This document shows, piece by piece, positions 1 to 64,000 of a stretch of DNA of 64,000 nt. Under the pieces are notes generated by a model that saw nothing but the letters and a program-made list of their open reading frames with translations, was not told the DNA's origin and did no database searches. Positions within the stretch are counted from its first letter, which is position 1, and every line of letters starts with the position of its first letter. The translations under genes and the position numbers were made by a program. The stretch comes from Deuterostichococcus epilithicus (Eukaryota; Chlorophyta; Trebouxiophyceae; Prasiolales; Stichococcaceae): NCBI GenBank assembly GCA_033439295.1, contig JAVTLE010000001.1, positions 2,170,001 through 2,234,000 on the forward strand, read 5' to 3'.

Positions 1-568
1 AGATACCCAACTTGTCCGATACTGAAGACGAACAGCCTCACCGCCTCCTACCTTGATCGTAGTCTTGATGCGGAAAGGTTGGTTCCAAGTGCCCGACAAT
101 CACACTGGTGTGAAGCACACCAATCAGCTGGAGCTTGAAAGATATCAAGAGCAGCTCGCGCGTGCGCGGGCTGAGAGTGAGTTCACATGAACATAACACA
201 GAGCAGAGATTGACAGAAGAGAGGGGTATTCTTCTCGAGATTCACCTGTCCACCATATGAAGACCATAACACTGTTGACTATAGAACCAGACAGGAATGT
301 GACAGAGAACGCAGTGTGATGTCACCTCCACCTGTATCGTTTAGGTAGTTTCTGATGTGTTCCGAAACAGAATGCCCACCAAGTCTCAGACGCGAATAGA
401 TACGTCACTGATCCACATTGAGCTGCCGTGCACCTCTTTCGCGGCATTCGGCCGCGGCGGATCTCAAACCTTTGCACTTATTGCACACGCTCCCGCGTCA
501 TCATGGTGCAACAGCCATATGTCCATCATAGGTACGCCTCCTCCGTTTGAAGTTTTTATAATAATCGG
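1..568. other. Intergenic, no gene seen
   Basis: I see no supported gene here. An open frame at 357-710 has no splice context or recognisable motif. The segmental duplication begins near 569. Confidence 0.5.
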
Positions 569-1112
569 CCCAGCAAGCAATCAAGCATTAAAGCACACAC
601 CTGGTCATATGAGGAATCGGGTAGTTCCAGCACCCGCAATTCCGAAGGAGGTCTGCACTAAGTCGGCACGTCTCGTGCCAGCAGCTTTGGAAAATCAGCT
701 TCCGGGATGAACCAACATGCTGCAGCAGTCAGGTCAACATCCTCGCACGCCGTGATGATGATAAGGCCGTCGTGCAGCTGCTGCCTTTGAGGACATTATA
801 GCTAGGCGTCTGCTGCGTGGCTGACTTCAACCGTGCATGCTGCTAGTCAACAGACCGTCCGCAAAACAGCGTCGCCAGCGACCACCCTACCAGGCTGTCA
901 GTGGCATGCAAAATCGTGCGTTGTGTACCTCTGGTCGTAGGTAGGAGTCGCGTGAATCTACGATATGTCATTCCGTCATGCAACCGCGTCTAGACCACAT
1001 CCGAATTCCGCCTGATCTTCTGGGAGTTTCACATGTGGACACAGCCATGATGCCTAGCCGCTTTGATGCTACGCGTATTCCGGTGCGCCGAAAGTGTAGG
1101 ACCCAGACACCT

Positions 1113-2627
1113 CTAGGGAAGCTCTGCAAAATATGCCATGCTAAGTGACGTGCGGACGAGCAGCATGGTGTCATTGCTGCCCACGAGTACTGGAGATGCC
1201 GAGACATCGCCGTCATCCTGTCGCACCCCTGCTGCAAAGTAGTCTGTGTAGATGTCATAATGCCGCTTGACAGCCCGGCCGAAAGCAACCACGGCAGAGA
1301 AGGAGGACGAGCCGACGCCAAGAAAAACGTCTGCGGCAATCATTACTCCGTAGTCGACTATGGCAAGTCGATCGAAATCCAGGGATTGGAGTGTTCTCAT
1401 CAGGTTGACATCGTTTGCCAAGAGGTGCCATTTGCTGTAGATGTCAATGCCCTGTTTTGCGCCCTCCTCTCGCAGTATTTCGACCGCTTGCCGATCGCCA
1501 CACGTGACGTAGACGACGCTCAAGTCGGGTCGTTGCTCTGTGATGGCTGCAGCTTGCTGGAGAAAAAGGCGTGTCTGATCCGCTCGGCTGCCGCGTCCTT
1601 GAGGCCAGTCTGACTCGGCCCTGTGACGGCAAGGCGGCCAAATGATGTCAGGCAACAATTGATGCGCGAGCGTGCGGACATGCAACATTACCTGCGCCAC
1701 ACGCAACGTGTGTGGCACACTCGAGCTCACCGATAGTGGATGGCGATAAACCCTCGAGAGAGCTGCTCATGCTTCAGGATCTGCGATCCTATTTCCAGTA
1801 ATGCCGAGTTGTAGGGGAATATTGTGAAAAGCTGCTCGCGAACATAGCCACTGTCGTTGCTGGCCGTGTAGTCCCAGGAAGCAAAGGTGTCAAAATAGGC
1901 GATCACCACCGGGCGATTGGCTGCAACATTTTCCATGTCGTATATCTCCAGCAGCCGCTCACTGTATGTGCGGAAAGTCCCACGGTGGTGCTTTGCTTCG
2001 ATGTTCCACGTCCTCCTTGGTGCCAAGATCCTCCTGGTTATGTCGTCTGGCCACAGCATTGAGCCGTGCTTTTCTCCTTCCGCAAGCACCGGAAGCTTGC
2101 AAGCCCGCACTTTCAGTTGTGGACACAGCGCAGCGGCTCTGTGAATTATCTGCTCGGAGTCCCAATACACGTCGAGACAGGCAATGCTGCCGTTGTTGGT
2201 GGCCTTCAACTTGTCCGCGTTGCGAAAGCTGACTGGCGGTAGGATCAGGCCAGCTCCAGCATCGATCGCGAGGCGGAGACATGCCTGCAATGGCAACCAT
2301 ACACCTTGCTAAACTTTACAATAGAGAGGCAGATGCGGACCATGTCACAGCGATAGTTTGCAGGACTGCACACACCTGCAACCTGATCCTGGCGTTGTTC
2401 AGCCCTCCTAGGACGATCGAGCCGTGACATTGTAGCCAAAGCCCAGACCGCCAACGAGTGCTGGAGCAGAGCTCGTTCAGGTCTGCAGGATAGTCGTTTG
2501 ACAGCTGCGAAGCGGTCGCATCAGCCTTGCCACTGGGTCGCAGTGCTGCAAATACCGCAAGGCTGAGAATGCTGGCTACAACACATAGCAGCAAACACGG
2601 GCCTCCTCCGCTGCTTGCAGGTTTCAT
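1113..2627 (-). CDS. O-fucosyltransferase-like type II membrane protein
   Basis: Three exons, 2376-2627, 1731-2284 and 1113-1620, give an uninterrupted 437-aa protein with all phases closing. The start is the ATG at 2627, directly before a hydrophobic segment (about residues 10-30), as expected for a Golgi type II glycosyltransferase. Diagnostic stretches: GGLNNARIRLQ at the exon 1 end, the usual N-terminal sugar-nucleotide motif of GDP-fucose transferases; FIAIHYRAESDW formed exactly across intron 2; and GVGSSSFSAVVAFGR near the C terminus, the POFUT-family SSxS region. Family level (GT65/GT68-like fold) is confident; acceptor is unknown. Intron 2 is skipped past a nearer AG because only the acceptor at 1621 avoids a stop. 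A second, broken copy lies at 35968-39793. A methyltransferase relic starts about 400 bp upstream on the opposite strand. Confidence 0.85.
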
Positions 2628-3053
2628 CGCAGTCAAGGCCTGTAAAAGCAGGGCACAATCATCAGATCGGTCGATCATACCTGTTCTCGCCTCCCCCACC
2701 ATCAGAATCGGTGACAAGAAGGAAGAAATTACCTTGCATACGGTGTGTGACCCCCGTACTAGCCCCAATGCCCCATTGCCACCGGCAGCAGTCGCACATT
2801 TTACATCAGATCCAGCTATGATGACTCGTGATGTAGACCCTCGCATTGGCGTTTTACACCTTTACACTCGGCTGCCTGCGTAGAAATGCTCTTTTCAAGT
2901 CAACGTGCCCTGGCCGCTTGGCATTTCCCCTTGATCAAGGACTAGCGCAGCTCCGGAACGACGACAGCTGGATTGCAGAGCTCGACAAATCAGACCTTTT
3001 GACTGCTGCTAATCGACAGTGCTTGTGCAGGCGGATTTTGGACTTCAGCGACC

Positions 3054-3925
3054 ATGCAACAAGCTGCTTCAGTGTTGTGCTTGCTTCTGGCTGAATGCTT
3101 GGGATGGATCACACCAGCTTGTACGCACGCAAGTGTCAGTGAGTGCAACACAGCCTGGCGTTGTGCGCCAAGGCGAGGAAATGGTTTGTGTGTTGGCACA
3201 CGCGCTCGGCCCGTCGGCCTGCAGAACTGCAGGCCGTGAACCTCAGGGAAGGAGAGGCGTTTCAGCTTGGCTGGCAAGCCGGGCCAGCTTTACAATGTGG
3301 GCACACTTGTGAAGATGATGCGCCATGACAACAACGAGGTGCGTTTACTATTGCCGCAAAAGCTGCCATGCCATGCTCGACAGGGTTAAATCCCCACTGA
3401 CTGGGATCATATGTTCCTGGCAGACAAACATCGTCCCCATGACGGTACACGACTTTTCGTGCGGCATCTTGGCACAGCCTGCTGCGACCTATACGCGATG
3501 GTCAGGCCACAGATGCGGGCGTGATCAGGAACCTGTTTGGTCACAACGAGTACGGTGAGTCACGCTCGTCGACTCTGATGCATGGGGCGGAGTCATCGGG
3601 TTTGTCATCTATTATCGCAGACCTGATTGCATGCCATCGCCTTGTGACATTGCAGGGTTTCTCATGGACCTTGGCTGGGCTCCTCAATACCTTTTGGTGC
3701 TCGAGCCCGACCTCGCGAATTTTGCGATGCTCTAGCTCAATGCTGCAATGGGGCCAAACATGTACCCCAGAAATGTGAGGAGTTGTCCGAATTGAGTGCA
3801 TGTATTTCTAAGCAATTCAATGCGACGTTTCTGATGCAACATCCTGATGCAACGCACCACAGGTGGGGCTATGGGACAAGGTGACTCAGCTCGGTATGAG
3901 GAGCTCGAGCTGAAGAGGATCCGTG
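3054..3925 (+). pseudogene. FkbM-type methyltransferase, 5' exons only (copy A)
   Basis: Exon-like pieces lie in order: a signal-like start at 3054; a segment ending VKMMRHDNNE before gtgcg (3323); a short exon ending IRNLFGHNEYG; and the exon from 3657 reading MDLGWAPQYLLVLEPDLANFAML, which matches the SAM-binding core of FkbM methyltransferases (DLGxN..., FEPDPxNFxxL). That exon has an in-frame TAG right after ANFAML, in the middle of the conserved stretch. A next exon near 3870 encodes LWDKVTQLGMRSS, the post-core segment of the family. Downstream FkbM exons are absent here and are found instead in copy B at 40365-40816. Exon borders are approximate. I call it a pseudogene because of the stop and the missing half. 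Confidence 0.6.
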
Positions 3926-3929
3926 GTGA

Positions 3930-5215
3930 CTGCATCAGCTGAGCGCGAGGCTGCAGCTTTGGCCATGGCTGCTCGCACGGACCGAGACGAAAAGGAGCAT
4001 CAATCTGCTTGGGAGCACGAGCTGAAAGAACTGGACCAGCTAGCAGATGCGGCCGGACCTGCCGTGTCGAAGCCGGCGAAATCGAACAACAAAGTGGTGG
4101 CGCCCGGCGACCCAAGAACAGGTCCCGCCGACGAGCGACCCTGCTTTGATGGCACGTGGCAGCAAGCTCAGCCTGGTAATGATGTCTTTGCAGCGGACGG
4201 GCAGGCGTCGCTCGTGCGAATCCGGCAAGCCAATGCCTCAGATGCAGCCGCACTGACCGAGACGTTTCACGGCGCCATCAATCGTGGTACCTGCCGGCGG
4301 CAAACCCTGTGAATGGAGAGCACGGACCCATGGTCTTTGCGGGGACCACCGCCCCCCGCTCCAACGGCAACGTCGGCCAGTGAGCACTCTTACTTCTTGT
4401 TTTCCAACTCACCATTCATGCGCCACTGACAGGTGTGGCTAGTTTGCCTCAGTCAATCACATTCTGATGACCATCCACCGTTGTGCAGGATGGTCAATTA
4501 CCACAAGACGTCCATGGGCCGGGCAGCATGGGAATATGGCAAGCAGCTAATGGGGCAGATTCGTCGCCTGCTGCACCCATTCTTCCTTGCCGAGCCGCTG
4601 GAGGCTCATGAGTCCATTCCTTCAAAGCCTTTCATCCACGTGTCCAATGGCAAGACCACGTGCCCTGCAATTACGCCGCCGGCTCTAAAAGTCACATATC
4701 CATCCCGCACCTTCACAGTTCCGAGCGCAGCGGGTTCCTTTTCACAGGGTTCTTTGGTATGCACATGCACCCGCACCTGACCTTGGTTTTCCACCGCTGG
4801 CTGGCCCATACTTCACATGAGGCTGTGCATGCACGATTACACCTGATGTCAGTTCTTCCAGAGCATTGTTGAATTCGCTTTGCAGGTGAAGGCAGTGATC
4901 CAAGGGATTACGCCTTCGTTTTTCCTGCGCTGGGTATTTGGATTCGACTGAAGCACGGGCTGATCATCTACTACAATGCTGCCGACCTGCTTCACGCGAC
5001 AATGCACCGATTCAGTTGCACGCCTCCTGACCCCGCACACCTGCGCGGAATGAAGGTTGCGTATGGTGTGCTGTCTCGGCCCTGGCTGATGTTCAGTTGC
5101 CTGTGCGATCTGCTTTTCATAACACATGCCTGCACCACTGGCTCATTCTGGCAAGCTTCCAGAGAGACCGACGTTCACTCAGATGCTGTGCAGGATACGC
5201 TATGGTGCTGAAGAA
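3930..5215 (+). CDS. Unrecognised multi-exon gene
   Basis: I do not recognise this gene. Coding-like pieces are: a charged Ala/Glu-rich segment at about 3930-4270; a piece reading YLPAANPVNGEHGPMVFAG up to a GTGAGC donor near 4379; an exon from about 4490 reading NYHKTSMGRAAWEYGKQLMG; and a last exon from about 4886 reading RDYAFVFPALGIWIRLKHG and then LLHATMHR, ending with TGA at 5209-5211. The last exon has the alternating hydrophobic pattern and trailing His of a double-stranded beta-helix (2OG dioxygenase-like) fold, but I could not find the HxD pair, so this stays a guess. It begins exactly where the segmental duplication stops, so it may have been joined to the FkbM relic by rearrangement. 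Boundaries are uncertain. Confidence 0.35.
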
Positions 5216-6069
5216 GTGACAGTCAGTGCAACAATGGGCATTTACATCATAAACCGATCGTGAGGATCACAAAAACCAAATGTCTGATGTTCCAATGGGC
5301 GTTGAGAGACGCCGTGAAGAACGTCGAAGACGGGTGGCAAGGACGTCCTGCTGTCGGAGTGTGCGACAAAAGTGAGGATTGATTAAGCATTTCACACATG
5401 ATGGGCCGTGCTATTTCCGTGGGTGACCGTTGTGGTGACAAAGTGTGTGTGTATAGTAGATACTACGGTGCATTTTCACTGTTTCGATGCTTAAAGACTT
5501 ACCGTAGTCACGGCCTCACATGCATGGTTCGCGCAAAACTAATTCCTAGGGCGCTGCGCGAATGCATTTCGCGCATTTTTCCGCCGCAGAACATGGTAAT
5601 GTACTGCGACTATACATAGTTTTCCGATGCGCGAGCCTGCGCAAACTGTCCAGATAAAATTCAACTTTGGCGGCTGCGCGATCTATGCCCGTGACTACGG
5701 TAGGTATAGATGCATATCTTGGGTTGAATGCGATCTGTTGGATCTGGTATTCAGCTGACGGCAGAGCTGGGGCGTTGGATGCAATGCAGCCCGAAGGTTG
5801 GCTTGGTGGAGCAGAGATTGCAGTCTTCGGCGGCTTGGCCAACGAATTCTGAGGCTTGAGATACGTGCACATTGCTGCGAGCGGGCCACTTGCCGCAAGC
5901 ACGATGATGTCTTTCACCATGTTCTGCGCGGCCAGGTAGTGCTTGGCCTTGACGGCCATGTACAGCCGCGAGATACATCAGAAACACTGGTAAACGGTAG
6001 GCGCTCAAAATCAGAGGTTTTTTGTTTGCCAGAAACACGACCTTCCAAGCAGCATGCTGGTCAAGAAGG
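5216..6069. other. Intergenic, nothing recognised
   Basis: Downstream flank of the minus-strand GT37-like gene. Open frames here have no motif or splice support. Confidence 0.5.
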
Positions 6070-7771
6070 TCACAAACTGCCGGCCCCAAATAGCGACCAG
6101 GGCGACGCCTCGGCATGCACATATTCCATCGGCTCATAATCTAGTGCCGAGCACGATGGAGGTACCCTCTCCCAAGTGCCATTGAGCTTGTACAGCTGGT
6201 GGAACCGCCCACTCATGAAGGCGCCTAGGCTACCGAAGCGGCTTCTGTGGCCGACGACCTGGTACTGTGTGAGCGAGAACAACCATGCCTCTGCAACAGC
6301 CGTCCTGAAAACTTCTTGCGCCTCGTTGCTTGTGGCATCGGCAAAGCGAGTATGCCCTAATGGAACTTCTAGGCTCGTCATTAGCTTGGCGCCGAGTGTG
6401 GCTGATGCCGCACGTCGCAGCAGCATCGAGTCGCTGATTAAGTACCAGAGGACTTGCTGGTCCGGCGAGCGGCGCCGGTGAGCCTCGATTTGAGAGGCGC
6501 AGTCAAAGTAGGGTTTGTGGCGCTCCACTGAGGTGCCTCTCGTCGAGTTTGGGTCTTTCAATGCAGCGTCGCCAACCCTGATCTGGATGCCGATCGTCAG
6601 CATCGATGCGTCGTCCAGATGCTGCAATTCTGTGGCGTAGGGCGCCAGCACCTCGGGCCGCAGACGCACCAGGAAGTCGAGGCCGCAGGCAAATGCTGTT
6701 GTGGGATTGACGCCAAGGCGGTAAAATTGTTCCTTGTGATGAGGGTTGTCCATCAGCAGCATGATGTAACCAATGTAGGACGTCACTTCGATGACCTTGA
6801 AATGTGCTCCGAGCTCGCGAACATCCTGCAATGAGTAAGATCATTGCTGGAACACGAGTCTGACATGCGAGTTCGACAATGTGCAAGCAACTGGCAATGA
6901 GCTCAGGGATCAACAGCCCGTTGTCGAAATGGCATGTCTTCAAATTTACCTTGTGTTTGATGTGCTCAGCGTCTTGCTCAAACCTATTGAACAACGTGAC
7001 GTTGAGTCTCATGGTTGCGCCCGGCTTTGCCATGCTCTCATCCCTGGTTCATGAGCACGCCGCCATATGACATTGGCATCTCACAGCCCGTCACCATGTT
7101 GAGCAGATGATCAACTCGGGGCCAAGGCGCAGACCATGTCCAATTGATGTTAGGTTGCCGAAACGCCCATTCATAGGACCCTTCAGCTCCAAAATCCATG
7201 AAGAAAGCCCGTCGCTGCAATATCGCAATGTAGAGCATGGTAACCGCCCCCAGCAGAGAGTCTGCCAGACCATTAGCCCCACGTACCACCAGACTACGCA
7301 ATGGAACCCGCTTGGCCAGCATTGCTGCGTGCATCTGTGCATATTCATGCTGCCAAGTATTGCCGCACTGTAGCACCCTGCAGCATCCAAAGGCATGCAG
7401 TCTTGGAGCAGCTGGTAGGGAAACCTCGTCGCATGGCAATGTCCTCTCTAAGGAGCACCTTGCGAACGGCTAATATACTGCAAACGCTCTCAGTGTTGAC
7501 TTTCAGACCTTGAGACTGGCCAAGTCTCGTTCTGCTGCGTCGATGCCTGTGGTTCAGCTATGGTATCGAGACCGTGGTACACATTCGAGGCTGGTGACGA
7601 CAAGGTTGCCGTCCAGGAGGATTCCGTCCAGATTGAGCTGCCTTGCCGTTGTATCAGCATCAGCGCGATAGCGAGCGTGAGGAGTGCAGGAATCGCCAAC
7701 CAGATAAGATGCCTATGCAAAGCCAGCCCGCTACTGGTCGCGTTATGCATGTCTGGCAGACTGCCTGCCAT
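6070..7771 (-). CDS. GT37/NodZ-like fucosyltransferase, paralog 1
   Basis: Four exons, 7509-7771, 7135-7377, 6950-7043 and 6070-6825, close in phase to give 451 aa. The N terminus has one membrane anchor (about residues 21-40), then a short stem. Exon 2 carries VVRGANGLADSLLGAV and RRAFFMDFG, the GLxDxLLxxV motif at the start of the GT-B fold in xyloglucan/NodZ fucosyltransferases. Exon 4 carries LTIGIQIRVGD (donor-phosphate-binding HxR/IQxRxGD-type strand), WYLISDS and HRSRFGSLGAFMSGR. GDP-fucose is the likely donor by family; the acceptor is unknown. Two paralogs occur at 27214-29475 and 42879-44560. Unlike them, its whole C-terminal half is one exon. ATG 7771 is chosen; ATG 7750 is a close alternative. 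Confidence 0.85.
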
Positions 7772-9530
7772 GCACGTGCTTGTAATTGCACATGGACAAG
7801 CCGCGATGCAAGGACATCGCCAGAGTCAGCTACCACTGATGAAGAAGGGGGGGGGATAGATTGGGACATCCTCGCGGACAATGTCAAACATGGCCCAATT
7901 GCTCCGAGTAGCAAGCGAAAAGAATTTCAAACTTCGCGTGAAGCATCCTGAGGCGTAGATCTACCTCAGGCAGAAGCTCTAGAATGAATTCGCTTGCACT
8001 TAGTTGAGGTTGCAGGATCGGAGGGCTGCAGCAGGCTCAATAACACGATTCCTGGGCGGTTCCAGCAGCGATGAGTACTTCTCGAAATCTTCCTGTCTGC
8101 AACGCCGCTGCGCAACACGCCTGCCGCGGCCGGCCGTGGCCGTTTTTAATCTTTGACGTTTAATGAATGTCGAGATGTTGGGAAATCGGGTCATTGCTTC
8201 GCGCAAGCCCAGCACGCACAGGCCGGTCATGCTTCCAAGGCTTCATATACATACTACAAACGCCTTCAGGGTGCAAGCCGCTGGTCCGGGCCGTGCAGAT
8301 GTGAATCTATCATGCGGCCAGCATCAAGTCAGCCCTCGCATGTTGGGGCACCGGATTCACCGCGGAGGCTTCACATGCACTCCTCAGCAGTATTTCAAAC
8401 GTTGAGAAATGTGCGCATGTCAGCGGGGCCCTGTCCGTGTGTTTTGCTGCACTAACTGGCTGTGTAACCCTAAGGCCCCCCAGCAGGATGGTGCGGAGTG
8501 ACAGAACCTGCCGTCAGCCCACAGAGTACCTGTGCAGGACAGCCCATAGTCATTCGAGAGCCTGAAAACCCCGTTATGTAGTGCCAGCGCGTGTGCATGG
8601 GCTGCGCAACTGTGCCATTGAGACATTGTCCGCGGTCACCTCGCACTCCCCTGAGAATCAACATCTCTCGCCCTACCCGTCTGGAAAGGAGTTGACATTG
8701 TGGGACCCCCGGAAAAACAAACACGCCAGCGACCGTGGCCCAGAGGGCTTGGGCGGGGGAAGAAGTAGAGCGTTTCCGCGGTCTTCATGCCCCCTGTAGT
8801 TGAAACCCTCGCCCTACCCCTTCTGTCGTGGGTTAGTCATGGCGTAACTGGGGCCAGAGGCTCTGGCAGCCGGTCGCGACTTCGCGGGACGCCACGTGTG
8901 CTTCGCGAAAACTTGAAAGCTTCGGGCGCAGCCTTCGTCGGGCTCAGGGTGAATGTGTCATCTAAACCCCAAGACAAATTCAGCAACTAACAGGGTTGCC
9001 TCTAGTGCGGCCTAAATATGTTCACACTGCACTGTGCCAGCATGTCGACTCTATCAGGCCTGTGCAAACCTGCGGTCCCCTTGCTACTCCTGGCTGCTCT
9101 TTAGAACTCACTGGTGCACCATACCGCGCATGAGGCTTTGCAACGGTGCCTCCGAGAGCGCGGGTCTTGGATGCGGGTCATGAGCAGCATGGACGCGGCT
9201 CTTTTCACCCGCCGGGTCGGTCCGTGTAGCGCCAGAGGACATGTTTGGGCAATATGAAACGCGATCGACAGCCTATCGGGTTCTGCTTTTTGCCGAAAGC
9301 TTTACTTAGTCTAAGTGTGTTGTAAAGATGACCTGATTAATCTAATTGTGTTATAAAGATGACCTGAGGATCAGCCGATGGTAACTCAGCAATCAGTCAT
9401 CTAAACCCTAATAATCATTTCAAATGCTGATACTCAAGTTGAGGGCTCAAAGAGCAAATTCGTAAGTTTGGGGCCTGTGTCCACACAACCTTAAACCCCT
9501 GACTTTCAGCCCTCTTAGTTGCCACGTGCC
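7772..9530. other. Intergenic, nothing recognised
   Basis: No gene supported. Open frames at about 8150-8455 and 8470-8724 (minus) show no motif. An AAACCCTAA telomere-like box sits at 9403-9411. Confidence 0.45.
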
Positions 9531-9840
9531 ACGTAGTTGCACCTCGTAACAGAACTTGCGCTCGTGCTACCTTCTGGTGGCTTTGGGGTGTGCGCTGCCG
9601 CGTGTGGCTGCCTAATTTCACCGACGAAGGCTCTGATAGAGGCCTCACTGCCTGAGTCGCTCTGTGCTGTGACCGGCTTTCGTCAGCACTCCACACGTTC
9701 GGACCGCCACTTGACGCACACAGCTGTTGACCTGCTGGCGGGCGGCAGATGTTACTGTTGCACAGATTGAGCATCTGAGACGGGTCTCACTGCCTGAGCC
9801 GCTCTGTGCTGGGACCATCAGCATCCCATATAACCCGGAG
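9531..9840. repeat. Interspersed repeat family, copy 1
   Basis: The segment from the cacgtagttgcacc side through tcactgcctgagtcgctctg is repeated in inverse orientation at 14717-14925 and, more diverged, at 30586-30735. Inside it a 24-bp unit around tcactgcctgagycgctctg occurs twice (about 9645 and 9787). Non-coding, class unknown. Confidence 0.65.
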
Positions 9841-9960
9841 TGCCACTTGACGCACAGTGCGCTTGACGAGCTGGCGGTCTACAACTGTTACTATTCTGCA
9901 CAGAACAAGCATATGAGATGCTTATATCGGCAGCACGGTGAACGGGACACGAGCAACTTT

Positions 9961-10134
9961 CAGGTGGCTTTGTAGCAGGCAGCCCACTTAGAACAGGGGC
10001 GATTTGGTCGAGTTGAAAGAGTGTTGCAACAAGATAGCGCGACGGTGGAACACTACTTCAAATCTTGCGACAGTTTGGATGCAAGATGGACCTGGGCGGA
10101 GGGGCACCTTCCGGTTCTCAACCGCCCCTTGTCG
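9961..10134 (+). repeat. Upstream repeat shared by two glycosyltransferase genes, copy 1
   Basis: Begins caggtggctttgtag and includes ggcagcccact, acaggggcgatttgg, and cgcccc near its end. A clear homologue in the same orientation lies at 26881-27054. Each copy sits shortly upstream of a glycosyltransferase start codon (about 245 bp and 160 bp). Confidence 0.7.
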
Positions 10135-10377
10135 ATATGATATCACCGACCCATTCGGCCACGCTACCGACGTTAGGGGTTAGGCTCATAATTGGGCTTC
10201 TGCGCTTGTCATCGTCTTTACTATACGCCCAGCCGCTGAATGATAACATCGCATCGCATTGCTCCCGTCACTCGTCACCCCGTGTGACCATGCGCATGTT
10301 CTTAGGCAAGCATACTTGTTGACACGGTGGCGCAACCGCATATTAACCAGCTGCGCTGAGGCCGTGTGCGGGCTGCA

Positions 10378-11895
10378 ATGAAACAAGGCCAGCAGTTTCG
10401 CTTAAACAAGCGCATCCAGTTGTTCATGCGAGTTGATTGGGCATGGAAGGCACTCTTACTGGCAGCTGCATGTCTGGCCTGCCTACTGGGGTATGACTAC
10501 CTGCAAGACGGGTCGAGCTCCACCACTGCACCGTCCAAACCGGGCCCAGAGGTCAGCGCCCGCCTAGCTCTTGTGTTCAGGTGATCCGGTCTTGTCGGCT
10601 GTTAAAGTCCAGCAGACAGCAATCTGTCCATCTCAAACATGGTTTCAAAGAACGCTATTCCACAGGACACTACGCTTCAAGGCGTGCATGGAGACACCAG
10701 CGCAGTCGTTGGGCAGAACATCACCGCACCCGGTGGGCAGAGGACGCTGTGGGTGATGAACATTGCTGATGAGACGGCGCGCTGCCAGGGCAAGGTCGAT
10801 TGCCCGCACGCGGTCAAGCTTTCTTGGGATGCATTCGCGGAGTACGTTGCATATGGTAAGTGTGCGCACACTATCTGCCTGGACAACATGCTTCTGCCTC
10901 GCAGCTGCGGTGTCGCGAACGTCTGATCAGCCACCACACGATGCTGCTCGTATTCACAACCCGCAGGCAAGGTGGCGCTTCAGAGCGCGGTGGAACATGC
11001 CCCCAGCCTGCTCCCTGTGCTGCTATATCCCGAGGCGGAGACGGAGTTTGTCCGCTGGTTCGATGACAATGGTGGGTATTCATTTCGACACCAGTCGAGG
11101 TTGCGGCCGCTGTGGCAGGTGCGTTGGCGCGCCTTTACTTCAAACAAGCCCTCGTTTTCATGTACACCCTGACCCCGGCGCCGACGCTTCTTGTTTCTGA
11201 GCACACCGGCCAGTGATCGCCCGCAGGCGGCCGTGGACGCAAATGAGACGGACCCGAACGTTTTTCTGGGGGAAAGCCTGTACGCGCGCTTTGACATCCC
11301 TTTCATAATGGACAACCTGCTGGTGCACCTGCTGCGCCGGGGGGTTGACATGCGGAACGTCAACACCAGTCATGTCCTCTTCAGCGACCTCGATGTCATG
11401 TTTGTGAAGGACTTTGACGCCAGCACCATCCCATACACGCCAGTTGTGGCTGTCGGCCCCCAAGACAAACACAACACCTCGCTCAACGCCGGCGTGCTGT
11501 ACATGAACGTGACGGGGTGCCAGCAGCAGTTTCCACAAATGTTCGAGTGGTGGGCGGAAAAGACTCACTGGCACTCCGCGCTGACGCAGCCGATGATCCT
11601 CGGCTACTTTCGGAAACGGATGACGCTGCTGCCTGACGCTTTGAACTGGAAGGGGTACTGGGGCGATGACCCTGGCGCAACCCTCGTCCATTTCCACGGG
11701 CCAAAGCCCACGCGGTGTCTGCCGTGTTATCTGGAGACGCGTGTCAACGGCACGAACTTCAAGCGGTTGTGCGGTTGTGGGGGCTACGACCATCTGTGGA
11801 AGAAAGCGCTGAACCTGGATGACGGCCATTACTTTGCCGAGCTCCAGCGGCGGTGGCAGGAATCTGCACTGGCACTCAATCTGACTGTAACCTAG
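10378..11895 (+). CDS. DxD glycosyltransferase (GT-A type), type II membrane
   Basis: Four exons, 10378-10551, 10666-10855, 10967-11118 and 11227-11895, join in phase to 394 aa. ATG 10378 is the first true ATG before a membrane anchor (about residues 22-39). Exon 4 has the family signatures in order: HVLFSDLDVMFVKDF, where DLD is the metal-binding DxD; TSLNAGVLYMNV; and ATLVHFHGPKP near the C terminus, the pattern seen in GT8-like nucleotide-sugar transferases. Donor and acceptor sugars cannot be told. A GGxxCGC Cys cluster follows. A TGTAA signal overlaps the stop. It lies between two GT37-like genes and carries an upstream repeat shared with paralog 2. Confidence 0.85.
11886..11890 (+). terminator. 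TGTAA poly(A) signal overlapping the GT-A stop region
   Basis: TGTAA lies 1 nt before the stop codon. TGTAA is the usual green algal poly(A) signal, but this position would be early, so it may be chance. Confidence 0.3.
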
Positions 11896-13789
11896 CAAGG
11901 CACACCCATCATCAATTTTCTCCACCACACCACCGGCCCCGATGTCAATATCCTGATCTTGAAAGCCTTGGTGCTCACCACGCTCTCAAAAAGCTATATG
12001 TGCTCCTACTTTGGTCGCACCTAGACTCGACCTGCAGCTTCCGCTTCTCGCTACCACCAGGTCGTATGAGTCGCAGGTGCATGGAAGCCAAGGGTAACAT
12101 GTATGCATGTGTGTGTCGTGCCTAGATTTTCAGACGGTGACTGGACGACAATGTGATGCAGCGGTATAACGAGTCAGCATTACATACCCCAACTTCACGT
12201 TGATTGCCATCGAACAGTCTGGACGCCTTCAGAGAATACTCTAGATGATGCTTGCGATTTGTGAACGTTCTAGAGACAGGAATAGTGCATCCGGCAATAC
12301 AGGGTTTAGATTTGGGAACATTGCTATAAGAGCATTGCGCAGGCACATGTTACAGAACACTTCTTGTTCACAGTTCTCGTTTGCAAAGTCTCCTCTCCAA
12401 CTTGTACACAGTCCTCCAGTCGCGACTCTCGGAACGCAAAACGTCGAAACTCAGAACCTACTTCCAGTACCTCCACAAAGACAGATTGAGGCCACGTCAG
12501 CATTGCAACTTGCAGTCTGCAAGGCCCCATTCTGTCACAGTGGTGTATTGGTGCCGTAAATTCGATCCAGACGCCAGTGCCAAACAAAGTACTTGAACCC
12601 ATCGAAGCCAAACGTCTGCTGACTGCAGCCCGCGGCCGAGCCCGCGCTACCGCTAAGCGCCGCCGCCCCTCCCCGCCAAGCGGAATCACAAAGCACAGGC
12701 CAGCTGCTCACAGTCAGGCCATCGCCAAAAGCCAAGCCCTCCTCTCAGGTGCTCTACCTCACCACAGGTGCGTTGCGCCCACCCAAGCGCTGCGTGCCGC
12801 CTCCACCTGTGCTCCGCTTGCCGTTGCCGCAAATCTCGGCATCACCACTGCCGCTGCGGCCGCCCTCAAGTTGCTTGCCGCTCAGGGTTTAGCGCAGCAG
12901 ATATAGGGTTTTAAACCCTAAACTGCGCGCGCTCGCGCTCTGCAGTGTCAGCCTGCAGTGGGCCTGATTCTGCCAGTAGTTCCGTTTACAAGGTCGTGCG
13001 CGCGAAAAAAAGGAGCTGTATGTTGCCAGCAGGCTTTCGTGCATTCCCGCATTGTGCCTTGAATGCCAGGAGGCTTCTGCAAGACGCTCAGTTGCACGAG
13101 GTCGCTGCACGAGGTTGCTGCTCTGGTTCTCCGATGTGCAGTGCAGGACATTGAAGCCGCGCACAAATATAGGTCGACGCGGCCAGTCGCTACCATTATG
13201 GCCATAATTGCAGCACGCGTCGCAATCATTAACAGCCGGTCCTATCCATTGAGGACGACGATGCGGTGGATTTTGTGGATGGCGATGCGAAGGTGATAGA
13301 TGGTGTGCGGTGGCAGCGGCGCATGCAGCATGGCACTCTATGGTATCATTTTCTGGTGTATGTTGTATGTTTGGACAAGTTCGGACGAAACCATGATCTA
13401 ATTTATTTGCTGCCTCAACCCCAATCAACCACAGCGTTGCTGCCCCTGATACCGATAGTCAGGCTCCAAGCGGTCGATGGCAAGTTCGGTGCATTGACCT
13501 GCAGCAAAGGTGGAGCCCGACGCGGAGGCATGAGAGCGGAGGACAGAGAACTGCAGCTGTCTGACAAGCCTGCCGACCCTTATGTCAAGGCGGTAGAACT
13601 GTTAAGAATCGAACCCTCTGGAAGCAATAGTGTGTGTCACTCCGTCATCGAGCATGGTTAGGACACACTTTCAGTTCGCGGAAAACAATTTGAACATCTC
13701 ATAGGTACCTATGCTTGTTCTGTGCAAAATTGTAGTCTTTATAGACCGCCAGCTCGTCATGCGCACTGTGCGTCCGGGCATTGGCGGCC
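11896..13789. other. Intergenic with telomere-like motifs
   Basis: No gene supported. Two AGGGTTT/AAACCCTAA telomere-like units lie head to head at 12904-12923. Open frames at 12577-12906 (Ala-rich) and 13266-13661 show no recognisable domain or convincing splice sites. Confidence 0.45.
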
Positions 13790-14450
13790 AAGAGGGAGCC
13801 TCTCTTCTTCCTGTCCATTTCCCTCTTCCCTCCATTCCAAGGTTGCAAAATTGAAATTTCCTCAGTGCTGCTGGCCAGCTCCAAGGCCTGCCCCCACACT
13901 TCATCTTCTTTCCTTTCTTCCTTCTTCTGTGGCGGCGCCAAAGACACTCCGCTGCGGCTTGCGGCGCGGTAGGCCACGGCGGACCTCAAGCATGATTTGC
14001 CTTTCCGTGCTTCCCCGGTCCTTTCTTCCTTCCTTTCCTGTTGCGAGGGTGCCCGAGAAGAGGGGGGAGGGGGGGGGGGGGGTTCCCCCTCAAATAAACT
14101 ACAATACATTCCTTTAAGTTCAATTGACTCCTAAGTGGGCGGTTCCTTGCGCTATACTTTGCGCCCTACAAAACACGCCATTCCCATGATTTAGAAAGCG
14201 AGAAAGAATGCGAAGAAGAAGAAGTGCAGCTCTGGCGGCGGCGGAGGGCTGGAGCACTTAGAATATTTCTGTGCGGCAAAGGAGGGAAGAATGGGAGGAA
14301 GAAGAAGGGGGGACCCCCGGCTGCTGGGGGAGGGCTAGAGAACTTGAAAGAATTCGAACCTCAGATCACGAAATAAAAGAACGCGAGTTAAGAAGGGGGA
14401 AATGTCACAGAAAGGTCTACTTATGTGAGCTAGACCTGACCCCCAAGCTA
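13790..14450. repeat. Polypyrimidine then polypurine low-complexity block
   Basis: The first part is rich in ttcctt/cttctt tracts, and the second in gaagaagaag tracts followed by gcagcacttagaa-like endings, forming a loose inverted arrangement. It includes a long G run near 14068-14083. Related purine-rich units occur at 31300-31790. Confidence 0.65.
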
Positions 14451-14716
14451 GAGGCTTGAGGGATGTGCCCTCTAGATGCTCAGTGTAGCATTGGAGTAGC
14501 ATTGGAGGTTTGATCAAGATGATCTCCCTCGGCACGCGAAGGCTCACGTGGGCAGGACGAACGTTATTAGTCCTGCCACCATGAATGAACGGTGATTTTA
14601 ATCACCCCCAACCCAAACTGGAAAGCTTGTACACGCTAATTGTTTGAGAGAAAGACACAATTGTCACAAGAAAGAAGGGGTGACTTTCGTCCGTCCGGGA
14701 TGCTGACGGAAGAAGG

Positions 14717-14925
14717 TCCCAGCACAGAGCGCTCAGGCAGTGAGACCTGTCTCAGATGCTTGTAAAAGAGAGCACAGAGCAACTCAGGCAGTGAGACCTG
14801 TATACAGCCTTCGTCGGTGCAGAATAGGCAGCCTTGCGCGGCAGCGTACGCCCGAAAGCTACCAGGAGGTAGCACGAACGCAAGTTCTGTCACCAGGTGC
14901 AGCGACGTGGCACGCTGAGCGGGCA
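14717..14925. repeat. Interspersed repeat family, copy 2 (inverted)
   Basis: Contains two tandem cagagcrnctcaggcagtgagacctgt units, then sequence matching the reverse complement of 9531-9680. The flanks to 15712 hold no gene I can support. Confidence 0.65.
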
Positions 14926-15274
14926 GGGAAGTCAGCGGCTCGAGCGTGATTGGCAAAATACTGGGGCGCTTGGGGCCCCGCCTCGGGGCGAAAACCCGCA
15001 GAATCCGGTTAGTGACTCCGGTACACGCCGACTCAGGCTCCGAAACCTACAGTGCGAGCGGGTGGATCGCACTCAGGCGGTGTCGGCCAAGCAGCAAGTA
15101 CACAACAGGAAAAGGAGCACTTAACTACGATCCCTTCTCCCTCTCGGCCGTGTGGCACGTCCATATGTTGGGCGCGCTTTCAAGGCTTCACAGAAATCGT
15201 TGGGGAAAGGGGCCACAACTTTACCGCGTGCGGTGCGAAGGCTTAGCACGCGTAGCTTACACTCAGTGTGAAGC

Positions 15275-15335
15275 CCCGCAATTAGTAACCCCGGTGACCG
15301 TATACCGGTCCCAACATCCGGTTACCGCCCCCGCC
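15275..15335. repeat. Palindrome-rich repeat, inverted partner at 34525-34580
   Basis: The sequence attagtaaccccggtgaccg with nearby ggtcccaacatccggt reappears reverse-complemented at 34525-34580. A weaker third version lies near 15005-15030. Confidence 0.5.
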
Positions 15336-15712
15336 GGCAAATTAGTCTAGTTGGGAATGAGCTTTCGCCGACTTTCTGGGCAAATGAAGGGAAATTCGAC
15401 TAGTTCGACCCCTTTCAGCACCCCTGTGCCTTTGCCTTTCCCAGAATATTCAAAACTGTCGCCGAGACGGCCGTGAGACGTCCCCTTCTTGGCCGTGGCG
15501 CAGCGCGCAGCGGTAACATTATCGTTGCAGACTCTCCCGAGACGTTTGCAGGAAAATATTGCTTGCATCTCTGCCGTCCTTGTCTCGTCGCTGTCGCAAT
15601 GCATGCGGCAGCGGCCACCTCGTACGCACTGGACTAGTCCAAACTGTCCAAAACAGGGCCCAGCAGCCTCCAACAGCGTCAGCAAAGCTGTAGCAGCTCA
15701 CAAGCGCCAGAA

Positions 15713-18700
15713 ATGTCAACTCTGCCACCGAGCGTGGCGCAACAATGCGACATCTGCAAGGAGTTGGAGCGCACGACCCGGACTGTGGTAAGTAGGCTAC
15801 AGACCGCAAGTGCTGCTCGTTGATGGGCAATCCACATATGAGATGCATCAATCCAGCACTGGAACATGTCTTGCAGCCCAACGAGAGAGGTGGCCGGTGG
15901 AAGCTGTGCACAGAATGCGCCCCTGGGCAACCGTTCCCGGCGCAGCAGGTATGGCCTCTCTTCGCTTATACAATTTTGCACGGTCTGCTGTTATGCTTTA
16001 CAATGCCTGCACAGCAATCTTTTTCGACATGACAAGGGATCCATGTCGGTGCTGCTGTTTTTCCAGGGAACTACAGCAACAACAACTGCGCCACCAGCGC
16101 ATGTGCGAGCAAGACCAGCGCTGCAGCAGCCGCGAGGCGAAGATGTAACGCCGCGAGCGCATCCTGCTGCAGCAGCAGCAATTACAAGCCCACAGGTGCA
16201 TCGGCAGCTGGACAGAGCCGGCGAGGGCTTCACGCCGCCGCCGCAAAAGCGGGCGCGCATTGACGGTGGCCTCAGCCCATACAACACAACAGGTGCACGC
16301 TGCAGCTTCACATTGAGCTTCACGCGAAACATGACTTCCAATGATTAGTGGAAGTGTTGGAAACGGAGCCACAGGCCATCGGTTTAGGTTATTCGAGTAG
16401 TCACACATGGTACATGCCATGCGTGTCGGTGTTGATGCACTGGCTGCATGGAGCGTGTTCGAGGCTGCTGAATTCCGAATGCACGAGATCACAAGGCATA
16501 GAGCCAGTCAAGCAAATGAGTGCAGGTCGCCAGCATGCACACTCTGGCACAGCTGCTGCCGATGGGGCTCCATCGCTGTCTTACTCCCCACTGCTATGGG
16601 CCTTCGATGTAGTTTGCGGAAGACTTCGTGGACCCTGCCTGTAGGTGGACGGCATGCCGGTCGCCTGGCCGAAGGCATGCTTGCGCAGCCTGGCATTGCC
16701 TCGCGGCAGCCGCTGATGCGGGGCGCGCCGGTGGCACCACACAGCACAGTCTTCGGAACCGGTAATCTGGTGCCTTGAGCACTCCCTCCCTCAGAGATTT
16801 GCACAGCTGATCGATGCTGCCGCTCACCACATATCTGTTGCTGCACTGCATCTGTACACCACGAATCTGCTATACAACTGCAACAATGCTCGCAGCGTCA
16901 AGCAATTGCTCACGAGGGCTCTGATGCTTGATCCTTGCTTCGCAAGGGGGACAGCCGGCGGCAGCTGTGGCCGATGGCAACGCTGTGCAACCTGGCTTTG
17001 GTCTGCCACCGCTGTTGCGGGGCATGCCCATGGCGCAGCCAGGCTTCGGTATGCCGCCACCCCTGCCTGGCGTGCCAGCAGCACCGACCAGTAGCTCCTT
17101 TGCATCAAGCATGCTGACCCATTGAAGCACAGTTTTGAAGCGATGCCTACAGCCGACTGAAGCTGCCCATCCACCGACATACCCGCCGCTGTCCTGCTGC
17201 TGATCAGCAGTTGGTATCGTACCTCTTCTTATCCAGAAAGGTCAAGTCATCCAGAAAGGTCTGGAAAAGTCCACCTTGACGATTCAAGTCCACTCCGATG
17301 GCAACAGTTGATCGTGCTTACAGGCGCACAGCCGCCTGAGTTCAGCAGCATGCGCAACGAGGGCAGCGCCGCGCCGCCAAGCTCTCGCATGTGGACGCTG
17401 CGGCCGGGCATGCCGGCAGCATCGCACGGCAGCTTCTTCGCATCAGGTGCGTTGGCGGCAAAAAGCAATCCACAACTTGGCTTTAGAGCCGGTGCTTCGG
17501 CTATCCAATGCGCCTGCACCAGTCGGGCTGCTGCACATGCCTGATGCGAGACAGGCGTCCCTCTTCAAGCATCGCACACATTGCCCACCAAGCTTTCTGG
17601 TGATGATGGCGGAAGCTGGCCCTGTCTGCAGGTGAACGGCAGGCAGGTAGCAGCCTGTCGGACAGCACGGCAGCGCAGCCGGGCTTTGGCGTGCCGCCGC
17701 TGCCGCACAGCGCAGGCCTCGCATCGGCCCAACACTTCTTCGCATCAGGCACGCCAGCACCCCGAAGCAATCCCCCAGGTCACGGCCATAAGCCAGTCTC
17801 AGCTGCATGCTGGCCTGTTGCTGGCCAGAAATGTATGTCATGCGTTCCTTGTAGGAGTGCACACAGCAATCCGCAGATCCATCAACACCTTTAGGTTTCG
17901 AGAAATCTTACATCCTACATACCTGCAGGTGGATCGCAGCTTGGTCACACCTCGAGCTCAGCCAATAACACACTGCAGCAGGGCTTAGGCATGCTGCCGG
18001 TGCCGCGGGGCGCGACGCCAGCATTACGTGGCCCCTTCTCCAGTGCAGGTTCGCCAGTGCATTTAGGCTTCTTGCCCTGGTTGGCCAGGCCCTCTAAATT
18101 GGTGACCCAGCCTTCGTCTTGGTCGCATTGTTACCTCAACGGGATCTGACTTCATCAGGTGGTGCCTCAGAGGATCACCCATGTTGACACGCACTTGCTC
18201 TGGTTTGATTGCTGCAGATCTGCGGCAAAACTCAGGCAGTGGTGTCAACAACTCTGGGGCATTGCCAAGCAGCAATGCAGACCCAGGTGTATTTTCCAAA
18301 CAAATCAAGCACTTGACTCGAGTGGGCAAGTCGCTCGTGGTCCAGAGGTATATATGATCGCAGTGCCGGGCATGCATGTGAGGTTTAAGCTCCAACGGTA
18401 TCTAAGGCTGAACTCCCCACCGTGCAGGTCCGCCGCTGCGGCCAGCCAATGGCCAAGGCTATCATGCTGCAACAGCTTCGGCATTAGGGCGGCGGCCTGC
18501 CCAGGTGAAACGTGCTCCCGGCACTCGCCAGCTCTTTGCCTCACGCGATGCGGGATGGGGGCCGGTCAAAACGGAGATGGAGGCGCAGCTGGCTACTTCG
18601 CTTCTTACGATGCACACTCGCATCACAACCAGTGGCAGCGCGGTGACCCGCTGGGACCTAGTGACTATCAACTTTAATTTGGCCGTGTGCCAGCGGTGGG

Positions 18701-19209
18701 AGGCTGGCGGGGATCTGCTGGGGATGCGATACAAGACGGAGAAGCATTTGAAAGCCTGGCACAAAGAGCGGATAGCACAGCAGCAGCAGCGGGAGTGCTT
18801 GCGGACAGCAGCGGCCATGCAGCAGGCTGCCATGCGGTCCGTTGAGGTGGCAACGCCTGCGGGTCCGCCTACTCCTGTGGGCCAGCCCCGCGTGGGGCAG
18901 CCTGTAGCTGCAGCTTCGGGCGCGCGGTCGCCGGCTGTGCTGCCAGAGCTGCGCGCACCCAACATGCCATTGGCCCCGCCCGTTCTCAGCTGCTGGAAGC
19001 CTCCAGCCAGCGCCATTGGCAGCGGCCTGGGAGGCAAGGATGGCCAGAAGAGCTGCCATTTCTGCTCCAACCACCTGGGGTGGACTGCCAAAGCGAGGCA
19101 TTGCTGCTGGTGCACGTTCAAGGCGGCGCTGCAGCCCCCGCCAGCAGGCTGCCAGCCGTGCGCCAAGCAGGATGGGCGGGTGTGCCGTTGCAGCTATTGC
19201 ATGGGCTGA
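15713..19209 (+). CDS. GATA-finger/SANT-like nuclear protein with Cys-His C-terminal motif
   Basis: Ten exons (15713-15787, 15877-15948, 16067-16292, 16645-16761, 16947-17090, 17324-17446, 17632-17778, 17929-18048, 18218-18286, 18428-19209) close in phase to 624 aa. Residues 12-39 form C-x2-C-x20-C-x2-C (CDIC...CTEC), GATA-type spacing, split by intron 1. A nuclear signal, PPPQKRARID, follows at about 107-116. Residues 125-365 are Pro/Gly-rich repeats, roughly one per exon. About 395-465 is a Trp-containing helical segment (RWDLVTINFN, QRWEAGG, KTEKHLKAWHKERI) resembling a SANT/Myb-like DNA-binding unit. The last 54 residues carry C-x2-C...HCCWCTF...CRCSYC, shared with the next gene. Likely a DNA-binding regulator, or an accessory protein of the neighbouring transposase; the role is inferred. 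Confidence 0.75.
16645..18048 (+). repeat. Exon-modular Pro/Gly repeat units within the GATA/SANT gene
   Basis: Five successive exons (16645-16761, 16947-17090, 17324-17446, 17632-17778, 17929-18048) encode variants of QPGFGxPPLxRGxPxA followed by a Ser/Phe-rich FASG-like end. All are flanked by phase-1 introns, so units can be added or lost without frame change. The spacing is near 300 bp, consistent with tandem duplication of an exon plus its intron. Confidence 0.7.
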
Positions 19210-19301
19210 AGGCATGCATAGGAATCGTCCAGAATGCTTCTGGAGACGGTTCTCTGACGTTGCAAACTTGAAATTATTTGCTGCGCTCCCAGTCAGACTC
19301 G

Positions 19302-19306
19302 TGTAA
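19302..19306 (+). terminator. TGTAA poly(A) signal of the GATA/SANT gene
   Basis: TGTAA 93 nt after the stop codon, a normal distance for green algal genes. Confidence 0.5.
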
Positions 19307-19564
19307 ATCTGGGGCTGACCTTTCAAGCCAAACGACTCTAACCTCATCCTGGTCGGCTCTCTCGCAGGCCCAAGACGATGGTCCACCCTGCCGAGCCCAA
19401 GCCAACGGGCAGCGCCATGTTACGTCCACACATGGCCCACTTGCAATCAATGGCAAGGTGTGCAATATGTTCATGCTATTGCGCTGCTGCCTTGTTTCGC
19501 TCAGTGGCCCACACAAACTGGCCCACATTGGGTACGTGCATACTCACATTACAAGCACAGTCGT

Positions 19565-20868
19565 CGTGCAGGACCACCTTGTGACATCGGCCGCTCATCT
19601 CATTGTAGCGCTGCGGCAAATGCTCTCCAGCAGCGCCAGTGCCGAAGGTGGTTTGCCCCAGCCTCAAGCACAGCTTTGTGTCGACATCAGTATGGCTGTT
19701 ATGGAGCTGCTTGCACCGAGCTGTCAGGGCCAGCAGCAGCATGAACCGCAGCAGCAGCCCGCTCTACTGACACGCGTGCGGCTGCAGCAACAGCAGCAGG
19801 CAGCAGAGGAGCAGCAGCAGCAGCAGCAGCAGCAGCGGCAGGCAGCACAACAGCAGCCGCAAGTCGAGCGGGCGCAGGCGGCGGCGGCGGCGGCGGCTGA
19901 TCTTTCGACATTGCCGGCACCACGGCAACAGACACCACCGCCCCGACACGAGTCAGCTGAAGTGCAAACGGAGCTAGCGGCTCACGATGTTCGGCACGGG
20001 CCATCGCCACCACAACAGCAACCAGCAGCGCTGCAGCAGGCGGCCCGGCAGCCGGCAGCTCAAGCATGCCAAGCTCCGCTCACACAAGCGACCCCACAGC
20101 CCGCCAGGCAGCACGCAATGCTACAACAGGCGGCGCAGGCTATGGCTCGAGTAGATCGGGCGGCGCAAGTGCAGACGCGCCCACAGCAGAAGCAGCAGCA
20201 GACAGTGCTACAGACGGCGCAGTCAGACTTGCAGGCTGTTCAGGGCAGGCATGAGCAGTTGGGGCAAGTGCAGACGGCGGCACTATGGGCGCCAAGCGAG
20301 CAGCAGCAGCAGCAGCAGCAACAGCAGGGTGAGAGCGGAACGCACGCGAGCATCCGACATGCAAGTCAATGTCATTAAAGTGAACTGGTCTCAAGCCCAG
20401 TCTCAAGCAACTGTGTTGCAATCGCGCAGGTGACATCCGCCCCTTAGGTGGACCCCGGCGGACCCCACTATCTTCGATGCAGGCGCAGGCAAGCATTAGT
20501 CTCACCCCTGCCTCGTAGACTCTTCTGGCACTCCTGGCAGATGCGGCTCTCATACAAGTGTGTACTGCTATGCACAGGGCGATATCGGCACGCCGCCGCC
20601 GCGGGCGGTGATCAGGGGCTCAGGCAGGGGCGGCGCTGGCGGCAAGCGATTGTGCAGGCAGTGTGCAGATGGGAATGGCAACCATCCCCTGAAGGAGAAT
20701 CATCAGTGTTATTGTTTCCGGAAGTCATTGCAGCAGCCTGTCTCTGATGATGTAGTAGGAAAGTTCAAGCGGCTAAAAGGAGGCTGCCGCTGCATAATTT
20801 GCAACCCCGCGTTGGCAGGCAGAGTTCGAGTCTACAATAAAAACAAGACACTTGCAAGGCGGCCTTGA
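19565..20868 (+). CDS. PolyQ protein with the same Cys-His C-terminal motif
   Basis: A long open exon to about 20330 is Gln/Ala-rich, with CAG-run polyQ tracts near 19784-19840 and 20300-20325, and ends at a possible CAGG|GTGAGA donor. The last exon starts near 20579 after a cacag acceptor and ends at TGA 20866-20868. It encodes KRLCRQCADGNG, ENHQCYCF and GCRCIICN, the same C-x2-C...H-x-C-x-C-F...C-x-C-x2-C pattern that closes the upstream gene, so the two are probably tandem relatives at their C termini. The 5' end is uncertain: the acceptor at about 19565 or an ATG at 19693 are options, and the phase between the two exons is unresolved. Probably nuclear and zinc-binding; function unknown. 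Confidence 0.5.
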
Positions 20869-20887
20869 ATTCTCGGGTGTTCTTAGT

Positions 20888-20892
20888 TGTAA
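20888..20892 (+). terminator. TGTAA poly(A) signal of the polyQ gene
   Basis: TGTAA 20 nt after the stop codon and only 16 nt before the convergent transposase stop, so the two 3' ends must overlap. Confidence 0.6.
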
Positions 20893-20907
20893 AATTCCTA
20901 GAGCATT

Positions 20908-23900
20908 CTACACATCGGCTCGCACGAAGGCGAGCAGCCCCACCAGCTGCCGCTCCACCATCGGCAGCGCCGCCACACCCTCAGGCGGCAGAAGCTGCAG
21001 GCTGCCCGCAGCGGCCATGTCGTCGTAGTGGTACCATTGCGGCGCCGCCCCCTGCGGCGCCGCCACCCTGACGTAGCCGCGGTGGTGCCGATTGGCTGCT
21101 GAGTAGATGCTGACCGCCGCCAGGTGATACTGCTGACCGCCGAGCGCTGCGCTGCAGTGCGCTAGGTCTGGCGCGGCTGGCCGCCCCCCCAGAGCATTGG
21201 GGTTGTTCAGGCCAATGTTCACAAAGAGAACAGCCGGAAGGCAAAGAAGCGGTTGCCGCCGCCGCTGCTGTGCATCCTCGAATGCGAGCTCAACGCACTC
21301 ACCAGCGGGGATCTCATACCCTGGCCCTGCCGCGCTAGCGCACCTGATGATGATTCCAATGTTAGTGAACCAAACTCGCCACACAGGAACGACGGTCATA
21401 GCAAACACAGGTTGCTGGTTGCACCCAAGGTTTCTGGATAACGCACCGCCACTGGACATCATGAGACGCTGCAATGCAGGCGATGACCTCGGTGTGCCCC
21501 TGTGAGAGGCCAGCCACCATATCCTCCATAGCCACAAAGTCGCCCTGTGCATGACATGGCAGATTGTTCTGAAACGATTGGAAAAAAGTTTGAAGCAATG
21601 CCTTGCACAGCCAAGAGGTGTCATGCGCAAGCCTTGCCGGCCCGAGGTGGTCAAAGCGAAACTGGTTGGGGACGGAACTGGTAGGGGACGGGCATGGAGT
21701 CCTACTCGGGAGCATAGACATATACACAGGCACGCACCCGCTGCCACAGGTGCCCGGCCAGCCCAGTCAGGGCCCAGTCGGCGCTGTGCTCCACCACCAG
21801 TGCCTCGATGCAGCGCTGCTGCGCCGCCAGCATCATTGTCAAGGCGGGCACGCTGCGTTGCCCGCTGAGCATGAGCTGCCCCGCTGCACCAATGACCGTG
21901 CCAAGCGGGCCCAGCTGATGCAGCAGCGCAGGCTGGTCGGACAGGATGAGGCCCAAACACACAGCCAGCGTGTCCTGGGCACATAGGTTGTCTCGCCAGG
22001 CCAGACCCTGTGCATGCCACACAATGAGTATAAAGGGGGCTGGGACGCATTTCCACTTCCAGGGTGCAATGGGCAATTGGACGCTGCGGCAAATTGGCGC
22101 AAGCGCACCTGGATGGTGTTTGCAGGTGGCGGTCCTGCTGCGGTGGCCACTGCAGCAGGCACCCTTGGGGCAGGCACTTCAGGCGGTGCACCCGTTGCGG
22201 CAGGCGATGCAGTGTCTGCTATGCCGGGAGCCTGTGCACATCACAAAGAGCCTGACCAGCGTGGAAGAAGCACACGAGACAGCATATCAGGATGGCCGAT
22301 TTCGGCGAACGTGGATGCATGTCATCGACACACCTGCATGTTGGCGGCAGCGGGCGCAGCACTGCCTGAAGGAATGTGGCAGAGTCTGAGGTTGGTGCTC
22401 AGACAAAAAACAGAGTCTCACAAGCGGCAGGCAAGCATATATGGATTTGGTAGCTTGAACCGTGATGCACCTGAGCGACAGATCTCCTGGTTTTGTGTCA
22501 GCTTGGCGGTCGCCGCTACATGGCAACACACGAACGAGTCATGCGCGACAAGGCTTCATTCCCTCAGACATATGCAACACCCGACACTTGCACCTTTGCT
22601 CAAACGCATCCAACGCCTACTAAACAGCCGTTTGCAGCCATCAACTCAGCTCTGCGAGATGCTCACCGTCAGGCGCCGCTGCAGCCTGACTGACAGCGGC
22701 TGGCGTGCGCTGGCGTGGCTGGGCAGCGCCCCAGTTCACCATCTCTGAGCAGCAGAGAGGATCAGCAAACGAACAGAAACGAAGACACAACCGACAGGCT
22801 CAGAGATGACAGCTGCCCCAGAGTCAAATTCGAACGATTGGTCATGCCATTCCGGAGTTGATGGCGGACTGAGCATCATACACCTCGGAGCTCGTCGAGC
22901 TGCTGCTGGGCTGCTTGTGGCAGCTGAGGCAGCACGAACGCCACGCCTGGGCGAGCAGCCGCTGCCGGCCCTGTGCTGAGAGGCGCGGCAGCGGCCACAC
23001 TGCTGGCCGATGCGCCGGCGGGCGCTGCTTCGCCAACCAGTGTGCCGCAAGCCGCTTGGTAGCCAGCCATTGCTCTGCCGGCCGCCGCGCCGCCAGCCAT
23101 CGCTCGGCCGGCCGATGCGCCGCCAGCTGTGCCAGCGTCGGCCACGATGACTGGCGGCTGTTGGCCTGCAGCCACCGCCGCCGCCAGCTGCTGCGCCTCG
23201 GCAGGCGGCAGCACGAGCGTCGGCTCCGACAGTGGCGAGATGTCAACATCTTCGAAGCAGAGCTCGGGGAAGCGGCGTGCTGGGTAGTTGGCCTCCAGGC
23301 TCAGGTCCTGCAGCATCTTGACAAGCTGCAGGTCGTGCACGTGGTGCTCTGCGCATCCCCGGTTGTTCACGCCCTGCGACGACAGGAAGCTAAAGTTTCT
23401 CAAATTCCTGCATGCGCTGCCAAAGTTGAAGTTCAATTGACAAAGAGCATACAGTGCTGGATCTCGGGACTTGCAACGGAGAGGCCGCATGCCGAGTTTT
23501 ATAGGATAATCCTATCTGGCAGATGTGCAATGCGCTGTCACGTGAGGGCACTTGGCGGATGTTGAAGTAAGTTGTGTTCTCTGAGATGAGAGCAGTCGCC
23601 AGCTCCATGCCGCAGCCGTCGCCGATGTAGGTGTGCAGCTGCTTGTTGAAGTTCTCCACTGGCGAGGTGCCACGCGCCGACAGGACCAGGCCAGCAGAGT
23701 CCGTCAGGTTGGTCAGGTTGGCAGAGGCCGGGGGATCTGCAGTCAAGCATGGTCAAGCACATGATATGCTGAGGTCCAAGTGCTTGTGACGCACTGCCTA
23801 TGACACAAATGCTGATGCTGACGGAGTCCAGCGCGACCCAAAGGCGCTTCATTTGAGCATGGCGCCACTGATAAAAAACGCACCTGTTAGGAAGCCGCGG

Positions 23901-26485
23901 GTGATGTTCTGGATGAGAAGCAGCATCGCCTTTGGCGTGTCAGCGGTGAAGCAGGACCAGCCGGTGGTCGGTTCAAGCCTCTGCCTATACTCAAAGTAAA
24001 GCTGCAAGACATTTGCAATCGCCTCCACTGGCTGGGGTGTGAAACGCCGCGTCCGCTGCTTCCACCAATCCTTGCTCTTGCCCAGATCTGCAGCTGTGGC
24101 ACCGCCGCGATCGATAACCTGCTGGCGAGTCTCAGAGGCCAGGAGCGCCTCCGACAGGGCTCCCATGAAACGCCCTGTGCACTGCATCAGGTATGTTCAG
24201 GAAAACGTACGTGTCAGCCGTCATGATTGCGCACAGGCATTTCAGCAGCACCCCCAAGTCTGCACAGCTTGCCCACCAGCCAGAGTCACAGCGCCAACAA
24301 CAACAGCGCAGCATTCCAGCGCAACACACCGGTGAGGGGGTGGCCGGAGTCGCAGGTGTCGGTGACACGCCACATGCCATGTATGATATCCTGTGCACAA
24401 ACATAAAACATTGGGCTTGAGTATCTGATCTTGCAAAATTTCAGCGCCACCATGCTGCGCTGTCACTGCCTGGCAACGCTAGCAGGTATTTCTACCTGCT
24501 TGACACCATACCCTCCAGCCGCCTTCAGCAGAGTTGGTATCGCCAGCGGCAACAGCTTGTGGGCGGCGACAGCATTGTCCGTGTATGCCACCTCCACCTG
24601 CACCGAGGGGGACACCCTTCAGCATCAGGCAATGATTCAAACGAGATGCTTTGACTCGAGAGAAGCGATGCAGCCACCGCTTTAGTCAACGACGATGCCC
24701 AGTCAGTGCTGCCGCTTGACATGCCGCGCCATGAGAGGGCCTCCAGTCCTAGCTTGGACTTGGACTTGGTTACATACTGTGCAGTCATGTGGCTGACTAT
24801 AGCACAGGCCCGAAGGCGATCGGAATGCGCAACATCGGGCGACAAGCTGAGGGAACGAACGGACAGCACGACACTCAAGAGGCGAGGAAACAGCACAGAG
24901 ATACACCCGGAAGCTTACCTTACCGCCCAGCATCTTGACGCGCTCGCCGTAGGCCTGCAGCAGCGGCACAACCTCCCTCCACGCATCTGTGCCCGCTGTC
25001 ATCAGCACGTTCACCACCTGATTGAACTCATTCATCATGACGAAGATGGACTTGTACATCTTGTCAAGGTCCTTGATGCCCTTGAAGGCACCTGTGAGCC
25101 AGGTCACGCACAGGGTATCAGCAAATCGTAGCGGTACACACCCGATATCGTGTTTGCAGCTGCAAGTCAGACGGACGACAAGGCTGTTGAAAGGAAGGAC
25201 ACAGCAACAGCACTCCGGTGCAAGCATTCGAATACGAACACTGACCGGGCGACCAGTCGATGCGCAGGCTGCGGCCGGCAGTTTGGTGCATCAGCAGGCG
25301 CTGCAGTGGCTGCCGGCTCTGCTGCCTCGGCAGCCAATCGTCGCGCAGAAAGCCTCCGGTGATTTCCCGCACGACTGCAGTCTGCCAGGGTCTGATGCGC
25401 AGTCCCAGAGCCGCTGCAGTGTCCGGAGCTTCTTGCCGCATCCGCCGGACCCCGACCAGCTGCGAGCGCACACCAGAATGTGATTAGCAAAGATTGACCT
25501 GCTGTAGAGGGGGTTCCTGCATCTACGTATTACTCTTCATTGCTGCTGCAGGTAGCAGAGGTGGAGGAAACAATTGCGAGGCAAAAGGCAAGCAGACGGC
25601 AGCATGCAATCTCGGCGGGAGCCAGCTCGGCGACTACGCCTCATAAAGTGCTTTGCACACACCTTGTCATGCAGGTACAGGGCCTCCCGCTGACGGTCTG
25701 CATCGTGGGCCCGTGCTGTCAGGCTGTCCGCGAAACCTGCAAACGAGACGTGGTGGCGCACAGCATGCTCCACCTCTCGCACGACAGTGGTGCTGAGCAC
25801 CAGCTGCTTGTCACCAGGGCAGTCCCAAATGGGCAGCAGCAGGCGCTGCTGAATGCTGAGGGCATCCCAGAAGTCCGCAGCGATGTTGTTCGCGAGGCCT
25901 GCGTTGCATATGAGTGGCGGCGTCACGCGCACCGCAGCTGCGGCGCCGCTGTTCATGCCGGCATTGTCATCCGGTGCAGGCTGTAGCGCGATGCACATGT
26001 ATATATACTTTTATATCATGAAGGCCCTTCCGCATTGACTTACGTCTGCATGCCGTGCACTGCAGCTGCGCGTAGATGAGGAGGCATTGATCCTCGCTGT
26101 CGACCAGGACCTTGCTTCGCCACGTCTTGATGGTGACGCCCGTGACTTCTGACGGGCAGGCGTCCAGTATTTTGCGGTCCTCAGGACGTGGCAACGCCCG
26201 GCTGCAGGCTGCATTGGCGCAGAAGTTGGGAGTGCACCCGAACACGAAGGCTTTCCGCCCCGACAGCTGATAGTCGAGCAGCGTGTCCGAGGCGCCGTTA
26301 CGAGCTGCATGCGGCTGTCTGATCCAGCAGCAGGCGGCGCCCGGTCCAGAGACAGCGCGCGCAAAGCCGCTGGGCGTCCGGTCAAAGCGCGTGCAAACGG
26401 GGCTCTGGCGCTGATGCAAAAACGCTGCCAATGTACGCTGGCGCCAATGCTCCTCAGGAGTTCCCGGAGGACGTGCTGGAGGCAT
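20908..26485 (-). CDS. DDE-type transposase with C-terminal USP/C19-like peptidase domain
   Basis: In-phase exons: 26044-26485, 25663-25937, 25246-25459, 24919-25091, 24496-24597, 24330-24390, 23884-24174, 23552-23736, 22884-23373, 22667-22744. They encode an N-terminal Cys cluster (ending LQCTAC); RSLRIDWS (first acidic); IFVMMNEFNQVV; VEVAYTDN (second acidic); an Asp-rich HPLTG segment; and ARGTSPVENFNKQ. This set is typical of a transposase family common in algae, fungi and cnidarians with VMNE and RGTSxVE motifs. Further exons, with less certain junctions, carry WRDNLCAQDTLAVCLG (near 22000, a possible Cys box) and a last exon ending at 20908 with QYHLAAVSIYS, HHRGYVRV and QWYHYDDM, matching the USP His box. 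The start is taken as ATG 26485; upstream exons are possible. No TIRs were found, so it may be domesticated. Confidence 0.7.
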
Positions 26486-26880
26486 CACATTGGCAGCGGA
26501 CACGCAGTTGGATCAACTGCACCTGACTGATGCGATCTGCACACGTGTCTGCAGCTACCTGTCAATTTGTGCGCAAGCTGCAGCCTGGTTCCAGTGTCGA
26601 TGCGGCGAGTCTAAAGGTGCAAATGCGCTGCCGAGGGGTGCCGTGGCCTCGTTGCCCTGGTCCGCGACTTCAAGTAGCCTACTTCTCAGCCAATGGGAGG
26701 CGAGGGTTCGCCTAGTGAAGTTGACTACTTCAGTACTTAAGGTTCATTCCCAGGCTGCCCAACCCTCCCCCGCCTAGCCAGTTATCGTGTAACAGTGGGA
26801 TGGCAGTAGGGCTAACAAGCTGCTCAAATTACCCTCCTAGTCTCTTGTGTGCAGCTAATCTTTAATCTAGGGTTTACTCT

Positions 26881-27054
26881 CAGGTGGCCCTGTAGAAGGC
26901 AGCCCACTCAGGACAGGGGACGATTTGGGAGAATGGAAAGGTGTTTCAACAAAAAAATAGCTATTGAAACCCTCCTTCGACTTGCGCGAGATTAGTTTGA
27001 TTGGAAGTTGGACACTGGGCCGAGGGGCAACTTCCGGTTTCCAACCGCCCCATG
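26881..27054 (+). repeat. Upstream repeat shared by two glycosyltransferase genes, copy 2
   Basis: Begins caggtggccctgtag, then aggcagcccact, cgatttgg and, later, aacttccggtttccaaccgc. Partner of 9961-10134. Starts just after a tagggttta telomere-like motif (26869). Confidence 0.7.
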
Positions 27055-27213
27055 TCTTTTGGCGTACATCAGCCTAAACCGATTAGCTACTTCATGACTC
27101 TGCCGGTGAAGAGCACAGCAGGAACCTCGGGCATTCTTGCAGGTTATAGTGGAGCCGTGCTGGGCGCATGTGTGCTCGAAAACCTTGGACGCGCTCCCAG
27201 TGGCTGCGGTTTG

Positions 27214-29475
27214 ATGCGACGAGTAGCGGGGAGGGATGCACAGCCCCTGTCAGACACGAATATATTCCAGGCACACCGCTCGAATAGCTTTCCGTATTCT
27301 CTCATCGTGCGTCTTCTTGCTATTGTGGTGCTTGTCGCGCTGCTGAGCTCTGGATCAACGACCGTTTGGAACCATGCAGCCAATAGCACGCCAGCAAGCC
27401 GAGCTGCGCGCCCAGTTGTTTCCACAAGGTAGATATATGTGTGACCCTACCTGGACGAGACCTGCAGCCTGGTGGCGACTTGCCTGTGTGACCGCTGCTG
27501 CCTGTCCGTGCAGCTCTGTACACTGTGGCGCTGGCTGGCAGTTGCGCTATAGCGCGCTGCATGCAGCCATGAAGGCCGGGCGGGAGCCGCAACGCTGGCT
27601 GGTCGCCCACAGCTCCGGCGGGCTGGCGGACCAGACCAGAGGCGAGCTGCCGCAGTGGCTGTAGCTTTGTCCATGGCACGTGGTGCCGCAGGCTGCTATG
27701 CTAACTCCGCATACACGGTCGCAGCCGGCGTCGTGCACAGCAGGGCGCCGCCCTGCCAGCTGTTGTCTCGGCCTGATGTTGAAGAGTCTCGCAGGAGCCG
27801 TCTCCCTGTTGTACCTCGCGATTCTCACGGGTCGCGCGCTGGTACTGGATTTTGGCCACGAACGCAACTGGGAATGGGCCTTCGAGGCCCCGAACATCGA
27901 CTGGACGAGGTGAGCCGAACAGCGCCACGCAAACATGGCACAACGCTGTTTCTGGAAAGGCCTGTTCGGCGACCGCGACGCCTGCCAAGCACCAGCCAGT
28001 CAGCGAGCGCACACTGCCGTGCAGGGACGCCAGCCTTGAGGATGTAAACTCCACTGTCACATTCCTGCTGTCCGACAAGCCGCAATCCATTGCCAAGAGC
28101 TCTGAGCATAAGCTGTTGCGGGAAGGGGTGAGTCGTGTTCTCGCGAGGCATTGCCGTCAGGGCCGCCCCACCCCTTTCTGGTGGCCGCGTGGCATCCATG
28201 CAATACTGCACCCGCCAAGCGCACACGGCCTTGACAGGCCTGCACGAAGTCTCTACAGGACGCTGGACTTTTGGGCGACGGCTTCCAGACGATGGCGGTG
28301 CACAGCAACTCCGGACTGATCTTTCCGCTCTTTCAAAATCCGAACCACAAGGTGGTGCGACCCCGCATAATTCCTGTTGGCTGCCAACAGCGGACGCCTG
28401 CTTGCACAGACGGCCATGTCATGTTGTCTCGTATTGGACCGCAGGAATTTTTCAGGGGGACGGGTTTGCGCCCCCAGTCAGCTTTTGCTTGTGGAATGAA
28501 CTTCTTGATGCGCATCAAGCCGACAGTGCTGGATGCCTTCAGCACAGAATTGCAGGCCCTGCAGGATCCAACCATTCTCAAAATAGGAATTCAGGTGCGA
28601 GCACTGCAACATGAAGCTTTGTGCAGCTACTTCTGGCACAAGATTGCGGAAGCTGCAATGACGTCATTAGTGCTGCCGCCAGATCCGCACTGGCGACAGG
28701 ACGCTTATTGACGGCATCGATTCCGCGCCTGTGGAATGGTGCGCTTGCCGAGCTCCTGCAGTGTTCAAATGGCTTGCCCTGGGTGTCAAAACGACACACA
28801 TTCTGTGTTGTACAATAACGAAATCGTGGCTTCTGCCTGCCAGGTATGCGGCATTCTTTAAATGCGCTGAGGACCTCCGACAGAGCCTCACAGCCGCCTT
28901 GTCGCCGCCCAAGGCAGTCAAGTTTTACCTGATCACGGACAGCACTGCGCTCCGCGTGGCGATGCAAGCTCAGCTTGGCACGCTGCTGGTAACAAACACC
29001 AATGTGACGGTGGAACACGTCAAGTACAACAGTGATTCCACCGCAGAGGTGGCCTTCAGGAATGCAGCCGCAGAAATGTACCTTTACTCGCTGGCAGGTG
29101 GGTTCGGCGTCAAATCTATCAATGCCTGCGGCTTGAGAACTAAAGACTGAATCGTCCTGCATGACGAGCCATCTCGCCGCTACTTGATGGCTGTGATATT
29201 CTCCCTCCCGCAGACTACCACATCTACTCTGTCAGGAGCGGGTTTGGCAGGTCAGCTGCTGCTGCTTCCTGCAGCTATCGATTGATATTTCACATCATCC
29301 GACATCCACATTCATTCAGCCACAGACGTGCCCTGCCCTGCACAGGCTTGCTGCGAATTGGAGTGGCCGCTGGAGCAATGCGTTCGGCATCAAGTACGAG
29401 CACAGGCTCAAGCGGCAGCCCGCAAAGCATCGAGCATGCAGGTGGCAGGATGCGGAAACATTGGCGGCGGCGTAA
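27214..29475 (+). CDS. GT37/NodZ-like fucosyltransferase, paralog 2 (intron-rich)
   Basis: Exons 27214-27428, 27514-27634, 27776-27909, 28025-28127, 28259-28351, 28445-28594, 28683-28738, 28844-29097, 29214-29250 and 29346-29475 give about 430 aa in phase. Membrane anchor follows ATG 27214 (SLIVRLLAIVVLVALL). Motifs: HSSGGLADQ + KSLAGAVSLLY, RALVLDFG, PTILKIGIQ|IRTGD across intron 5, FYLITDS, and VRSGFGR|LAANWSGRW. All but one junction are GT-AG and align with paralogs 1 and 3. The exception is 27635-27775 (141 nt), which interrupts the GLAD motif with no good donor and holds an in-frame TAG: either an unusual intron or an insertion that would disable the gene. Upstream repeat shared with the GT-A gene. 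Confidence 0.75.
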
Positions 29476-29484
29476 GGACGCGCA

Positions 29485-29489
29485 TGTAA
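29485..29489 (+). terminator. TGTAA poly(A) signal of GT37-like paralog 2
   Basis: TGTAA 10 nt after the stop codon. Confidence 0.5.
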
Positions 29490-31299
29490 AGCTTCAGCGC
29501 TGATTCTGTGTCGAGCAGCTGAGGCACCTGTGGCCAGCGAAGCAGAGGCAATCGATCATGCCATCATGGCTACATCTAATACCGCCACAGAATCATCAAC
29601 TAAAACCTGATGAAAACTTATGCCGCACATTCGCACCTGGCAATCTTACAGACAAACCTGATGCTACCGCATGTCACAGCTCCGTTTTATGCAGCTGTGT
29701 TGCTGCCAGATGACTACCTAGAGGGTCAATAAAATTGCACAAGGAGCCACCTTTTGATCGTGCATCCCTACCAATTTTTTTTGCAACAATATATGCAATA
29801 GCTTCTGCTGCTGCACTGGAAGCAATATAAGCATGCCAGATGCCACGTCATGACCTGAAGGCATTGTCCTTATCATACAGATTCAAATATTCTGTATTAT
29901 TCAGCCTATTTTTTCTAGGAAAAATAGCGCAAACCCAGACCGTTGTTCCTTGCTGAGATTATACAGACGCAAGGTCGCAAGCTAGCGTTTCCTTTGTCAT
30001 TATTTCCCTTGAGAAAGGATTCCTTGTCCGGCGCCTTGTCCGGCGGGTGTTGTGGAGATGCGGGGACAGCGGGAGTAGGAAAGGGATTGCCGGGGAGGGA
30101 AGACCTATCGAAGGTATGTTAGGCACCCATTTGAGCAGGGCTGCAAGGTGGTGGCATGTGCCACAGACATGGAAGATGCGAGCTGCCGCACGCGCAGTTG
30201 CACAAAGAGCTGCATTGTCTGTTTACGGACATCTGCACAGCGCTCCAGGGGAGAAAGCTGCCGTCCAGCGACACAAAGCCCAGAAAACCATGTGTCAGTG
30301 TGCGCAGCTCCAGCACCGTGCGGGATGCACCGTCGGGCCTCAGCTACGGCCAGGTCGAGTGCCAGGACAAAAGGCGCGCGGGGGCTGCGGAACTCGCGAG
30401 CAGACGTATGGCGTTTACGGGGGACAGGGACCGCGTGTGATGCATAAGAACGCGGTGTTTGAGTACGGCGCAAAGTACTACGAGAACTCTCCGCACGGTT
30501 GACGTCAAAGTGCCTACTCAGGTAGCCTAGCTGGCCTGGGGCCAATGAAGGTAGTAGTCGGCTCAATCACAGAGCTAATCAAGCAGTGGGACCTGTCTCA
30601 TAACATTCGTCAGCGTCTCAGCGTGTAGAACAGGCGGCCATGTGCGGCAGCGGACACCCCAGAAGCTACCACGAGGTTGCATGAGCGCGAATGCTGTCGC
30701 GAGCCGGAGCGACGTGGCACGCTGAGCGCCCTGGAAGTGGTGACGGTGTAGGTAAGCTGCCTCTGAAGTCTTTCCGGGCAAATACTGGCTGCCTCAGAAC
30801 AAAGTGTGCACGGAGTGCACTCGCGTAGTGCTTTGGGGTTCCTTTCGTGCGACTCATGCCCGTAACTGCGGCTTCAGCCCGGTCCATCTTCATACGGTTT
30901 TGCCGTGAAGGCCAAGACCCCTTCTTGCTTCCCTTCTTACTTCGTCCCTTTTTACTTTCGTACCTTTTTACTTTCGTCCCTTTTTACTTGCGTCCTTTTT
31001 TTCTTTGTTGCCAGGTTTTGAAATGTGCTCCCGCTAAAGATTTGGCAGGACCCATTTCTAGACGGTATTGCGTTTGTTGCTCCGGGCCCGCTTCGGGGTT
31101 CGGGCCGAGGGGATTAGACAATGCGGCAGCGCGCAGCCGTTGTTACAGCTTAGCTGCTGCGCCTAGCACAGTACCTAGAGCCAGCCCAGACTGCGCCTTT
31201 GCTGCTGCTAGCAACCGTAGCGGCCCGCTCAGCTTGCACGCAGCAGCTTGTTTGCAGCCCAGTTTGTGAACGCGTATAAAATAGCAAGTACCACGCAGA
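29490..31299. other. Intergenic with repeat copy 3
   Basis: No supported gene. Copy 3 of the interspersed repeat lies at about 30586-30735 (gcggcagcggacaccccaga and following). Open frames at 30047-30502 overlap in three plus frames, and none shows a domain. AT-rich stretch at 29690-29960. Confidence 0.45.
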
Positions 31300-32040
31300 G
31301 CTGCACCACCTCTTCTTCCCATCCTTCTCTTCTTTGCACAGACATAATATTTTCAGTGCTTTACCCTTCTTCTTCTTCCCAGTCTTCCTTCTTCCACGAG
31401 GGCAGCCGTATCTAGATTCCCTGGAGGCCAATGGTTAAATACGTCTGGCGGAGAAACTACGGCTCAACCGGTTGCCCACTTCGGAACAATAAGGCAGCCT
31501 TGAAAGAAGGAAGAGAGGAAGAAGAAGAAGTGGGTGTGGGGACCCAGCGAGTCTGCAGAAGGTTAAAATGCTTTTGGCGGCCGTGAACGAAGGAAGAAGG
31601 GAGAAAGAAGAAGTGGCGCGCGGGGGTGGGCCGGGTGGGCGGTAGGGGGGTAGGCCTGGGAGCTGGCCAGCAGCACGTAGAACGTTTTGGATAGCTCTGA
31701 GTGAACGAAGAAATAGAAGAAGCAGGAGTGGGTGCGGGGCCCTAGCGAGGCTGCAGCACTTAGAACGACTCCATGACTCATTTTCAATCAGTGATTGAAA
31801 CTAAAAAGCAAGGCCCCCTCCTGGCCGTTTGTGCCCTTGATGCCCGCCGACAGCAAGAATGCCCAGCCATTGTAGCAAGCAGTTGCGGCCTGTGCCAGTG
31901 CTCTGCAGTAGCCCCTGTTTGCAGTCACAAGATAAGCTCCTCGTATTAGTAAGCCAGTGCATGCTGAGCAATTTTTAAGTCTAAGCTCTCTCTCGCTTCT
32001 CTCTAAGTCTCAGATCTCTCTCTCTTCTCTCTAATTCATT
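31300..32040. repeat. Purine-rich tandem units and CT microsatellite
   Basis: Diverged units carrying gaagaagaag followed by gtgggtgnggg and ctgcagcacttagaacg recur at about 31500-31790. A ctctctc tract lies at 31985-32035. Related to 13790-14450. Confidence 0.6.
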
Positions 32041-32134
32041 TCATTCCTCGGACATACCTTCAAAATGCCTCGTCCACCGAGCATTTCCTGGTGAAAGTGT
32101 CTTCTGAATTATAAACAGGCATCCTCACGTTTGC

Positions 32135-32139
32135 TTACA
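32135..32139 (-). terminator. TGTAA poly(A) signal of the PC-esterase-like gene
   Basis: ttaca on the plus strand, i.e. TGTAA on the minus strand, 51 nt past the stop codon. Confidence 0.45.
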
Positions 32140-32189
32140 AACGTTCCATTGTGGCGCCACCATCACTTGGCGTCATATCTTCGAGTGCA

Positions 32190-33763
32190 TTACGGAGCAC
32201 ACACAGGACCAAGCAGAACTTGAAGTAGCATCGAAGAAATTGTTATGCGGACGCTGTCCCGTTTGTAATGGGCAATTGGGCCCCAATGCAGCGTGTCCAC
32301 GCTCATCTGGGATATATTGGTGCCCCAGGGCAACAGTCGCCGCATGGCATGCGAAAGATCAATGAATGGGATGTCAGAAAGCTCCATGTAGCTCCTCGCG
32401 ATGCTGTCGAGTCCCATGACCTCAACGTGATAGGGTCGAGCGGCAAACCACCTGAAACACTTGGACCCAACCCAAAATACCCGCGTAGAAGTTTGCAGCT
32501 TGCGCAGCCTCGCCGCCAACCGGACCATGTGTTCTTCAAATACGATCACGCCTTGCGTGTCGTTTGACGCTGCATCGTGGATGCCAGAATTCACAAGGAG
32601 GATATCAGGCTGTGGGCAGTCTGTACCGCCGGATTCGCCAAGGAGGCACTGGAGTTCGTCCTGCGGTGTGATGGCACACTCGCAATAAGGGATGCACCTC
32701 GGAATGCCGTGCTGTGTGTGAGTCACGAAGCTGTGGATGACAACAACCAAGACCCAGCAACGTCACCTGGAAGTCAGGGTGATCAAATGCGCGTACTCCT
32801 TCTAAGTTTCCCCGAAGGATGTGGTGCCCTGCAAAAGCATGAACAGTGACATGCTTACATGATCACCAGATCCAGACAGAGTTGCATCTGATTATCACGG
32901 AAGTCCACCGAGTGCTGCAAGGCGTCCCTACCCGTGAAGCGGTGGACGATAGTCAGTGAGAGCGCTTGGATGTGGATGCGCATATGGCGGTGAGTGTCAT
33001 AAAATGTCACATCGACTGTCGCATAACCAGGACTGAACTGGAGCAGCGGCAGCTGCAGCTCGCCCCCGTCTCGCATCTTTGTCCCCTACACAATGTCGAA
33101 TACTTCCTTGACAAGATGACATTAGATGGTGTTACGGCGCTGTCATGGGCAGGACTTCGAGAGCTGACAGACTTGAGTGCTGACTCGCCTTGCTCATGTA
33201 CTCGTCGCGCAGTGTACGATTCGAGGCAACGCCGCTCAGTAAGATCACCAGGTCATGGGCCGTTTCTGACATCGTGCTGTCTCCTGCAAAGCATGCAAAG
33301 GCGGCTCCACATGCAGGTGCCTCGCTGCATTCGTGCTTCCAGGCACAAATGTTGATTTTCAATGGCACTTGCAGACCTGCCGCACAGCACCCAATCGATA
33401 TGCACGTGCATGTGTCGCCGTGTACCGCCAACAACGTTCACCCAGCAACACCACGTGCTTGTTTGCCAGACATTCGCGCGCCGCCACAGTGTCATACAGC
33501 TTTATGCTGCACACGAAGCCGGCAGAAACCTGCCCATCCACATCTGCCAGGTCTGGCAAACGGCTGCCGTGGCACACGTCTGGTGTGCATCGGCCTAATG
33601 TGTCGTTCCATACTACCGCCCTGGAAGTGCTGGCAGCCAGCCTGGCGCATGCCGGCAACGATGCTGTTTGCTCGCCATTGTGTGTGACGGGTCGGGGGCT
33701 CAGAATAGCAAGGAAAGTTATCGTGCCAAGCGTGAATGCAATCAGCCAGATGCGGCGCCGCAT
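32190..33763 (-). CDS. PC-esterase/SGNH-type hydrolase, type II membrane
   Basis: Five exons, 33442-33763, 33189-33283, 32932-33085, 32767-32828 and 32190-32711, give 384 aa in phase. A membrane anchor (IWLIAFTLGTITFLAIL) follows ATG 33763; an upstream ATG at 33886 would lengthen the cytosolic tail. The catalytic blocks are clear: KHVVLLG|DSTM, with the GDS Ser box built across intron 1; ILLVNSGIHDA, the block III Asn; and DTLHWGP, the Asp-x2-His pair near the C terminus. The GDST plus DxxH layout is that of CAS1/TBL/NXPE-type PC-esterases, which acetylate or deacetylate sugars, but family assignment is by motif only. Exon 2 needs a GC donor (AAG|GCGAGT). It probably modifies surface glycans alongside the neighbouring transferases (inference). 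Confidence 0.8.
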
Positions 33764-35356
33764 CAGTCTCTGACAGGGGCCGTTCCTTCGACCGGTTGCT
33801 TGCAATGCGCCGCGGGAACGGCCTGCACTTGCACGCCGCTGACTAAGCTCGCGACCCAAGCCGCTGATCTTTTGTTGCGGGCGCAATCAGCGTGCTTCCG
33901 ACTTGTGCGGAAGTGCTGGCCACTCGCTGTCCTTTTAGCGTAGGCCTCAAGCACTTCAGTTCGTCGATTCCTCAAAATCTCGGATGTGCCTACCGCCCGT
34001 ATTTAGGCGTGACTTCGTTCACCAGGCAAACCAGGATGAGGTGATGGACTTTGTTGTTGCTTGCTTCGACAATTTCCAGACAATCTAGCTTGGCAGCGGG
34101 GGGAACACCCCGTTGCTGGTACCTTTTTACCTCCCCCCTCAGGGCTTGCGCATGGTGTGACATGTGTTTCTTTCTCGTAGTTACAAACTGCAATTGATGC
34201 AATTTACAAAGCAGCTTTCACTTCTGCAGTCAGCTGTCCACCTAAGTAGAAACGACGTCTGGTCGCCTGAAACGCGGTGAATGGGCGTGCGGCCATGAAG
34301 GATTGCGATTTGCCTGTCCATCTGTACAGGGCTTTTCTTCTAATCATTAAATAGGACGTTCGCAAACCTTACGTATCGTACTCTCTCCCTAGTGCTTTGG
34401 CGTTCGCTTTCGCAATCTAAAGTGCTAGGCCCAAGTATGATACGAACGATCTTGAACGTTCTGTTCGATGAATGAGGTTGGGCGACTGTAAAACATAGGG
34501 TTGGCAGTAACCCAGCCCTGACCGAATGTTGGGACCGATTACGGTCACCAGGTACGGTTACCGGGGTTACTAACCAAATTCTGCCGGTTTCCTCGCCCGT
34601 TTTGCCCAGACCTTTCGTAAATTGCGTTGTCTCACCTCACTGATCGTCCCTGTGTGATTTTCGAGCCTGTTGAGGCCAATTTGCAGATGGTCGAATTTCT
34701 CGTGCGAATCGGCATCGAATGGCGTGCACCTGACGATACTGGACCCCATGAGGACAACAAGGTGCAGCTGGTGCGTGGCGCGCCCCAAACGGTTGCGGGG
34801 AGTGCACATTGTTTTGGTAAATGTTACCGCTGTGTAGTGACGAAAGGCCAAGACCTTGTCTTTCTCTCCTTGTTTTTCCCTTGGTTCCCTTGATTTGAGT
34901 TTTAAGTTCTTCTCAAACCTCCAGCTCTCCCCACTCTTGCAGGCAGGGGGCCCCTTCTTATTCTTCCCATTCTTCTCTGCTGCGAAACCCTAAACTATTT
35001 TAAATGCTGCAGCCCTTCCCCCGCAGCCGCGGGCCCCCGTTCATGCTACCGTTGTGCAACATCTGCCTTTTTGCCTTTAGTGGAACAATGGCAGCTCGAT
35101 CAGCCACTGGGCCTACATGTAGCCACTCGGCCACCTTCACGCCTTGCAGTTCTTTTTAAAATGGACACCAGATGAAAACCAGCAATTAGCTACCTTCCTT
35201 CTTGCTTTCTTACAAAGAAGGTAGCTGACCGCTACATTAGTCCTCTATGTAAATGCTGGCCTGGAGGCTGGAGGTGCAATACTAGGTCAATCAGCCGGTT
35301 GCCGGTCAGCCATGGGCTTGTTGTCATCCCCGGTCTCCCACCACGTGCGCGCTGGG
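33764..35356. other. Intergenic; inverted repeat partner
   Basis: No gene supported. 34525-34580 is the reverse-complement partner of 15275-15335. A telomere-like gaaaccctaaac motif lies at 34984, and polypyrimidine tracts at 34860-34980. Confidence 0.45.
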
Positions 35357-36170
35357 CCAGCAAGCAATCAAGCATCAAAGCACGCACGTGTTCATATGAG
35401 GAATCGGGTTCCAGCACTCGCAATTCCGAAGGAGGACAGCAGCTAAGTCGGCACGTCTCGTGATGCTGCTAGTCAACAGACCGTCGCAAAACAGTGCTGC
35501 TATCGACCATCCTACCAGGCTGTTAGCGGCGTGCATCATCTTGCGTTGTGTACCTCTAGTCGTAGGTAGGAGTTGCGTGGAATCCATGGTTTGTCATTCC
35601 AATGTGAGTGCTTCTAGGGTGTTCACATTGCGATTCAGCGGGCCTGATTCGCTGATTCCGGTAATGCGGGGACGCCCGAGACACTGAAAACGGCTGATGC
35701 GGTAATACAGCTCTGGACCTGTATCACGGGTATTTCGGGTAGCGACATCATCGCATTAAGCTGCCAAGTCAGATTCTGTAGATGCCAGAGGAAAATCGCG
35801 TGTGTGAACGCAACCGAGACAGCATTACGGTTTTACGGGTTTTCAGCGCGTCCCAGCATTAGCGAATCGCGGTATCGATGCATCTTTATGTGGACACAGC
35901 CATGATGCCTAGCCGCTTTGATGCTACGCATATGCCGGTGCGCCAGTAGTGTAGGACCCAGTCACCTCTAGGGAAGCTTTTGCAAAATATGCCATGCTAA
36001 GTGACGTGCGGACGAGCACCATGGTGTCATCGCTGCCCACGAGTACCGGGATGCCGAGACATCGCCGCCATCCTGTCGCACCCCCGCTGCAAAGCAGTCT
36101 GTGTAGATGTCATAATGCCGCTCGACAGCTCGGCCGAAAGCAACCACAGCAGAGCAGGAGGACGAGCCGA

Positions 36171-36173
36171 TGC
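36171..36173. repeat. Target-site duplication, left (tgc)
   Basis: tgc just left of the element matches tgc at 38487-38489. Removing the element and one copy restores the exon order seen in copy A (gccga-cgc-caag). Confidence 0.8.
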
Positions 36174-38486
36174 CACTCCTAGAATGACTTGTGTCACAAA
36201 CAGGCAAGTCGTGTCGTACAGCCTGTCATGGCACTGTCAAGGGGTTGTCATGCCCTTGACAGCCGCTTGACACAGCATGACAGCCGTCCATGACAGTAAC
36301 AGTTGTCGAGGCTGGGGGCCATGCCCAAGTCAAGGCCATGTCATGTAGCTGTCATGCTGGTTGCAGCATGACACCTCGCAGTTGCATGCCACGATGCTGT
36401 CATGCTGCTTGTCAAGACCTGTCATCGATGCGGCTACATGACAACTGCTGTCGCCATTGCCCGCGACAAGCCAAGACAGCTGCATGACAAGCTGTACGAC
36501 AGAGTCCTGTGACCCTCGCGTCGGGTGCACCGGCGACCTCGCCGTCTTGGTCACTTGAAGTCAGCACGGCCAGCTGTCATCGCAGATAACAGGCCAGCCT
36601 TGTGCCGGGCAGATCAATGTCACTTCAGCGCAATGGCCCGACTGATCGCAGCCGCTGCGATGTTCCAGCTTGCACAGTTCCGCGCAAGCCTCTTGAATCA
36701 TCTTTTGCTTGGGTGACGAGCGTCAAGTGGCCGCGCGGAGCAGCAGGTGAAGAGCAGCACAATCGTGACTGCGGGATGTTGTCTGGAAGGTGGAAGCGCC
36801 CGACAAGCCGAAATCGCTGTGTACAAAACCCTGAGGACTGCTATCATGATAATCCCATCTGTGGTTTCCCAGTCCGAACGTGTCGCACCGACAGCTGAAG
36901 CCGGTTCTCGGCTGCCGCACTTTGCAGCCAGCTACTGTTAAGTTGAGTCCGCCGCGCCTGCTGCGGGCTTCCTTGCGTCTCAGTTCGAACCCTGATACAT
37001 GCGTCTGGGCAACGAAACTGCGCTCATGCAGCCTGCTGGCACACGCTTGCATCACTTGGGTGACAGTTGCAGCTTGCGACCTCCCGGATGCAGCACATGG
37101 GCCGGCCTGCCCTCAGACAGAGCATTCCCTCTCTTGCGTGGCTCGCAGCGCACAGCTGCTGTCGGCCTGTCTGTTAGCACTCAACATGCTCAGCAGCAGG
37201 TGCAAGTGGCAGGCTGCGCCCTGGCATGCTTTCGGCTGCCTGAGGAGCGAGCGGCTCGGCCTCTGGAGCTGTGACTCTCTGATGTATCACTGAGGTGAGG
37301 CTCTTTTACGGCCCGGTGTGATGGTGCCAGTTGCGGCCTGCAGACCAATCTCAGTTGAGCTGTGGCTCAGGCTTGAAATGGTGTGCTTGCAGTGAGTGTG
37401 TTCACTAGGCTGATTCACTGCTTCAAGTCGCTGCTGATGCGCAGTCTGTGTCATCCTGCTACTCGTTTATCAGGACATTGGCCGCTGCAGGCGGCTCGGC
37501 AGTCTTTGCGCAATGCCACTGTTGCGGCAAGCTGTCGCTCCCTGCTGAGGAGCAGCTTTCCTGGCAGCGACGAGATTGTGGCACAGGCAAGCGCTTTACC
37601 AGCACTGAAGTGCTTGCCTGCCCATCTTTTGTCCAGCAGCAGCTCTTTTCTACATGACAGAGCGGCGCCCCCGGCTACTACACGTGCTGCCCAGGTTTTG
37701 AAGCCTGGGCAGCATATGATCGATGCTGCTTCGTCCAGTGCCCGACGTGCTCGCATGTCCTGAAGGGGACCATGCATTTGCGCTCAGTGGGTTCGTGCTC
37801 TGTGCTGCTCTCTTTTTGCCGTGGCATGTGCAGCAAGGGCCACACGCACGCTTCCAGAGTCAGGTCTCAGACAGAAGCCGCTAGCGATTCATCCCATCTC
37901 AAGCGCAATGCCGCATCTCCAGACAGACTCTGCATCCCACACGCCTTTTGTTGACGCCAGTTGGGCTGTTCATGCCTATGCTTCCCAGCGCTGCCTCTGA
38001 ATCAGTGCTGCAGTTGTATGCCAAATGTAGGCAGCCGGGGGACGAAAGCAAGCACGAGCTATGGGGGGGCGGCTGTTGCTGGGCTGGCATGACCGCCTCG
38101 GATGCGGCATGCACGGCAGCTCGAGGCAACCCCTTGAAGGCTGCAGCAGACAGCGGGAGGATGGCAGCAACTGGTGGACATGTGCGCGCGTTCAGCTCGT
38201 TGAGGTTGCAGCACAGGACATCGAACCTTTCAAGCACCAAATGCGGTGCAAACACTGCCCTGCTGGTGTTGGTCTTCTTGAGGGGCAACACACGTGTGCA
38301 TAGGGGCTGATAGGGCTGGTGGAAAGTGTTGATCAAGGCTGTCATGGTGCTCCGGATGGTTGTCGCAAGACTCTGTGAGAGTGTCATGCAACGTGTCAAA
38401 GCCCCTGTCATGCGCTGTCATACGAATGGTACCATGACCTTATCGTTCACTATGACAGCCCTCGACACCAAGTCATTCTCAGAGTG
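36174..38486. mobile_element. Non-autonomous CACTA-like DNA transposon, 2313 bp
   Basis: The empty site is given directly by copy A. The left end reads CACTCCTAGAATGACTTGTG; the reverse complement of the right end reads CACTCTGAGAATGACTTGGT, so the ends are imperfect terminal inverted repeats of about 22 bp starting CACTC. A 3-bp duplication (tgc) flanks it. CACT-start plus a 3-bp TSD is the mark of the CACTA/EnSpm superfamily; the fifth base C instead of A is unusual. Both ends carry many short tgtcat/atgaca subterminal repeats (36215-36500, 38336-38460), as expected for transposase binding. No transposase is visible. The interior (about 37450-37800) holds Cys-rich coding-like sequence, perhaps captured host exons. 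Confidence 0.85.
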
Positions 38487-38489
38487 TGC
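38487..38489. repeat. Target-site duplication, right (tgc)
   Basis: Partner of 36171-36173. Confidence 0.8.
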
Positions 38490-40180
38490 CAAGGAAAACG
38501 TCTGCGGCAATCATTACTCCGTAGTCGACTATGGCAAGTCGATCGAAATCCAGGGATTGGAGTGTTCTCATCAGGTTGACATCGTTTCCCAAGAGGTGCC
38601 ATTTGCTGAAGATGTCAATGCCCTGTTTTGCGCCCTCCTCTCGTAGTGTTTCGACCGCTTGCCGATCGCCACACGTGACGTCGACGACGCTCAAGTCGGG
38701 TCGTTGCTGTGTGATGGCCGCAGCTTGCTGGAGGAAAAGGCGTGTCTGATCCGCTCGGCTGCCGCGTCCTTGAGGCCAGTCTGACTCGGCCCTGCGATGG
38801 CATGGCGGCCAAATAATGTCAGGGAGCAGTTGATGCGCGAGCGTGCGGACAATGTAGCAACATTACCTGCGCCACACGCAATGTGTGTGGCACACTCGAG
38901 CTCACCGATAGTGGATGGCAATAAACCCTCGAGAGAGCTGCTCATGCTTTAGGATCTGCGATCCTATTTCCAGCAATGCCGAGTTGTAGGGGAATATTGT
39001 GAAAAGCTGCTCGCGAACATAGCCACTGTCGTTGCTGGCCGTGTAGTCCCAGGAAGCAAAGGTGTCAAAATAGGCGATCACCACCGGGCGGTTGGCTGCA
39101 ACGTCCTCCATGTCGTATATCTCCAGCAGCCGCTCACTGTATGTGCCCGCGGTGGTGCTTTGTCTCAATTTTCCAATTCCTCCTTGGTGCCAAGATCCTC
39201 CTGGTTATGTCGTCTGGCCACAGCATTGAGCCGTGCTTTTCTCCTTCCGCAAGCACCGAAAGCTTGCAAGCCCGCACTTCCAGTTGTGGACACAGCGCAG
39301 CGGCTCTCTGGATTATCAGCTTGGAGTCCCAATACACGTCGAGACATGCAATGCTGCCGTTATTGGTGGCCTTCAAGTTGTCGCGTTGCGAAAGCTGACT
39401 GGCGGTAGGATCAGGCCAGCTCCAGCATCGATTGCGAGGCAGAGAAATGCCTGCAATGGCAGCCATACACCTTGCTAAACTGTATAATAGAGAAGCAGAT
39501 GCGGACCATGTCAGAGCGATTGTTTGCAGGACTGCACACACCTGCAACCTGATCTTGGTGTTGTTCAGCCCTCCTAGGACGATTTAGCCGTGACATTGTA
39601 GCCTAAGCCCAGACCGCCAGCGAGTGCTGGCGCAGAGCTCGTTCAGGTCTGCAGGATAGTCGTGTGACAGCTGCGAGGCTGTCGCATCAGCGTTGCCATC
39701 GGGTCGCAGTGCTGCAAATGCCGCAAGGCTGAGAATGCTGGCCACGATGCATGGTAGCACACACCGCCATGCACCGTTGCTCGCAGGTTTCATTGCAGGC
39801 AAGGCCTGTAAAAGCAGTGCACAATCATCAGACCGGTCGATCGCATCTGTTCTGTGTTGTCTCCCACGATCAGAATCGAAGAAAATACCCTGCATACGGT
39901 AAAGTGACCCACGTACTAGCCCGATTGCCACCAGCACAGGTCGCATGCATTACCTCAGATCCAGCATAATGTGACTCGTGATGTATACCCCCGTATTGGC
40001 CTTTTTACACCTCTACACGCGGCTGCCTGCGTAGAGATGCTCTGGCGCAGTCAGCGTGCCCTGGCCGCCTGGCATGTCCCCTTGATCCAAAACTAGGAGT
40101 TGTCCGAATTGAGTCATGCAGTTCTGAGCAATTCGATGAGACGATTCTGATGCAACATCCTGATGCAACGCACCACAGGC

Positions 40181-40816
40181 GGGGCTGTGGGACAAGATGA
40201 CTCAGCTGAGTCTGCGGAGCTCAGGCAGAAGAGGATGTGTGGTGCGCCTTGCGTCAGCCTTTGCACACGGCCACTGCGCGCTAGCCGCTGCTCGAATGCC
40301 AAGTAGCCGGTCCAGCGCTTGGACAACTGAACTTACATAGCGCATGCATCGATGTCCTCTGCAGGGCTCCTCCGTGGTCGAGATGCACGAGCCGGGCAAC
40401 AACATGCTGTCTGCTGTGACCATGCCGAGCCTGCTGACAGAGCTTGGAATCCAGGGCTTCAATTACCTGAATATCGACATTGAAGGTAAGTCGAAGGTGA
40501 CTCGCGAGATGGCAGGGAGGACGTCAATGTTTATTGCTGCGAAAAGACCACAATACTTGGTTATCTGTACTGTAGATACTTCACGCGATGGTTCTGCAGG
40601 GTGGAAAGTGAAGGTGTTTTCGGATGTCAGAGCCCCAGGTTTTTGGGCCACGCCTCGCTAGTTTCAATAGAGACGCACTATAGGTACGACAATCGCTCGA
40701 CGGCAACTGCGTTAGAGGCCTTCACTAGCCTCAGTTTCAAAAGGAGTTGGTGGGGCGAGTATCTCGTGTTCAGGAACAATGAGGCTCCGACCCTTCTGGA
40801 GGAGGCGGACGTGTAA
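40181..40816 (+). pseudogene. FkbM-type methyltransferase, 3' exons only (copy B)
   Basis: An exon from 40181 encodes GLWDKMTQLSLRSSG, matching the copy A exon near 3870. Exon 40365-40485 encodes SSVVEMHEP and LLTELGIQGFNYLNIDIEG, the conserved FkbM LxKIDVEG region. The last exon begins with GWKVKVFSDV, loses frame near 40655-40662, and continues in another frame as SIETHYRY and KRSWWGEYLVFRN to the stop at 40816; the WGEYxVFR end is typical of the family. The frame change, plus absence of the SAM-binding 5' exons (deleted relative to copy A), make this a relic, unless the frameshift is a sequencing error. Confidence 0.65.
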
Positions 40817-42878
40817 TGGCGAAACTGCCCCCAGAGGTGGCAGGCCTAGAGCTAGCGGATGCTGATGAGCTCCCGGAGGGGCTTGCGGGCGCCGCTAATC
40901 GGAAGGCACAGCATGGCGACAGGTTTATCGCCAGTGCTCTGCAGCTGATCTCTTGCAGCATGTACAGGTTCTGGGTTCGGCATGTCAGCTTGACTATTGT
41001 GTGATCGCTTCGGAAGGCCGCACGCATGGCTAGAGTGACACGGCCGGCTAGAGTGACAGTTTTTGCAAATCATTGCAGGTTGAGTGGCAAGCAGCTGGCA
41101 AGCAGGCAACACTGCCGCCCAGCATCTGGGATTGACGTGGCCAATGGGGCGGTGGCCGCCTGAATCACCCTACAACCCTGACGAACGCAAACCTTCAGCC
41201 GCTGCAAGCCGCCGAAATGGGCAATGTGAATATGTTCGGTACCCATGAGTGTCCGGGACCAGCATGAAGGCTGGAAGGCAGCTCCCAGTCCATGTGGCCG
41301 TCCTTGCATGCCCAGCACAAGCTATTGGAGATAACGGCGGCCGCCATCACAGCTGGACACGGCGACGCGGCGGTGCAGACACGACGCGCCAACAGGCCAT
41401 CAGCAGGGGCAGCAGACGGCCCCGTTGAGAAGCACAAGACTCGCTCGGCACAGCAATGCCCTTCGTCCTCGCAGGGAAGTCCCTCCTCGACCATGCCTCA
41501 AATGCCCGCCGCGCATCCCGAGGCCCGCAGCTGCAAACTATCCTGCATGGCACCAGACCACGACTTGCTCCTGTCAAACTCTAAAGCAACACCTTCGTGC
41601 CCATCAATGGAGCGCAAAGCCCGCCCTTGCACGCATGTGCCGCAGCACGCACAGTGTGCCGCTCTCGCCTGTCCCAGCCCCGCAGTCAACCAGCCGCGGC
41701 GGTGCCGGGGTCAGGACAGCTACCTGTCAACATCAATAACCCGACCCAAAGCTGCGCCTGAGAGACTTCCCTCTCCTGCCGTTACGCTGCCTTCGCAAGA
41801 TACTGGCCTGACCACGGGGACTCCGGTTTCTCTTGACCAGATGGGTGGCCTGCCCTTTGGCCCCGGCAGATCATGTACACAAAACCAAGACAGAAGAGCC
41901 GGGCAACGCAATACCGTGACTTGACTCTTCTGGCCTCAAATCAATGAGGCTATGCCCGTCACACTGTGGTATGGCCTTGCAAGGGATTGCCGGGACTGGG
42001 AGGCCCGCATGCTCAACCGAGTGTCAGGCTTGTTTGTCAGCAACTGGGAATTGAGAATCCTGTCGCTTGGTTTAAGCCCAATGCCCTTTCAAATGGCGTC
42101 ATACTTTCCGGTGTAAGCAGATTGCGATGCCTGCTTTCCCCAGCTGGCAGACAATGCTCTGACATCTGCTCCTGATTCGCAGACAAGCATTCAAGCAGCC
42201 TACATCTTTCATGTCCCTCCTCGGAGACGCCCGCCACTTTGAACATGCCCTAACACCTGTTCTTGTTGGTGTGAGGAAGGGGTGCGGCCGGCAGGTGTGA
42301 AGATAGAAGGTGCAGTCCCCGCCGCCAGGCCAGCCCTCCAAGCCCTTCAACACCAAGCGGGGCTGGATGGAATACAGTGGATCGGGGGTCCCGCTGATGA
42401 TTGTCCCTAGCCAACCTCGCATGTATGTCCTGTATATATATATATAGATAGGGCTGTTAATCTGCCCAACAAACCTACATGACTGTTGCTTCTGCAATAA
42501 TGCAGTGCGAATGGGTGCACCGCGCTGCTTGTGACGCCAGTGCTGCCTTTGTTTCACAATCAGCGTATCGCATGTCGCATAACGCGCTTCAAGCGAGGAG
42601 CCTTGGACTTGAACTCTTGGCTTTGACTGTACCGTAGTTCAGAGTCAGGCAATGCTTGCTTGGATCGACGAGCCTGCTGAGATGTAGTGTACGTGAACAG
42701 CAGAGGGATGGGTTGTTTGTCCCGGCAACCCACGGTGTGTTATACCGGCGGCAGCCAACTTAGTAGCCTTCGAACCGGCTGAACGTTTGGCACACCTATG
42801 CCGAAAATGCATACTGGAGGTGTTCAAAGCCATATGATAGAGGTTTCAGGAAACCACAAAAGGTTCTCACAGGAATCA
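40817..42878. other. Mostly intergenic; one doubtful ORF
   Basis: An open frame at 41292-41924 (210 aa, Pro/Ser/Ala-rich) has a true ATG but no recognisable domain, so I leave it as doubtful. A short (ta)n tract lies at 42431-42446. Nothing else seen. Confidence 0.35.
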
Positions 42879-44560
42879 TTAGAAGCCCATCTTCTCTAAA
42901 GGAATGTACCCGTCACTGCCACAAGTCCTTTCAGGGACTGGCTTCAAAACTTTCACTGCACGTGGGGTATGATCCAAGATATTCGAGTCCATCCTGTACG
43001 CATTGTGCCACCTCCCGCTCAAGTGAGCGCCCAGCCGCCCGTATCTGCTCTTCCCTGACACAACATGAAACTGTGCAAGACTGAACAGAAAGAGCTCTGC
43101 AGCAGCCGCTTGAAACCCAGCAACAATGTTCTCGGTGTTGTAGCGCACATGCTGCACCACGGCATCTGTGCTCGTGATCACCCGCTCTGGGTACATCTTG
43201 GCGGCCTGTTGCCGCAGCAGCTGAGAATCGGATATGAAATAAAAATATACTTTGCTTGCCGACGTCGAATTGAGGCTGTGCGCCTCTGCTATCTGGGCTG
43301 CGCATTCGAAGAAAGCACTGTAGAGCTCAATTGCCACAGCGTTCGAGCTGCGCACAAGGACATCGTCGCCGGTCCGGATCTGGATCCCGATGGTCAGAGC
43401 TGACGGGTCTTGCAAAATGTTGAGCTCCTTCTGGAAAGGTTGGAGGGCCTCCTCCTTGACCTCCACCAGGAAGTGGAATAACTGAGCAAATGCATTCCCC
43501 GGGTGGAGCCCCATACGATACAGCTCCTGCCTGCGCACAGACATCCTTTGAGTGAAAAGAACGTGGTTCGGTCATGGGCAAAAGCGGCCTTGCATGGCGG
43601 ACGGAGAACCTTCACCTGTGGTAAGGGTTGTTGAATATCTCCAATGTTGCCGTATATGCTGTGTTGACGATGATAATGTCGTGCTCCTTGCCATACTCGC
43701 GCAAGTCCTGCACCACATGTCCGTAGCTTAAAGGAATATAGACTTACTTTAAAAAAAATTAATAGAGTAATCGCTAAACAATACAGCTGATTCCACTGAA
43801 GGACACACGAAAGACACTGCGGCGATGAATATTCACCTTGGATTTGATATGCTGCACATAGTCATCGTCTGGGTTTTTGGGGTTGATTAAAGGCTTCCAC
43901 ATATTACTTTTCATCTCATCCCATGGAGTGTCCCTGCAGTTTTGACGGAGCGCATTGGCAAATCTTATACTGTTATCTCTTATTTGATTTTAGCATATGC
44001 GGCGGTTGTGCAAACGCAAACCTCGACAGAACGCACGCCTACCATGTCCAGTTGAAGTTCGGCTGACCATAAGCGGCCTCAAATGCGACGCCTTTTGCAG
44101 AGAATGTCATGAAAAATGCTCGGCGTTGTAACAGCGCTACAAGAAATCCTGTTACCGCAGCCGACAGGGAGTCGGCCAAGCCGTTTTTCCCCTGCACGAC
44201 AAGATAACGCCGTCCTGCATCGCCTTGCAACATTGCCGCGTGAAGCTTGCTGTATGCCGCTTGCCAGTCATCGGCAAGACCGCTGGGACGACTGGGCCTG
44301 CAACCATACAGCCAATGTCGTCAGGTATTGTATTTTCAAAACCTGCGCACGTAGACAATCGCAACAGGAGGAGCACGTATGTACCTTGCCGGCGGCAACG
44401 CTGGAAAATGCAGCTTCGCTGCGGTGTCCGACTGCGGCGCAAGCTCTCGACAGCAGAAGAATGAGAGACCCGCATGTGGCCCAAAGATCTCGTGGACAGC
44501 AAAGGTCATCAGCACCAGCATGACAAAGATTACCCACGGTGCCCGGACTGAGTCGGCCAT
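42879..44560 (-). CDS. GT37/NodZ-like fucosyltransferase, paralog 3
   Basis: Five exons, 44385-44560, 44043-44297, 43837-43933, 43616-43707 and 42879-43530, give 423 aa in phase. ATG 44560 precedes a membrane anchor (VIFVMLVLMTFAVHEIF). Motifs: VVQGKNGLADSLSAAV, RRAFFMTFS, LTIGIQIRTGD, YFYFISDS and KSRYGRLGAHLSGRW. The first three introns fall at the same codons and phases as in paralogs 1 and 2. It has an extra intron after NPYH, where the acceptor at 43531 is chosen because it gives gap-free alignment with paralog 1. GDP-fucose donor by family; acceptor unknown. Confidence 0.85.
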
Positions 44561-45357
44561 CCGTGCAGGGATCCAACTGCAACGAGATGTCTCGACCTGA
44601 ACAGGTCTCGTCTCTAAAGACTCAAGCAGCAGGTGCGAGTCCTTTCAGGTGACGCTGTCATCGTTTTCTGTATGAATGGAGAACGTCTTTCCTCTGGAAG
44701 AAACTGGGTTCCTGACGATGTACCGCCTCGACAACGCAGCTTCAGGGTGCTGGCGAGCCTCGTTGTGCCGGTACAGATAGCAGGTGAATCAAATAGCTGG
44801 CTGTATGCTTGTGTCTGACGTCGAAAAGTTCGCACATATGCACGCCTCACATGCCGGTGGGCAGGTGACACAGGGTGGGTGGGCCTAAGTGGTGAGCGAG
44901 TGTCGGGTTACCCTAAGGCTGACTTTGTCTCCAAACCGGCAAAACCCTTCTGCTGATGTCACCCCACTCATGGAGCCCTGACACAGCGTCCGCAGTGCGT
45001 GGACAGACACGGACCATCGCAGTCCGCACCGCGTAGTCTACAGGTTCTCGTCGACGGCAAGCTGCAAGCCGGGACACTTTCTGCACGCAACTCGGCAGGG
45101 CAGCTTCAGTCCCCCGCCACAACCCCACTTTTGCGAGACTGCACACTGCAGTGACTCAGTAGGACGAACCTCCAGGATGTTGGCAGCAGGCTGACCTTGG
45201 CCTTTTGCTGCTATCCGGCCGGCCGTCCTCGACAGCCCAGCAGTCCTGAGGCTCGCACTCTTTTTTCTGGGCGGGCCTAGACGGGAGCGCCTCGGTGCAG
45301 CAGCGTACAACCACGGAGCTGGAAGCAAGCACGAGGTCAGGCGCAGTGGCTGGCGGC
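44561..45357. other. Intergenic between divergent genes
   Basis: About 800 bp between paralog 3 (minus) and the secreted protein gene (plus); probably holds both promoters. No motif identified. Confidence 0.4.
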
Positions 45358-48300
45358 ATGGGACGGCGGCCGTCCGCGTGCTGTAGCTGGCGAGCCCCGC
45401 AAAATAGCAGGCAGTGGCGCTGGGACCTGCAGAGGCTGGCGGCCTGCTTACTGCTTCTGACAGCATCAGTGCACCATGGAGATGCGCAATCTCGACCAGG
45501 GGAGGCTGACACCTCGCGACTATCGGCGGTGAGCAGGCACCTGCGAGCCGTGCACCTGCTCCCTTGAAACACTGGTTGACGGCCTATCTGGTCACATCCT
45601 TGCCTCCATTGTCTCTTCTAGTAGTCCTGTACCTTGTTCGTGCTGCAGCGTGCCTGTCCTGCGTACAAGCGGCCCATTTTCGGCCTTGAAGAGATTACTT
45701 TGCAGCTTGTCGCCCTGGACCCGAGCAGCCAACCAGCTGGCTGTACTACTGTCTGCTCTAAACAGCCTCGTTTCGTTCCGCCGTTCGCCTCGCGGCCGGG
45801 CTGCTTTCGCGGCTGAAGCGCCGGCGGCGCAGGCCGGCATGCACCGCTGCCGTCAGGACTTTGCGAGCGTCCAGCCGCGCCTGGCCCACTCTCCCTGCAA
45901 ACCACCCGCTGCCTAGCCCCTCACGGCGCTTGCTCTGCACGGCCTCTTGACAACGGGGCGTGTCCACCAATCACTTGCCTGCCCCTGCGCAGGCGCAGAC
46001 CCAGAGCCGCGCCGGCTGCACCGCGTCCTACAGCTGCTCCAACTTCTTCTTCAGCCGCACGCCCTTTGGTGTATCCGGCGTGCGCTACGACACGCCAACT
46101 GGCCGGCTGTGCTACCAGGTCACCGCGCGCGCCAGCTGCCCCAAGTGCACCTCCTACTCCTGCCGCAGGACCACGGGTGCGCCTTGGTGTTTCAACTGTC
46201 ATCTCTCCTCCGTGTCTCCCCCGCCTGGCTGGGAGCACCTGACTGCCGCTAGTGTGCAGAGCTTGCGCGCCTGCAGGAACAGAGGGGTGCACCAATGCGT
46301 TCCACAGGCTGCCCCGCCAGACGTGCCGCCGCTGGGCCGGCCGGCGCAGGAAAAGCTTCCTGGCAGCTGGGAGCTCAGCGTCGATAAAGCTGCAGCAGCG
46401 CCAAGGCGGACCGGTGCCAGGACCGCGCGGCGCTGCAGGGCCGGTCCAGGCAGCGGCGTCTGCCGGCGCACTCTGCTGCAGGCAGCAGTGGCACTGTATC
46501 GGCGCCAGGGCGCCGCCGGCTTCGAGAGTGCAGCTGACACCAACCCTGCCTTCTCTGATGCGCCACAGGCGTGGCATCAGTGTTCCAGATGGCGCCTGAC
46601 TCGGGCGTCAAGGGCTCGCTGGCGTCCGCCAGTATCCGGCCCCAGGGCGGCTCCACCGCGCGAGTGTCGTCGCCAAAGTGTGTCGCCAAGGTGAGCCGCT
46701 TCTTGTTGCTGGCTTCAGCATTCACCGGGTGTGGTGCCACCTTGTAGGGTCTCAGCGTGCGGCGGCGACAGCGTGCGGCGGCGGCGGCGCCACATTGCAC
46801 AAAACGGGACTGCCGGTCAGCCACCCAGGGGAGGGGGAGGTGCCCCGCCCGGGCGAGGCCCTGCATCCCGCGCGGAGGCAGGCGCGCAGCAGCCAGCCGT
46901 AGCCGGCTGCTAACCTTGTTTCATTCAGTCGCTCGAGGCCGCAGGCGTGCCCCGATCCCCTGTGTCCCCCTTTGCAGGTGGGCATCGCGACGGAGGTGGC
47001 GGTAGCTGGGGCCGCCGCCGGCAGGGGCGTCCTGGTCCCCAAGGGCACCGCCCCGGCTTCGCTGTGCATGCAGTACCCTCGCGGCACCGTCTTCCGACGG
47101 GTGCGCCCTTGAAACAGGCTCCAGGCTCTCTGAACAGCTCTGAGCGGCTCCTCGAATGACCCTTGTGCTCGTGTGCAGCCAGCAGGTTTTATATCAATCA
47201 AGGCCCTTCACGAACCCTCGATGCCATTTTGTGACCCTGTACACGCTTTGGCTGCATTGTTGCTGTTGAGCCACCAAGTATGTCGTCAGCAGAGCTGCAA
47301 CCAAAGCATTTTGCAGCTGCTGGCGGGCGAAGCCGCAAAGCCGGAGGCCGCGAAGCCGAAACGCAAGGCGCCCCTCTCTGCCTGCAGATTGGGCGGGTGG
47401 TGGGCACGTCGGCAAAGCTGCCGGCGAAGCAGGTGTGCTGCACCGCGGCGGCTGCCTACAAGCCGCTCAGCGCCAGCCTGGAGGTGAATTGATACCCAAC
47501 CCCCCAACAGATCCCGATCTTCGAGATGTGTATTTCTCTCGCCTTCAAAGGGAAGAGAAGCAGCGAGGAGGCATATGGCCAGCTCACTGTGCCGTCATGC
47601 TGGGGACGCAGACGGCGACATAATCGGCTCGCGCATTGCGGCTTTGCGCTGTCCGGCCCTGCAGCTGTTGGAGACGGCGAGCCGGCCTGGTAGCTGCAGC
47701 AATTGTGTATCAATGATAGTGCTGTCGGCCGCCGGACATGGTTTCGAGCGCGCTGCGTGTGCAAACGGAAGCAAGATGATCAGCAGGGATGCTGAGGGTC
47801 GTTGCCGTTCCCTGTCCAGGTTTGGGTGCGCGGCGCGGGGCCGGTGCTCGGCGGCGGCGCCGGCTGCCAGGCGTGCTCCCGCGTCAAAGCCGCCGTCAAC
47901 ACGGTGCGCATGCGGCGTCCCTTTCTTATGTACTCATCGTTCGAACCACGTGGCAGCTTTCTTCAACCGAGCTGACACAGCTGCAGCCTCTTTGAATGCC
48001 TTGGTCCGGGCTGCAGCGGTTCTGCTCGCAGTTTACAGGCAAGTTTTAGGAAAACTCTAAGTAGCAGCTCAGCCATTGCCCGTGTGATTGTGCGCAGAGC
48101 AGCCGACTTTGCTCAGCTTGGAGGTGGGCTGCAAACACCTGTTCCCACCCGCCTGCAACATCCCTACCCGCAGGGCACGGTGGCGGGCCACGTGTGGCAG
48201 GACAGCGACCAGAACGAAAGGTACACCCCCGGCATCGACGAGGGCTTCGAGGGCATCGCCGTCAACCTGTGGCGCGAGTCCGGCGGCAGCTCGCGAACGT

Positions 48301-49316
48301 TCCTGGGCTGCACCCAGACAGATGGCACCGGTGCGTGGCGCGGCACTTGCTGGACTGCTTGCACCCTGCAAAGGACATGATTTCCCTCTGTGCTGGGACC
48401 GCCTGGGCTGCAGCCAGACCGACGGCATCAGTGCGCGGCATGCTTGTTGTGGATCCCTTTCGATCCTGCCAAGCATACAAAGGCCTCTGTCGTCGGACCC
48501 CCTGGGCTGCACACGGGATGAAGAATTCACAACTGGTGCACAGCTCCGCCTTTGACCTAGAGTGCAAACCCTGACGACTTTCTCATGACACACCCGTCCC
48601 CAAACCCCTCTGCCCGTTAACCTGTGGCGCGTCTTCGGCACCGCACGCATTCTCCTGGACTGCACCCAGACTGTCGGCATCAGAGTCCTGCGCACATCCT
48701 CAGCGGGGTGCTGCGCACAAGGTGGACTGCTCGCCTCAGGGACCCAACATCGTGGGCCGTGAGCTTGGGAGAGAGCCTCGGAGGGCACGCCGCAGCTGTT
48801 TCTGGGCTGCAGCCGTGGCGAGAGCCTTGCAGCATGTCTCATCTACTGCTGTCCTGTATTTTGCGTCCGCGCTGTAAACGCCATTGTTGGCACACCAATA
48901 GCTGTCCCCGCCGGGCCTCCTCCTCTGCATATGAAATCTGCGCACAGCCACGGCCTTTAACTTGATATATAAGAAACATACTGACCAGTGCTCCTGCGAC
49001 CTTAGAGTCTGACGCAGTGCCGCCGCCGTCCGGTCTCCGCCTGACCTGGCCTCTGCACGGGCACGCCCTTGCAGGCGCCTACAAGTTCACGAGGGTGGTC
49101 GCGGACACCTACGTTGTGCAGTTCGTGACGCCAGACGCGGGTCCCAACGCGGACATGCGCTTTGCGGCAAAGAGCACCGCGACCGGCGCCTCTAACGTGT
49201 TCCCGGGCTCGGGCATGACGTCGGCGTTCCGGCTGGCATCCGGCACAGCCACCCTCAACGCCCTGATCCAGGCGCGGGGCGGACTGCTGTCACAGAGCGC
49301 ACGTGTGTTGCACTGA
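45358..49316 (+). CDS. Secreted Cys-rich protein with C-terminal SdrD-B-like domain
   Basis: Supported exons: 45358-45528 (signal peptide, LQRLAACLLLLTASVHHGDAQ), 45993-46176, 46277-46413, 46569-46690, 46978-47100, 47388-47483, 47820-47903, 48174-48330 and 49075-49316. All junctions close in phase except 46413/46569, where an exon or donor is misread. Middle exons hold Cys-rich modules (AGCTASYSCSNFFF, GRLCYQ, KQVCCTAAAAYKPL, AGCQACSR) loosely like pherophorin-type matrix domains. The last two exons form VAGHVWQDSDQN, GFEGIAVNLW, and GAYKFTRVVADTYVVQFVTP, the SdrD-B/Cna-B-like beta-sandwich pattern. Probably an extracellular matrix or wall protein. The intron before the last exon contains decayed copies of exon 48174-48330. 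Confidence 0.65.
48388..48690 (+). repeat. Decayed exon copies inside an intron of the secreted protein gene
   Basis: ctgggctgcacccagacaga at the real exon end (48303-48322) is echoed by ctgggctgcagccagaccga near 48403, ctgggctgcacacggg near 48505, and a longer match near 48619-48680 running from aacctgtggcgcg through actgcacccagactgtcggc. The second and last copies also keep the following (a/c)tca-type border. None is open with good splice sites. Confidence 0.7.
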
Positions 49317-50837
49317 GGATGAGCGGCACCTTGGCCGGGTCAGGGTCGGGGCATCTGCGAGCCGGCTGGCGGCTCGGCCGATCGGCAACCTGACGTAGCT
49401 GCAACCTGCGACCCGGGCATGGCTGCCACCTGATTGCCGGTGCTGTGCTGAGTCTCTCGGTTGTGCATCCGCAACTGCAGCAGGTGGCGAGACCACCAGA
49501 TGCGGCAGCTCAGCAGCCGGGAGCTCTGTAGAGGATGTCTAGTCTTGACATCTTCTATCTTTCTACCTGCTGCAGATCGTCCCCACGAGCACGTCACGGC
49601 GGCGGTCTTGAAGAAGGATAATGGCGGCGTCGCAATTCGTGCGGCTGACTCGCTGCCGTTGTAGGTGTTGGTATAGCCCTGAGAGCAGTTCTTCCAGACG
49701 AAAGACATGGAGGAACGAAGTTACCATGGTCAGGGCAAAGCGGAGCCATGTACCTGAGGGAGGAGTAGCACGCCAGCACTTCGTAGGTCAGCTGTCTGCG
49801 TGTGGCAAGTGGCGCCTGCGGCTAGGGCAAACGCAGAGGGGTTTGGTTGTGTAGATCACTGAGCGCGCCTCCGGTTGTGAGCGAAAGCTTTCTAAAGAAG
49901 CTTCGGGTTCATGACGCAACGTCAGCGAGATACAACCGCTGTGTCATCTCAGTTGTAGTGTTTCCTTGCATATCTCATCAGCGGTGACGTCCAGAACGTG
50001 TACAGGTCGTGAACGAATGCTTGTTCGCTTGCCAGTTTGAGATTACATATCAGCGGGCACGACGCACATGAGTCTTTGTGGTGGTTACGCCATCCATCAT
50101 AGGTGAAGCATTATGGGTAGTCTGATGCAAAGCCACAACGCAATGTCAGAAGCATGCACAGAGGCATGGTGAGGCAACTAATCCCACATGCCATGCAAGC
50201 ACTGACAGAAAAGCTGAAGGTGCCATCGCAAACCACAACCAATGTAACCGTTTGTCCTGGAATGAGGAGCCCGAGCGATGAGAAAACAGCTGCCTGAATC
50301 TAGCAAGATTCGCTGCAAATCCCCAGGCTGTGGGGAAGGTGCCTAACTGAGGTAGAGCAGGAGCGCCTCGAAATTGGTCCCTCCCTGGCGGCAGTGTGGA
50401 ACGGGCTGGCAAGCACACCAGCCCGTTGCACCACTGACTCCAGTGTGCGGCAGCCAATGTGGCGCCGGCTAAAGAATGCGCAATCTACATGCGCTGCCTG
50501 GCGGCGCCGAGTCGGCGCATGTTGTCGTCTATGGGCCGCACAACATGGCGGTCAGAACTGCTGTATCGGCTACCTAACTGTCGTCCTAGTTCGTGGTGGG
50601 CTTCGCGGGGCTCGGCTGTCGCGGCCGCCGCCGCCGCCAATGCAAGCGCTGCAGGCTGAGCCGTCATTCAACCGCAGACGACCAAGGCGCCGAAGCCGGG
50701 GCTGGCACATGCGAACGTGTTGCTGGAAACCTGCGGACAAGCTGCACAGCTCAGCAAACGCTCGAAGCTGCCTCGGGAGCACACGAGCATATGCAGATTG
50801 CGAAGGTCACAAGAAAAAGACGACAGCCAGCGTCTTG
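49317..50837. other. Intergenic between convergent secreted-protein genes
   Basis: No gene supported. Open frames at 50394-50987 are antisense to the downstream gene or lack motifs. Confidence 0.45.
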
Positions 50838-52422
50838 TTAACCGCACTGCGGCAGGGCCAACCGAAGAGATGCTATGCTGACCTGGGCCAGGCGGGCGGC
50901 GCCGACGCGGGCGTAGTTGCAGAATCCGTCTTCATTACGAGTATTACTGAACGCCGGCGTCGCGGTGTAGAAGTAGGCGTCCGTTGAGGCGCCGCACGCG
51001 GCCATCGCAGCAGCCACCTTGGCGGCTACGAGCGCGTTGGACATGAAAGCTGGAGCCCTGCCGACCCTGGCGCAGATAGCCACTGCCGAGGCTGCGCCGG
51101 TGGCGTAACTGACGGCGGGCGCCGCACGATTCTGGTACACCGCCACGCCGCCGAAGGAGCAGAACGTCTGCGCGCTGGTGGTGGTGGCTGGCACTGACGC
51201 ATGCGTTGGCAGGGGCGCCGACGAGTAAGTTAGCGCAGCGGTTGGAGCCGGCGTTGGGGCTGTTGTTGGAGCAGGCGTTGGGGCCGGGGTGGGCGCGGCA
51301 GTCGGTGGCGCAGTGGGAAGAGCTGTCGGCGCAGCCGTCGGCGCAGCTGTCGGCGCATCCGTTGGTGCAGCTGTCGGCGCGTCTGTTGGTGGCGCCGTGG
51401 GCGCGTTGGTCGGCGATGCAGTGGGCGCATCGGTCGGCGCTGCAGTGGGCGCGTCGGTCTGCGCCGCTGTGGGCGCGTTGGTCGGCGCTGGCAGCGGATC
51501 CAGGTCGGGCACCTCTTGGAAGTTGGCCCCCGACGGCGCCGGCGTCGGCGCCACAGCTGAAATCGGGCTGCGGCGCGCTGTGGGCTTCTTGGTGGGCCTT
51601 TTGGTGGCAGCCCTCTTCCTCGTGGGCCGCCTCTTGCTGGGCCGCTTGTTCTTGTGCCGCCGCTTGGTGGGACGGTTCTTGGTGGGCCGCTTCTTGGTGG
51701 GCCGCTTGTTCTTGTGCCGCCGCTTGGTGGGACGCCGCTTGGTGGGACGCACTGCCGCAGCCGACTGCAGGCCGGAGGCTCCGGCGGCGACACCGCGCGC
51801 CGTAGCAGGTTGCAGCTTCGCCAGCGTCGACCGAAGGACCGAGGCCTGTGCCGGAGCCACCTGCAGCATGAAATGGCAACTGGGTGAGTGCTTATCAAGT
51901 GTCCAAAGGACATGTGGAAATGTGTCTGCGGGGTATAGCTGGCGACTTGGCGAGTTCACAGAAGTACACGTCGACGTCAGGTCCCGCTGTCCTGGTGGCA
52001 GCTGCAGGCCATCGATGGCTGCGGTTTCTTTCTTTCTTCTTTCCTTTTTAAAGGCTTCCGGTCGTTGAGACGCTGGAGCGGCAGGTCATTTCGGGACCGA
52101 CCCCAACTGTATCCTGAACGTCACAGAGCTGACGTGCTCTAGGCTGAAATCTATTTTTGACCTTGCCAAAAAAAACTGTCGTTTATTTACTAGTCATTTC
52201 CTCAAACATTTGGAGATTACTCATGCGTACTTTAGATTGTGTACCAAGCTGACACACAGTACAAAGTTACGTAGTGAGTCAGCCGAGGCTGCTGCTCACC
52301 TCGCTGGCGGTTGATGTGCCCTCCGCGGCACACGAAGGTGCAGTAGCTGTCATAATGACCATCGCAGCCAAGCACACAAGGATGCGGGGGCCCGTGCTGC
52401 GGCTGCACTTGGCGGATGTCAT
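50838..52422 (-). CDS. Secreted PTxAPT-repeat glycoprotein with basic PTKRR repeats
   Basis: Two exons, 52300-52422 and 50838-51860, join in phase to 381 aa. ATG 52422 opens a signal peptide (RILVCLAAMVIMTATAPSCA). Next come a Lys/Arg-rich block of PTKRRxKNKR-type repeats (about residues 75-125), a long (A)PTxAPTxAPT block (about 160-260), and a C-terminal domain of about 110 residues with four Cys (AQTFCSFGG, VAICARVG, AAMAACGAS, EDGFCNYARV, ending LALPQCG). Pro/Thr repeats in algal secreted proteins are usually hydroxylated and O-glycosylated; the basic block could bind acidic polysaccharide (inference). The long plus-strand ORF 51289-52068 is its antisense shadow. Confidence 0.8.
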
Positions 52423-55377
52423 TGCGCGACCAGTGTCACGCTGAGCGCCGGCAGCAGCCGTTCCTGCAGCGTGACACAGCCGTATAGAATCGTGAGAAGC
52501 CATCACATGCTGCACTAGAGACTGCGGTCGTTTTTGAAAAAGACGGACAAGTTTGTGATGCCCGCTGCCATGTTTGGCTGCTGAACTACAGCCGGTAACG
52601 ATCCCCATCGATCACGGGCATGACGCGCGGCGAGACGGAGCTGGTGTCTCAGATGATCAAAGCAGATACGAAATAGACTGGTGACAGAGACAAGGATCGT
52701 GAGCCGGCATCTTTTTGCGGGTCGCACCTCGTGGCTGAACGCGATGTAGAGGCCGCACTCAACCGGGTGCCGCACCAAGTCTGCGGCGACAAGGCTGCAG
52801 GCAGTAGGATGAAAGCAACAACAAAAAAACCTTCACAGACTACTGTATTGTCTTCACGGGCTCGTCGCCTTCGAAGGAACCTGCAGACGTACCTTCAAAA
52901 ACCTCCGCAGGGCGGTCACGTGCATGTCAGCTACGTCATGACGTCGATGCGTCACTGCAATACAAGCTGTACGCATTTTGCCGCATCCCCATTGTATCGC
53001 CTACCTGTTGTTCGGCCGGTGCTGTTGCGCGCTGTGCCCTGACGCGGCGCAGGATGTGAGTGCGGACGCCGGCAGGGGGTGCCTGCCGAATGGCACAGCG
53101 GCAGCGGCGCTCGCGTGCGCGGTCCTCCGCCGCCACGATTGCTGTCACGCAGCCCTCGCACCGGCATGTTATGTTCCTGCACGGGAGACGGGCGGGACAT
53201 GCTATTGCAGGGGCCGCATGCTGAATGCTGGGTGCAGTGCCGCAATGAGGCGCCGTATGGTGAGCCGCTGGCATGGCGTAGCCGCTGGGCAGCAGCACAT
53301 GAGGCGCTGTATGGAGCTATCCGTGCTTAGACCGGAAAAGTTTGAGGTATTCAAGGCCAGCAGTTTGGGGCGGCGAGCGCACCCGCAGCAGGGCAGGCTG
53401 CAGATATCGATCTCCCTTCGCTGTCATCATCGACGCCGCAGACGGCGTGGACGACACTGACGTGCAGCGGTGCAGCTGCTGCGCCAGGAACTGCCGCTGG
53501 TGGTACTACCGTCTTTGATCCCTTGCTGCCACCCCTTGCTACCTTTGCCGACTCCACGAGCTGCTCGATTGCCTCCAGCTCCGCCCGTGAGCGCTCTGTC
53601 GGATGCAGCTCCGGCAGCGTGACTTGCCAGGAGTGCTGCGGCGCCGTTGCTGTTTCTGGCTGCGCGGCCAGGGGCTGTGTCGCCGGCGCACGGCCGGCTG
53701 TTCCATGAGCTGGTCGGCGGCCAGCTGATAATATCGGGGACACTGTCTACTCCATCGCTGCCGCTGTCATCGCCGACGCCGCTGGCGGCGTCGCTTGTAA
53801 TGCCGTCGGCGTCAATCCTGCTGTTGCATGCTGCAGGATCGGCACCGTACGTGGAATGCAGTCGTTGCTGCTGTCGTTCCAAACGCCTCTGGGCCTGTGC
53901 CGCAGTAGGGGCTCATGCTTCAGCAAAAGCCTGTGTTACGATCAGCGGAATATGCGACCTAGTCCAACAGTCAAGCTGGGCTGCGAAGGCGCTGTGCACG
54001 AGGGGGCCTTGAACGGCCTCGAACTCGCAAACGAGCTCAAGTTCCAAAGGCAACCCACTCCAACCCGTGGGACATTGGCTCCTGGTACCCAACCTGCTGC
54101 TGGACCTTGACGCTGCCGCCAAGGTGCTGGATCCAGACGTGACGCACATTATTCACCCGCTCCAGGCTCCAGGTGCGACTGACTGCTGCCCCCTTTTCAG
54201 AGAGACGATCAAACAGCCCACATGCAGCTGCTGCTGGTAGAAGGCCGTTGCGCCGCCGCAATACTCCAGTTGGGCGAGCGTGCGCCCGTAGCTGCGTCCA
54301 AGTGCCACCTGTTTGCGCTACGGCCACAACATAGCAGCAATCACCATGATCACTGCCCTACTGCACGCCCTGGCGCAGCAGCGCATCTTCCCCGTCCTCC
54401 AGCTGAACCCACATGCCTACTGTTCCTGGGTTTTCCCGACACCGGCGCCACCGCGCGGAATGGCTCTCATCACGCTGTGCCTGCTGGGCGACGGCGGCGC
54501 CGACAAGACCCCCACGGACCCTCATGGCCAACCTCCACCACGCACCGGCAGCCTTTCAGCTGACGTCGAGTGTGCACGGCCTCTGAATTTTGCACAACGA
54601 TGTCAAGAGCTCCCGCCGGTTTCCACCTAAAGTGCACATATGGGCTGCTACAGCTCTCTGAAGCAGTTTGTTTCCCAGGGTTGAGGTTTTTGTGGGTTTC
54701 TTGTACCCATGGTCGTGCTTTCATGATCAGGAAGTCAGACAGGCTCAAATGCTTGTGCGAAGAAACGTGCAGCTTGGTACCTATTGAGGTTACAACTTTC
54801 ACGTTCGGGGGATTGGGTCTGTAATGTACAGCGCCTTTAAACAGGGACGGAGCTGGGGTCTGTGCCAGTAATCGGTGTGTGCGTGCCCGCACAAGTTGAG
54901 CCCAATGGAACAAACTTCTGACTCTGCATGAGAGGAAGCCTGCATCTGCCGAAGCTATAAAAATCGGTCCTAAACCCTGATGAGGAAACATGTGGCACCT
55001 CACAGCAATGGCAGCGTTGCCGCCATGCTCGCGGCGCAGCCCGCCTGCCTCGGGGGCTGCCACCACCATCGCAGCCATCGCTGGCTGCATACTTACTCGA
55101 TCTTGCCGGCTGTGGTCTTGTTCACAGGCTTGCCAGCCTGCGCACAGCGAAACTCTTTCAGGAGCACGAATTTGGGGTCGGGAGTTTTCAGCTATCGCTG
55201 TCTATTCGACGTTCCAGCAAGACTGGTAGCGTGCATGGCGCATTGCCCCAAAACCGGCAAATGCGGCACTGCTGTGATGTGGTCGGCCAGTGCCGGCCTG
55301 ATGCCCAAACCTCCCAGTCCACGCATGCGATGCCTGCCTTGGCTGGCCTCCTAAACGATTCTGTTGAGAAGGGCCCA
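52423..55377. other. Unresolved: coding-like fragments, no gene model
   Basis: Some pieces look translated, but I could not link them. On minus, about 53470-53640 reads WQVTLPELHPTERS and RAELEAIEQLVESAKVA. On plus, about 54051-54170 reads GNPLQPVGHWLLVPNLLLDL and KVLDPDVTHIIHP. On plus, about 54320-54430 reads NIAAITMITALLHALAQQR. None matches a family I can name. They may be exons of one or two genes with short exons. Confidence 0.3.
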
Positions 55378-57054
55378 TCAGGGCGGCATTGAAGGAAATG
55401 GCGCCAACAAGCGCACCGTGAAGGCCTCCAGCTGGTCCAGCGCCTTCTGCAGGGCAGGCACCTTGCGCGCCTCGGAGGAAATCTGCTTCAGGGTGGGGCT
55501 GACGATCGCCTCATACAGCCACGTGGCGCCCTGCATGCAACAGACCATAAGCAGCATGTCAGCGTCCGTATGTGAGGTGGGACATAGGCTGGTTGCGCGT
55601 GCTGCTATGGAGACGAGGGCACGGTAGTCATTGCACAGCTGAACATCGCGCCACTACGCAGGGCGAACAGGGCGGGCGCCGGTGTGGCGGAGAGCTGCAA
55701 GATGCGGCACAGGTCGCAGGAACGATAGCATAGCCTGGAATCGCATCACGATCGCGCTGCATCTGCGTGCATCCTGTGAGCCGTGTGGCAGGCGCCACCC
55801 TGACGAGCGAACAGAGGCTCACCTTGGTCTGCGGCAGCACCAGCCACGCCAGGGCGACGACCTTAATGAGGTAGTACAGGCCCCCCAGCCTGCGGAACAG
55901 TAGATCCGACGGTGAACCGGCATACGGCTGTCAATAGCGGTGGCGTCCACTCTTTGAGTGCATCCACAGACAGCACACAGTGCCCGAGCGGGAGCTTGTA
56001 TGCAGGCCGAGAGTGCAGAACTGGGCACACCACTTGAGGACAGGCCACAGGATGGCCTCCAGCAGCTGGACGAGGGAGAAGATCAGCCAGTAGATCAGCC
56101 ACTGCGAATACATACGACAGCTGGGTCAGCTACCATGCGGGTGTGGCATCACGCCAGCGCGGTGGTCTGCAGCACATGCACCCAGCAAACCCCAGGACGC
56201 CGGCCCGTGTCCCCAGCGGAGCGTCAGATCACACTGGATTCGTCGTTGACTCGTGTGTTGATGGCTCTGGGTTGAGATTGCGCTCGAAGCAGCTTGAAGC
56301 ACAGGCTGCTTGTAAGCAAGTGCTTGCTGTGCAGATTCTCTCCATGATTGGGACACCGCGCAGCACCGTTGCTGAATGTAGGACGCTGCACCAGGCAGGC
56401 AGCTGCACGAAGGAGCACGGCTCGCCTGAGTGTCGTCCTGTGTGCCTGGCGACTCGATCGCGTTGACCGTGACGTAGGCCGGGTACAGCAGGCCCAGCAG
56501 GTATCTGCAGAGCACCAAAGGAAGCGGTGATCCTCATCACATGTCCCAACGACCAGGCAGCCGCCTTCCGAAAATGGGCGCGGGTACGGAACGCTCTTGG
56601 AAGCTGCTGGCAGGTAGCCAGCCACAGAGCGAAACGGCTTGCCAGTTCCGCATATGCTTCGGTCTGAGGTGAGCCGCAGCTAGCGTGCCACAAACAAGAG
56701 AGTAGAGGAATCTGGCTGGCCGCAGGCGTCTCGCTGCGTCCCTGTCACAGCTCGTGCTAGGGTCAGTAGACACAAGGAAGCTGCGTGACAGGAGTGGCCG
56801 CTGCAGCATATCAGGCGGCGGCTAGCAGCCTTCTGCAGCGGCTGAGCGCGGCTGAGCATGCTGGGGCAGTCGATTTGATATGGGTGCTGGGGACACGAAG
56901 TGATCTTGTCGTCTGGAAGGTAGAGCAGATGGCCAGCGCAGCGGCGTGCTACAGGGCCGTTTGATCGCCGAAGCAGCCGAGCATCAATGCACTGTGAGGG
57001 ACTGGTCCGGAGCACTCACGTGCCCACATAGATGATGGCAGTCAAAGGCCCCAT
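55378..57054 (-). CDS. HVA22/REEP (TB2/DP1) family ER-shaping protein
   Basis: Five exons, 57020-57054, 56426-56504, 56031-56101, 55823-55889 and 55378-55530, give 134 aa in phase. Family signatures in order: YLLGLLYPAYVTVNAIESPG; DDTQ|WLIYWLIFSLVQLLEAI across intron 2; YYLIKVVALAWLVLPQTKG; ATWLYEAIVSP. The length and four hydrophobic segments fit HVA22/REEP reticulon-like proteins that curve ER tubules. Exon 2 uses a GC donor (CAG|GCGAGC), which alone restores the conserved DDTQWLxYW. The exon 3 donor could be 3 nt earlier. Divergent from the starch synthase gene, 383 bp apart. Confidence 0.85.
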
Positions 57055-57437
57055 GTTGGCTGCTGCTCTTCGCTGCTGATCGCGCCGAAAATGATGGAGA
57101 AAGTGCCGTTTGTGAGCTCTAAGCGAATGGCTGCAGAAGAGTGTGAAAGTTTGCAAGGGAAACGCGCAAGTTGATGGACTCGGCGGACGGACAAGCGTTG
57201 TCGCCTGGTTCCGAAAACCCTGATCTATTTGACGAGCTAATATGCTGATTAGCTCAAAACACTCAGCACCGCCTTCCCTGCGGGTGCAGGGTGCAGTTAG
57301 CACTTCGGCCGTGTTTGAAAGGTGTATTGCCGATGTAAGTAGTTGATCATTCACCTGGTAGCGACGATTGCACTTGCACGCTGCAAACTCAAGGTTACGA
57401 TCGCTGCACACGCATCAAGCAGCAAGGTACAACCGCG
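57055..57437. promoter_or_regulatory. Shared upstream region of HVA22-like and starch synthase genes
   Basis: 383 bp between two divergent start codons, so it must contain both promoters unless 5' exons are missing. I see no certain motif. Confidence 0.4.
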
Positions 57438-60400
57438 ATGCCGGGCCTCGAGGGCCTGCGCATGGGCAGCGACATTCATTCGAATTGTGACAGATGCACC
57501 GCAAAGTTTCAGCGACAGCTCTGTCGGCAGGACAGGCCGTTTCCGCTGCGGGCTGCCACCAGATCGCAGGCCTCCCAGCCGTCCAAGCCCCGCGGCCGTC
57601 CGGCCAAAAACCAGTCTGAACGTAGTAGGCCGCCATCCTCACCCAGCCGCCGCAGTCCTGCCGCTCAGGTATTTTCTAGATGAAGATGAAGATGCTTCCT
57701 GCAACTCCTGGCTGTGTACGGTCGGAACCCGAACCGCGCTCTTTCCTGCGCGAGTGGCGGATAGAGTGCTCCGGCACGCTCACTCATGACATTCTGTATT
57801 AACTGCAGGTCTCGGGCGAGGGCAAAGAGGATCTGGCCAGCGAGATAGAGCGGCTGAAGGCGGAGAATGAGCGCATCCGGCAGAAGCTTGCCACTGCAGC
57901 CACCACGCTGCGCCAGGGCGGTATCGAAGACAGCAGGGTAGACAGGCTGACTGCGGCGGAGCCTGGTGCAGGTGATTGAGTCGTTTGGCTCTTTGCTGAG
58001 TCCTGTTCAAGGTGTCTTCATGAACTGCGCGGTGGTGCACGCCAATAGGCATGTCAGCATGACAGCATGGAGGCGGGCTCTCCTCGTGCGGAACGCGGAA
58101 GACGTGTGCTTGTACCCCTGCAGCGGCCCCCTCAGGAGCCAGCCGGCCCGGCAGTCGCAACGGCGACGACAGTGGCACGCCGACAGCGGCTGGCGATGGT
58201 GCTGCTGCCAATGCGCTGCCCTCTGCGGCGGTGGACAGCGACGAACTGACATCCTCCCTGGAGTTCCTGGACTTCCAACCGCCCGCTGGCACGGTAGCTA
58301 CAGGCGAGGCGCGCCCCACAGGCACATCCAGCACGCAGCCGCACCCAGCGCCGCTGCGGCTGGCGGCATCCACAGAGGCAGCGGCAGCGGCGACGCCTGC
58401 AGCCGCTCCTGGGCTGGCGCAGGACGGGCAGCCCGCCGAGGCGCCACGGCTGGCGGCGGCGGAGGGCGGCGAGCAGGCGGAGCAGCTGCTGGACGTCGTT
58501 TTTGTGTCCTCAGAAGCAGGTATCGTACTTGACACACTGAGTCCTCATATCGGTGCTCATATGTGGAGGGGCAGTTTTGGGATGATGTCTCGAGGGCCCA
58601 CAAAGAGTTAGTCACTCGTGCGCGGAGTTGCGACCCGCGCACCTCCAGAGGCCTGTAGAGGGTCTGCGTGCGGCTGCAGGTATGCACTGCTCGTTGGCTG
58701 TGCAGCGCCGTGATTGGGATCACACAGCGCGGCTGCTCATGGTCTGCAAACACAGCTCGATCCGCAGCCACTCCAGCCGGGCAGCCTGCCATGGTAAGGT
58801 AGCCACGCTGGTAGTCAGGAACGGCAAGGCGCCGGGCGCCGGGCAGGCGCCCTGCAGCACCGCCACCATGCCTTGGAAGCTGTCGAGCATGCGTCCTCCT
58901 CATGTGCAGGCCCCTGGAGCAAAACCGGCGGCCTGGGCGACGTGGTGGGCAGCCTGCCGATTGCGCTGTCGCGGCGCGGCCACCGCGTCATGGTCGTCAC
59001 CCCCCGGCGAGTGCCATTTGGTCTCCTACACAAATGGCAGCAGCGCAGACAGTGAAGCTCACGGTCTTTGGGGCGCAGAAAGGGCGAGCTGTGGCTGCGG
59101 CGTCTGCCTCACCAGATCCGACAGCCGCCAGGCGTGGGCTGATATTGCGGCTGTAGGCACCACAGCAGCGCGGGCTCGAAAGGAAGCGGCACAACCACCC
59201 TGCATCGTTTCGTTGGCAGCGGCCTCCAGGCGCGCGGGGCCGCTTTTGCAGGCCCACAACTGGCACGATATTGCCGACCAGCGTGGCGGCCAAAAAAGTG
59301 GCAGCTGGTGATGCCAACAACCCGGCAACCGCTTCGCACACACAGCCAGCAGCAGTTCCTGACCATTGCCGACAAAGTTTCGTGCTTCCTGTGAATACAG
59401 ACGACTGTAATGGCACCAAGACGGACCAGCTCGGCGATGTGGCACATTTGCGGCAGGTCAGGCGGCAATGCTGGCGTCCTGTCTTTGAGCACCCTGCAGC
59501 ATCCCACGGCTTCTTCTCCAAGTGCAGGTATCAGAACGGCACCAAAACGGACCGGCTGTACGACGTGGCGGAGGATCTGCAGCAGCCGGCGACGCTGGCG
59601 ATGGGCGCCTGCGGCGAGGTGACCGTCAACTTCTTCCACGCGCACCTGCAGGGCGTGGACTGGGTCTTCGTCGACCACCCTGCCTTCCACCGGCCAGGTG
59701 CGGCGGGACTTGCTGTTTCTGGTCAGTTTCCTGGTTCGGTGCTGTGTTCGGATTGGCTCCCTCGCCCACCCGGCACCTGGTGTTCCACCGCTCGGGTGCC
59801 ACAGGCTGCCCACGGCTAAAACGCTATACCATAGAACCCCTAAAATAGTGAAACGAGTGTGCGCCTGCTGGCAAACCAGCCTCGCCAGGGTGCCGCGTCC
59901 CTGCACACAGCTGGAAGTCTGCTGCTCCGCCTGCGGAGGGCATGACGGCAACGAGCAGGGCTGCTGCTGCTGCAACTTGTGCGACGTCCCGCCTCCTGAA
60001 CACGGCTCAGGTTCAGCAGGCTCTCTGTCGAATGTCTGGTGTGCGCTCACACAGGTGGCCTGTACACGGACTCGCAGGGCGTGTTTGGCGACAACCAGTT
60101 CCGCTTCGCACTGCTCAGCCTGGCGGCCTGCGAGGCCCCGCTGCTGCTCAACATCGGCGGCCACCGGTGCGCAGCGGGCGGGTTCAGGGGAGCTTCCGGG
60201 ACAGTGTCTGTTGGCGGCCCAGTGCACCTGCTGCTCTGGGGCAGCATAACTACGAAGAGGGCTCAACACATTTGACATGAACCTGGCGGCAGTGGCTGCC
60301 GCCAGGTTTGACAGCCGCACGATGCTTGGTGTTGCCTGGACGGCGGATTGGGATGGCACCACATGGTGTGCGCTGCACCACAATCAGCCGTGGCCTACCT

Positions 60401-63400
60401 AGCGGCTGGGGGTTGTTGAGCGGCCCGGCTGCTGTTGGCAGCTGTGATTTCTGCTGCGTGACCGCTGCTGCTGGCAAGCACGCCTCACATGCCTGCAGCA
60501 CAGCGCCAGCTCTGGCAGGGCTCCTGAGGGGCAAGCGCTCGGCGACCGGTGCCTGGTGCTTCCTGAAGAAAACAGCTGCTTCCTGTGGAAAAGAAGCTCG
60601 AAGATTAGGGACATGGGTTTGTTCGTGTGCGCCGCAGGATTGGCTGGCCGCCAGGCTTCCCCTACGGCGACCGCTGCGTGTTTGTGGCCAACGACTGGCA
60701 CGCGGCGCTGGTCCCCGTGTACCTGGCAGGGCGCTACCGCCGGCACGGCGTGTACAAGGTGTGGACATGAACATCTCACATCATGCTCCATTCAACGGCT
60801 CGAAGCCGACACAAACAGGGAGCAGCGCTGCGACTTCTTCCACCATGACTGGACGTCGGGCACAGTGTGCCGCGCATGCAGCTTCACTGGGCACAGTATG
60901 CCGCGCATGCAGCGTTGAAGCCAGCGATGGCTCAGCAGTACAGGCGCTAGAGGGTAGACCTCGACTTCTGTAGTACGGCAGACGTCCTAGCTCGTTCTTG
61001 GGCTGCTGCTGTGCGGCGCAGTGACCGCCATCGGCGGCTCAAATCAATGCGGCGCCTGCAGAACCCGCACATGGCACGCACCAAACCGCCAGGCAGCCGC
61101 ATCGGGCATAGCTCTGCTCCCTTGTTGACCTTGTCCCCAACTCGTGTTCCAGGATGCGCGCACGATTCTGGCGATCCACAATATGGCGCACCAGGGTGTG
61201 GAGCCGGCGTCCACATTCCCAAACCTGGGGGTGCCTGACGACATGTGCGCGCTGCTTTCTGCACACTCTGCGCGCTCTTCCGTGTCTCAGATGACGACAA
61301 CCGTTCCGCATAGTATGCAGCAAGACTTGGCAACGAGGTTCGTTGCTGTGGGAGGGACGTCCACGTCCGGTCTTGGGGGTTGTGTGGGTCGGCGCAGCGG
61401 CTGCGGCAGCATCCGCAATCGCAAGTCTGTGTATGGACCGGCTTCTTGGCCAGGGCGCTGCAACCAGGGTGCAAGTTGCCGTCGACCGCAGCGGGCACCA
61501 ACACCTTGCACATGGCTCTCTACATTGCGCAGGTACGAGCCCATGGGGTGGTCCTACCCTGAGTGGAGCCACATCAACGGGCCGGCGGTCAACCTGCTCA
61601 AGGGCGGTGTCCTTACCGCCGACCGGGTGATGACCGTCTCCAAGGTGCGAAGACAGCCTTCACGCTGGGCTTGGCATTCTGACGTGCCGCTGTGCAAAAG
61701 CTCTGTTGTGCTTAAACGAGTGACTTCTGAAACCAGCATTTCAGCACCAGCCATGTCTGGCGTGACATGCGCTGACGCGGTGGCAGCGTCACTGTCTTCC
61801 CGGGGCCACATGCCAAAGCTTTTGCCAGCACTGACCTTCCTTCCGGCTGGGCTGGACCAAACCCCTCCACATCCTGCTGCACGACCGCAGGGCTACGCCT
61901 GGGAGATCACGACGCCAGAGGGCGGCTGGGGCCTCGATGGCGTGCTGCAGAGCCGGGGCCATGTCCTGAACGGCATCGCCAACGGTATCGACACTTCAGA
62001 GTGGAGCCCAGCGACCGACACACACCTCGCAGCGCAGTACTCTGCAGATGACATGTCGGGTGCGCGCCGGTCTTTTGAATATAAAAATTAATAAAAATCT
62101 TAATGTATTCACAATAGCACCTGCTCTCAGCTTGAACGACTAGCAACGTCCAACCCTGGCCATGCAGCGCGCGCGCCATCAAGGCCGCGCTCCAAGGCGT
62201 GCTTGCGCTTGGAAGGCGCGGTTGTGCATCTTGCCATGGAGGCAGGCCAGGCGGAGTGCGCGGCGGCGATGCAGCGGGCGCTGGGCCTGGTTACGGACGC
62301 CGCCCGAGCCTCACGAGCACAGTGGCGCCAGCCGGAAAGCAACGGGGATGTTACTCCATCAACCCAACTGCTCTCTGCTCGACTGCGTCGGCAGGCAAAG
62401 CAGAGTGCAAGGCGGCGCTGCAGCGGGAGCTTGGCCTGCCGGTGGACGCCTCGACACCACTCATCGGCTTCATAGGGCGGCTGGACCACCAGAAGGTGGG
62501 CGTGCCCACGAACTTTGACTTACATAGTGGGACTACTTGTACTGCTCTCTGTGAAGCGCTCATTGCAGTGTGCCAATGCAAAGCAGGAGACAGGATCGCC
62601 AGCAGTCAGGCCTTCCATCCACGGGCGCAGTCTGAAACAAGGGTTCTGAGGTGCACCATCTCTGCCGCAGGGTCCCGACCTGGTGCTGGCGGCCGCCGGC
62701 GAGTTGTCGGCTCGCGACATCCAGGTGCGCGCCTGCCGCCTGATGCCGATGCGTCCTGTCACGCAGCGCTAGCATACAACGCTCACACCTTCTGCCGGGT
62801 CCACAGCCTGTGTGCAGACGGACTGTCAAAGTTCTGTAACATAACACATTGCAGTTGAAGCCGCAGGACGGCAGGAGGGACTTGCTTGGCAAGATGGAGG
62901 ATGTGCACCCTCGCTCAAACCCAGGCCAAAGCATGTCCCCTCCTGACCCTCTCCACGTGACGAACCACCGTCCTGAAGTGCGCTCCCGCTTCGTGCAGAC
63001 AGTGATGCTGGGCAGCGGGGTGGAGGAGTTCGAGTCGGCGATGCGGGAGACAGAGCGACAGCACCCCAACCACTTCCGCGGCTGGGTGAATACATTGGCC
63101 GCCTCCTTGCCCTGCCCTGTATCTCAGGCACAGGTGTCCGACCAGCATCCTGCAGCGGCAGCGCCGCAGCCGCGGCCGCGCCGGGTGTGTGGCTCAGCTG
63201 CTGCCTCGCCCTGCTTGCAAGTTTTGAGATGCGACCGCCTTGAGCTCGCGGCAGCAGCGCGGGGCGGCGGCGTGCGTCGGGTCGGCGCGTCTGGTTTGCG
63301 CTGGGCTTGTCGACTGGGACATGGCAAGCGCATACCCAAAATCCCCAAAATCCCGAAGAAGAGAGTGTAGTAAGGTCCCGAGGGGTATCGACCTCCCATG

Positions 63401-63699
63401 TCCAGCTCAGGAGTGTCGTCCTGCAGGCGTGCCAGAACGCTGCAGACAGCGTGCATGCCTCAGCCTTTGCCCGTGTGATCCAGCCTGTCGACCGGGTGCT
63501 TTGCACGCCGCGCAGGTGGGCTTCTCCATCCCGGTGGCGCACCGCATGATTGCTGGCTGCGATGCACTGCTGATGCCCTCCCGCTTTGAGCCATGCGGCC
63601 TGAACCAGCTGTTCTCCATGGCCTACGGCACCGTTCCCATAGCGCACGCGACCGGCGGGCTGCGGGACACCATCGCGCCCTACCAGCCCGACAAAGCAG
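57438..63699 (+). CDS. SSI: Soluble starch synthase I (GT5), 3' end beyond window
   Basis: Fourteen exons close in phase: 57438-57668, 57809-57971, 58124-58519, 58910-59006, 59528-59697, 60055-60166, 60638-60758, 61153-61244, 61533-61644, 61891-62059, 62395-62495, 62671-62724, 62999-63085, 63516-63699. It elongates alpha-1,4-glucan chains from ADP-glucose in the plastid. The N terminus (about 260 aa) is a basic, transit-like stretch, a short coiled coil ([16 protein letters not shown]) and a low-complexity linker. The catalytic core starts [25 protein letters not shown] (about 268) is the ADP-glucose site. Later: [68 protein letters not shown]. These match plant SSI rather than SSII-IV. Exon 4 uses a GC donor. 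The last exon runs to a possible GC donor at 63699. Confidence 0.92.
59404..59446 (+). repeat. Decayed copy of SSI exon 5 inside intron 4
   Basis: aatggcaccaagacggacca then gct, gatgtggc matches the start of exon 5 (aacggcaccaaaacggaccg, gct, gacgtggc at 59534), keeping the reading NGTKTDxLxDV about 125 bp upstream of the true exon. Confidence 0.75.
60858..60913 (+). repeat. Short tandem repeat in SSI intron 7
   Basis: gggcacagtgtgccgcgcat and gggcacagtatgccgcgcat, each followed by gcagc, about 31 bp apart. Confidence 0.7.
62246..62302 (+). repeat. Decayed copy of SSI exon 11 inside intron 10
   Basis: Follows a cag acceptor and encodes [18 protein letters not shown], against [18 protein letters not shown] in true exon 11 (62395). 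Same phase; open for about 30 codons. It could be an alternative exon start, but no matching donor follows and the catalytic strand after it is lost. Confidence 0.8.
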
Positions 63700-64000
63700 G
63701 CGCGCCATCTGCTTTTGCTTGGAAATGCTGGCACTGCTGAATTGCTTGCTTGCTTACAAACCCAATGGCAGCAACGGTGTGACTGTGCCTGCAAGTGCTG
63801 ACACCGCAAACCTGGTGTCTGTTGACAAGGCAGCTTGAACCAGGGGCCTGCGGCAGTCTTGCAGCAGGTAGGGCCGGCGGCTGTCCTGCCGGAGAATCTC
63901 GCGAGCAGATGATGACGCCTGCCGCCAGATCTCGTGAAGTGTGTGCTCCCTGCACGCCGTGCGCCGGTGCGCAGGACGACAGCATCAGATCATGCTCGAG
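63700..64000. other. Probable last-seen intron of SSI
   Basis: No recognisable SSI exon; the conserved C-terminal part of the enzyme should lie beyond the right edge. Confidence 0.4.

Follow-up and report, generated by a model that had tools for sequence, protein, structure and literature searches.

A candidate very low-copy DNA transposon of a green alga whose predicted transposase carries a USP-like cysteine peptidase tail

Introduction

Could a mobile element of a green alga encode a transposase that carries its own deubiquitinase? Two reports record, on several unrelated mobile elements, cysteine proteases that belong to the ubiquitin or SUMO pathway (PMC2836005; PMC9741609). The locus described here raises the same question for a gene on the minus strand of a 64,000-nucleotide stretch of DNA (C1:2170001-2234000, hereafter the window), which belongs to a genome of 46.8 Mb in 21 contigs that we searched for further copies. 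The way its genes are built and its composition point to a green alga. The original prediction for this locus was that a DDE transposase is fused to a USP/C19-like cysteine peptidase. From the exon structure, the motifs and a second, decayed copy elsewhere in the genome, we favor, with moderate confidence, an old DNA transposon of ~11.2 kb, present in very few copies, in which one predicted protein would comprise a Cys-rich N-terminus, a DDE core, an Ala-rich linker and a USP-like, C19-type tail.

Gene structure and motifs

When spliced in silico, 15 minus-strand exons between 26485 and 20908 stay in phase across every junction and yield a single frame of 3294 nt, which we call gene A (Table 1). 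This frame contains 1097 codons followed by TAG, with no internal stops, and each of its 14 introns (101–321 nt) starts with GT and ends with AG. The N-terminal region of the predicted protein contains CTPNFC at residue 84 and CTACR at residue 143, and exons 3–8 carry the series RIDWS at 305 (D307), VMMNEFNQVV, YTDN (D375) and RGTSPVENF (E547), with 68 residues from D307 to D375 and 172 from D375 to E547. The acidic residues D, D and E are in order in this series by a motif reading to which no family-profile match corresponds. Exons 9 to 12 encode a linker of 185 residues, 34% of them alanine, and the tail encoded by exons 13–15 contains DNLCAQD (C831), RHHRGYV (H1039) and WYHYDDM (D1060).

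The original prediction had described ten in-phase exons with transposase motifs. These are probably exons 1–10 of gene A, as the position 22667 that it gave is the end of exon 10, and all of the motifs that it named were found on the minus strand within the span of the gene. The Cys-box-like start and the His-box end that it placed in the minus-strand exons were likewise recovered there, as DNLCAQD and the HHRGYVRV/QWYHYDDM region.

Table 1. Coordinates of the features described in the text (window positions).
Feature	Position	Strand	Description
Gene A, exons 1–3	25246..26485	-	Cys-rich N-terminal region and start of the D-D-E series
Gene A, exons 4–8	23552..25091	-	DDE-type core; family named by motif order alone, without a Pfam match
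Gene A, exons 9–12	22109..23373	-	End of the core and Ala-rich linker
Gene A, exons 13–15	20908..22007	-	USP-like cysteine peptidase region; stop TAG at 20910-20908
Repeated segment (putative DNA transposon)	15595..26766, ~11.2 kb		Extent set by similarity to C16; real ends uncertain
Gene B (tentative, exons unsettled)	15713..20868	+	Frames by eye; comparison with C16

No tRNA was found in the window, and positions 13000-28000 gave no match to Rfam.

The linker between the transposase and the tail

Does the frame of the transposase continue into the peptidase-like exons? Splice-site models were trained on ten introns of gene A, with the four linker introns withheld, and the highest-scoring in-phase chain linking the tail of exon 9 with the acceptor of exon 13 was compared with the chains obtained from 300 dinucleotide shuffles of the linker. 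The results show that the best chain scored 62.9, a score that was reached by 0 of the 300 shuffles (shuffle maximum, 60.6). Some lower-scoring in-phase chain was present in 282 of the 300, which indicates that phase closure alone is cheap and that the weight of the test lies in how good the splice sites are. The best chain recovered exons 10, 11 and 12 as they had been placed by eye, together with an extra small exon at 22515-22471; consequently, the detail of the linker is not fixed. By these models, exons 5 and 8 have weak donors (4.1 and 3.9, respectively), and exons 11 and 13 have weak acceptors (2.1 and 2.4).

Judged from the sequence, a fusion of transposase and peptidase in one predicted protein is the best reading. 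The fusion put forward in the original prediction is thus supported: a single predicted frame spans both parts, and in the second copy, on contig C16, exon 1 lies next to the peptidase exons.

The peptidase-like tail

Is the tail a USP (peptidase C19)? The catalytic order of the USPs, Cys-His-Asp/Asn, is matched by C831, H1039 and D1060, to which we assign a catalytic role by inference; D1060 lies 21 residues after H1039, with YHLAAV before and WYHYDD after. A relaxed His-box pattern, which was set post hoc after the window had been viewed and is therefore descriptive rather than a test, matched 7 of 7 complete His boxes of the host (from a set of 12 fragments, with the five incomplete ones excluded) and 1 of 1839 ORFs of the window, this one being an exon of the gene A tail. 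No match to the same post hoc pattern occurred among 22624 control ORFs or when the tail was shuffled 20000 times.

The searches for family membership gave a different answer. A search of the translated 3′ exons against the Pfam UCH/C19 families, by which the USP label was to be checked, found none at E ≤ 10. More broadly, Pfam gave no family at E ≤ 10 for six queries made of single or joined exons or for the whole 1097-aa protein; two matches among eight raw ORFs and one match among seven proteins were all below the cut-off. The UCH family (PF00443) has 49 matches in the genome, none of them at the gene A tail. A profile of the host His boxes scored 0.4 bits on the tail, and the profile of the host Cys boxes did not report the frame of exon 13. 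PROSITE-like patterns for USPs recognize all 9 of the host's Cys boxes and 6 of its 7 His boxes, yet they fail on the gene A protein. Searches of PDB sequences returned 0 chains for the tail and 0 chains for residues 1-638, and an AlphaFold2 model of exon 15 alone, unspliced, had a mean pLDDT of 37.6 and was of no use.

The USP/C19 label of the original prediction is therefore supported only in part: the C-H-D order and the relaxed, post hoc His box agree with it, whereas Pfam, the genome search with UCH, the PDB sequences and the host-box profiles do not. We describe the tail as resembling a USP in the order of its residues, without assigning it to the family.

A second copy and the ends of the repeated segment

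Protein searches of the genome with the tail and with the N-terminal part found a second copy at C16:76074-82308, and DNA searches with both ends of the segment gave C16 as the sole match besides the window. The DDE core, used as a query against the genome, matched the window copy alone. These searches scored the best candidates only, and the copy number in the genome is thus at least two. In window coordinates, the blastn blocks shared with C16 are 26766-26015, 22099-21325, 21227-19138, an inverted 17608-19135, 17605-17343 and 16311-15595. A deletion in C16 runs from intron 1 to intron 12 and has removed exons 2-12, including the DDE core, so that exon 1 and the peptidase exons stand side by side, with stops and indels. 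At the places of the candidate triad, this copy retains the decayed motifs NLCAHD, HHRGYVR and WYRYND. The adjacency of exon 1 and the peptidase exons in C16 indicates that the 5′ end of the transposase and the peptidase belong to one unit of ~11.2 kb. Dispersed copies, some of them with internal deletions, are expected of a cut-and-paste DNA transposon, and one such copy was found, on C16, where exons 2-12 are missing.

How different are the two copies? In exons 1 and 13-15, 173 of 1158 aligned sites differ, compared with 79 of 375 in the intron stretches (Fisher p = 0.006), and within the coding sites, 102 of 773 differ at codon positions 1 and 2 and 71 of 385 at position 3 (p = 0.023). The non-coding sequence outside gene A differs at 24 of 273 sites in the 281 bp upstream and at 25 of 156 in the 3′ stretch 20907-20750. 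These values indicate that divergence is uneven, which leaves the contrast between exons and introns as weak evidence. We regard the pattern as weak evidence that gene A may have been under protein constraint in the past.

The repeated segment probably includes a second, tentative gene that runs convergently to gene A, with a stop-to-stop distance of 39 bp. Its frames were inspected by eye in ~15713-17860 and ~18650-20868, and its features are CxxC motifs, QPGFGxPP repeats, a basic patch (KRAR), a stretch rich in Gln and a last exon rich in Cys. Set against C16, with the frame of two pieces assigned by hand, this last exon has 15 differences at codon position 1, 15 at position 2 and 23 at position 3; a codon-position bias is slight or absent in the remaining pieces.

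The similarity between the window and C16 breaks off sharply on both sides, 118 bp beyond one start codon and 281 bp beyond the other, and falls short of the neighboring genes. Terminal inverted repeats (TIRs) were not detected at the ends of either copy: the best inverted alignment of the window ends scored 20, against a mean of 19.4 and a maximum of 28 in 60 shuffles, and that of the C16 ends scored 22, against a shuffle mean of 18.3 and a maximum of 23. Furthermore, no target-site duplication (TSD) was found at the boundaries of either copy, and flank repeats of 5-6 bp occur elsewhere only. A search for an empty site gave no match elsewhere for the right flank once past the end of the element, and the left flank contains other repeats. 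The true ends of the segment may have decayed, or the duplication may have come about by a route other than transposition.

Placement of the transposase core

To which family might the core belong? The order of short motifs in exons 3-8 resembles the series MNEFGQ, Y-x-DN and GT-x-x-x-E of certain DDE proteins from fungi and animals, an arrangement that the core may share. Some fungal DDE proteins of the MNEFGQ type carry a 3′-5′ exonuclease instead.

Sequence collections that hold few eukaryotes, and in which an absence therefore weighs little, returned no relatives. In IMG/VR, none were found for the transposase or the tail; the core had none among phages (a single match at E = 6) and none among bacterial and archaeal genomes. 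A DNA pattern for the MNEFGQ motif hit 34 loci in IMG/VR, of which 0 of 34 matched the whole protein by tblastn at E ≤ 1.

Three named groups were considered and set aside. The KDZ group (Kyakuja, Dileera, Zisupton) was rejected on the lack of a Pfam family match in the protein and of a TSD in the segment; the TSD of Zisupton is 8 bp according to the accessible part of PMC12730594. IS3EU elements of rust fungi have ends of the form TAYGG..CCRTA and a 6-bp TSD (PMC12730594, available text). Judged by its ends alone, the segment is not of this kind, as TAYGG is absent from 15300-15720 (+) and 26485-27100 (-) and no boundary has a TSD. Ginger1 was rejected on the lack of a Pfam integrase match and of a TIR. 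The genomes of Chlamydomonas contain Zisupton and Kyakuja elements (PMC8226300, available text), and nothing ties the present element to them. We found no matching algal element in the open-access literature searched, and the accessible portions of PMC12062965 and PMC6431247 hold no closer case.

Discussion

Are the transposase and the peptidase parts of one protein, and is the segment a transposon at all? If the donor of exon 9 were unused, the transposase would stop at TGA 22878-22876, and a separate peptidase gene could begin at the ATG of exon 10, 22742-22740 (MVNWGAAQ). The in-frame TGA directly past the exon 9 donor and the ATG so close to the start of exon 10 are what two genes would offer. 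However, the gap between them is only ~130 bp, is intron-like and ends in a pyrimidine-rich stretch and CAG, and the chain through the exon 9 intron outscores 300 of 300 shuffles; we therefore regard two genes as improbable. A second possibility, to which we give somewhat more weight while still thinking it unlikely, is that the locus is no transposon now, being either a piece of host DNA that was duplicated or a former transposase, now domesticated, of which one copy has decayed. Just two copies were found (at least two exist), neither a TIR nor a TSD marks them, and the frame in the window is intact although the introns differ from those of C16 at 79 of 375 sites. Internal deletions are typical of non-autonomous transposon copies. 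The deletion in C16 resembles these, and together with a similarity that ends 118 bp and 281 bp beyond the start codons, short of the neighboring genes, it argues against this second possibility.

The fusion could also be real and the tail something else, either a different class of cysteine peptidase or a domain that is no peptidase, with USP-looking motifs. Every profile and pattern test of USP membership was negative, the relaxed post hoc pattern apart, in agreement with this reading, which we nevertheless consider rather unlikely. Against it, C, H and D stand in the order of the USPs with YHLAAV and WYHYDD on their flanks. The catalytic order of Ulp1 is H-D-C, unlike that of the tail. The tail order is also unlike the Asp-x-His of the VTD deubiquitinases, as given in the accessible text of PMC9741609.

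If the segment is a transposon with a fused, USP-like tail, as we favor, how might it work? The D-D-E residues of gene A would cut and join the element, and C831, H1039 and D1060 would form a papain-like triad that removes ubiquitin. The tethered peptidase might have the transposase as its substrate and so protect it from the proteasome; alternatively, its targets might be ubiquitin marks that silencing or repair places on the element. Possible substrates of the tail would thus be the transposase, repair factors or chromatin at the element, with ubiquitin likelier than SUMO. That the tail interferes with silencing of the host through ubiquitin or SUMO is conjecture. In the available text of PMC2836005, the Ginger authors propose a repair role for OTU/Ulp1-like domains; the VTD authors speculate about overcoming limits to transposon inheritance (PMC9741609, accessible part), and fungal transposons carry a comparable counter-silencing cargo in the form of TET/JBP genes (PMC12730594, accessible part). 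On a tentative view, the locus could represent an undescribed lineage of green-algal DNA transposons that combines a transposase bearing its own USP-type deubiquitinase with a convergent Cys-rich gene, has no classical inverted-repeat ends and removes ubiquitin inside the transposition complex. If true, a further lineage with another protease type and a core without a family would strengthen the case that ubiquitin removal aids transposition or escape from silencing, and the product of gene A would be a compact protein with which to test this idea.

How does the predicted protein compare with known systems? As described in the accessible text of PMC2836005, Ginger1 DNA transposons encode a transposase with a C-terminal OTU or Ulp1 domain. 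As predicted from its motifs, gene A would share with Ginger1 a DDE transposase and a C-terminal cysteine protease domain of the ubiquitin/SUMO pathway in one protein. On the other hand, the core of Ginger1 is an integrase of the Gypsy type and the element has TIRs, whereas gene A has no Pfam integrase match and the segment no TIR, and the tail is OTU or Ulp1 in the former and USP-like in the latter. The same source lists XP_001314237.1 of Trichomonas vaginalis as transposase_11 plus Peptidase C19 (PMC2836005), a transposase with a C19-type domain like the fusion predicted for gene A; by its description, its transposase_11 core sets it apart from the gene A core, which has no Pfam family. The VTDs sit in Helitrons (Helentrons), according to the available portion of PMC9741609, and would share with gene A a deubiquitinase aboard a mobile element, but the element there is a rolling-circle one without a DDE core, and the active site is Asp-x-His. 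Ubiquitin- and SUMO-protease tails on transposases have already been published; gene A departs from these in its core without a Pfam family and in its green-algal host.

A Probable Convergent Partner of Gene A and Other Frames

The element, a putative DNA transposon, probably carries a second gene, gene B, which would be convergent with the minus-strand, transposase-like gene A. The gene B frames, read by eye, contain many CxxC motifs, a Gln-rich stretch and repeats of the form QPGFGxPP. The C16 copy of the element, which is decayed, has a ~1.5 kb block (7251–8771 in L020, the stretch C16:72500–82000) that corresponds to window 17608–19135 but lies in the opposite orientation.

The left flank of the element holds other repeats, which, with 40 of 83 candidates scored, recur in at least five other places at 86–93% (13431–13685), at least four at 91–93% (14403–14668) and at least 16 (15051–15115). 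No match explaining them emerged from a tRNA search of the window or an Rfam search of 13000–28000.

Features in the window
Feature	Position	Strand	Basis
Gene B	15713–20868	+	probable gene; frames read by eye; comparison with C16 copy
IGIQIR, YLISD/YFISD ORF	6070–6840	−	by eye
IGIQIR, YLISD/YFISD ORF	28235–28711	+	by eye
IGIQIR, YLISD/YFISD ORF	28671–29150	+	by eye
IGIQIR, YLISD/YFISD ORF	42879–43571	−	by eye
Long frame	50838–52085	−	repeats, Cys-containing tail
Synthase-like exon-like frames	61129–63740	+	motifs

Several mutually similar ORFs with IGIQIR and YLISD or YFISD motifs, found by eye on both strands, probably represent scattered paralogues from a single family of enzymes, which may be glycosyltransferases. 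The long minus-strand frame has KRRPTK and PTxAPTAAPT repeats before its tail. The rightmost exon-like frames resemble a starch or glycogen synthase in their motifs.
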